A stretch of 41,085 bases of DNA from Rubritalea profundi (lineage in GTDB: Bacteria; Verrucomicrobiota; Verrucomicrobiia; Verrucomicrobiales; Akkermansiaceae), in NCBI RefSeq assembly GCF_002954445.1, contig NZ_MQWA01000001.1, positions 1,556,139 to 1,597,223 of the forward strand, written 5' to 3'. The position numbers were made by a program, and so were the translations under genes. The notes beneath the pieces are model-generated. The model saw nothing but the letters and a program-made list of their open reading frames with translations, was not told the DNA's origin and did no database searches. Shown piece by piece: positions 1 through 41,085 of this stretch. How positions within the stretch are numbered: position 1 is the stretch's first letter; each line of letters opens with the position of its first letter.

Positions 1-73
1 CAGGTTAATATTTCAATACATTTCGATCCCGGTTTTCCTAACACTCAATTTCACGATTATATGCCTTATTTAA

Positions 74-583
74 GTGCCATTGGGGGCTGTGTGGAAAATG
101 TTAGGAGGTTTTGAGTGTGGCATTGTGCCAATGCGCCAGGCCGATGACGGGACTCTTTTTGTTGGAGGCACCAACCGTGGCTGGGCATCGAGAGGGACAA
201 AAAACTTCAGCCTCGAAAGAGTGAGCTGGACTGGAGTCACTCCCTTCGAAATGTTAAAAATGGAGGCCGAAGCAGATGGTTTCACGCTGCGTTTTACCGA
301 AGCTCTCGATCTAGAATTAGCTGCGAATCCAGAAAACTACAAAATGCAGGCCTGGACCTACATTTATCAGAAAAGCTACGGCAGCCCAGAGGTTGATAAT
401 GTCACACCAGTGGTCACAGCCGTGGAAGTGGCTGCTGATGGTATGAGCGTGAAAATTAAGTTAGATGGTATGACAAAAGGTCATGTCCACCACCTTGATT
501 GCTCAGGCCTACGCTCTAAGGGCGGAAGCCCGCTGTGGCACCCCAACAGCTACTACACGCTCAACCAAATTCCAAAGCTCTAG
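74..583 (+). pseudogene. C-terminal remnant of a PVC-type secreted beta-propeller/dehydrogenase-like protein
   Basis: The readable part (170 codons, stop at 581-583) matches what I remember of the C-terminal end of large secreted proteins of Planctomycetes and Verrucomicrobia that combine a sorbosone-dehydrogenase-like propeller with heme-binding domains. Landmarks are GGTNRGW near residue 31, an F-x-L-x-R-V-x-W-T-G strand, a YGSPEVD segment and the terminal HPNSYYTLNQIP. Such proteins usually have many hundreds of residues upstream. Here the same frame has a TAA at 71-73, and the first 70 bases do not read as the expected upstream sequence in any frame. The GTG at 74 is an unlikely true start because it falls inside the conserved region and there is no signal peptide. 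I read it as a truncated or rearranged gene, or a contig-end artefact. Family assignment is from memory of the motif pattern. Confidence 0.55.
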
Positions 584-898
584 TAACAAGCAGGAATACA
601 CACACAATACATTACGCAATGTGACGGACTCTGCAGGTAGCGCGACCGTCCCGGTCGCTCAAAATATTCCCAGCGAAGCTGCTGACCCACAGCGCTCAGA
701 CCTCACCGGCGAACTTCCCCGTGACATTCAGTCCCGTCATCCACACACAAACCAGGCTGATATAGCCCTCCATAGACCCAGATTATCAGGCTTAATCCCA
801 GCGTAGCGACTGCGTCGTAACACTGTAAAAATCAAGGAACAGACAATATTAGCTCGCGCTAGGAGGGAGTAGGCTGGCGGCACCTACAGATCAATCGC
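584..898. other. Intergenic region between convergent genes
   Basis: About 315 bases between the stop of the remnant gene (+) and the stop of the giant secreted protein (-). Apart from the hairpin at 642-658 I see no convincing gene. The forward open frame at 483-806 overlaps the remnant gene out of frame and has no family-like sequence. Confidence 0.5.
642..658. repeat. GC-rich hairpin downstream of the remnant gene
   Basis: Perfect 7-bp inverted repeat (GCGACCG, loop TCC, CGGTCGC) about 60 bases after the stop of the remnant gene. There is no T-run on either side, so it is not a classical intrinsic terminator. It could be a small dispersed palindromic repeat. Confidence 0.5.
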
Positions 899-3800
899 TT
901 AGACGGCTTTTTGCCAGGTTTGGGCGATTGACTTGAGATTGTCTTCGTCGGTCTGTAGGGCCTCGGGGCCGAAGTAGGACGCTTGGAGTTGTCCAATTTC
1001 TAGTTCGAGCTTTGCCTTTTGTTCATCATTTAGCGAAGGGCTCTGAGAGATTTTCTCTAGATAGCTGAGTAAGGTGACAGGCGTGAGGTCGGTGGGTAGA
1101 GCGATTACATTTGACGGGCCAGTGACTGGGGCTGCCTTGCGTGATTTAACAGTCAAGAAGCCGGTGATGCCAAGAACGAGGGCTCCCGCTACGAAGTACC
1201 ATGGTTGAAGCCCGGCAGTTTCAGTCTCGGTTAGGGAAATAGTTTTCTCTACTGAGACTAGATCGACATCGTCATATCTTTGGAGAGTGAGACCTTCTTC
1301 TTTCGCAGTGGGCAAGAGAAGTTCTGGGAAGGAAAACTCTGTGGGTTTAGCCTCATTTTCAGTCGCTAAAGTCACCACCCACTCGTGGGTGGACAGTGGC
1401 GCTAGGTCGTCTGTAGTTGCATCGAGTTCTACGATCTGGAGTTCTCTGTCATCAATCGAGACCACCTTGTAGCCCTTCGGTGGGAGTTGGAGCATCTTGT
1501 CTAACTGGGGGACGGTACCGTGAGCTGAACTCTTGATTTCTAACTTCAGTGTCTTCTCTTTATCGAGCTCGCGTTCGTCGAGCACCATGGTGACCTTGAG
1601 GTCGCGGTGGGGTCTATCACTTGTTTTGTTATTCGCGCTGATAGGAATAGCGGGAGAGGTGATAGGCAGAACAACGTAGCCAGAGGTGTCCAAGAAATCT
1701 AGGTCGATTTTGAGTGGAGGAATCGTATCGACTTGTGGGCCTTTGGGCTTGAGCTGGATGTAAGCGTAAGGAGTGAGAGTCCATCCTTGTTGCTTGTCTG
1801 TGCGAGATTGGACTTTCGAATTATGGAATGTGATTGATACGATTTCAAAATTCTCAGTCAAGGCAGCCCGCGCTGATTTTTCAAATTTATCGCGGTAGTC
1901 TTCTGCTGGCCTACCGTAGTTGTAGCCAGAGCGAGTATTGCTTTGGTTGACGAGGTATTTCTGGAAGCCGCTGGCTTCGCGTTCGATTTCGCGAGTGTGG
2001 CGGAGATTGATGTAGAGGCCAAATGGCTCGCTGGCTGACACTTCACTGGAGCCGTCGACATAGCTATCGAGCTTCACCTCAGTGACGAGGTCTTGGTAGT
2101 ATTGGTAGACTGTGTTGCCGTCGGCAAAATTGGCGTGGTCACCGACGAGGTCGATGGCTGATTTCAAGTAGCGAAACTTGAGGTCGGGTCCGACGTTCGC
2201 GAGGCGTTGGTTGAGAACCTTGGTGAACTTGGCAAGGTGTCTTTCCGCTGCGCCTGGGTCGATGGTATCAAGCTTTTCTAACGTAGATTTGATTTTAGTA
2301 AACTCACCATTCATCGGTTGGTGATGGCTCTTTAGCGCTTCTAGGATAGAGGAACCTAGTGATCCATAGAACCAATCTGTAAATACTTGGACTGATTCAT
2401 CGCTCTCTTTATCGAGAGGGAGTGTTGCGATGTAGGCATCAGCCGCTTTCGCAAATAACTCCATCGATGCAAGCTTGTCGGACGAGTGCTCTGAGTTAGA
2501 TCCAATGCTGGATTTGTAGTTAGATTCTTCGAGTGTGAGCGCAGCCATCTGCACCATCAAGCGCCATTGATCAGGATGGTGGTTCAGGCTGGCCTTGCAG
2601 AGCCCGAGAGCCATGGCGTAGCCGCGGAGAACTTGCGCTTGTTGCTCTTTGTCGGTGCGCTTTGTTTTGGCATCGATCTGGAGTTTTTGCTTGGGCCAAA
2701 GTCCTGCTAGGTTGGTGCGCATGCGGCTGAGCAATGAGGCGACGACTTCAGGTTCGATTTCTTTTGTGGAGCCAAAGACCTTTTTCAATGTTTCCAATCG
2801 CCAGACTTCAGCCGTCGAGTGAGCACTGGTGAAGGCCTCGGCAAATTCTTTCTGAAACTTGTCGTCTAAGTCGAGACTTTTGACTTGGGCGATCAGCTCA
2901 GAGAGTTCTTTAAGATTGCGTTCCTGCTTGGAGCGGGTGAGTGGGATGGATTCGGCACGCTGGTTCATCCCATACATGTAAAAGTAGCGTGAACGATAGC
3001 GGTTGTTCTTGGCGTTCGGGTTATGGTTATCGGCCCAGACGCGGATCATTTCACGTATTAGATCTTTCGCCGTTTCTGGACGGGTGCTTGCTATCTCCTT
3101 GAGTAGAGGGAAGGCTTTTCCTTCCTCTTTCACTTTGAGGAAAAGTTTCGATGCACCTGTCAGGTAGTTCATCCGTACGTTTTCTTGGACTAAATCGAGC
3201 CATTCGTTAGATGGTGCTAACTCTAGCAAGTCTCCAGAGCGGATAGGGGAAACCGAGATACTTGACCTGCTTTGTGGTTGTCGAGCTCCATAGAAGATAT
3301 TTCCGTATCTGTCTGACTGCATTTCTGGTCTGAGGCTGGTGGAGGAGTCGAGCTTGTAGGAATGCTCCGCCTCATGGTTCCAGTTGCGAAGGTAAAGTGT
3401 CAGTAATTCGGACCAATCAGCAGTGGCCGCAGTGGTGTTCTGGATGAGGGCGTTGGCTGCGGCGGCCTGGAGTTGGAGTTGCTCTAGGCGGAAGTTTGCG
3501 TCCTGGTTCTGACGAGTTTGCGATGAAAGAATGCCCACGGCTGAGAGAATTTCGAACCCTTCAGAGTCGGTGTCCGCGAAGGTTTTCTTAAGCCATTCTC
3601 TGCCTGAGTCTTCATCGAGCTCAGGGAGTAGTGAAAGTGCTCGGTAGAGAGATTTTCCTCTCAGGCTATAGGGTGCTTCTTTATGAGATAAAATGTAACG
3701 CGAAAGCTCCCAGGCTATGGGCAAGTGTTGCTTACCCATTTTAGCCTGATGGGCCGCAGAGTGGTACTGCGAGAGCAGGTCTAGCGCCTTGTAGTCATTT

Positions 3801-4609
3801 TCCTTTTGTGCCTTCGCTTGATCTGGAATGTAGGGAGAGACTTGGCCTAACAGGCCGCTGAGTATGAGTAACTCGGCTGTGTTAGATTTTGTAATTTCGC
3901 TACCAAGTCCCAGTGCTGAGTTTCCCTTTTTGAGTTCTTCGAAAAAGGATGGGAGTGGTCGGTTGTTAGGGCCGATTAGTTTAGCCAAAATCTTCAGTGT
4001 TTGTGGGCTAAGAGCAGAAGGGCAAGCATCAGCGAGAGGTAGAAGGTCTGCAGGTGGAAAATACTGAGCCTGGGTGTGGGAGCGGGCGCCAGTGGCTGCT
4101 ATTTCCTGCTTTGGTGAGATACGTGCTGGCTGGGAGAGTTGCTGGAGGATTTGGCTATAAATCTGAGTGGCCTCATTATTTTGGAGCGCTGCGAGGGACT
4201 CTTTGAGTTGTGGCCAATTGCTCAGAATGACATCATTCTGTATTTGTTTCACCTCTAGCTTGAAGCGAGTAATTTGCTGTGCTGGAGTCAATTTTTTGAG
4301 CTGTGCTTCTGAGAGCTTCTCGATCTTCAGTGGGGTGCGTTTGACCGCCATGCGGGTTTCAATAATCCCGGAGTTCGAGCGATTGATTTTGATTTCCTCA
4401 ATGATTTTGCTCCGTTGTTGGGCTGGAGTCAGAGGTTTCCTCTTTGAGGTGGACCCGGCCCTGCGAGACTGGATGGCTTGGTCTGCAGATAGCTGTTTAC
4501 TCTCAATGCCAGATGGATTGATACCTTGAAGTCTGACGTTAGAGTTTTGAGCGGAAGCTGGTAGGCTGGCGAGCGAGAGTGATGCCCAATAGATGGCCGT
4601 TTTTTTCAT
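899..4609 (-). CDS. Giant secreted, membrane-anchored helical-repeat protein in the BatD position
   Basis: 1236 residues. The N-terminus is a Sec signal peptide (MKK, hydrophobic stretch, likely cut after ASAQ near residue 21). A charged region follows in which LTPAQQ occurs twice, then a long alpha-helical region to about residue 850, then a beta-rich part. One transmembrane helix lies near residue 1150 (PWYFVAGALVLGITGF), followed by a short helical cytosolic tail. It is the last gene of the MoxR/VWA operon, where BatD (secreted Ig-like domains, C-terminal membrane helix) usually sits. Known BatD proteins are about half this size or less, and I cannot align the helical part to one. I infer a periplasmic scaffold working with the two VWA proteins. 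The ATG is preceded by a pyrimidine/A-rich leader without Shine-Dalgarno. Confidence 0.7.
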   Translation of the reverse strand: MKKTAIYWASLSLASLPASAQNSNVRLQGINPSGIESKQLSADQAIQSRRAGSTSKRKPLTPAQQRSKIIEEIKINRSNSGIIETRMAVKRTPLKIEKLSEAQLKKLTPAQQITRFKLEVKQIQNDVILSNWPQLKESLAALQNNEATQIYSQILQQLSQPARISPKQEIAATGARSHTQAQYFPPADLLPLADACPSALSPQTLKILAKLIGPNNRPLPSFFEELKKGNSALGLGSEITKSNTAELLILSGLLGQVSPYIPDQAKAQKENDYKALDLLSQYHSAAHQAKMGKQHLPIAWELSRYILSHKEAPYSLRGKSLYRALSLLPELDEDSGREWLKKTFADTDSEGFEILSAVGILSSQTRQNQDANFRLEQLQLQAAAANALIQNTTAATADWSELLTLYLRNWNHEAEHSYKLDSSTSLRPEMQSDRYGNIFYGARQPQSRSSISVSPIRSGDLLELAPSNEWLDLVQENVRMNYLTGASKLFLKVKEEGKAFPLLKEIASTRPETAKDLIREMIRVWADNHNPNAKNNRYRSRYFYMYGMNQRAESIPLTRSKQERNLKELSELIAQVKSLDLDDKFQKEFAEAFTSAHSTAEVWRLETLKKVFGSTKEIEPEVVASLLSRMRTNLAGLWPKQKLQIDAKTKRTDKEQQAQVLRGYAMALGLCKASLNHHPDQWRLMVQMAALTLEESNYKSSIGSNSEHSSDKLASMELFAKAADAYIATLPLDKESDESVQVFTDWFYGSLGSSILEALKSHHQPMNGEFTKIKSTLEKLDTIDPGAAERHLAKFTKVLNQRLANVGPDLKFRYLKSAIDLVGDHANFADGNTVYQYYQDLVTEVKLDSYVDGSSEVSASEPFGLYINLRHTREIEREASGFQKYLVNQSNTRSGYNYGRPAEDYRDKFEKSARAALTENFEIVSITFHNSKVQSRTDKQQGWTLTPYAYIQLKPKGPQVDTIPPLKIDLDFLDTSGYVVLPITSPAIPISANNKTSDRPHRDLKVTMVLDERELDKEKTLKLEIKSSAHGTVPQLDKMLQLPPKGYKVVSIDDRELQIVELDATTDDLAPLSTHEWVVTLATENEAKPTEFSFPELLLPTAKEEGLTLQRYDDVDLVSVEKTISLTETETAGLQPWYFVAGALVLGITGFLTVKSRKAAPVTGPSNVIALPTDLTPVTLLSYLEKISQSPSLNDEQKAKLELEIGQLQASYFGPEALQTDEDNLKSIAQTWQKAV

Positions 4610-4750
4610 AAAATAATGGGTGTGGGAAAGTGTGTGAGTGGAGTTTGGGGGAAAGCGTGAATGAGGTGTTAGGATCCTGAGCCGTCAGCTGGTGGTCCTT
4701 GGCCTGCGCCACGTGAATCACTAGGTTTGTTGCTAGGTTTTGCTGCTGGT

Positions 4751-4768
4751 TTCGGGCGACCGCCCGAA
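4751..4768. repeat. Small inverted repeat downstream of the BatC-like gene
   Basis: Perfect 7-bp stem (TTCGGGC, loop GACC, GCCCGAA) 12-29 bases past the TGA of the BatC-like gene. It has no T-tract in the direction of transcription. It overlaps the open reading extension described in the findings, so it may be codon sequence rather than a regulatory hairpin. Confidence 0.4.
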
Positions 4769-4779
4769 GAACATCCTTG

Positions 4780-5362
4780 TCATTGAGATGGGATGGGAAG
4801 GCCGTAGAGTTCCTTGGGGGTGGCGCGTGCTAGGCGGATAGTCGCTTCTAGGTCTAGCAAGTGCTTGCTGCCCGCCTGTGAGTTTTGTGCGAGTAGCTTA
4901 TATTCCTGTCTGGCGGCCTCAATCTCGGGTTCCCACTCAGCATCTGGCTTGCCTTCTAACTTCATGAGGTAGGTCATGTAGTAGCGGGCATTGGCCAGCG
5001 TGGAGGTGACCTGCTGTTTGAGCTCGGGTGATGCATACGGGTCGCTCTGGATTTCTGCTGCTAGAGCTGCGAGCTCTTCTCGAGCTTCGGGGAGTTGGCT
5101 GTTCTGCATTTTTGCTTTAGCTATCTCTAGCTGAATTTTTCTAGAGATCTGAGTTTTTTCCTTCGGCAGTTTTGCCAAGGCGTCTTGGTACAGGCGAATC
5201 GCTTCAGGCCAGTTTTCGTCAGCGACAGCCGCTTGGGATTCGGCGAGCAGGTCGTCGGTGTGCTCTAATGCGAGTCTCTCTTGTCCTGGTCCATAGTGGT
5301 AGGCGAGTGCAATCAGTGGAACGAGCAACCAGAGGGTGGCTAGGATGATTTTTTTTTCTCAT
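4780..5362 (-). CDS. BatC-like short TPR protein with membrane anchor; reading frame interrupted at an A9 run
   Basis: The uninterrupted frame starts at a TTG (5328) and encodes 182 residues with a TPR-like pair of helices (residues 30-100), but begins abruptly inside a hydrophobic stretch. The only ATG upstream (5360-5362) is followed by AG and nine A residues (5349-5357). If this run were eight A, the protein would read M-R-K-K-I-I-L-A-T-L-W-L-L-V-P-L-I-A-L-A, an ideal positively charged signal anchor continuous with the main frame. I therefore place the gene at 5362-4780 with a one-base surplus in the A-run. It lies 9 bases after the BatB-like stop. In Bat operons BatC is a TPR partner of the VWA proteins. 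Alternatives are initiation at the TTG, slippage of RNA polymerase on A9, or a sequencing error. Confidence 0.75.
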
Positions 5363-5371
5363 GATAGGAGT

Positions 5372-6355
5372 CTATTGGGTAAGGGGTGGGCCTGGCTCAA
5401 ACCGGCCAGAGTGGTAATGTAACATGAATGGGATGAGGGCGAGAAGCAGAGAGGATACACCAATGACTATGAGTGAGTACTCGCGCAGTGTCAGTTCTGG
5501 GCTCTCTTTTTCCATTTTCAGCGTGCCAAGGTCGGCTATAACATCTGTCGGGATATGTTTGCGGTTTCCATCATGGTAGGATCCTCCCAGTCTCGTTGCA
5601 ATCTGGCTCAACGTACTGATGTCTTGGCGCGACTGCGTGCCATCGATAAATGTGCCTTTACTCGGGTCGCCCACACCTAGAACGAGGGTAGAACCAATTG
5701 AGCTTGGTAGCCTTGGCATACCTGAGGCTGGGACAGTGTCGCCGTCTGAAGCGATCACTAGTGTTGCTGAATTCGCTGGCCAGTCCTGAGCGATAGTTGC
5801 CACCTCGCTGATGCCATCAAACAGACGAGTCTTACCTGTCGGAAAGACGCTCGAGAGCGGTAAGCCGTCTAAAAAGTTAAGGATGACCTCTATGTCGCGG
5901 CCTTCTTTGACAACCGGCTTGGCTCCATTGTAGACGGCCACCATGGTGAAGTGTAGCTTGTCATCAGCAGTCCGCTGTAGCATTGATTGGATCAAGGCCG
6001 AGGCGCGCTCGGTGCGGGAAATTTTTTGATCAGATCCTGCATCTTTGAGACGCATCGAGGGTGAGACGTCTAACAGCAGAACGAGATGCCTCCGTTCCTC
6101 TGCTGGAACTTCCTCAGCCTGCACGTTGCGGTGGGCTTTAGGAGGTAAGAACAGTAAGGTGGTAGCTCCCCATGCCAGGGCTGTGAGAGCTAGGACTCTG
6201 AGCAATGACGCGGTGTAGAGTGGTGTTGGGATCGGAGCGCCGGTACCGAATGCTAGATGGCGCACACGCAGAATCCGCCGGTGGTGCACGAGCTCAGCCC
6301 CCGCAGTAAGAATTGCGGCAGCCAGTGAAATAAGAATCGCGGGTGAGAGAGTCAT
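5372..6355 (-). CDS. Membrane-anchored VWA-domain protein (BatB-like)
   Basis: 327 residues. Two hydrophobic segments lie near the N-terminus (residues 4-20 and 50-70) and one near the C-terminus (SLIVIGVSSLLLALIPF). Between them is a von Willebrand A domain with an intact metal-site signature: DVSPS at 96-100, the TRLFDGI threonine region, and SDGDT. The start ATG overlaps the TAA of the preceding VWA gene (TAATG), so the two are translationally coupled. An in-frame TTG two codons earlier is less likely. VWA proteins of this type sit in the cytoplasmic membrane with MoxR ATPases and are thought to act in envelope integrity or metal-dependent maturation of partner proteins. The exact substrate is unknown. 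Confidence 0.85.
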   Translation of the reverse strand: MTLSPAILISLAAAILTAGAELVHHRRILRVRHLAFGTGAPIPTPLYTASLLRVLALTALAWGATTLLFLPPKAHRNVQAEEVPAEERRHLVLLLDVSPSMRLKDAGSDQKISRTERASALIQSMLQRTADDKLHFTMVAVYNGAKPVVKEGRDIEVILNFLDGLPLSSVFPTGKTRLFDGISEVATIAQDWPANSATLVIASDGDTVPASGMPRLPSSIGSTLVLGVGDPSKGTFIDGTQSRQDISTLSQIATRLGGSYHDGNRKHIPTDVIADLGTLKMEKESPELTLREYSLIVIGVSSLLLALIPFMLHYHSGRFEPGPPLTQ

Positions 6356-7278
6356 TACCAAGGAGTGTAGCGGAGTCCGAAAAGGGTGAGGAGATATGTG
6401 CCCGCGAGTGATAGCATGGCGATGAGATAGGGGGAGAAATGGTCTACAGGGTCAGGTGTTAGACGCTTGAACGTAGCCTTCTCCATCACGTCAATTTTGC
6501 TAAAAATTTCCAGCAGTGCTTGTGGATCACCCGCTGCGAATGTGGCACCTCCTGTCGACTGGGAAATCAGCTGAACTTCAGCTGGTGGTTCACCGCTGCC
6601 AATGTGGATGCCGTAGAGTGTGATGTTATTTTCCTTCAGGCTCTGCGCAATTTTTTGGTCATTGCCATCATAGAGGTCATAGCTTTGTCCGTCAGAAATG
6701 AGAATGATGATGCGGTCACCGCTTTCTGAAGTAAGCAGGAATCGCTCAGATTGCTTGAGAGCTGATCCGATCGCTGTGCCACCACGGAACCATGGTGGAA
6801 GGTTGCTAGGGTGGAGGAATGGTGCGGCACAGGAGAACGAGGAAGCATCAGTGGTGAGCGGAACCCAGCGCAGGTTGTCATCACCGAAGACGATCAGCGA
6901 AAAGGCATCACCCTTGCGGTAGGTGAGGAACTCATTGAGCGAGTCCATCGCCACTCCATAGCGATCCTTCTCGCCAAGTTTGGCAGTCATCGATCCGGAA
7001 ACGTCCAAACAGAATTGGATGTTAGTGAGTTCTCGCTCCGAGCGTGGACGCTCGAATCGGCGTGGACCAGCTAACAGAATAATGGCTGCTGCTAGGATGA
7101 GAGCGGGCAGGGTGTTGACGCAGTTGAGAAGGCGTGAAGTCCAGACTGCATGTTTGGTGCGTTGGTGGTCAAATGGCAGAGCCAGCGCACGCGTGTGCTT
7201 TCGCCATAAATGAATGGCAAGCAGTATGGGTAGGATGAGGCCACTAGGACCAATGGATGAGCGAATGACATATTGGAT
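6355..7278 (-). CDS. Membrane-anchored VWA-domain protein (BatA-like) lacking a canonical start codon
   Basis: Coding sequence is continuous from just after the upstream gene's TAG (7285-7287). It encodes a hydrophobic N-terminus (PSGLILPILLAIHLW), a second membrane segment (LPALILAAAIILLAG), a VWA domain with DVSGSM at about residues 92-97, GGTAIGSAL and ISDGQSY, and a C-terminal membrane helix (YLIAMLSLAGTYLLTLFGL). There is no ATG, GTG or TTG in frame until a TTG at 7006-7008, which is already inside the VWA core. I place the start at the ATC at 7276-7278, six bases after the TAG, because it retains the N-terminal membrane segments found in BatA proteins. Re-initiation after the upstream stop would explain this. 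The product, about 307 residues, should pair with the BatB-like protein next to it. Confidence 0.7.
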   Translation of the reverse strand: MQYVIRSSIGPSGLILPILLAIHLWRKHTRALALPFDHQRTKHAVWTSRLLNCVNTLPALILAAAIILLAGPRRFERPRSERELTNIQFCLDVSGSMTAKLGEKDRYGVAMDSLNEFLTYRKGDAFSLIVFGDDNLRWVPLTTDASSFSCAAPFLHPSNLPPWFRGGTAIGSALKQSERFLLTSESGDRIIILISDGQSYDLYDGNDQKIAQSLKENNITLYGIHIGSGEPPAEVQLISQSTGGATFAAGDPQALLEIFSKIDVMEKATFKRLTPDPVDHFSPYLIAMLSLAGTYLLTLFGLRYTPW

Positions 7279-7284
7279 GGCTGC

Positions 7285-8085
7285 CTAGTATTCTTTGAAC
7301 GCTGTGAGCAGTGGCTCGATCTCTTTTTGAGTAATCGACTGCGATGGAGCATGCAGCCAGTGCTCTATCTTTAGCACCAGTGGTGACGCCTCAGGGTGGG
7401 TTCGCAGCTGGGAAATAGCCTCGGCTGTTGGCAGCACGTCCAAACCGGGAACTTGCTTTTTCCAATGGCCAATGATTAGTCGCTCTAGGGTGGATTTCTG
7501 GGTCAAATCGAGTTCGCCGTGAGCAGTCGCCAGCACTAACTTCTGCAGCTTTTCATGGGTAGTCTCTACTCTAACTTCTTCGCCTAGGTTCTTGGGTTTC
7601 GGTTTGCGGTAGACGATAATGCAGACGAGCACGATGACCCACAGTAGTGCTGCTACCCAGATCGTGCTACGATAATTACTTAGATTTCCTGGTGTCGAGT
7701 ACTCCAGCGACTGCGGCTTAGGAAGGGTGTCAATGGGGTGCTGAGTGGTGATCTCTAGTGTAGTCTCCAGCTCGGTCACTGGCAGTTGGCTCTCAGTGAA
7801 TCTTAAAAATCGAGCGAGCGAGTGCACTCCAGCGTCTAGTCCATAGACCTCCATGTCGTAGCGGTATCCCTCAGACGCGGGCTTTATCTCGAGCACTCTG
7901 ATGACGAGCGAAGACGAGGAATCGGTCCGTGGAATCGGCTCTACCTTTTCTCCAGCGATGTAGATATCCGTGAAGCGCGTTGGTAAACCCATTGGCGCTT
8001 GTTGGCTTTCTACTGAGAAAAGTGGAGTCACTAACAGCAAAAATGCCGCTACCAGTAGCCGTGAGATGTGGGTGCGTGTAAACAT
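7285..8085 (-). CDS. Secreted/membrane protein of MoxR-VWA operons (DUF4381-like layout)
   Basis: 266 residues from the ATG at 8085, chosen because it begins a clean signal sequence (MFTRTHISRLLVAAFLLLVTPLFS). A longer frame from 8127 would overlap the DUF58 gene. The order is signal peptide, about 110 residues of beta-rich extracytoplasmic sequence, a transmembrane helix near residues 147-165 (IWVAALLWVIVLVCIIVYR), then a basic helical cytosolic tail of about 100 residues. Signal, beta domain, helix and helical tail match small proteins (DUF4381 and relatives) encoded between DUF58 and VWA genes in many Bat-type operons, but the sequence itself is not decisive. Likely a partner of the VWA proteins in the membrane complex. 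Confidence 0.6.
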   Translation of the reverse strand: MFTRTHISRLLVAAFLLLVTPLFSVESQQAPMGLPTRFTDIYIAGEKVEPIPRTDSSSSLVIRVLEIKPASEGYRYDMEVYGLDAGVHSLARFLRFTESQLPVTELETTLEITTQHPIDTLPKPQSLEYSTPGNLSNYRSTIWVAALLWVIVLVCIIVYRKPKPKNLGEEVRVETTHEKLQKLVLATAHGELDLTQKSTLERLIIGHWKKQVPGLDVLPTAEAISQLRTHPEASPLVLKIEHWLHAPSQSITQKEIEPLLTAFKEY

Positions 8086-8095
8086 TCTGAAATTG

Positions 8096-8944
8096 TTAGC
8101 GCGAGAGTAAATGGCGGGACTGAACAAATAACCTCAAGGGTGCCAGAATTGGCTTGTTCGTATGGAGGGCAAGGTGGTCTACCGAGGATTTTTTTAAGGC
8201 AGCCGTGGTGTCTTCTAAGCGTGAGAATTCTTTTTTTGCTGAGATGGTAAACTCGCGTTTCGACTCTACCTCTTTGCCGCGGATCAGTCCTGCGCCTCGG
8301 AGGTCGTCTTCAGCGGGGTCTCGCAGAATCAGCGATACCACATCGTGTTTATGATTGAGCCTCTTGAGTGCGCGAAGCACATCGGGGTCGTGAAAGTCAG
8401 ACAGCACAAAAATCAGGGTATTCTCTCCCAGAGAAGGACTCAGCGAGATGAGTTTTTCTGCGAGGTGGGTGCTCTCGTTGAAGTCGTAATTCCGTAGCTC
8501 GTGGAGCCATGTTAGTATCGTGTCGCGTGAGAGCGAGGGCTTGATATTGAGATCTCTCGAACCAGCTCCCAGTATGCCAACGGGTGAGACTTTATCGATG
8601 CAAGACAAGGCTAATCCACCAGCAATTTGTACGGCTAACTGGTACTTCGAAATGGTCGTCGAGGAGAGTGTCATCGATGCCGAGGTGTCGACGATGAACC
8701 AGACTGGAAGACACTTTGGGGTCTCGTATTCTTTGACGTGAGTCACTCCGGTGCGGGCACTCACTCTCCAGTCGATTGATTTTACTGGATCGCCCTGAAC
8801 ATAGGGGCGCGACTGGACATACTCGATTCCTTGGCCAAGCAGCTGCGATCTATCTGTTCCATAAGATAGAGAGTCAGCAAGTCGCTTGATTGCTATGAAA
8901 AACTGGCGTGAGTCCAGCGGGTCTGTGTGCTCGAGTAGCGGCAT
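8096..8944 (-). CDS. DUF58-family protein of the MoxR operon
   Basis: 282 residues with the DUF58 signature: a Y-x-x-GD-x-x-x-x-IDWR-x-SAR stretch at residues 48-64, followed by a VWA-like strand ending in DTSASM (86-91) that retains the D-x-S-x-S metal motif. No signal peptide or membrane segment is evident, so the protein is probably cytoplasmic or peripheral. It follows the MoxR gene by 15 bases and precedes the secreted partner gene by 10 bases. In MoxR operons DUF58 proteins are thought to link the ATPase to membrane VWA proteins. The ATG has no Shine-Dalgarno, like its neighbours. Confidence 0.85.
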   Translation of the reverse strand: MPLLEHTDPLDSRQFFIAIKRLADSLSYGTDRSQLLGQGIEYVQSRPYVQGDPVKSIDWRVSARTGVTHVKEYETPKCLPVWFIVDTSASMTLSSTTISKYQLAVQIAGGLALSCIDKVSPVGILGAGSRDLNIKPSLSRDTILTWLHELRNYDFNESTHLAEKLISLSPSLGENTLIFVLSDFHDPDVLRALKRLNHKHDVVSLILRDPAEDDLRGAGLIRGKEVESKREFTISAKKEFSRLEDTTAALKKSSVDHLALHTNKPILAPLRLFVQSRHLLSR

Positions 8945-8959
8945 TGACTGAGGGAGTGG

Positions 8960-9943
8960 TTAGGAAATGGATTCTTCGATGATTTCCTGGAGCACCCCGT
9001 GAGCCGTTTTCCCTTCTGCTAGAGCCTCGTAGTTGAGTCGGATTCGGTGCAGACAAACATCGGGAGCAAGGGCGAAGAGGTCCTCGGGGATGACATAGTC
9101 GCGGCCGTGAATCAGAGCACGTGCTCGGGATGCTTTCAGCAGTGAAATTCCAGCACGCGGTGAGCAACCGACTTCGAGGTCACGGTGATGTCTTGTGCGC
9201 TCGATGATGTTGACCGTGTGTTTGATAAAGACATCACTCACGTGGATATTGTGCACCGCTTCCATCGCTGTCACGAGGTCTTCAGGCGAGCCGACAGTCT
9301 CGTCGGAGATGAGGTCAAATTCTGTGCGAGCAACGGCTCCAGACTCACCTTTTTTGACGCCGAGTTTCAAGTTGCGGCGCATGATTTCCTCTTCTTCTTC
9401 AGGAGTCGGATAGCTGAGACGGTGGCAGAGCATGAAGCGGTCTAACTGCGCCTCGGGGAGTTCAAATGTGCCGGATTGCTCAATCGGGTTTTGTGTCGCA
9501 ATTACCAGAAATGGAGTAGGTAGCTCAAAGGTTTGGTTGCCCAAGGTTATTTTGCGTTCTTGCATCGCTTCTAGCAGCGCGCCCTGCACCTTTGGCGCGG
9601 CTCGGTTGATCTCATCAGCGAGCAATAAGTTGGTGAAGATTGGGCCTTTATGGGTGCGGAAATTTCCAGTCTTGTCATCAAATATTTCTGTTCCCAAAAT
9701 ATCAGCAGGAAGTAAGTCGATAGTGAACTGGATTCGCTTGAAGTCCAAATGCATGGCTTTGGAGACCGTATTGACCAAAAGAGTTTTAGCCAGCCCTGGC
9801 ATACCTTCTAACAAAAGGTGGCCGGAGGTGAGAAGGGCGATCAATGTACGCTCTACGACTACTTCTTGGCCTACAATGATCTGGCCTACACGATCCCGAA
9901 TGTTTTGCAGATACGTGGCTGTGGAGTCTATATTTTCTGTCAT
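8960..9943 (-). CDS. MoxR-family AAA+ ATPase
   Basis: 327 residues, typical MoxR length. Walker A is GMPGLAKT at residues 47-54, the variant found in MoxR proteins. Walker B ends LLLADEINRA with D110-E111. AMQER and ATQNPIEQSGTFELPEAQLDRF (sensor region and arginine finger neighbourhood) follow, then a C-terminal helical lid with SPRAGISLLKASRARAL. MoxR ATPases act as chaperones for assembly or metal loading of VWA-protein complexes. It is the first gene of the seven-gene operon and probably carries the promoter in the 198-base divergent gap in front of it. Confidence 0.95.
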   Translation of the reverse strand: MTENIDSTATYLQNIRDRVGQIIVGQEVVVERTLIALLTSGHLLLEGMPGLAKTLLVNTVSKAMHLDFKRIQFTIDLLPADILGTEIFDDKTGNFRTHKGPIFTNLLLADEINRAAPKVQGALLEAMQERKITLGNQTFELPTPFLVIATQNPIEQSGTFELPEAQLDRFMLCHRLSYPTPEEEEEIMRRNLKLGVKKGESGAVARTEFDLISDETVGSPEDLVTAMEAVHNIHVSDVFIKHTVNIIERTRHHRDLEVGCSPRAGISLLKASRARALIHGRDYVIPEDLFALAPDVCLHRIRLNYEALAEGKTAHGVLQEIIEESIS

Positions 9944-10141
9944 GTGAAGTGAGCGTTTTCGAACTTGTGTGGTGTGGATTTGCGGGCGTGCGCATTACGC
10001 TAACAATGTGATCATCGATAGCGGATTTACTCGTTAGCGATGCACCGTTGAAATTTCGTTTGAAATATCTCAAAAAAGTGCACCCGAGAGAAAAATGACT
10101 ACAGCTCAGCTCTTGAAGCCACGGAGGCTAAATTATTAATA
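9944..10141. promoter_or_regulatory. Divergent promoter region, MoxR operon versus RelE-like gene
   Basis: 198 bases separating two divergent genes, so at least two promoters are expected here. I could not identify convincing -35/-10 pairs. The half facing the forward gene is AT-rich (AAATTATTAATA directly before its ATG). Confidence 0.4.
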
Positions 10142-10606
10142 ATGCCTATTGGTGGCCTTACAGTGGAGTGTGGGGTGTTTTTTGATGCCGATTTTCTAGA
10201 TAAAAAGCTTCGTCATTCTCTTTGCTCTCGTTATGCTGCGGGGGTGCTCCAGATAGTTTTCAACGAAATTAGTGCCGCTGAGATTTCTCAGCTCGAAACG
10301 CTCGATCAACTCGACTTGTTAGACGCCTTCCGGGTGACTGAAGAAAAGTTGACGAACCTTGATGGTGGCGAGTACGCAAAATTTGAGCGCGATGGCAAGG
10401 TGCTGTACCGCTTCCGCACCAAAGAATACCGAATCTATTTCGGAGTGAAGGATAAGAATGTCATTGTCCACCGCGTGTTGCATAAAAATACTTTCTCGGA
10501 TTTCTTATTCCGTTCAAAGATGCCGGTCAGCGAAGACGATGCCTTGAGCAACTCAAAGCACTTCTGGAAGCTGATCGACGAAGGCCGTAATGCCCGCCAG
10601 CTGTAA
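10142..10606 (+). CDS. RelE/ParE-fold-like protein, solitary
   Basis: 154 residues. The central part (about residues 75-115: a K-F-E-R-D-G-K segment, then Y-R-F-R-T-K-E-Y-R-I-Y-F and V-I-V-H-R-V-L-H-K) has the beta-strand pattern and basic residues of the RelE/ParE toxin fold, where the sheet ends in a short strand followed by a helix. Toxins of this fold are usually 85-100 residues. Here there is an N-terminal extension of about 60 residues and a tail of about 40. No antitoxin-like gene (small, DNA-binding) lies next to it, so it may not act as a toxin. Function not assigned. Confidence 0.6.
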   Translation: MPIGGLTVECGVFFDADFLDKKLRHSLCSRYAAGVLQIVFNEISAAEISQLETLDQLDLLDAFRVTEEKLTNLDGGEYAKFERDGKVLYRFRTKEYRIYFGVKDKNVIVHRVLHKNTFSDFLFRSKMPVSEDDALSNSKHFWKLIDEGRNARQL

Positions 10607-10940
10607 GCTCATCCTGCGCGCGGCTCGAACCCACTTTGTGACGGGCTCAGCTTGACGGCTGCGGTAGACCTACTGAGGAACAAGCCAGTACGATGAAACA
10701 GTGCCACCACCAGTGGCACACATCCTCAGGTATGTAGTTGTTAAATATTCCCCCGATGTTTCCCCCAGTTAGTGACTACGTGTCATGTTTGATGATGTGC
10801 TCGAGAGTCATCTCGAGTCCCTTGCCGTAGACAACGACGTATTTCATCTTCGGTTGGGCAACAATTTTCGACAATGGCTAGTATTTTTCACCTATGTAGT
10901 CATTCAAACGACCCGTGTCACCATGGCCTACCCGTTTGTG
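10607..10940. other. Intergenic region without a convincing gene
   Basis: 334 bases between the RelE-like gene and the ATP synthase terminator. It contains two small inverted repeats, GTGCCAC-CACCA-GTGGCAC near 10702-10720 and CTCGAG-AGTCAT-CTCGAG near 10800-10817. A forward open frame (10785-11009) runs through the atp terminator and is not credible. Confidence 0.5.
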
Positions 10941-10978
10941 AAAAAAACACCCCGCATGGAACGAATCCATGCGGGGTG
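10941..10978 (-). terminator. Intrinsic terminator of the ATP synthase operon
   Basis: Read on the minus strand: a 13-bp perfect stem (plus-strand 10948-10960 with 10966-10978, loop ACGAA) followed by seven T (10941-10947). It lies 40 bases after the atpC stop codon and is a textbook Rho-independent terminator. Confidence 0.95.
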
Positions 10979-11018
10979 CATTACTGATAATACTTTTTTG
11001 AAGCGTTAGGCAGCCAGC

Positions 11019-11429
11019 TTAGTTGCGGCGCTTGCGCTTGAGATTGAGCTTGGCGAGGTTCTGCGCGATGAGGCCCTGTAGCTGGGTGAACTCTTCGATA
11101 TTCTCGTTGTGGTCAAAATTCTTGAGCTGCTCTTCAGCACGCTCGATTGCTGCTTGCGTAGCTGCTTCATCAATCTCGTCTTCGCCAAGAGCCATATCGG
11201 TTAGGATGATGACTTTGTCGTCTGAAATCTCAGCGAAGCCGGAGCCGATCGCGAGTTCATGAGAGTTACCGTCTTTCTGGTAGCGAAGCTCACCAGCAGT
11301 AAGAGTGGTGACGAGAGCTGCGTGCAAATCAAGCACACCGATCTCACCATCACCACCTGGAAGGTAGACGTCTGCTACTTTATCTGAGAATACTTTTTTC
11401 TCAGGTGTGACTATTTCAAGATGAAGCAT
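11019..11429 (-). CDS. atpC: F1Fo ATP synthase epsilon subunit
   Basis: 136 residues from the ATG at 11429 (MLHLEIVTPEKKVF), which aligns with the usual start of epsilon. An open frame to 11477 begins inside a hairpin and is not needed. The N-terminal beta-sandwich is recognisable (VYLPGGDGEIGVLDLHAALVT, near residues 22-42), followed by ELRY and GFAEISDDKVIILTD strands. The C-terminal helices are EEQLKNFDHNENIEEFTQLQGL, then a basic end. Epsilon couples the central stalk to the c-ring and inhibits ATP hydrolysis. Last gene of the operon, 57 bases after atpD. Confidence 0.95.
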   Translation of the reverse strand: MLHLEIVTPEKKVFSDKVADVYLPGGDGEIGVLDLHAALVTTLTAGELRYQKDGNSHELAIGSGFAEISDDKVIILTDMALGEDEIDEAATQAAIERAEEQLKNFDHNENIEEFTQLQGLIAQNLAKLNLKRKRRN

Positions 11430-11450
11430 TTTTTTAGTGATAAGAGATAA

Positions 11451-11477
11451 GTGAGGAGTGTGAAGCACACTCCTCAC
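11451..11477 (-). promoter_or_regulatory. Strong intercistronic hairpin between atpD and atpC
   Basis: Perfect 12-bp inverted repeat (GTGAGGAGTGTG and its complement) with a 3-base loop, filling the gap between the atpD stop (11487) and the atpC start (11429). It has no T-run immediately after it, so an mRNA-stability or attenuation element is more likely than a full terminator. Confidence 0.8.
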
Positions 11478-11486
11478 TGAAACTAA

Positions 11487-12965
<1,479 letters not shown>

Positions 12966-12990
12966 TTATCAGTTAGTAAAATTTAGTTAA

Positions 12991-13015
12991 AAGTGATCAA
13001 TGTGAAGTGATCAAT
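12991..13015. repeat. Two tandem 11-bp direct repeats in the atpG-atpD gap
   Basis: AAGTGATCAAT occurs at 12991-13001 and again at 13005-13015, a 14-base period. Each copy contains the palindrome TGATCA, so the two copies could also pair in the mRNA. The block sits immediately after the atpG stop. Confidence 0.7.
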
Positions 13016-13016
13016 A

Positions 13017-13913
13017 TTATTCCATTGCCTTCATGGCAGTGGTGATTTCGAGAAGTTCTGCTGTGATCGCACCCTGACGGAGTTTGTTGAACTGTAGTGT
13101 CAGCTCATCTTTCATGTCATTCGCGTTGTCGGTAGCCGACTTCATGGAAACCATGCGTGCGGAGTGCTCGGAAGCCCGGGATTCGACTAGCATTTGGTAG
13201 ACTTGGAAGTTGACGTACTGTGGAAGGAGTGCGTCGAGGACCTTCTCAGGAGATGGCTCGAATGTGTACTCTTTCTCAAGTGCAGTCACTTTGTCAGTTT
13301 CACCGACTTGGCCTTTTCCTACGCCTTCGTAAGTCTGCTTTTCACCAAGTGAGTTAGACTCGATTGGAAGAAGCTGAACCACACGTGGAAGTTGCACCAT
13401 TGTGGACTTGAAGTCGTTGAATGCTACTTTGACGCAATCGTAGTCACCGCTGAGGAACTGCTCAATGAGGTACTTTGAGATCGGACGAGCTTCAGCGAAT
13501 GGAACTGGGTCCACTACGACGAAATCCGCCTTGATATCATTGCCAGCCTTCATCAGGCTGAGACGAAGCTTACGGCCAACTGTCACATACTCAGTTTCGT
13601 CAGTGTGTGCATTGTTGACTTCCTTGAGGAGGTTTCCGTTGAAACCACCACAAAGGCCTTTGTCTGCAGAAATAACGAGTGTCAGAGTCTTGTTGCCATC
13701 ACGCTTCTCGAGGAGTGGATGAGCATTCTCATCCACGTTCTCCTTAAGATTGACGAGCACTTTATTGAGCTCATCGGCGTAGGCACGACCAGCGAGTGCC
13801 TGATTCTGAGCCTTTTTCATTTTGGCTGCAGCAACAAGCTCCATCGCGCGGGTGATCTGCGCTGTGTTTTTCACCGATTTGATACGGCGACGAATGTCTC
13901 TCAGGTTTGCCAT
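13017..13913 (-). CDS. atpG: F1Fo ATP synthase gamma subunit
   Basis: 298 residues. The N-terminal coiled-coil helix is typical (MANLRDIRRRIKSVKNTAQI, then TRAMELVAAAKM), with SADKGLCGGFN near residues 83-93 and the conserved C-terminal helix containing SARMVSMKSATDNA and ending AELLEITTAMKAME. Gamma is the rotating central shaft. The start has no Shine-Dalgarno. Confidence 0.97.
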   Translation of the reverse strand: MANLRDIRRRIKSVKNTAQITRAMELVAAAKMKKAQNQALAGRAYADELNKVLVNLKENVDENAHPLLEKRDGNKTLTLVISADKGLCGGFNGNLLKEVNNAHTDETEYVTVGRKLRLSLMKAGNDIKADFVVVDPVPFAEARPISKYLIEQFLSGDYDCVKVAFNDFKSTMVQLPRVVQLLPIESNSLGEKQTYEGVGKGQVGETDKVTALEKEYTFEPSPEKVLDALLPQYVNFQVYQMLVESRASEHSARMVSMKSATDNANDMKDELTLQFNKLRQGAITAELLEITTAMKAME

Positions 13914-13959
13914 TATTTTATAAAGTAGCGAGTAGCCAGTAGCTATTAGTTAGGAAGAC

Positions 13960-13980
13960 GGACGCCGCTGAGCGACGTCC
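13960..13980 (-). promoter_or_regulatory. Intercistronic hairpin between atpA and atpG
   Basis: Inverted repeat of 5 bp (GGACG/CGTCC), one C-A mismatch and 3 bp more (CGC/GCG) closed by a three-base loop. It occupies the middle of the 79-base gap between the atpA stop and the atpG start. Confidence 0.6.
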
Positions 13981-13992
13981 TCCTTTGTGGAA

Positions 13993-15525
13993 TTACTTCC
14001 AAGATCCTTTGAAGTCTTCGATAGCCTGTGTCAGGCCAGACTTAACAGCATCAGTGATAGCTTTGTCGTCAGCAATTTGCTGAAGAACGTCCGCCTTGCG
14101 TGTTGTAAGGAATTCCTCAAACGCCGCTTGGAATTCGCAAATGCGCTCAACTTCAACATCATCGAGGAAGCCGTTCTGCATTGCGAAGAGCACAGCTACC
14201 TGCATCTGCATGGAGAGTGGTGAGTACTGGTTCTGCTTGAAGAGCTCCACAATACGCAGACCACGGTCGATCTTCGCTTTAGTGGTATCGTCGAGGTCAG
14301 ATCCGAACTGGGCAAATGCCTGAAGTTCGCGGAACTGAGCCAGGTCAAGCTTAGTCGTACCAGCTACCTTCTTAGTCGCCTTCGTCTGTGCGGATGAACC
14401 AACACGGGAAACGGAGAGTCCAACAGAGATTGCCGGGCGGATACCTTGGTTGAAGAGGTCTGTCTCAAGGAAGATCTGACCGTCTGTGATGGAAATCACG
14501 TTAGTTGGGATGTATGCGGATACATCACCAGCCTGTGTCTCAATGATTGGAAGTGCTGTGAGTGAACCACCACCAGCATTCTCAGAAAGACGTGCAGAAC
14601 GCTCAAGAAGTCTGGAGTGAAGGTAGAATACGTCACCAGGATACGCTTCACGTCCAGAAGGACGCTTAAGAATGAGCGATACCTGACGGTAAGCTACAGC
14701 GTGCTTTGAAAGGTCATCAAATACGATGAGACAGTCGCGGCCCTTATCCATGTGGAACTCAGCTACTGCACAACCTGTGTAAGGTGCTAGGTACTGGTTC
14801 GCAGCGGAATCAGATGCAGATGCGGAAACGATTGTTGTGTACTTCATCGCGTCTGCTTCTTCGAGAGTCGAGATGATACGAGCCACGTTGGACTGCTTCT
14901 GGCCGATAGCGACGTAGATACAGTACATTGGCTTGTAGCCAGGAAGTTTGCCTGCTTCAGCAGCCTTGTTCTGGTTGGCCTGAGAAATGATTGTGTCGAT
15001 CGCGATAGTGGTCTTACCAGTAGCACGGTCACCAATGATAAGCTCACGCTGACCACGGCCGATTGGAACCATTGCGTCGATCGCCATGATACCAGTCTGA
15101 ACTGGAACTGAAACTGACTTACGCTTAATGATACCAGGAGCGATTTTCTCAACTGGGTATTCAACAGTGTCAGCAACTTCGCCTTTACCGTCGATTGGTG
15201 CGCCGAGAGTGTCGATCACGCGGCCGAGGAGGTTTTCACCTACTGGTACGGAAAGAAGCTCACCTGTGCACTTACACTCGTCACCAGCTTTGAGGTGGAG
15301 GTATTCACCGAGAAGAACAACTCCGACTTCACCTTCTTCAAGGTTAAGTGCGAGACCTGTTACTCCGCCTGGGAAGGAGACCATTTCGTTGAGTTGAACG
15401 TCGCTAAGACCTTCTACTTTGGCTACACCGTCACCGATTTCACGGATGGTACCTACGTTGCTTTTGCCGACTGAGGTCGTGACGTTCGCGATCTCTTGTT
15501 CGAGTTCCTGAAGAATGCTGCTCAT
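13993..15525 (-). CDS. atpA: F1Fo ATP synthase alpha subunit
   Basis: 510 residues, normal length. Walker A is GDRATGKT at 165-172, followed by [12 protein letters not shown], the [16 protein letters not shown] strand, and the alpha signature [21 protein letters not shown] with [15 protein letters not shown] Cys pair near residues 84-86 (ECKC) lies in the N-terminal barrel. Non-catalytic nucleotide-binding subunit. ATG without Shine-Dalgarno, 58 bases after atpH. Confidence 0.98.
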
Positions 15526-15583
15526 ATCTTACTGTTGGTTGATTGGTTAAATTGCCCGGATGTGGGATTCGTTATGGATTGGG

Positions 15584-15976
15584 TTAAAACGCGTTGGCGA
15601 TGGCATCGAGACGGCCTTTTACTGTGCCGTCCCACACGTCGTCACCTTTACGGATGCGAATTCCACCCAGAAGGGCAGAGTTGATGTTGTATTCGTATGT
15701 CAGATCGCTGCCGTGTTGCTTTGTTAGCTTGGCCACGATGCTTTCCTTAGTCGCTGAATCTAACTCAGAAGCACTGTCGACTGTGACGTGCTTCTTTGCG
15801 AGATCGAGCTCAAGCTGACGCTTGAGAGTGACTAGGATTCCATGGAAATTGCGCGGTTTCTTTTCAGCGACAGTCTTAACGACCTTGCTAAATTTCACTT
15901 CGTCGAGCTTACCGTCTACATTGCAGAGGCGGTAGAGTCGGCGAGCTGCGGAAGCTGCGTCTTTAGATACTTTCAT
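15584..15976 (-). CDS. atpH: F1Fo ATP synthase delta subunit, short form
   Basis: 130 residues, against roughly 175-180 in most bacteria. The C-terminal half is recognisable: HVTVDSASELD near 63-73, then INSALLGGIRIRKGDDVWDGTVKGRLDAI. The N-terminal helical domain that caps F1 is about 45-50 residues shorter than usual. The upstream gap to atpF (44 bases) leaves no room for a longer start. Delta joins the b-subunit stalk to the top of F1. Identification rests on the C-terminal pattern and on its place between atpF and atpA. Confidence 0.9.
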   Translation of the reverse strand: MKVSKDAASAARRLYRLCNVDGKLDEVKFSKVVKTVAEKKPRNFHGILVTLKRQLELDLAKKHVTVDSASELDSATKESIVAKLTKQHGSDLTYEYNINSALLGGIRIRKGDDVWDGTVKGRLDAIANAF

Positions 15977-16020
15977 GGTTTATAATGGCGATCGACGTTT
16001 GAAAAAATTGTTGAATGAGA

Positions 16021-16551
16021 TTAGCCCTCGACGCTTGCGAGTGCTTCCTGATTGATGCGCTTGTTGTCATCGTCGGTAAGAACCTTACCAGTGACAGAAG
16101 CTGTAGTAGCGGCAACGAGGCGACCGAAGTCTTGCTTGAGCTCAGTGACCATTTGGTCGCGCTCAGCTTTAGCATTTGCCTGTGCTTTCTCGAGAATGCC
16201 CTGCGCTTTCGCGATTGCTTCCTGAGTCTTCTCTTCGGAAAGAGTAGCGGCACTTTCTTTAGCTTCTTCTACAAGACGCTTTGCATCAGCGTTAGCTTTA
16301 TCAAGAGCAGCAGTAGTGCGCTCCTCTGATTCTGCTAACTGAGTCTCAATGCGCTTTAGCTTTTCTTCACCTTCTGCAATGCGCTTTGAGCGTTGCTCAA
16401 GCATTGCCATGATAGGGCCAAAGGCAAACTTCTTCAGAACGATGATCACAATGATGAAGTTGAGAACCTGAAAGCCGAAAGGCAACCAGCTCACGCCGAA
16501 TGGTTCAGTGAGGTCAGAGATTATTCCTCCAGATGCTATTAATGTGATCAT
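16021..16551 (-). CDS. atpF: F1Fo ATP synthase b subunit
   Basis: 176 residues: one membrane helix near the N-terminus (VLNFIIVIIVLKKFAF, about 29-44) followed by a long, charged, Ala/Glu/Lys-rich coiled coil (residues 50-145) typical of the peripheral stalk. The conserved region PIMAMLEQRSKRI is present. It probably forms a homodimer, as only one b gene is present. Confidence 0.95.
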   Translation of the reverse strand: MITLIASGGIISDLTEPFGVSWLPFGFQVLNFIIVIIVLKKFAFGPIMAMLEQRSKRIAEGEEKLKRIETQLAESEERTTAALDKANADAKRLVEEAKESAATLSEEKTQEAIAKAQGILEKAQANAKAERDQMVTELKQDFGRLVAATTASVTGKVLTDDDNKRINQEALASVEG

Positions 16552-16587
16552 TATCGTAAAAGTTTTTTGATGTGATTGAGTAGTAAA

Positions 16588-16618
16588 ACTCGCTGCTACT
16601 CATCAAGCAGCAGCGAGT
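16588..16618 (-). promoter_or_regulatory. Intercistronic hairpin between atpE and atpF
   Basis: Perfect 10-bp stem (ACTCGCTGCT at 16588-16597 with its complement at 16609-16618, loop of 11 bases) in the 88-base gap directly downstream of atpE. The c subunit is needed in about ten copies per complex. A 3' hairpin that protects the atpBE part of the mRNA would fit, but this is inference. Confidence 0.75.
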
Positions 16619-16639
16619 AAAATTCGTTTCTTAGTAAAA

Positions 16640-16909
<270 letters not shown>

Positions 16910-16918
16910 TTAGAAATA

Positions 16919-17887
16919 TTAGTGTGCCTCCTCTTCGTCGTGATCGCTGTGCTCACAGATGAGCTTTAGGAAGACAGCACAAAGGAGAGTGAACACGAGC
17001 GCCTGAACGCCGCCTACGAGAAGCTCCATGAAGTAGAACGGGAGGGACGTTGCCCAACCAGCCCAAACACCACCGATACCCATGAGCGTTTCGAGAGTCT
17101 GCTCTCCACCGTAGATGTTACCGAAAAGTCGGAAGGAAAGAGCCACTGGGCGAATTGCGATGGAGATCATTTCAAGAACACCAACCAAGCCGAAGATAAG
17201 AATCATTGCTGGAACCATCAACCCTTTGAAGTCACCTTTAGGAGCGAAGATGTGCGCGATGAAACCTTTGAAACCATTCTCTGTGATCGCCCAGTAAAAC
17301 CAGAGTAATGCGAAGGTAAATGCCATCGCCGCAGTCATGTTGACGTCTGCGTTACCACCACGGAGAAGCGGTGTATGCATGTGACCGTATAAATCTTTAC
17401 CCCAGCCGACAGTTCCAACACCTGGGATGAGACCCATGTAGTTAGAAATGATAATAAGAAGGAAAGTAGAGCCGAAGAACCAGAATGTGCGCTTAGCGAG
17501 CTTATCACCGAGGATACCTGCAAAGAAGTTATAGAGGGACTCAATCACCCACTCAGCAAAGTTCTGAAAACCAACAGGAATCATCGAAAGCTTGCCAGCG
17601 CCTGCGCGACAGAAAAGAACGATAACGAGCACTGAAAGCCAAGTCATCACGTAGGAGTTTGTGAGGAATGTAGCGCTCTGATGAAGAGCTACTGCATTCT
17701 TCGGAAGCATAGGCGCCTCGTGCTTTTCATGGCTTTCAGCATTCGCTTCACCGGCATGCTCGGTAGCAACGTGCTCGACGTGTGTTGCCGCAGAATGCGC
17801 ATCGTGATGCTCATCAGCAACAGCAACAGGAAGTCCCAATGCAAAACAAAGGAAAAACAGTGGTAGGAAAGTCGTTTTCTTGGCCAT
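16919..17887 (-). CDS. atpB: F1Fo ATP synthase a subunit with N-terminal signal-like and His-rich extension
   Basis: 322 residues from the ATG at 17887. The core has the a-subunit membrane helices and the essential arginine R253 in SFRLFGNIYGGE, plus NYMGLIPG near 149-156. Before the core are a signal-peptide-like sequence (MAKKTTFLPLFFLCFALGLP) and a stretch very rich in His, Glu and Ala (residues 26-58), likely on the outer side of the membrane. An open frame reaches a GTG at 17935, and an AGGAGG (17927-17932) lies inside that stretch, but no start codon sits at normal spacing from it. I prefer the ATG. First gene of the operon; no atpI precedes it. Confidence 0.95.
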   Translation of the reverse strand: MAKKTTFLPLFFLCFALGLPVAVADEHHDAHSAATHVEHVATEHAGEANAESHEKHEAPMLPKNAVALHQSATFLTNSYVMTWLSVLVIVLFCRAGAGKLSMIPVGFQNFAEWVIESLYNFFAGILGDKLAKRTFWFFGSTFLLIIISNYMGLIPGVGTVGWGKDLYGHMHTPLLRGGNADVNMTAAMAFTFALLWFYWAITENGFKGFIAHIFAPKGDFKGLMVPAMILIFGLVGVLEMISIAIRPVALSFRLFGNIYGGEQTLETLMGIGGVWAGWATSLPFYFMELLVGGVQALVFTLLCAVFLKLICEHSDHDEEEAH

Positions 17888-17953
17888 GGATTTAAATCGC
17901 CATTGCGGCGAGCGACTGGTCAATAACCTCCTCACGAAAAGCGAGCAAGTCTA

Positions 17954-17973
17954 TTTGTGAAATTTTTCACAAA
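17954..17973. promoter_or_regulatory. CRP/FNR-type palindrome upstream of the ATP synthase operon
   Basis: Nine-bp inverted repeat TTTGTGAAA-TT-TTTCACAAA. It contains TGTGA-N6-TCACA, exactly the core of the E. coli CRP consensus. It lies 67-86 bases before the atpB ATG in the only non-coding stretch where the operon promoter can be. A regulator of the CRP/FNR superfamily is the natural candidate; none is encoded in this window. Confidence 0.6.
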
Positions 17974-18085
17974 GTCTGATTAACTCTCTGCAAATAAGCA
18001 CTTTCCCAAGGAATTTTCTACGTCATCCTTTTGACTATCCTTTGCTAGGAAAACTTAAGAATGGCAGCGGAAAGCAACCCTAACC

Positions 18086-19429
18086 TCACCAGTCAGTTTT
18101 ATAGCTATCTGCGAGCCGTCGTTTCGCCTCCGCCCCCTCGTGCACCTTTATCCCATCGACTCCATAGATGGCCACCGGCTCAAAGACCCCGAGCTTTATC
18201 CCCTGATTCATCAGAGCCTCCGCCGAGAGACACAATCTGCCAGCTCGATCTTCCAGCTCAAACCCCACTCCAGCCCCAGCTTGGTAGGAGCGGTAGACCA
18301 CTTCGGTGCACGCCAAGCGATCCGATTGGCGAAAATCGAAGACGAAGTCGTAACGCTTCCCGGTGTGACTCATTGCGCACTTCACCGCTTCGACCACTTT
18401 TTCCTCTGGCAGTTTCGACCGAAGAATCGTGAAGGCATCCACAGCCAAGGTCTCGGTCAACGCTCGCAAGTGTACGCCATCCTTTTTAGCCTCCACCACA
18501 TTCACCCCCTCTTGTACGTCGTCAAAAATGCCCAAGCTTTCGCGCTGTTCCTTGCTGCCGATATATAAGGCGGCATGCGGCCAAAAACCTGGGAGAAAGA
18601 GATTGCTCATCGCCTCGTCATGCCGAGTCACAATGACATCACCCGGTTGCAGGATAGCCCACGCCTTAGCCAAGACCCGCGGAGTCACGCGCTTACCAGA
18701 CTTTTGGATTGCTAGAATTGGCTGTTTCACCTCTGAGATCACCTTGCCACTCATCCTAAACATCTGAAACATCACATTCCGATAGCTGGAATGCTGTCTG
18801 CGGCGAAATGAGAAAATTCTATACTGGAGCTGTCGCTTTAAATAGGCCGCCTTACTCCTGCTAACAAAGGGAAGTTCTGACTCCAGCACCTCTATCAGCT
18901 CACGCACCCTCCCACCTTCTCCCCTCAGTGCCATCACCTCATCCGAATGTAGTTCCCAGAACAATGTAGCCTCATAAAACCTCCACATCTTCCGCGGCGA
19001 GGTAAGATTCTTATACATCCGAGAAAAGCTCTTAGCCTCGATCCCGTACCTCAGCTCAGCCTCATCCAGCTTTTTCCACACCAAAAACCTGTCGCCTGCC
19101 AAATCGACGATAAACTCGGCGGCACGCATCAAAACGCAAGCCGCCGTGAACCCCACTGCAAAGGCGTGCAGACAAGTATCCCAGTCTTCCTCCTCATTAC
19201 AATAGGGCTCTAGCTCAGCAATGCTACTCAGCAGGACAGTACGGAGTCGCAAGTACTGGCGATAGCGATCGCGTAGCCGCTCATCCTCATCGGGCAAAAA
19301 ATAGCCGCGCTGCTGCGCAGAGAGAGCATCATCTAGTAAATCCGACAAATCACCCTGAGTCGGAATTCCCTTAGCGGCCGAAACCACTAACTCCAAAACC
19401 CAATCATAATCTATTTTTCCCAACGACAT
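18086..19429 (-). CDS. YiiX/YebB-like permuted papain-fold protein with a large N-terminal domain
   Basis: 447 residues from the ATG at 19429 (MSLGKIDYDW). The C-terminal part (about 260-425) carries the permuted NlpC/P60-type layout: Q-P-G-D-V-I-V-T-R followed by WPHAALYIG with the catalytic histidine H285, then a THTGKRYDFVFDF-like strand region and the catalytic cysteine C374 in LACTEVVY. Enzymes of this fold (YiiX, YebB, YaeF) cleave or bind amide bonds. The first 255 residues are helical, unusually rich in Arg and Glu, and not recognised. No signal peptide is evident, so a cytoplasmic role is likely. The 3' neighbour is the atp promoter region. Confidence 0.8.
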   Translation of the reverse strand: MSLGKIDYDWVLELVVSAAKGIPTQGDLSDLLDDALSAQQRGYFLPDEDERLRDRYRQYLRLRTVLLSSIAELEPYCNEEEDWDTCLHAFAVGFTAACVLMRAAEFIVDLAGDRFLVWKKLDEAELRYGIEAKSFSRMYKNLTSPRKMWRFYEATLFWELHSDEVMALRGEGGRVRELIEVLESELPFVSRSKAAYLKRQLQYRIFSFRRRQHSSYRNVMFQMFRMSGKVISEVKQPILAIQKSGKRVTPRVLAKAWAILQPGDVIVTRHDEAMSNLFLPGFWPHAALYIGSKEQRESLGIFDDVQEGVNVVEAKKDGVHLRALTETLAVDAFTILRSKLPEEKVVEAVKCAMSHTGKRYDFVFDFRQSDRLACTEVVYRSYQAGAGVGFELEDRAGRLCLSAEALMNQGIKLGVFEPVAIYGVDGIKVHEGAEAKRRLADSYKTDW

Positions 19430-19456
19430 AGCAAAGGAGAATCTTCGATTTAACAA

Positions 19457-19660
19457 CTCATCATGTCAACTCATAAGCTATGTATATCAGCACATAACAA
19501 CTCCTAACAAATTCAATTAGCCTATGTATCAAGCTCGAGCCTCTGCGTATACTACGGATCGGTAGATATTGGCAAGCTAAAAACCCTATATTTCATATAG
19601 GATTTTTTCTACTCTTTTTCCCTTTACAAATAAGGAAAACTTCGCGAAAAGTATAGCGTT
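19457..19660. promoter_or_regulatory. Divergent promoter region before the HU gene
   Basis: 204 bases, AT-rich, between the YiiX-like gene (-) and the HU gene (+). A small hairpin (CCTATA-TTTCA-TATAGG near 19584-19600) followed by a T-rich stretch lies about 60 bases before the HU start. A TTGGCA that could be a -35 element lies just in front of it, but no good -10 is spaced correctly. Confidence 0.4.
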
Positions 19661-19936
19661 ATGAACAAAGCTCAACTTGTAGAATCAATCCAAAAGAACC
19701 TCGGGAAGGACGCTACTAAGCGTGCTGCTGAAGACGCTCTTTCCGCAGTCCTTACATCCATCGCTAAAGGTGTTAAGAAGGACGAGAAAGTCCAACTTAT
19801 CGGCTTCGGCACTTTTGAAGTGAAGAAGCGTGCTGCTCGTATGGGCCGTAACCCTAAGACTGGAGAATCAATGAAGATCAAAGCGTCTAAGACGGTTGGC
19901 TTCAAGGCTTCTTCTACGCTCAAAGGATCACTCTAA
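19661..19936 (+). CDS. HU/IHF-family DNA-binding protein
   Basis: 91 residues, standard length. MNKAQLVESIQ starts the N-terminal helix pair, VQLIGFGTFEVKKRAAR is the signature leading into the DNA-binding arm, GRNPKTGE forms the arm turn, and FKASSTLKGSL is the end. Homodimeric, bends DNA and organises the nucleoid. Codon use is uniform and biased to highly expressed codons (AAG, CGT, GCT), as expected of an abundant protein. Followed by a strong terminator. Confidence 0.96.
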   Translation: MNKAQLVESIQKNLGKDATKRAAEDALSAVLTSIAKGVKKDEKVQLIGFGTFEVKKRAARMGRNPKTGESMKIKASKTVGFKASSTLKGSL

Positions 19937-19959
19937 TCCCTTTACCCAAAAGGTATAAC

Positions 19960-19992
19960 AACCCCACTATCCTCTGATAGTGGGGTTTTTTA
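19960..19992 (+). terminator. Intrinsic terminator of the HU gene
   Basis: Twelve-bp perfect stem AACCCCACTATC with its complement, loop CTCT, followed by a T-run. It sits 23 bases after the HU stop and 20 bases before the convergent TPR gene stop. The reverse side has only a broken T-tract, so it is mainly a forward terminator. Confidence 0.92.
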
Positions 19993-20012
19993 TTGCCTAG
20001 AATGAAGCCTGT

Positions 20013-22874
20013 TTAGCGCTTGCCCTGGCGTATTTCTCTGAGCATTTGTTCTACAGAAATCACCTCCCCACTCGACTCCCAGGTATCGACATTAGCACGA
20101 ATAGCCGCCAAGGACTCATGGACGCCAACACGCTTTCTTTCCCATTCCGGATAGTCCTTCACCATCGTCAAATAGCGATGTGCTAGTTGATAAGCAATCT
20201 GTCTATCAGCCTTCTCCCCCGTCATTTCTGGACGGTTTCTTTGCCAAGTGAGCTCACTTAACCTCTCTACAGACGGCGCAGAAACAGCCAAAACCCGTGT
20301 GTATCCCGCAAAAACACGAGAATAATTTGCCATCGCATCTTCATTCATTCCCCTCAAATCGTAGGATTTAGCTAATAGGTACCAGACTCTCGAGCGACGA
20401 TAGTCGAACTTATGTTTTGTTAGATATTCTTTAGACTCATTTGTTAGAACATCCCACGACTGGAGCTTGGAGAGAACTTCTATCGATTCGTACATAGCTT
20501 TTTCCAGCAATTTCTCATCTTCGCCAAAGCGCTCCAGCAAGTTAGTAATCAATCTCTGCGCTTGCTTTAAATCAGACTCAGTCGCGGATACCCTTAAAGA
20601 ATTTACTATGCCAAGAACTGCGATTTTTTGCTGGCGAATCAAATCAGACGACCGAGCGTTAGCAAAATGATCACGAGACAACTGAGGGAAATTCTCATCG
20701 ATCAGATACCATTCGCCCAGAGCCAAATCGATATAGCTAGGAAGCTTAACATCTTTGGCCTGCAGTGAGAGTTCGGCGTACATGCCCCGTAAGGTAGCAT
20801 CGTAGCGCAATTTAAGCCCCCAACTTGTATGCGCTTGATCAAGACCTGCAGCATAAACTTCAATCAGAGCAAACCACTGCACTGAACTAAAGTGGGAAGG
20901 CTCATGAGAGCTAAACTGAAGCTTGAGCTCAGAAGGCTTCATTCCTGCGTCAATTCTAGCCCAGATCAAAGCGCTCGCAGCATCACGCACTCCAGCTTCC
21001 TTTGATGCATTACACGCAGACTGAAGAACCCGCTCAAGCGTCTTGATTCCACGATCTAACTCACCAGCATTTTTCAATGCAGCCATTGCCGCCGACGCTA
21101 CCTGAGCGGCATACGGGGAATCCGAAAATTTCTGAAAAAACGCGTCGTAGTAGGGCAGGCACTTTTCCATGTCCGAGTTGGGTTCCCCTGCCACTTTTTC
21201 ACGGCCGTAGAAGGCGATTAGGTAGAACATGACTTCTTGCTCCAGCTCTAGCAAGTGGGAGGATCTAGCCAACTTGAGCGCATCTAGATACAAAATTTCA
21301 GCTGTCTCACGCTCTCGCAGAATGGCAGAAGTACGGGCTGAGAGCAGGTCTGCTTGAACCCGCAAGGTTGGATCTAACTCAAGCTCGCGAATCTCATCCA
21401 ATCGTTCTTGAGTTTTCAGGTAAGATGCTGACTCGAAATCTAGCATTGCCAGCTCATATTGAGCATAGACTTGGAGCCCACCAGTTGTGATCTCTGACAG
21501 AATAGAGCGAGCCTCAGCAGCGTAGCCCAGACGGGCGTAGTTCACCGCTTGGAAGTACCGCACGGACTCCGTGTGCTCACCATCTGAATATAGCTCCAAG
21601 TACTTAGCTGCTAAACTAAAGCTCCGATGATACTCGCCTAAAAAACAAGTCGAACCAGCCATCACATAAAGTCGGTCTTCATTTTGCTCCCCAGCTCCAG
21701 CTGAGGCAGCCTCAGCCAATGCTAAAGCCTCTGCATATTGGCCAGCATCGAAAAGGCTGCTTAGCTCTAGTAACTCAATAGAGCTTAGATAGTCACCATC
21801 CGGGAATTTAGATTTGTAGAGCTCGACATCTGCGCGTGCCAGCTCGATTTGGTCGAGTTCAAAATGCGCCACAATGCAGCGATACAACCATTCAGACACT
21901 CTAGCCGACTGAGGGAACCGCTCAATGAGCTGAGCGAGTAGATTACCCCGCTGCTGAGCTGATTGAGTATAGGCATATTGCTCAATCGAACGCGCGACTA
22001 GGACGGGATCACGCCCAACAGAATTTGAAAAATCTAACTTTTCTACAGGTTGCGCACTAAGCCATGACAGGACTCTAAGTAATGACTGAGTACTTTTTAC
22101 ATTACCATTATCAAAGAGTTTTTGAGCCGTCTTGCTCAGTGCTGCAAAAAACACATCTGAGTCATCTTCTAAACTGGGAGTCAACTCAGCCAACCAAGCC
22201 AAGAGAAGCAGTTCTTGCTCTGGAGAAAACCTGCCAGCCAACACGCCATACACATCTAGCACAACATCGCAGAGTGCCGCCGTCTCTATCTCGTAGCGTT
22301 TGCGCCCGTCCACGGCCTGCTGCAGATAGGTCAAGGTCTCGGCATTTACAGGTGAGGACCGACGCAATGAGCATGTTGTCAAATTCAACAGCAGGTTACC
22401 GTGGTCATACACATCGCTGATTTGATTTCGCTCCACTAAAAATGCTGCATACGCTGCATAAGCGGCGTCGAATTGCTTCAGCGCCTGATAGCACATTGCC
22501 ATGCGCAAAAGACTGCGACGAACGTACGGATTTTGATCATCTGGCGAACCAATAAAATTCCGACACTTTTCAAAATCTTTCAGTGCCTTCTGATAGAAAC
22601 CCTCACGTAACTCGGCTCCCCCCTCCTTTGCCAGCTCCATCTGACACAGCCCCATACTGAAAAGGAGCTTACCGTACACTCCTTCTGACACTCCGGCGGC
22701 TTGCTCAGCATCGTCGATCTCAGAAAACACAGAATAGGCTAATTGCCATTTTTCATTCTGCATCAAACTCACAGCCAGACGAAGCTGGTCATCCCCGACT
22801 TCTAGAGCGCATGCCACTGGGCTCGCCAGTGCTAGCAATGCAACTGTGATCCAAATCTGTACTGGCTTATTCAT
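20013..22874 (-). CDS. Large secreted TPR-repeat protein (paralogue of the 24033-27098 gene)
   Basis: 953 residues. A Sec signal peptide (MNKPVQIWITVALLALASPVACA) is followed by helical TPR-like repeats through the whole length, for example Y-A-E-A-L-A-L-A and F-D-A-A-Y-A-A-Y-A-A-F. No catalytic motif is seen. It aligns by eye to the 1021-residue neighbour at several points: LPYYDAFFQKFSDSP against LPYYDRFWKNHQNSP, and the end region with a D-x-W-E-S-S-G-E pattern against K-W-E-D-S-G-K. The two are duplicates. A terminator lies between it and the upstream gene, so it may have its own promoter. Likely a periplasmic scaffold in the ExbB/ExbD-linked system. Confidence 0.8.
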   Translation of the reverse strand: MNKPVQIWITVALLALASPVACALEVGDDQLRLAVSLMQNEKWQLAYSVFSEIDDAEQAAGVSEGVYGKLLFSMGLCQMELAKEGGAELREGFYQKALKDFEKCRNFIGSPDDQNPYVRRSLLRMAMCYQALKQFDAAYAAYAAFLVERNQISDVYDHGNLLLNLTTCSLRRSSPVNAETLTYLQQAVDGRKRYEIETAALCDVVLDVYGVLAGRFSPEQELLLLAWLAELTPSLEDDSDVFFAALSKTAQKLFDNGNVKSTQSLLRVLSWLSAQPVEKLDFSNSVGRDPVLVARSIEQYAYTQSAQQRGNLLAQLIERFPQSARVSEWLYRCIVAHFELDQIELARADVELYKSKFPDGDYLSSIELLELSSLFDAGQYAEALALAEAASAGAGEQNEDRLYVMAGSTCFLGEYHRSFSLAAKYLELYSDGEHTESVRYFQAVNYARLGYAAEARSILSEITTGGLQVYAQYELAMLDFESASYLKTQERLDEIRELELDPTLRVQADLLSARTSAILRERETAEILYLDALKLARSSHLLELEQEVMFYLIAFYGREKVAGEPNSDMEKCLPYYDAFFQKFSDSPYAAQVASAAMAALKNAGELDRGIKTLERVLQSACNASKEAGVRDAASALIWARIDAGMKPSELKLQFSSHEPSHFSSVQWFALIEVYAAGLDQAHTSWGLKLRYDATLRGMYAELSLQAKDVKLPSYIDLALGEWYLIDENFPQLSRDHFANARSSDLIRQQKIAVLGIVNSLRVSATESDLKQAQRLITNLLERFGEDEKLLEKAMYESIEVLSKLQSWDVLTNESKEYLTKHKFDYRRSRVWYLLAKSYDLRGMNEDAMANYSRVFAGYTRVLAVSAPSVERLSELTWQRNRPEMTGEKADRQIAYQLAHRYLTMVKDYPEWERKRVGVHESLAAIRANVDTWESSGEVISVEQMLREIRQGKR

Positions 22875-22949
22875 TTCTAATTTAACTTATAGCATAGGGA
22901 AATTCTTAGACCACATAGAGCGAAAAAAAGAAACCAATGGCCTTAGACC

Positions 22950-22980
22950 AAAAACACCCGTCCAAAAAATGGAACGGGTG
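22950..22980 (-). terminator. Terminator after the 313-residue secreted protein gene
   Basis: On the minus strand: CACCCGT, inner CCA/TGG pairs with a one-base bulge, ACGGGTG, then a run of five T. It lies 27 bases past the stop of the gene at 23007, separating it from the downstream TPR gene. Confidence 0.85.
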
Positions 22981-23006
22981 CGTGACTCAATTAATTTTGC
23001 GGGCTC

Positions 23007-23948
23007 TTACTTCTTCAGACCAGGGGCATCATCGGCCGTGAACTTAAGAAACTCCACATACTTAGCCGGCAGCGCTACACCCGCCCCCATGCCAGCCTTA
23101 TTGTAAAGACGTGCCAGGGCATTCGCCTCAGCCAGTAAACGATAACCAGAGGAGTAAATATCTTCATCGGGGCTCTTCCATAGCTTCATCGCAGCCTTCA
23201 CCTCAGGCATAGACTGGTACACACGAAGCGCTGCATGTACTGACTCCCGCACAATTTCCTCTGATTTTGAATAATCAGCCGTCATTGCCTGAGCATACAT
23301 ATTTAGAGCATCAGTCTTGCGGTCGAGAGCCTCTAGCGCCGTAGCATGGCAATAGGCAATCTGTGCACGTTGAGAGATTGGCACACGCTTGCTCTTCCAC
23401 TCGCCAGCAAGTCGATCAAGCCGAGCCCAATCCTTCGAGTTCAGAACTTCCCAAAACTTATACACTTCGAGCTGCTTGAGGAGATCTGTGCGAATAAGAT
23501 TTTGCGTGTCGTAGGCAGCCACTGCTTTCACGAGTTCCGCTGCCTTCAATTGCTTACGAAGACATTCGAGCTGATAGAAACCAGCGAGCGTGTAGTGGTT
23601 ATCTTTGATTGGCTGGAACTTCTTGTAACGCTCCATCACTTCACCAAACTTGGTGTGAGCTTCGCTATACTTACGATCTTCGAAAAGAGACATCGCCTCT
23701 GTGTATTCTTTCGGCTCCGTGATGTAGACTGAAGCAACAGAGCCGCGACGCTTATTGCTGACATCCACTGCCTTTATATTAGGCACATAGAAAATCCTTT
23801 TATCAGTAGCTCCCAAGAGCAACACTTTTTCGTATGTACTATCGGCCATGATGAGGAAGCCTCTTATCGCAACTCGCTCAGGTTGCTGAGCTGAAACATA
23901 CAGAGTGAAGCCAAAGATGGCTACCATGAGCATTGTGAGTAATTTCAT
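23007..23948 (-). CDS. Secreted protein of unknown function between two TPR paralogues
   Basis: 313 residues with a signal peptide (MKLLTMLMVAIFGFTLYVSA, cut before QQPE). The first 60 mature residues are beta-rich (RVAIRGFLIMADST, then KRIFYVPNIKAVDVSNK); the rest is helical with a TPR-like pair (YTEAMSLFEDRKYSEAHTKFGEVMERYK). I do not recognise the family. Position after exbB-exbD-exbD-TPR and before the terminator indicates that it is the last gene of that transcription unit and probably a periplasmic partner of the same complex. Confidence 0.75.
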   Translation of the reverse strand: MKLLTMLMVAIFGFTLYVSAQQPERVAIRGFLIMADSTYEKVLLLGATDKRIFYVPNIKAVDVSNKRRGSVASVYITEPKEYTEAMSLFEDRKYSEAHTKFGEVMERYKKFQPIKDNHYTLAGFYQLECLRKQLKAAELVKAVAAYDTQNLIRTDLLKQLEVYKFWEVLNSKDWARLDRLAGEWKSKRVPISQRAQIAYCHATALEALDRKTDALNMYAQAMTADYSKSEEIVRESVHAALRVYQSMPEVKAAMKLWKSPDEDIYSSGYRLLAEANALARLYNKAGMGAGVALPAKYVEFLKFTADDAPGLKK

Positions 23949-24032
23949 ATTCTTTGTTAAATATTTTTGTTAGTTGGCGCTCACAATTTCATTGTTTGTG
24001 TCGCCAGATATTTGGATTCAATCAATACTGGA

Positions 24033-27000
24033 CTACTTATTATTTTTTTCCATCTCCGCAAAGGTTTGGATTTTCCCGCTATCTTCCCATTTCATGACTC
24101 GGGCATCAATACGCTTCCATGTGGTACGAACAATTTCAGACATTTCATCTTTATGCTCATCAAATGCAGCGCGTGATGACTTGATGTATCGAGCTGCCAC
24201 TTCGTATGCCAGCTGTTGCTTCGATCTACCATCCTTTGCTGCCGTACCATGAGCCCACATAAGCTCGGTGGCACGGTTCATTGCAGGCACTGAGACATCC
24301 CAGTTTGATCTGTTGTTTCCAGCTAAATTTGAGTTAATTGCAATACATTTAAGATAATTTTTTTGCTCATCATATGCTTGTGCGAGGAGTTGCTGGATAG
24401 CCGTACGTTCTTTGGTGTGCTCCTCCAGATAGAGTACCCCTTCTTCGACCACCTTGTTCCAGTTACCCTGCTTAGCATAGATCTGAACCATGCTTGAATG
24501 CGCTTTAGCACGATTTTTCTTAGTAGTGTCCTTTTGCTTGATGACATCTTGCATCATTCCGATGGCTTTAGTCATCTCAGCATTGCTTCCAGCTCTACCG
24601 TAGATATCGGCAATACCAAACTCTGCAGATATACGGCCATTAGGCTGCGTATGTTTCAAGCGCTCTTGGTAATATGGCAGAGCCTGGCGAGGAGCTGAGG
24701 ATTTAGTACGAAGATAATCACCTATACGGATAAGAACAGAATCGGAGAGTTTTTCCACAGGATAAGCAGTCTTCAAGTCCTTGAAGGTGGCATTGATGCC
24801 AGCTTGGATACGGCTTACGAGAGCTTCATTTCCTTCTTTAGAGGCAATTTTTAAACTTTTTTCATAAACCCCAATCACAGCAATACGAAGTAACGCAAGT
24901 GCTCGGATATTTTTTTTATCTATACCTGGGAAGGTATAGTAATGCAACTTCAAGTTACTTATTGCATTTGACGGTGAGATTTTCTTTTTTTCCTGTGCCT
25001 GAAGATAATATACTGTGTATGTAGCAATAGTCTTTTCCAAATTCGAAAATTTCTTACGCTCTGCCATATCAGTAATCGCAAGCTGAAGATTAGATAAGGC
25101 TTCGTCATCTCGTCCAGCTTCAATCAAAGCCGGCATACCAGCAACTGCGAGCAGTCCTTTAAAAGGCGAGTTTTGGTGATTTTTCCAGAAACGATCATAG
25201 TACGGAAGAGCCTCTTTCATATTAGCATTAGGCTTTTTATCAATTTTCTCTGCACCGAGGAGGTTTACCAGCCGGTAAAGTGACTCACCCTGATTCACAT
25301 CACTGTCACTATCCTCAACAGAATCACATACCTTGAGAAAATATTTCTTAGCCTCATCAAGTTGTCCCATATTCTGTAAAATACTGCCTTTAAGGTTGTA
25401 TGCCGTATTTGCAACATTTGACTCATGAAACTCGGATTCGATACGTGCAATGTTTTCCAATGCTATTTCATCTTCCCCCTTGTAGGAGTGCACATTTGCT
25501 AGATCATTGAGGGCATAGGCTAAAAATACGTTTTTTGTAGAATCTGGGTACGTTTTAAGGAATTTTTTCAACTTCACACCCGCCTGATCCCACAACTGTA
25601 ATTGGGCCAGATTTGAAGCTTCAAAGTAATTAGCGGAAATACTATATTTACTCTTCTCATATAATTTGAGGTGCTCTTCCAGGTGAGGGCGAGCTTCAGC
25701 GAATTTCCCTAAGTAGAACTTTGAGCCACCCAAAACGTGCAGGCAAATATCGTGCAGAGGAGATGGCTTCGGCAAGTCAGCTATCATTTCACCAGCGATT
25801 AACTCACTTTCTTCATATTTACTATTCGCAAAGAGTAAAGAAAGCATCATATTTGCTGCAGGTTCACGGTACTTACTCTCTGGATATTTCGCGAGAAACT
25901 TTTGAGCATAACCCACAGTAACGGAAAGTTCATCTGCCACCGCCGAAGTCCGTACTAAGTTGTAAAGGTTCACCTCACGGCGGGTTGAATCGCGAAAATA
26001 GAGTTCGAGTTGCTCATATGCTCGGTATGCTCCTCGTACATTACCGTTAGATTCGTGAGTGAAGGCCAAAGCGCTGAGAGCTAGCACTTCTGGAGGGTCG
26101 CCGGAACGATCTTTATCGCGCAAATCGCTGTACCACTTGCTGATCCGTTCCTTAGAGATAAAATCGGAACCTTCTTTGATTGCTAAACCAGGATAAAGCG
26201 CGAGCTTTTCCTTAATCCCGCCTAAGTCGCTCAGAGCAACTTCAGTGCCTGGAATCAATGCGAACAGACTATATGCAGCCTGTTGCATGTCAGCAGTGAG
26301 AGCATCCGTCGCCAATTTCTGGAAAAAGGGACCAAATTGCACCATCTGGTATGGCCGCAGAGTGATTGCCGAGCGGTTTTGATTGAGAAAATCAATGAGA
26401 GCGCGCTCATTTTTGGTTGCAATCATAGCCCTTGTGAGAGCTTGGAATGCTGAGACAATAGCCGTATTTGGAGTTTTCCAACGGTCTTTATTCTTCAGAG
26501 ATGTATCAAAAAATACGATCCCTTCCTTGATCTGTGGTTCATCGAGTCTGAAGTGACAAATCGCCATATTAATCTGGTACATCCCTCTGTTGAACTTATC
26601 TCGAGGTCCTCGCTCAGCGATGAATTTTTTATAGCTAGTAATGGCTTCCTCGTACTCCTCTAACGCCTGGTGTGCTTGGCCTTTACAAAGAAGCGATTTC
26701 TTGTGGTAAATATTCTTACTTTTGTCATCCGACGGGATTGCATAAGATTTTGTAAACGATTCTTTCGCAAGGCTAGAATATTCAGCGGCCTTGGCAAGGT
26801 TCTCCTCGCCTCCAAGCCCCTTAAAATTCGTTGCCATCTTTTGCTCAGCATAACCTTTATTGTAATAAATGATCCCAAAACGTCCGCCAAAAAGACGCTT
26901 ACCGCGGTCGCCGCCGTAGGATTCAATAATTTTAGCGAAAATTCCTTGCGCTTGTTCCCATTTTTTTTCATTCATTGCTTGGATCCCTAGGGGTACCGCT

Positions 27001-27098
27001 TCCTGGATATCTTGAGCGCTTACTTGTGTTGGGGCCATACCAACGAGTGACGCCCCAGCTAGAGTAAAGGCGATTGTTAGAGAATGATGAGTTTTCAT
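24033..27098 (-). CDS. Large secreted TPR-repeat protein linked to ExbB/ExbD
   Basis: 1021 residues. Signal peptide (MKTHHSLTIAFTLAGASLVG, then MAPTQVSA, likely cut before QDIQ), then TPR-type helical repeats over the whole chain, e.g. AMNEKKWEQAQGIFAKI, QALEEYEEAITSYKKFI, KGEDEIALENIARIE and NMGQLDEAKKYFLKV. No enzymatic motif, no membrane helix at the C-terminus. It follows exbD2 by 128 bases and is the paralogue of the gene at 20013-22874. TPR arrays bind peptides or proteins. I infer that it couples the ExbB/ExbD motor to an outer-membrane or periplasmic task. Confidence 0.82.
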   Translation of the reverse strand: MKTHHSLTIAFTLAGASLVGMAPTQVSAQDIQEAVPLGIQAMNEKKWEQAQGIFAKIIESYGGDRGKRLFGGRFGIIYYNKGYAEQKMATNFKGLGGEENLAKAAEYSSLAKESFTKSYAIPSDDKSKNIYHKKSLLCKGQAHQALEEYEEAITSYKKFIAERGPRDKFNRGMYQINMAICHFRLDEPQIKEGIVFFDTSLKNKDRWKTPNTAIVSAFQALTRAMIATKNERALIDFLNQNRSAITLRPYQMVQFGPFFQKLATDALTADMQQAAYSLFALIPGTEVALSDLGGIKEKLALYPGLAIKEGSDFISKERISKWYSDLRDKDRSGDPPEVLALSALAFTHESNGNVRGAYRAYEQLELYFRDSTRREVNLYNLVRTSAVADELSVTVGYAQKFLAKYPESKYREPAANMMLSLLFANSKYEESELIAGEMIADLPKPSPLHDICLHVLGGSKFYLGKFAEARPHLEEHLKLYEKSKYSISANYFEASNLAQLQLWDQAGVKLKKFLKTYPDSTKNVFLAYALNDLANVHSYKGEDEIALENIARIESEFHESNVANTAYNLKGSILQNMGQLDEAKKYFLKVCDSVEDSDSDVNQGESLYRLVNLLGAEKIDKKPNANMKEALPYYDRFWKNHQNSPFKGLLAVAGMPALIEAGRDDEALSNLQLAITDMAERKKFSNLEKTIATYTVYYLQAQEKKKISPSNAISNLKLHYYTFPGIDKKNIRALALLRIAVIGVYEKSLKIASKEGNEALVSRIQAGINATFKDLKTAYPVEKLSDSVLIRIGDYLRTKSSAPRQALPYYQERLKHTQPNGRISAEFGIADIYGRAGSNAEMTKAIGMMQDVIKQKDTTKKNRAKAHSSMVQIYAKQGNWNKVVEEGVLYLEEHTKERTAIQQLLAQAYDEQKNYLKCIAINSNLAGNNRSNWDVSVPAMNRATELMWAHGTAAKDGRSKQQLAYEVAARYIKSSRAAFDEHKDEMSEIVRTTWKRIDARVMKWEDSGKIQTFAEMEKNNK

Positions 27099-27226
27099 GG
27101 GTGTCTAAGAAAAAATTGAGTTTTGAAAAAAGGCGTGATCCGAGGAACGCGCCCTAAAAAGGCACTATTGTTATGAGTAGTAGTATAACGCTACTAAGTG
27201 AGAGTTTATTAGCAATAAGTGCAAAA

Positions 27227-27688
27227 TTAGTCATTGGAGAAATCCGTGAAGGTGACTTTCTGAATTTCTAAACCAACGAGGCAGTTGAGCACGTCAATGA
27301 CCGATTGCTGAGACGCTTCACCACGAACAGCCACCTGAACAAGTGGGTCCTCGTTCGCGGCAGATGCTCCATCTTTATAGATCAGAAGCCGTTGCGCCAA
27401 AAGCGGCAAATTACGCCTCGCGCCTGATGCCGCGAGATCGAGACTTTCTTCTTTATTCACTAGGATGGATCCATTATCCAGAATTTCGATAAGCATCGGC
27501 TTAAGATCTGGCGGAGTATCCGAGGGAGCTTGAGACGGCAAAGTCATGCCGAGGTCACTCTCACGTGGTTGAATCGTCGCCGTCACCATGAAATAAATGA
27601 GGAGGAGGAAACACACGTCAATCAATGACGAGATGTCCAATTCTGGTTCATCATCTTCTGGAACGAGTCCTTTTTTACGTCTGGACAT
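27227..27688 (-). CDS. ExbD/TolR-family protein (second copy)
   Basis: 153 residues. Basic cytosolic start (MSRRKKG), then the membrane helix with the family signature: DISSLIDVCFLLLIYFMVT (about 18-36), where the Asp of LIDV is the proton-binding aspartate. The rest is a periplasmic alpha/beta domain ending in a strand near VTFTDF. Function in the family: proton-driven motor partner of ExbB. It lies 26 bases after the first exbD; the two are only distantly similar. Confidence 0.9.
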   Translation of the reverse strand: MSRRKKGLVPEDDEPELDISSLIDVCFLLLIYFMVTATIQPRESDLGMTLPSQAPSDTPPDLKPMLIEILDNGSILVNKEESLDLAASGARRNLPLLAQRLLIYKDGASAANEDPLVQVAVRGEASQQSVIDVLNCLVGLEIQKVTFTDFSND

Positions 27689-27714
27689 AGTATTCTAAAT
27701 TTTTATTGGGTTTT

Positions 27715-28167
27715 CTAATTCTCGAAGTCAAACGCTGAGAAAATAACACTATCAACACCGGCCAAGGCTGCAGCCTTGATCACCTTCCGTGTATACTTGA
27801 ACACAGACTCCCTATCACCACGAAGGTGGAGACGTGGATCAAAACCTTGGTTATCATACTTCTCCTTGAACGCTTTAACGTATTCAGTGATGTCTTCATC
27901 AGTCTCTAATGGGCCATCCTCCACATCGATTGGGTAGATAGTTCCATCGGAGCGTACGTTGACGACGATACGTCCGCGCTTCTCTTCAGGCTGCTTCGCA
28001 TTGTAGGCTACAGAGGGCTTCACCTTGGCGTCCATTTTCACCACCATCGGTGTGGACACCACGATGAAGAAAACGAGGAGCAGGAAAACCATGTCAATCA
28101 TTGGTGACATGTCCATCTTCGCTTCGTCCTCTTCGCGGGCGCTGAGTTCTCTTAGTTTATTTGACAT
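27715..28167 (-). CDS. ExbD/TolR-family protein (first copy)
   Basis: 150 residues. Acidic cytosolic start, membrane helix DMSPMIDMVFLLLVFFIVVS (about 19-38) with the conserved proton-carrying Asp in MIDM, then a periplasmic domain with RIVVNVRSDGTIYP, LRGDRES and AGVDSVIFSAF, as in ExbD/TolR. One of the few starts here with an SD-like AGGA seven bases before the ATG. It follows exbB by 90 bases that contain a hairpin. Confidence 0.92.
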   Translation of the reverse strand: MSNKLRELSAREEDEAKMDMSPMIDMVFLLLVFFIVVSTPMVVKMDAKVKPSVAYNAKQPEEKRGRIVVNVRSDGTIYPIDVEDGPLETDEDITEYVKAFKEKYDNQGFDPRLHLRGDRESVFKYTRKVIKAAALAGVDSVIFSAFDFEN

Positions 28168-28204
28168 TGAAATTCCTAGTTCGTAATTACGATTGAGGAG
28201 ACTA

Positions 28205-28231
28205 GGCGCAGCTTCATAGAGTTACTGCGCC
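28205..28231 (-). promoter_or_regulatory. Hairpin between exbB and the first exbD
   Basis: Seven-bp perfect stem GGCGCAG/CTGCGCC with a 13-base loop inside the 90-base gap. No T-run follows. ExbB is required in about 2.5-fold molar excess over ExbD in known motors, so a stabilising or partially attenuating hairpin would fit. Confidence 0.55.
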
Positions 28232-28257
28232 ACCATTCGTGTCGCCTTATCGAAGGC

Positions 28258-29043
28258 TTAAACGGCTAGACCCTCAGGAATCTTAGCAAGATGTGCTTCA
28301 CCGTTCACAGTCTGTACAGAAGCATTGATAAGTTCCTCAGCTGTTTGGTGACAGTCCGCTACGAGGTTGTTGTAGCGAGATTTAAAGAAGAAGTAAGCGA
28401 TCACTGAAGCAATCGCAATCACTAGTCCCCACATAGTTGTAAGAAGCGCAATCGAGATATCTCCCGCAAGTTGAGATGGATCAGCACCAGCTTGCTCCAA
28501 TGTGGCGAAGGCTGCGATCATACCGAACACTGTACCAAAAAGACCCATCATCGGAGCGGACTGAGCCACCAGTGAAATAAGGTTGATCCAGATCATCTGC
28601 TTGCGGTTCTCGTTGATAGAGAAATCAGCAATCGCATCTTCGACGGCATCACGCCCAAGAGTTTCAGGCTGAGTAGCATCGATGTTAGGAAGGGAATAGG
28701 CAAGCATACGGCCAAGGTAGCTTGGGTGTGATGCTCCAAGCTCGATAGCCGAGCGAACACGGCAGTTGAGCATGTGATCGAGGAGAGCTTCTTTGAGATC
28801 ATCAGGTGCAAACTTTGCCTTACCGAGGTTGATGAAGTTATAGACGCTCAAGCCCATAAGTGAGAGAATGCCGACAGCAACAATGAACCAAGTCAATGGA
28901 CCACCATCTAAAAAGTAGGAGTCCAATGCACTTTTTTCATTTTTTGCGGCAGTGTCTTGGGCAAACAATGGAGCAGTTGCTAGCAATGTTGTGAAGAGAG
29001 TAATTCCAGCTGTTCTAAGCGGTCGAGGCGAAAGATGTTTCAT
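28258..29043 (-). CDS. ExbB/TolQ/MotA-family proton channel protein
   Basis: 261 residues with a cleavable signal peptide at the front (MKHLSPRPLRTAGITLFTTL, then LATAPLFA), as in the long ExbB forms. Three membrane helices follow: WFIVAVGILSLMGLSVYNF, then ISLVAQSAPMMGLFGTVFGMIAAF with the GLFGTV family signature, and SIALLTTMWGLVIAIASVIAYFFF with the conserved threonine region. Forms the pentameric channel around ExbD helices and uses the proton gradient. First gene of the motor operon. Confidence 0.95.
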   Translation of the reverse strand: MKHLSPRPLRTAGITLFTTLLATAPLFAQDTAAKNEKSALDSYFLDGGPLTWFIVAVGILSLMGLSVYNFINLGKAKFAPDDLKEALLDHMLNCRVRSAIELGASHPSYLGRMLAYSLPNIDATQPETLGRDAVEDAIADFSINENRKQMIWINLISLVAQSAPMMGLFGTVFGMIAAFATLEQAGADPSQLAGDISIALLTTMWGLVIAIASVIAYFFFKSRYNNLVADCHQTAEELINASVQTVNGEAHLAKIPEGLAV

Positions 29044-29323
29044 AGTTTTATCGTGGGTGCGTGGGTCTAGGTGTGTGTCTAAATGACCTATTGAATCATA
29101 GTAGATTCGTGATTCTCTTAATCGATCGTCTCTAGTAAAGAAGTAATTTGGGAAATAATCTGAAAACCTCGCTCACTTACCCACGTAGGACCCATAAAAT
29201 TTGTTTAAAATAGGTGACTTACACCGTTTCCAAGCGACCGTATATTTTTCAGAAAATATACATTCACAACTCTAACCGTTGGTAGTGCTTAAGTAAAGTT
29301 AACAAAACTTTAGGGCGTTTTTT
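29044..29323. promoter_or_regulatory. Promoter region of the ExbB/ExbD/TPR operon
   Basis: 280 bases, AT-rich, upstream of exbB and downstream of the endonuclease III gene on the same strand. It contains the 9-bp inverted repeat at 29240-29261 and another repeat, GAATCA-N11-TGATTC, near 29092-29114. A TATGAT on the minus strand lies near the latter as a possible -10 element, but no -35 with standard spacing was found. Confidence 0.45.
29240..29261. promoter_or_regulatory. AT-rich perfect palindrome upstream of exbB
   Basis: GTATATTTT and its complement AAAATATAC separated by TCAG. Either an operator for a dimeric regulator or an AT hairpin. It lies about 200 bases before the exbB start and 63 bases after the endonuclease III stop (reading on the minus strand). 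Confidence 0.5.
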
Positions 29324-29974
29324 CTATTTTTTGGTAACAACTGGCGATTTTCTCAGCGGAAAAAGTGTGGAGCAAAACCCACAAACAGTCCCATCACAAC
29401 CACGTGCTGTGCAGGCGTCACGACCATAAAAAATGATCTGTAAATGAAGCTTATTCCATTTCTCTCTGGGGAACAGCCTCTTAAGGTCGGCTTCGGTCTT
29501 CTCGACATTTTTTCCATCAGTCAGCTTCCACCGCTGGGCGAGCCGGTGGATGTGTGTATCCACAGGAAATGCCGGCACTCCAAACGCCTGAGCCATCACC
29601 ACCGAGGCGGTCTTATGACCCACCCCGGGCAATGCCTCCAATGCGGCAAAATCTTGCGGCACCTCACCAGCATGCTGCTCCATCAAAATCTTAGAGAGGC
29701 CGGCAATGGCCTTCGACTTTCTTGGTGACAAGCCACAGGGCCGGATAATCGCTTGAATATCTTCGACGGCGCACTGGGCCATATCTGACGGGTTGTCAGC
29801 TAACTCAAAAAGAGCAGGAGTGACGGTATTCACCCTTGCATCCGTGCACTGAGCCGAAAGCAAGACCGCTATCAGCAAGGTGAATGGATCTTTATGATCT
29901 AACGGGATTGGAGTCTCCGGATAGAGCTCTTCCAACCGATGCATCACCCACTCAGCCCTCTCTGCTTTCAACAT
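29324..29974 (-). CDS. nth: Endonuclease III (DNA glycosylase/AP lyase) with atypical cluster cysteines
   Basis: 216 residues from the ATG at 29974 (MLKAERAEW), which matches the E. coli start. Earlier options are an ATG at 29986 and a TTG at 30010. Helix-hairpin-helix LPGVGHKTA carries the catalytic lysine K121; VDTHIHRLA carries the catalytic aspartate D139; LLIAVLLSAQCTD is the N-terminal signature. Base-excision repair of oxidised pyrimidines. The C-terminal cysteines are C188, C193, C198, C201 (spacing 4, 4, 2), not the C-x6-C-x2-C-x5-C of E. coli Nth, so the usual 4Fe-4S loop is changed or absent. The GKNVEKTEADL region is normal. Confidence 0.95.
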   Translation of the reverse strand: MLKAERAEWVMHRLEELYPETPIPLDHKDPFTLLIAVLLSAQCTDARVNTVTPALFELADNPSDMAQCAVEDIQAIIRPCGLSPRKSKAIAGLSKILMEQHAGEVPQDFAALEALPGVGHKTASVVMAQAFGVPAFPVDTHIHRLAQRWKLTDGKNVEKTEADLKRLFPREKWNKLHLQIIFYGRDACTARGCDGTVCGFCSTLFPLRKSPVVTKK

Positions 29975-30034
29975 AAAAGAACACATATCCAATGAGCCTT
30001 CACTTGCCAAGGCTGGAGCAGCACCTCTCTCTAC

Positions 30035-30076
30035 AAAAAAATACTGCCGCTCTAGAATAATCCAGAGCGGCAGTAT
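30035..30076 (-). terminator. Intrinsic terminator of the 3D-domain lipoprotein gene
   Basis: Thirteen-bp perfect stem (30041-30053 with 30064-30076, loop of 10) followed on the minus strand by a run of T at 30035-30040 and beyond. It lies 47 bases past the stop at 30123. Confidence 0.93.
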
Positions 30077-30122
30077 CTGCTATGATTTAGCCCTTCACCA
30101 TGAAGGGCCGAAAATTATTTTC

Positions 30123-30767
30123 TTAGAAGAGGACTGCCTCTTCCAGCTTGGCATATTTACCAGTATTGAGCTTCTTTACGATCGCTGTATGCATTCTCTT
30201 ACAATGCCAATAACCTCTGCGACCGGAGAGAAGTCGGCGACTGCGCTCATAACTTCCCCATTGCACCACAGTCACTTCCACATTGCGAGACCCCCACTTG
30301 CGCATCATTGATAGGGTCGGCTTATAAATGTCGATTGTGTTTGTTCCAGCAAGAGAGGAGCCATAGTCATCCACCACGTAAAGGTAGGGCAGCCCTTTGA
30401 TACGGAACTTCGTACCCAAAGGATACACCGACCAGTCGGCGGCAGCGCTGCGCACCTTATTGTTAAATATCAGAGTTGTTCCTGCGGCATTCATCTTGCC
30501 AGGAGCGCCAGGCTCATTCTCCATGTGTGAATAGGATGTTGTGCGGACGTGACGACGACGCTCACTGTCCTTATAAGTCACCATCCCGTGCTTATCTTTA
30601 GTACGCCCAGCATCTTTCGCTACTAGTTTGGAACAAGGGGCGTGTGGCATCCCCTTCACCACTTTCTTAGAACCCGTGGCCGAATCGGCTTGCAGTGCGC
30701 AACTGGAAAAAGCAGCGCTCGCTACCAATCCCATTGCCGTCTTAAAAAGTATGCTCTTCATAATCAT
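30123..30767 (-). CDS. 3D-domain (RlpA/MltA-type barrel) lipoprotein
   Basis: 214 residues. Signal sequence MIMKSILFKTAMGLVASAAF followed by SSC with C23, a near-lipobox, so probably a lipoprotein. The C-terminal half is a double-psi-barrel-like 3D domain: AAGTTL, DWSVYPLGTKFRI (residues 111-123), the aspartates VVDDYGS (D133, D134) and TIDIY (D146), then W-G-x-R-x-V-E-V-T-V-V. Proteins with this domain act on or bind peptidoglycan; whether this one is catalytic cannot be told. The region between residues 30 and 90 is basic and low in hydrophobics. Single gene with its own terminator. Confidence 0.85.
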   Translation of the reverse strand: MIMKSILFKTAMGLVASAAFSSCALQADSATGSKKVVKGMPHAPCSKLVAKDAGRTKDKHGMVTYKDSERRRHVRTTSYSHMENEPGAPGKMNAAGTTLIFNNKVRSAAADWSVYPLGTKFRIKGLPYLYVVDDYGSSLAGTNTIDIYKPTLSMMRKWGSRNVEVTVVQWGSYERSRRLLSGRRGYWHCKRMHTAIVKKLNTGKYAKLEEAVLF

Positions 30768-31062
30768 TGCTGATAAGTTGTTAGGTTTAGTTCATGGGAT
30801 GTTGACTACCAACAAGTCCCAATCCCCTCTCGGGGGCGACTTCTAGGGGTGCCGACACATTGGCGCAAATCTTTTTTAAGACGGCAGGACTCGATTCCAC
30901 CCAATATTTACAGCTCCAAGCGCAACAAGCCCCGAAATATCAATACTTCCATGGACTTTCTAGAAATGTGAAAAAAATGCATTTTTCTGAAAGATCCGAG
31001 CATAATCGCCGTTTAAAGTATTCCATTTTCAGAAAATAGTCCGTCACCGGAGCACGAAAACA
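30768..31062. promoter_or_regulatory. Promoter region of the 3D-domain gene
   Basis: 295 bases between the AAA+ gene and the 3D-domain gene, both on the minus strand. It contains a run AAAAATGCATTTTT (palindromic, near 30980-30995) and T/A-rich blocks around 31020-31040. No clear GC hairpin terminator for the AAA+ gene was found. No open frame of note. Confidence 0.4.
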
Positions 31063-32715
31063 CTATTTTAGCATCTCTTGTACTTCTGCTGGGATGAGGC
31101 TCGCATCCGTCGCCTCATCCGCTGCGATCCGCATTTGGAAACGCAAAGTCTCTAGAGAAACGGGTGGCCTGTATTCTCTCAGGCATGCCATTAGCGCCTC
31201 TTTATCCGTCAGACTCTCAGTCATTTTCACCCGATACGCTTTCACCGCCAGCGTCTCGGCAGCACCTGCTGTGAGCAACGGCGGAATCACCCCCTCGAAC
31301 TCACTGAAATCTTCCTCATTCACCACCACTCCCTTTCGCTTGCACAACGCACGGATAAGAGAGAATCCCTCCTGCGAGTTTAGAGAAGGAAACAAAGGAA
31401 TCTTCACATCAATGCGCCCAGGGCGCTTGAGATCCACCTCTATCAAATCTGGTCGGCTCGATGCCAGCACCCACATGATTTTCCCTCGATTGCGAGTATT
31501 CGACATCTCCTTTGCCATCATGGAATACACACGCGATGAAACCCCCGAGTCACCAGACCCACTATCACGCTTGCCTAATGCCTGATCCGCCTCATCAACA
31601 AAAACAATACAACGCCCTAAAGCATGCAGTAATGTAAAGATTTTCTCCAGATTCGCCTCGGTTGACCCCACCCACTTGTCCCGAAAATTACGCATCGTGA
31701 CGACAGGCACACCGGCTTCACCAGCCAAACATTCCGCTAGATAGGTCTTGCCCGTACCCACCGGCCCACAAACTAGGTAACCCATCGGCATAGCCTCTAG
31801 CTCGCCTTGGTTCCACAGGGAGATATCCTGCCGCAACCACTTCTTCACTCCGTCCAGCCCTACTATATCTTCTAGACTTCGGTCCGGCTCAACAAAATCG
31901 ATCAGCCCCTTGCAGTCGCGCTCGACTAGTTGCTTCTTCAGCTTCGCTAGACTCTTATCGTCGAGAGCCCGTCCATCATGGCTGCTACGGCGCAACAGCT
32001 GCTCCACCGACATCAAAGTCGCCCCGACCAAGCGCTCCGCCACTTGCTCTAATTTCCCATCATAGTTAGTGAGAGCACTCCCGCAGTCCGCCTTTAAATA
32101 CTCTAGAGCAGCGTGAATAGCCTCTTGATCCGGCAAAGGCACATCCAGAGCACACACCCGGCTACTCTCAGACACCAACGGGTGCAGTCCATTGAGATTC
32201 TCCGACACCAAGAAGGCTGCTTGTCCAAAATCCGGCAACTTCGCCTCCGCCGCCCAGCCTCGCAGCAGCGAGGCCATCGAGCTCAAATCGTAGTTGAGTA
32301 AATTCGGCAGCGCGGGGCAAACCAAATGCGCCTGCTTCACCACCACCGCCACTCGTGGTGCTTCACGCCCCATAATCTTGAGATTCCTACAATACTGCAT
32401 GTAGTGAGTCATCAGACGAATAGCCGGCAAGGGGTGATGCGGGATGTCTGGAGTCTCGTCCAGCGATGGCCACTTTCTAAAGATATCGCCACCACGTTCC
32501 ACCCGCATGCCAAAGCCAAGATCATAGCTCAGCACCACATCAAACTTTGGCAGCAAACTTTCCTGGATAAAATCTCCTAAATTCCCCAGCTGTCGCTTCC
32601 TTCCACCGTGACCTAACATCACACTATCGTGCACATTGCCGTGTAACACAAAGCACCCAGCCGTCCCACTCTCATAGGACGCTATCACCTCTTTTGACCA
32701 ACTAGGAAGTTTCAT
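31063..32715 (-). CDS. Ycf46-like AAA+ ATPase with a degenerate N-terminal half
   Basis: 550 residues from the ATG at 32715 (MKLPSWSKEV). A longer frame starts at a TTG at 32754. The C-terminal half is a complete AAA+ module: GPVGTGKT (317-324), IVFVDEAD (370-376), sensor LASSRPDLIEVDL and the RPGRID arginine region. The N-terminal 270 residues resemble an inactive ATPase-like domain without a P-loop (FVLHGNVHD, VLSYDLGFGMRVERG, NYDLSSMASLLRGW, VSENLNGLHPLV), as in Ycf46-type proteins of cyanobacteria and plastids. Role unknown; probably remodels a protein complex. Alone in its operon and divergent from the sulfatases. Confidence 0.8.
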   Translation of the reverse strand: MKLPSWSKEVIASYESGTAGCFVLHGNVHDSVMLGHGGRKRQLGNLGDFIQESLLPKFDVVLSYDLGFGMRVERGGDIFRKWPSLDETPDIPHHPLPAIRLMTHYMQYCRNLKIMGREAPRVAVVVKQAHLVCPALPNLLNYDLSSMASLLRGWAAEAKLPDFGQAAFLVSENLNGLHPLVSESSRVCALDVPLPDQEAIHAALEYLKADCGSALTNYDGKLEQVAERLVGATLMSVEQLLRRSSHDGRALDDKSLAKLKKQLVERDCKGLIDFVEPDRSLEDIVGLDGVKKWLRQDISLWNQGELEAMPMGYLVCGPVGTGKTYLAECLAGEAGVPVVTMRNFRDKWVGSTEANLEKIFTLLHALGRCIVFVDEADQALGKRDSGSGDSGVSSRVYSMMAKEMSNTRNRGKIMWVLASSRPDLIEVDLKRPGRIDVKIPLFPSLNSQEGFSLIRALCKRKGVVVNEEDFSEFEGVIPPLLTAGAAETLAVKAYRVKMTESLTDKEALMACLREYRPPVSLETLRFQMRIAADEATDASLIPAEVQEMLK

Positions 32716-32967
32716 CACCCCTACAACCTCACCGATCACTCCCCCATTCGGCAACTATAATCTAGCAGAAGATTTGCAAGCCCAATGGGTGAAACCCATT
32801 TCCTACCGCGAAATAAACGAAATTGACGAAAGCTGAATAGATCTCAAATCTTGCGCAGCTGCTCTGGACTGCTAGTGGCTCGACACCGCTCTGCGGCAGA
32901 CTAAGCTAGCCGCAGCATCCAGTAGGTGTCTCCCCTTCGAGACTCTTCCACAGTCCATTCATTTTTT
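32716..32967. promoter_or_regulatory. Divergent promoter region, AAA+ gene versus sulfatase operon
   Basis: About 250 bases. Contains ATGGGT-GAA-ACCCAT near 32785-32799 and a 7-bp hairpin CTGCGGC/GCCGCAG at 32891-32915 that lies in the probable 5' leader of the first sulfatase. No confident -10/-35. Confidence 0.45.
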
Positions 32968-34386
32968 ATGAAATCACTCAAACTACTCGCACTCATTTCC
33001 TGTCTACTCAGCATCGCCAGCGTGGATGCTAAAGACAGCTCGGACACACATAAGAATATTCTTTGGATCTATGTCGAAGATCTCTCACCTTGGATCGGGG
33101 CTTACGGTGACGACATCAACAAAGAATCCACCCCAACCTTAGACAAACTCGCCGCCGACGGCGTGCTCTTTGAGCGCTGCTACACACCAGCTCCGGTTTG
33201 CTCCGCCACCCGTTCCGCTATGATCACCGGCGCCATGCAGACCACTAGCGGCACCCACAACCACCGATCATCCCGCGACAAAAGCGCCCTCATCCAGCTA
33301 CCAAAAGGCTGGAAAACTCTGCCACAGATTTTTCAAGAAAATGGTTACGCCACCTTCAACCGCGGCAAGGACGACTACAACTTTGATTACAAAAGATCTG
33401 AGCTCTATTCCATCGGCAACGGACAAAAGAAAGGAATCGCCCAGAGAGGCACTGGCAATTTCAGCGAACTCCCCGCCGACAAACCTTTCTTTGTCCAGAT
33501 TCAGCTAGCTGGTGGGAAATCCAGAATCAAAAATGGAGCCGTCAAAGCCGACGACATCGAGGTTCCTCCCTATTTCCCCGACACCCCAGTGTTCAAAAAA
33601 TGGTGGGCGCACCACTACAACACAGTCCGCAAGACAGATGCTGATGTGAAGCGCATACTTGCCGAGCTTGAGCAATCTGGACGCGCAGCCAACACCGTCG
33701 TCTTTTTCTTTTCGGACCACGGCAACAACCACTCTGTCCGCCATAAACAATTTTGCTACGAAGGCGGAGTCCGCGTGCCACTCATCGTAGCTGGGGCTGG
33801 TCTACCAAAGAACCAGCGCCGTAAAGACCTCGTCTCAGGTCTAGACATCAGCGCTGCCACACTGGCCATCGCCGGCATCGAAGCTCCTGCATGGAGCGAA
33901 GGCAGAGACTTATTCTCCAAAGACCACCAGCCTCGCAACCACGTCATCTCCGCCCGTGATCGCTGTGACTACACCATCGATGTCACACGCACCGTGCGCA
34001 CCGAAAAGTTCCGCTACCTTCGGAACTTCAAGACCGACCGCATTTACCTCCAACCACAATACCGCGACTCCAAGGACTACATCAAACAGCTCAAGAGCAT
34101 GCACGCAGCGGGTAAACTCAGCGAGCTGCAGGAGAAAATCTACTTTAGTAAGCGCCCAGAGCACGAACTCTACGACCTAGAGAAGGATCCATTTGAAATC
34201 AACAACCTCGCCACCGACCCCAAACATGCCACAACTCTCCAACAGCACATCTCTATCCTAGAAAACTGGCAGAAAGAAACTGGCGACAAAGGCATGCAGC
34301 CAGAATCCCCAGCCGGACTCAGAGCCGTCTACAACCGCTGGAAACAGAAGTGTGTGAATCCAGAGTTCGATCAATTTAAAAATTAG
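32968..34386 (+). CDS. Secreted S1-family sulfatase with C-x-A-x-R motif
   Basis: 472 residues from the ATG at 32968, which begins a clear signal peptide (MKSLKLLALISCLLSIASVDA). An upstream frame to 32926 is non-coding-like. The active-site motif is PVCSATRSAMITG: C78 is the residue to be converted to formylglycine, but position +2 is Ala (C-S-A-T-R) instead of Pro. Other landmarks are N-I-L-W-I-Y-V-E-D with the metal-binding acidic pair, FFFSDHGNN and YEGGVRVPLIV. Needs a formylglycine-generating enzyme or anSME, not in this window. It resembles N-sulfoglucosamine-type sulfatases in the N-terminal part; the substrate cannot be read. Ten bases separate it from the next sulfatase. Confidence 0.9.
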   Translation: MKSLKLLALISCLLSIASVDAKDSSDTHKNILWIYVEDLSPWIGAYGDDINKESTPTLDKLAADGVLFERCYTPAPVCSATRSAMITGAMQTTSGTHNHRSSRDKSALIQLPKGWKTLPQIFQENGYATFNRGKDDYNFDYKRSELYSIGNGQKKGIAQRGTGNFSELPADKPFFVQIQLAGGKSRIKNGAVKADDIEVPPYFPDTPVFKKWWAHHYNTVRKTDADVKRILAELEQSGRAANTVVFFFSDHGNNHSVRHKQFCYEGGVRVPLIVAGAGLPKNQRRKDLVSGLDISAATLAIAGIEAPAWSEGRDLFSKDHQPRNHVISARDRCDYTIDVTRTVRTEKFRYLRNFKTDRIYLQPQYRDSKDYIKQLKSMHAAGKLSELQEKIYFSKRPEHELYDLEKDPFEINNLATDPKHATTLQQHISILENWQKETGDKGMQPESPAGLRAVYNRWKQKCVNPEFDQFKN

Positions 34387-34396
34387 CTCCATCAAT

Positions 34397-35866
34397 ATGC
34401 TCAAAAAGAATTTAAGCTTCACTCTACTTTGCCTACTCAGCTCCCCAGCCTTCAGCGCATCTGAGAAACCGAACATCGTCTTCATCCTCGCCGACGACCT
34501 CGGCTACGGTGAACTAGGATGCTATGGCCAAGAGAAAATAAAGACCCCTAACATCGACCAACTCGCAGCCGAGGGCATGAAGTTCAACTACCATTATTCC
34601 GGCGCGCCCGTCTGCGGTCCAGCCCGCTGTGTGCTCCTCACTGGAAAAAATCTGGCCCACGCCGAAGTCCGCAATAATGGCGAAATAAAGACCAAACCAA
34701 AGGGCAAAGAAGCATTCTACGGTGGCCAGACGCCGCTCTCGCCAGAGGCGGTAACCATCGCTGAAGTTCTCAAAGAACAAGGCTATGCCACTGGCGGCTT
34801 TGGTAAGTGGGGGCTCGGAGCCACATGGAGCACTGGCTCACCTATCAAGCAGGGATTCGACCGATTCTACGGCTACAATTGCCAGCGCAACGCCCACAGC
34901 TTTTACCCTGCCTACCTCGATAGCGACGAAGATCAAGTCACCATCAACAAGCATCCTATTCCAGGTCGCGCACGCCAACCAAAGGGAGAAGTGCTCGCTG
35001 ACACCTACCGTGCAGAGAGCTACGCACCTGACCTCATTCTCGACGAAGCCGTCAAATTCATCGGCGCAAACAAAGCCAAGCCCTTCTTCCTCTACCTGCC
35101 ATTCGTAGAGCCACATGTCGCCATGCAGCCTCACCAAGAAGACATCAATAAATACCCTAAATCATGGGACACTAAGCCGTACCGCGGTCAGCAAGGTTAC
35201 CTCCCCCACCCACGCCCACGCGCTGGCTACGCTGCCATGATCACGGACCTAGACAACCACGTCGGCACCATCGTCACCAAACTCAAAGCCGAAGGCATTT
35301 ACGATAACACCCTCATCATTTTCACCTCAGACAATGGGGCCACAACGGATGAGGGCGGAGTGGACACCCAGTTCTTTAATTCAGTAAACGACCTCCGCGG
35401 GCGTAAAGGCTCAGCCTACGAAGGCGGCCTCCGCGTTCCCATGATCGTCCGCTGGAAAGGCCACATCGAAGCTGGGACCACCAACGACACGGTCAGTTAC
35501 TTTCCTGACTGGTTCCCCACTCTCACTGACATTGCCGGCGCTGATATTTCTAAATCCGACGGCATCAACCTCCTGCCAGCCTTTTCAGGCCAGCCAGTAG
35601 CCAAGCGAAATGAACCCATGTTCTGGGAGTTCCACGGCTACGGCGGCATCATCGCCATCCGCGACGGCAAATGGAAAGCCATCCGCCGCGGGATAAAATC
35701 AAAAAAACCAAAGAACTGGGAACTCTACGACATCCAGTCAGATCCCAAGGAAAAACACGACCTCGCGAAACAGAACCCAGAGCGCGTCCAATTGCTCGAA
35801 AAATCTTGGCTCACCAGTCGCACCGTGAACCAAAAGTTCCCACTTCCACTGGTCGACAAAAAGTAA
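34397..35866 (+). CDS. Secreted arylsulfatase A-type sulfatase
   Basis: 489 residues with signal peptide (MLKKNLSFTLLCLLSSPAFS). Canonical C-x-P-x-R in PVCGPARCVLLTG with the modifiable C73 and R77. Metal-binding D33-D34 in FILADDLGYG, then GFGKWGLG (lysine), VEPHVAMQPH (histidine), and TSDNGATT with the D-N pair and the YEGGLRVPMIV segment. Full-length family member. Hydrolyses sulfate esters in the periplasm or outside the cell. Cotranscribed with the preceding sulfatase. Confidence 0.95.
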   Translation: MLKKNLSFTLLCLLSSPAFSASEKPNIVFILADDLGYGELGCYGQEKIKTPNIDQLAAEGMKFNYHYSGAPVCGPARCVLLTGKNLAHAEVRNNGEIKTKPKGKEAFYGGQTPLSPEAVTIAEVLKEQGYATGGFGKWGLGATWSTGSPIKQGFDRFYGYNCQRNAHSFYPAYLDSDEDQVTINKHPIPGRARQPKGEVLADTYRAESYAPDLILDEAVKFIGANKAKPFFLYLPFVEPHVAMQPHQEDINKYPKSWDTKPYRGQQGYLPHPRPRAGYAAMITDLDNHVGTIVTKLKAEGIYDNTLIIFTSDNGATTDEGGVDTQFFNSVNDLRGRKGSAYEGGLRVPMIVRWKGHIEAGTTNDTVSYFPDWFPTLTDIAGADISKSDGINLLPAFSGQPVAKRNEPMFWEFHGYGGIIAIRDGKWKAIRRGIKSKKPKNWELYDIQSDPKEKHDLAKQNPERVQLLEKSWLTSRTVNQKFPLPLVDKK

Positions 35867-36020
35867 TCGAGCCACGCCCTCACTTTCTGCGGATTCACAA
35901 AGCGTGTTCAGAGCTGAGTAGATCAGTTGAGATGTCTAAAAAACGACACTCCTCAAAAAGAACACTTTCCCTGCTTGTCATCATTCAAACCAACACCTAG
36001 GAATACTCCCTACAAACCCT
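35867..36020. promoter_or_regulatory. Gap before the symporter pair
   Basis: 154 bases between sulfatase and symporter genes, all forward. No terminator hairpin was found, so read-through from the sulfatases is possible; no clear promoter either. Confidence 0.35.
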
Positions 36021-36290
36021 ATGAAAATTGACCATCCTCGAGCGCACCGACGCGCATGCCTCCGCCTAGTACTCATTTTGTTAGCTATCTGGTTTTCTGT
36101 GAGCCTCGGCTGCGGAGTGCTTTTCCGTGATTGGTTAGATCTCAATATGCCTAACGTTGGCACTGCTCCCTTCGGTTTCTGGATGGCGCAACAAGGATCC
36201 ATCATCAGCTTCCTCCTCATCCTCTTTGTTTACGCCTGGAGAATGAACAAGCTCGACGCAAAACACGGCTACGCAGACGAAGACGAATAA
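36021..36290 (+). CDS. DUF4212 small subunit of sodium:solute symporter
   Basis: 89 residues with two membrane helices (LVLILLAIWFSVSLGCGVLF near 16-35 and GSIISFLLILFVYAW near 59-73) and the family pattern FRDWLDLNMPNVGTAPFGFWMAQQGS between them. These proteins are always encoded immediately before a large VC_2705-type Na+/solute symporter, exactly as here (45 bases). Confidence 0.9.
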   Translation: MKIDHPRAHRRACLRLVLILLAIWFSVSLGCGVLFRDWLDLNMPNVGTAPFGFWMAQQGSIISFLLILFVYAWRMNKLDAKHGYADEDE

Positions 36291-36335
36291 CGTCGCTTTT
36301 TCACTGCTTTTCCCAATTTCCACCTGACTATTTCA

Positions 36336-38171
36336 ATGAACCAAGATCAACTCAACTTCATTTTCATCGGCATCACCTTCGCGGTGTATGTCACTATCGC
36401 CCTGCGTTCGCGTGCAGGATCCACTAAGGAATACTACACCGCTGGTGGTGGCGTATCCCCACTCGCCAATGGCATGGCAACTGCAGCCGACTGGATGTCA
36501 GCAGCCACCTTCATCTCGATGGCTGGTGGAATTGCAGCTTCTGGTTACGACGCCTCACGCTTCCTCATGGGTTGGACTGGCGGCTTCGTGCTACTCACAG
36601 TTCTGATGGTTCCTTACCTCCGTAAATTTGGCAAAGCGACTGTCCCAGACTTCCTAGGCGACCGTTATTATTCCAAGCTCGCTCGTGGAGTGGGCGTGGT
36701 TTGCGCGATCTTCATCTGCATGACCTACATCATGGGGCAGATGAATGGAGTAGGCGTGGTTTTCTCACAGCTCTTCGGTATCTCGCTTACTAAGGGTGTG
36801 CTCATCGGTGGCACTATCGTTTTCTTCTATGCTGGCCTCGGCGGCATGAAAGGCATCACTTACACTCAGGTGGCTCAGTACTGCGTCATGGCATTTGCCT
36901 ACACCATCCCCGCGATCTTCATCGCCATAGCGATGACTAACAACGTCATCCCTCAGCTCGGACTCATCGGCGAGTACACTGCAGGAGCTGGCGACCCCGT
37001 CCCCTTCCTTGAAAAGCTCAACACCATCAACACCGATCTAGGCTTCAGCCGATTCACCGATGGCAAGATGAGCACCATCGACATGTTCTGTGTCACCGCA
37101 GCGCTTATGTTTGGTACTGCTGGTCTGCCGCACGTGATTGTTCGCTTCTTCACTGTGAAAAACGTCAAAGCTGTACGTAAGTCCGCTTGCTGGACACTTC
37201 TCTTTATCGCAGTGATCTACCTCACGGCTCCAACAATCGGAGCGTTCGCCCGCGTCAACCTCATCGAATCGCTCCACAATACCTCGTACAAAGAAGCTCC
37301 AGCCTGGCTCGGCAACTTCGAGGAAACCGGCCAGATGGCATGGGTGGACAAGAATGGCGACGGCAAGATCCAGTACTTCGGCCCTGAGAAGTTAGATGAA
37401 AACAATAAGAAATACGGGAGCAACAAAGTATTCCAAGCCAAAAAGCCAATTTATCCACCGGAGGAAACACCAACTGGTCAACTCATTGGAGTTCATGGTG
37501 AGCGCTTACTCGCGGTCAAAGCCGACATGTCTAACCCGAACGAACTATGGTTCGGTAAAGACATCATGGTGATGGCTAACCCGCAGATGGCTGGCCTTCC
37601 AAAATGGGTGATCGCTCTCCTCATGGCTGGTTGTATCGCAGCGGCGCTTTCCACTGCTGCTGGACTTTTGTTAGTTCTTTCTACTTCGATCTCACACGAT
37701 TTGATGAAAAACATCATCAAGCCGGATCTCAGTGATAAAGAAGAAGTGCGCTACGCTCGTATCGCATCATTCGTAGCACTCTCGGTCGCTGCATGGTTCG
37801 GTATCAACCCACCTTCCACGTTTATTGCAGAGACAGTGGCTCTCGCCTTCGGTCTCGCCGCCTCATCCTTCTTCCCGACTTTGCTCATGGGTATCTTCTC
37901 AAAGCGCGTCAACAAAGAAGGAGCGATCGCAGGTATGGTCTGTGGAATCGGCTTCACCATTGGATACATCGTATACTTCCAATTCCTCGATGGTCCTAAA
38001 GACCAACTCCTCCTCGGCATCAGCCCTGCAGGTATCGGATTCGTTGGCATGCTCATCAACTTCACAGTGACCTTCATCGTCTCCGCCTTCACCCCTGCTC
38101 CTCCGAAAGAAGTGCAGGACATGGTAGAGTCCATCCACATCCCATCGGATGCGGGGGACGCCAGCCACTAA
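36336..38171 (+). CDS. Sodium:solute symporter large subunit (VC_2705/ActP-like)
   Basis: 611 residues, about 13 membrane helices of the SSS family; the front reads [31 protein letters not shown], the family pattern. Between helices in the middle is a long soluble insertion (about residues 310-415) that includes a 12-residue EF-hand-like loop starting at D338 ([12 protein letters not shown]). The next helix contains [21 protein letters not shown]. Acetate or small organic acid uptake driven by Na+ is the usual assignment; the substrate is not certain. Followed by a bidirectional terminator. Confidence 0.92.
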
Positions 38172-38190
38172 CACTATCCTCTAATAAAAC

Positions 38191-38228
38191 AAAAGCCGCT
38201 GTGATCTCTAGGTCACAGCGGCTTTTTT
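38191..38228. terminator. Bidirectional terminator between symporter and the 97-residue gene
   Basis: Fourteen-bp perfect stem (38191-38204 with 38213-38226, loop of 8) with a T-run on the plus side; on the minus side the sequence after the stem is also T-rich (TTTTGTTTTATT). It serves both convergent genes. Confidence 0.95.
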
Positions 38229-38296
38229 GTGTAGGTCAAAACCCTACTCGATTCTCTGACCTTCGACACTCCTCTCAGTGCCCAAAGCTGGTAGGT

Positions 38297-38590
38297 TTAC
38301 TTACCTCGACCCTGCTTAATATCATCAACTTTGCGACCGAGCCTTTTATCGATAGCTTCGATAAACTTCCAAGGACAACGCTTGCGCTGATACTTACGGA
38401 AAAGAATATCACGGAGGGCCTGCCAATGCTCTGTGGTCGGTTCATGAATGTCTCCCCACTCAGCAGGAGCACTGCGTGATCCCTTCATTGCTGTCGCAAA
38501 TCGCCATTCTTTAGCGAAATATACAGCCTTATACAGACGAGTTCCCTCTTCTGTATCCTCATTCCAATCGTGTCGCTCGTGTCCAGCCAT
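38297..38590 (-). CDS. Small conserved-looking protein of unknown function
   Basis: 97 residues, highly charged, with a WKFIEAIDKRLGRK segment and no signal peptide or membrane helix. I do not recognise a family. It follows the EamA transporter gene by 36 bases on the same strand, so the two are likely cotranscribed, and it ends before a bidirectional terminator. Its composition (Trp, Arg and Lys rich) and position support a real gene. Confidence 0.6.
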   Translation of the reverse strand: MAGHERHDWNEDTEEGTRLYKAVYFAKEWRFATAMKGSRSAPAEWGDIHEPTTEHWQALRDILFRKYQRKRCPWKFIEAIDKRLGRKVDDIKQGRGK

Positions 38591-38626
38591 GGGCTAATTG
38601 TCAGTATTTAATCCACAAAATCAACA

Positions 38627-39532
38627 TCAATCGCGCTTCATCCAAGTAGCCACGAGCATCGACCCTATGACTAACATGCCGCCAACGATCAAACCCCACC
38701 CCGCGGACTCGCCAGGCAAAAAGAGCAGCGACTGGAGAACGCCAGACACCGGAATAAGGAAACGGCAACTCGCTAACAATGGCACAGGGTACTGGGTAGA
38801 TAGATGATTCCAAACCGCAAATGCCAGAGCTGAAACGAGAGCCAACCAAGCAGTCACAACGATGACGTAGCCATCAAACAACTGAGTGATGTGCTCCCAA
38901 GCAGGCACAGCCACTAAGCACAACCCCACACCTCCGAGGAAGAGGGCAAACCCAGTAGCGGCGCGCGAACCCATCGTAGCTTTTACTTTAGAAACGACAA
39001 TAATACCGATAGCACCAAAGAAAGTAGCGAACATGATGCAAATGGCACCGAGCAGAGGCTCTCCAGCTCCCGCTCCAGGAGCATAGACCGCTAGCGCCAC
39101 GCCCATGGCGCCAACTACCAAAATCAACCATTGCCTAAGACGAGGCCAAACAGTGCCTAACATCACTGGAGCCAATATCATCCACCAGAAACTTCCCGTC
39201 GATGCCATCAAAGCTGTGAGGCTGCCGCTCGAGAGTGAGAGCCCCAAGTAAAAGAAAAGATACTGCAGCAAAGTTTGGCTTACCGCCAGCAGAGCTACCC
39301 ACCTCTTAGGCGTCGCCTGCCATTCTGCCCACGGTTTTTTAGCAATCAGCAACAGCCCTAAACCCGCCACGGTAAAACGCACCCCAGCGAATAACCAACG
39401 GTCGAAGATGTTTACCTCGATCCCAGATTCTGCCCAATGGCTGTAGACCATCTTGATCGTAGGGAACGCGCTGCCCCAGAGCAATGCGCACAGCAAGACC
39501 GGGAGGAAAACAAAATAGGGCGAGCGCTTCAT
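38627..39532 (-). CDS. EamA/DMT-family transporter
   Basis: 301 residues with ten hydrophobic helices in two repeats of five. The start CALLWGSAFPTIKM is the family signature; a second half begins near AICIMFATFFGAIGIIVVSK. DMT transporters export or import small metabolites such as amino acids; the substrate cannot be predicted. It is divergent from the secreted protein gene at 39689. Confidence 0.92.
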   Translation of the reverse strand: MKRSPYFVFLPVLLCALLWGSAFPTIKMVYSHWAESGIEVNIFDRWLFAGVRFTVAGLGLLLIAKKPWAEWQATPKRWVALLAVSQTLLQYLFFYLGLSLSSGSLTALMASTGSFWWMILAPVMLGTVWPRLRQWLILVVGAMGVALAVYAPGAGAGEPLLGAICIMFATFFGAIGIIVVSKVKATMGSRAATGFALFLGGVGLCLVAVPAWEHITQLFDGYVIVVTAWLALVSALAFAVWNHLSTQYPVPLLASCRFLIPVSGVLQSLLFLPGESAGWGLIVGGMLVIGSMLVATWMKRD

Positions 39533-39688
39533 CTGCTGCCAAGCTCACCCCACCTTTGTGAAGATGCAAGGAGGAATAGGTCTCAGTAAATTTCCCGACC
39601 AAAGGCAGCACACGCAGCCTGTAAAGAGTCTGTAAACCAAGCTGTTTCATGTATTTCCCTACAGATATTCATGCTACAAGTGATTGTT

Positions 39689-41085
39689 ATGAAAAATTAT
39701 TTACCGCTACTCACCCTCTGTGGTCTTAGCCCATTTTTGAATGCTTATGAAATGCACGAATGGGGAACATTCACCAAAGTCTCAGGATCAGACGGCCGCA
39801 CGCTAACTGGACTACACACAGAAGAAGAGCACCAGCCACCCTTCGTCTATTCACATGTAGGAATAGCTCCACAATCGGGAAACCTCTGTGCCTTTGTTAA
39901 TCAGTTACCTCAAAACTATTCCTTTGGTGGTCGATCCACTCAAAACGAGAATCAGATGTTAGTTGTTCAAGGAGAGAACAAGCAATACTTTCCGTTATTC
40001 TCGAAGGGGATGCACCAGTCCCTACTACAGAATGTTACGGTAAAAATGGAAACACCCGTCCTCTATTTTACGGTGACGACACCCCAAAGGTGCATGTCAA
40101 AGTGGGGTTCAATGGCGGCACGATCAGCCAGTGGTATCCACAAAGAACTACAGGCGACACTCCCAACAAACTGACAGGCAAAAACCTCAAGATGAGCGAG
40201 GTTCTAGCAAAATCGCTCACTGGACGTGAGATGGTTATCAATGCCCCTATTGATTTTTCCAAACCCTACACTGGCGGGATCGAATGGGATGTGGAAATTC
40301 TCCCTAAATCCCAGGCTGACCCAGCATTCACATTCAAAGCAGAAGAAAATTACACCTGGATTTACCCGCGCGTGCCAGACGCCAACATGCTCAAAGTCGT
40401 TGACGAGTATGAAGATTTCTTATTCTACCGAGGGATTGGAAACTTCCAGCTGCCTGCCACCTTCAGTGTCGATTCCAATGAAACCCTCAAGGTGCAGAAC
40501 AATAGCAAACAAGCCATCCCATTCGCCTTTGCTTTCGAAAATATAGGCGGAAAATTCCGCTATAAAAATTTAGGCCGCGTTGAGCCTAACCAGGCTGCTC
40601 TGGTGGCTGAAAACGAATGGATCACACCAAAGAATCCACAAGTCGAAGTCTTCCAACAAATGCGCCAAGGCCTCGTCGCCCAAGGCCTCAGCACAGATGA
40701 AGCCAATGGAATGGTAAAAACTTGGTGGAAATCCTACTTCAACAAGCCCGGACTCCGCGTCTTCTGGGTCGTCCCTCAGTACGACCTCGAACAAGTCTTA
40801 CCCCTCACGCTCGACCCAAAACCTGAGAAGAGCGTGCGCGTCATAGTTGGCAGAGCAGACGTACTGCGACCAAAGTTTGAACAAGCTATGGTCGCTAGTC
40901 TCGGCACAAAAAACTTCTCCCAGTATAGCCAAGATAGATTTTATCTTCCCTATAAAAATAGGTTAGAGCAATTGATCAAAGAGCCAGTCTTCACCAAGTT
41001 CGACAAAGATAACCTCTCACATGTCTATCTCCAAGTGACGGCTAAAAAAGGAGATTCTGCGCAAGGAGAGAACCTCTATCTCAAT
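39689..41085 (+). CDS. Secreted PVC-type protein of unknown function with a one-base frameshift, 3' end outside the window
   Basis: The ATG at 39689 starts a signal peptide (MKNYLPLLTLCGLSPFLNA), followed by MHEWGTFTKVSGSDGRTL. The zero frame makes sense to ETPVLYF and then turns into unrelated sequence (TVTTPQRCMSK). The -1 frame continues sensibly from YGDDTPKVHVKVGFNGG near 40069 to the end of the window without a stop. The join lies at TATTTTACGG (40064-40073): one more T would restore the frame. Proteins beginning H-E-W-G-T-F-T are known as hypothetical secreted proteins in Planctomycetes and Verrucomicrobia, with no known function. The frameshift may be a sequencing error or true inactivation. 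Confidence 0.75.

Follow-up and report, generated by a model that had tools for sequence, protein, structure and literature searches.

The question raised by this locus is what a proton motor of the ExbB/ExbD class acts on when its genes stand beside those of giant secreted TPR proteins. The window, by which we mean the whole stretch of 41,085 nucleotides of Rubritalea profundi (genome G000) that was analysed, contains a block of six open reading frames, all on the minus strand (261, 150, 153, 1021, 313 and 953 aa), whose coordinates and lengths were as given in a first-pass annotation. Five of the genes, exbB, exbD1, exbD2, a gene for a TPR protein of about 1000 residues and mul1B (313 aa), form a conserved unit (23007-29043, minus strand).

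The gene block and its products

29324..30010, minus strand: nth (endonuclease III), a conserved upstream neighbour, not part of the machine (TIGR01083, above cut-off)
28258..29043, minus strand: ExbB of the MUL1 type, 261 aa (Pfam MotA_ExbB, 2.2e-24; MUL1-type clade in the tree)
27715..28167, minus strand: ExbD1, 150 aa, pore aspartate D25 (Pfam ExbD, 4.2e-18; ExbD1 clade)
27227..27688, minus strand: ExbD2, 153 aa, pore aspartate D24 (Pfam ExbD, 5.3e-17; ExbD2 clade)
24033..27098, minus strand: giant secreted TPR solenoid, 1021 aa (TPR matches in Pfam; AlphaFold model; kept with the motor)
23007..23948, minus strand: secreted protein of the Mul1B family, 313 aa (NCBIfam NF052542.1; AlphaFold model)
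22954..22981, minus strand: terminator-like hairpin, possibly the end of the five-gene unit (10-pair stem and T-rich tail; consensus match only)
20013..22874, minus strand: TPR paralogue of 953 aa, outside the conserved unit (locus maps and tree)

Signal-like N-terminal segments were seen by eye in ExbB, both TPR proteins and the 313-aa protein. Two sulfatases are encoded near the block.

Both ExbD proteins have the intact proton aspartate that had been read from the sequence at the outset: D25 of ExbD1 is kept in all 71 relatives whose protein is full-length, and D24 of ExbD2 in 72 of 72. The threonines T171, T202 and T203 of ExbB, presumably the pore residues, are kept in all 68 relatives, and the C-terminal motif A-[KR]-[IV]-P-E-G in 66 of them. 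ExbD1 and ExbD2 form two clades in the tree (support 99); they are indeed distinct proteins, which suits the hetero-pair proposed earlier. The equivalog cut-offs for ExbB and ExbD were not reached (ExbB 44 against 206 bits; the ExbDs 20 and 25 against 153), and the TolQ and TolR scores were far under theirs (60 against 221; 34 and 40 against 127). Family-model searches matched no TonB, TolA, TolB, Pal or receptor family in the block, in agreement with the first-pass annotation.

The 313-aa protein had been described as secreted, with its family left unnamed. It is present and can now be assigned to Mul1B (NCBIfam NF052542.1, 1e-69, 235.2 bits against a cut-off of 75), while a Pfam search gave no match at E <= 0.01. 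Its AlphaFold model (pLDDT 92) consists of a small N-terminal beta sheet and a small TPR-like solenoid. Foldseek returned no match for it at E <= 0.001; a second fold search returned mainly TPR and other helical-repeat entries, with a best Z of 12.9 in the range that the tool terms common for repeats, and a PDB sequence search gave two weak rows, periplasmic proteins at E about 0.06. The model of the 1021-aa TPR protein (pLDDT 89) is nearly all helical from residue 31, and its fold search matched a large number of unrelated solenoids (273 at E <= 0.001) with low TM-scores. PDB sequence searches also found TPR chains (CpoB included) and TolQ/ExbB. A lipobox pattern occurred in none of 66 Mul1B relatives and in one of 71 TPR relatives.

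Two candidate identities for the TPR proteins were set aside. The periplasmic scaffold of the Campylobacter flagellar motor (9hmf, rank 24) was judged to be no more than a resemblance. At E <= 1e-5, 34 of the 48 TPR members scanned match PorW/SprE of the type IX system, which we treat as shared TPR sequence; the 1021-aa protein of the window is not among the 34, and the 953-aa protein matches at 8.5e-4.

Conservation of the five-gene unit

Two giant TPR proteins had originally been proposed as a pair tied to exbB-exbD-exbD. The tie holds for the 1021-aa protein (62 of 78 named loci) and fails for the 953-aa paralogue, which among the loci mapped occurs at just two, that of the window and L046 of G006, and was for this reason rejected as a partner of the motor. 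The two copies are 27% identical. Pfam TPR families match both giants, in the 953-aa protein always under the curated cut-offs. The hairpin (22981-22954, minus strand) lies between mul1B and the gene of this paralogue; such hairpins are only a little commoner there than expected by chance, with 19 found and 10.5 +/- 3.2 in shuffled sequence.

The 78 named loci were gathered by TPR patterns, a sample that favours close relatives. The cassette was complete in 62 of them, marine isolates included, and cut by contig ends in 16; none with room lacked it. The tie of the TPR gene to exbB-exbD-exbD is thereby supported, and so is the absence of a TonB-like gene beside it: 126 neighbour genes at the 62 complete loci gave one doubtful match (positive controls, 9 of 10). 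nth was found upstream in 44 of the 78 loci, contig ends included.

A second sample was based on Mul1B and comprised 59 loci (L038-L097 without L088, a 10-base placeholder), namely 40 of the 48 Mul1B match rows, the window's own and the seven weakest being left out, and 19 chosen from 209 genomes. The cassette was complete at 47, including L075 and L076 with one additional gene inside it, and cut by contig ends at five (L053, L062, L064, L065 and L072). At the other seven (L056, L061, L068, L070, L087, L089 and L094) there was room and no complete motor adjoined; two of these genomes (G040 and G043) have the motor elsewhere, and the other five carry a permuted cassette. Across 260 genomes of the family, Mul1B and the MUL1-type ExbB occurred together in 182, Mul1B without this ExbB in 27, ExbB without Mul1B in eight and neither in 43. 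The 27 genomes, which count against the reading favoured below, include three single-contig assemblies (G149, G182 and G194); 19 of them carry the other cassette type, and eight are drafts of 72-93% completeness.

Relation to MUL1 and to the vWA cassettes

MUL1 is the mucin-utilisation locus of Akkermansia muciniphila, reportedly described by Davey in 2023. Because the 313-aa protein matches Mul1B far over the cut-off, the block is, to judge from sequence, a marine (Rubritalea-group) orthologue of this locus. G062, which we take to be A. muciniphila ATCC BAA-835, has the same five genes at L078 in the same order (exbB-exbD-exbD-TPR-mul1B), with nth and 3D genes upstream as in the window and with a match to the Mul1B family model. 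The window TPR protein is orthologous by position and sequence (2e-48) to the A. muciniphila TPR protein upstream of Mul1B, presumably Mul1A. Identities between the window and G062 are 52% for ExbB, 41% for ExbD1, 45% for ExbD2, 22% for the TPR protein and 25% for Mul1B. The window differs from MUL1 of A. muciniphila in its marine lineage, in this low identity of TPR protein and Mul1B (22-25%) and in the extra TPR paralogue downstream. In G062, exbD2 and the TPR gene stand 1,076 bp apart, so co-transcription across this distance is not assured; all six frames of the 1.1-kb gap were read by eye for a TonB-like remnant and show none.

The accumulation of mucin products within internal compartments is described as dependent on the mul genes (PMC12418764; PMC13174399), and a figure legend mentions the association of enzymes with Mul1A (PMC11790493). 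Fucoidan builds up inside cells of marine Akkermansiaceae (PMC13174399). For aquatic relatives the same 2026 paper reports that MUL1 synteny is absent (PMC13174399), and the marine isolates with a complete cassette run counter to it on this point. PilM (MUL2B-like) was found in all eight genomes searched, G000 included, but also in nine of 14 controls, so its presence says little.

The arrangement had at first been proposed as a new one. MUL1 was already published, however, and a paper of 2025 describes TPR-tolQ-tolR-tolR-vWA cassettes in the PVC superphylum (PMC12204202). Profile alignments and trees indicate that MUL1-type units and these vWA cassettes are homologous in the giant TPR protein, the Mul1B-like gene, ExbB and the ExbD1/ExbD2 pair; hhalign of the MUL1 type against the vWA type gave a probability of 100 over 852 columns for the TPR protein and 98.8 for Mul1B. 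The ExbD1/ExbD2 pair is probably older than the split between them. In the vWA cassettes the gene order is permuted relative to the MUL1 type, and six of the 14 listed loci have a TonB-like anchor after exbD2, with an output domain that is vWA, PA14-like or cyclase-like. A vWA protein with a TonB-like anchor in cis was found neither in the window block nor, apart from the one doubtful TonB-like match among 126 neighbour genes, at its MUL1-type relatives. The anchor was not found at eight of the 14 permuted loci, two of which, L246 and L261, end before its position is reached, and exbD genes were not found at the permuted loci L244, L250 and L256.

The two types largely, though not strictly, replace each other between genomes. 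Of the 260 family genomes, 184 had only the MUL1-type ExbB, 53 only the TPR protein of the other type, six both and 17 neither; the named locus L156 combines a complete MUL1 cassette with a permuted-type TPR protein. As the genomes are related, p-values overstate independence. This search supersedes a test on 24 hand-picked genomes (10 of 11 against 0 of 13), which had been judged in part by scores without a clean separation. Its stronger result lends weight to the reading that a single ancient import machine of the Verrucomicrobiota, with a hetero-ExbD motor and a rod formed by the giant TPR protein, has two branches, MUL1 and the vWA cassettes; that of MUL1 would have lost the TonB-like transducer, its motor driving the TPR/Mul1B scaffold directly, and the branches would replace each other between genomes. 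We hold this reading tentatively, as plausible and somewhat short of probable.

What the motor may drive

With some reserve, we favour the view that the block is the marine orthologue of MUL1 and that its motor drives a TPR/Mul1B scaffold and so energises the import of large glycans. A proton-driven ExbB pentamer would surround one ExbD1-ExbD2 hetero-pair, whose periplasmic domains would drive the TPR rod and Mul1B, together a two-part periplasmic scaffold, either directly or via a partner encoded elsewhere. By analogy with MUL1, the stroke would power the entry of large glycans through the outer membrane, and enzymes docked on the TPR scaffold would then break them down in the periplasm. The substrate is mucin in A. 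muciniphila and might here be sulfated algal polysaccharide. Against this view, glycan uptake as a function is carried over from a gut species whose TPR protein and Mul1B are 22-25% identical to those of the window, and the five-gene unit encodes no outer-membrane channel, nor was one identified.

The motor might instead be an ordinary energiser of the TonB type, borrowed by a TonB-like transducer encoded elsewhere, with the TPR proteins as accessory scaffolds. TonB-like anchors with one N-terminal membrane helix do occur elsewhere in G000 (L263, L265 and L267, recognised by eye), two of which (L265 and L267) also pass a TonB-like neighbour test; TonB-dependent receptor plugs were found in all 17 genomes searched, G000 having two, and locus L243 of G538 reads exbB-exbD1-exbD2-anchor-TPR. 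Each such anchor in G000 is, however, accompanied by its own ExbB/ExbD, and no anchor was found near MUL1-type loci apart from the one doubtful match among 126 genes. Pfam TonB_C, moreover, has no match in G000 and G006, as against one in each of the 15 other genomes searched. We regard such borrowing as unlikely.

More doubtful still, in our view, is an envelope machine of the Tol-Pal kind, with the TPR rod in the role of CpoB, tying the inner membrane to the wall and the outer membrane as the cell grows or divides. Like Tol-Pal with CpoB, the unit joins a proton motor to a TPR partner; a TPR protein is coupled to TolQR in Escherichia coli, and the YbgF/CpoB model is matched by all 48 TPR members scanned, the window's protein lying under the cut-off (44 against 90 bits). 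The unit nevertheless lacks TolA, TolB and Pal, whose families are unmatched in the block, its TolQ/TolR equivalog scores are far too low, and its TPR protein, at 1021 aa, has roughly four times the length of the CpoB model (263 positions). Some near-complete genomes, such as G066 (99% complete), also lack both markers of the unit, which makes a role in division unlikely.

A motor for surface motility or adhesion is very improbable: Myxococcus AglRQS, as described in PMC3169522, shares the layout of one TolQ-like and two TolR-like subunits (AglR, AglQ and AglS) and has TPR partners (GltD, GltE, GltC and GltI), the comparison covering the motor layout, but its gliding machine has motor and TPR genes in separate M. 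xanthus clusters, our unit has no further gene able to represent the other Glt proteins, and Akkermansia, described as non-motile (PMC12418764), retains the unit.

Import of large glycans by a motor-driven TPR/Mul1B scaffold thus remains the favoured reading, and it poses a testable question, that of a proton motor of the ExbB/ExbD class acting on a TPR rod without a TonB or TolA arm. The link to MUL1 gives the vWA force-transducer cassettes a candidate function, glycan import. MUL1 in turn gains a natural experiment, in that its sister cassettes often keep the TonB-like arm absent from MUL1 and the two types stand in for each other across genomes. Because marine relatives carry the unit in the same order, it probably handles large glycans generally, whether fucosylated or sulfated. 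This suggests that the gut mucin machine is an old tool for the uptake of large sugars rather than an invention of the gut, and a motor regarded as gut-specific, that of mucin uptake in a gut bacterium of medical importance, would accordingly be ancestral.

Identity and conservation of the unit

The six minus-strand open reading frames proposed by the first-pass annotation were borne out in position and in family:

23007-29043, minus strand: five-gene unit of exbB, exbD1, exbD2, a giant TPR gene (1021 aa) and mul1B (313 aa)
20013-22874, minus strand: second giant TPR protein (953 aa), preceded by a terminator-like hairpin

That annotation had left the 313-aa protein unnamed; its residues 1-303 matched the NCBIfam model NF052542 ('Mul1B family putative transporter subunit') at 235 bits (cut-off 75). 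The five-gene unit is MUL1, the mucin-use locus of Akkermansia muciniphila, whose TPR gene is presumably Mul1A. In genome G062, which we take to be A. muciniphila ATCC BAA-835, the gene order was that of the window: 3D, nth, exbB, exbD1, exbD2, TPR (1101 aa) and mul1B (347 aa). Identities between the two were 52% for ExbB, 41% for ExbD1, 45% for ExbD2, 22% for the TPR protein and 25% for Mul1B, and 62% and 55% for the flanking Nth and 3D. The machine is real, well conserved and of a known kind; the core intuition of the first-pass annotation was right, but its claim of a new arrangement falls.

With a threshold of E <= 0.001, Mul1B was detected in 47 of 58 relatives (above the cut-off in 35) and in 209 of 260 family genomes covering 15 of 16 genera (above the cut-off in 205). 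This family is taken, by inference, to be GTDB Akkermansiaceae; NCBI taxonomy places Rubritalea in Verrucomicrobiales, Rubritaleaceae. All five genes were present at 47 of the 59 loci mapped in a Mul1B-based sample, five others being cut by contig ends and seven having room without a complete adjacent motor. Among 78 named loci collected via the TPR protein 62 were complete and the remaining 16 were cut by contig ends; nth lay upstream at 44. Gene set, gene order and proton residues are conserved, and the genes co-occur: with MUL1-type ExbB called at E <= 1e-60, 182 of the 260 genomes had both Mul1B and ExbB, 27 Mul1B only, 8 ExbB only and 43 neither (Fisher p ~1e-22, uncorrected for kinship). 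Genome G066, from the Akkermansia-like genus g3 and 99% complete, had neither Mul1B nor the MUL1 motor.

The second giant TPR protein had been regarded as a partner within the same machine. It was not seen at any mapped locus other than the window and L046 (genome G006), and in a tree it clustered solely with the L046 copy (27% identity, long branches). We read it as a lineage-specific extra.

The genome of the window (4.17 Mb) most likely belongs to the Rubritalea group, whose habitat is presumably marine. Complete cassettes were found in Roseibacillus persicicus KCTC 12988 (L117), Persicirhabdus sediminis KCTC 22039 (L121) and Luteolibacter marinus NBU1238 (L122). MAGs with the titles Rubritalea (L098, L162) and Roseibacillus (e.g. 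L100) held them as well. Judging by their names, all of these organisms are presumably of marine origin. This aquatic spread of MUL1 is new. A 2026 paper on Akkermansiaceae reported that aquatic members lack MUL1 synteny and suggested a mucin-specific adaptation (PMC13174399); other criteria for MUL1 may have been applied there, such as identity or a larger gene set. Three records titled Akkermansia muciniphila (L119, L137, L147) encoded TPR proteins 35-36% identical to that of the window, against 22% for G062, and these titles look doubtful.

Two tandem sulfatases (32926-35863) followed by a sodium:solute symporter (36336-38168) lie near the block. DUF58, vWA and TPR genes at 4783-8944 resemble a Bat aerotolerance cluster.

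Relationship to the permuted cassettes

A phylum-wide ExbB search (387 genomes drawn, E <= 1e-45) gave two groups of scores, 269-450 bits for the MUL1 type and 156-184 bits for a second tier. The usual order at the fetched second-tier loci was permuted, namely TPR, a gene of 276-367 aa, exbB, exbD1 and exbD2; no exbD genes turned up at L244, L250 and L256. In a profile comparison 14 of the middle genes, taken together, matched Mul1B (prob 98.8, E 7e-17, 251 columns), more strongly than the giant TPRs did (prob 94.8 and 95.0, E ~4e-8); for control TPRs the probabilities were 12.5 and 0.5. Between the two types the giant TPRs could be aligned over 852 columns (prob 100, E 2e-62). Part of this match is general TPR kinship, because a TPR taken as a control from a different ExbBD system also scored (prob 98.1, E 8e-14). 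The ExbBs of both types grouped together, apart from seven others encoded in the window's genome (G000) and in G062, with support of 88 and long branches to the outgroup. The kinship of MUL1 with these permuted (vWA) cassettes is new, as are, relative to the available part of PMC12204202, their Mul1B-like gene and their link to MUL1.

At six of the 14 listed permuted loci exbD2 was followed by a protein with one His-holding membrane helix, a mostly Pro-rich linker, and a vWA, PA14-like or squalene-cyclase-like output region. These anchors were found by eye, Pfam support being weak or absent for several. The available part of PMC12204202 makes no mention of PA14 or cyclase-like outputs.

TonB-like anchors with output regions after exbD2 (Pfam matches in brackets)
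L249, 10553-12854 (PA14, 0.0012)
L251, 7313-8329
L252, 10521-11564
L255, 10488-11534 (VWA_3, 3e-5)
L247, 10697-11842
L259, 10955-12634 (SQHop, 0.0011)

A7, a model of the permuted-type TPR built from six sequences, gave scores of 790-911 bits to held-out members and of no more than 143 to MUL1-type TPRs, and detected the permuted type in 59 of the 260 family genomes. MUL1-type ExbB only was present in 184 of the 260, permuted-type TPR only in 53, both in 6 and neither in 17 (p 3e-33, kinship ignored). Within the three permuted-type genera (101 genomes, the genus of two assumed from list position) the corresponding figures were 39, 53, 6 and 3 (p 5e-18, kinship ignored). Nineteen of the 27 genomes with Mul1B and without MUL1-type ExbB carried the permuted type; the other eight are drafts, 72-93% complete. 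In G133 (L261) and G134 (L262) a motorless MUL1 TPR-mul1B pair lies beside a divergently transcribed permuted TPR-Mul1B-ExbB cassette, and L156 holds a full MUL1 cassette plus a permuted-type TPR. This replacement of MUL1 by permuted cassettes is new and, together with G133 and G134, suggests that both machines have one function and that the MUL1 scaffold can work with the permuted motor.

The missing transducer and the ExbD pair

A TonB-like transducer is missing in cis from MUL1-type units, which is also new. A simple anchor test was passed by nine of ten positive controls. Among the same-strand neighbours of 62 complete MUL1-type loci it was passed by one of 126, a protein that does not resemble an anchor; Pfam TonB_C had no match in G000 or G006. 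Three loci of G000 encode TonB-like proteins beside their own motors. At L243 (G538) the order was exbB-exbD1-exbD2-anchor-TPR. Since its ExbB belongs to the MUL1 branch (support 98), loss of the anchor may have taken place inside that branch, and the locus is a possible intermediate between the cassette types.

Elsewhere in G000, L263 (7657-11999) holds an ExbB-ExbB-ExbD-TonB-like-TPR cluster that resembles Vibrio-type TonB2 clusters; its TonB-like protein was missed by Pfam TonB_C. A further ExbB-ExbD-TPR system (TPR protein of 785-810 aa) occurs at L266 (5636-9514) in G000, where ExbB is split into two overlapping ORFs, perhaps by a frameshift, and at L268 (15931-19637) in G062.

In an unrooted tree of 54 ExbDs, built by a quick method, a branch of support 99 separated every ExbD1 from every ExbD2 of both cassette types. 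Because this split spans both types, divergence of ExbD1 and ExbD2 most likely preceded that of the MUL1 and permuted cassettes, as would be expected if each ExbD has a separate position in the pore. The probable early origin of the ExbD pair is a further new point. The established motor stoichiometry is 5:2.

Predicted structures and a proposed mechanism

Solenoid folds were predicted with good confidence for both scaffold proteins. The Mul1B model (mean pLDDT 92) combines five strands (28-76) with a helical solenoid; that of the 1021-aa TPR protein (mean pLDDT 89, pTM 0.58) is helical nearly throughout from residue 31 to the end, with no second membrane segment evident. Fold searches with the two added nothing specific. 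All 48 TPR members scanned matched the NCBIfam model of YbgF/CpoB, the Tol-Pal TPR protein.

In A. muciniphila the mul genes are reported, in the available part of PMC12418764, to be necessary for mucin products accumulating in internal compartments, and an association of Mul1A is marked in a figure legend of PMC11790493. Marine relatives take up fucoidan (PMC13174399). Five ExbB subunits would surround an ExbD1-ExbD2 pair, and this motor would be coupled to the TPR rod. Motor and rod together would then drive energised glycan import, a role for which A. muciniphila provides the functional anchor.
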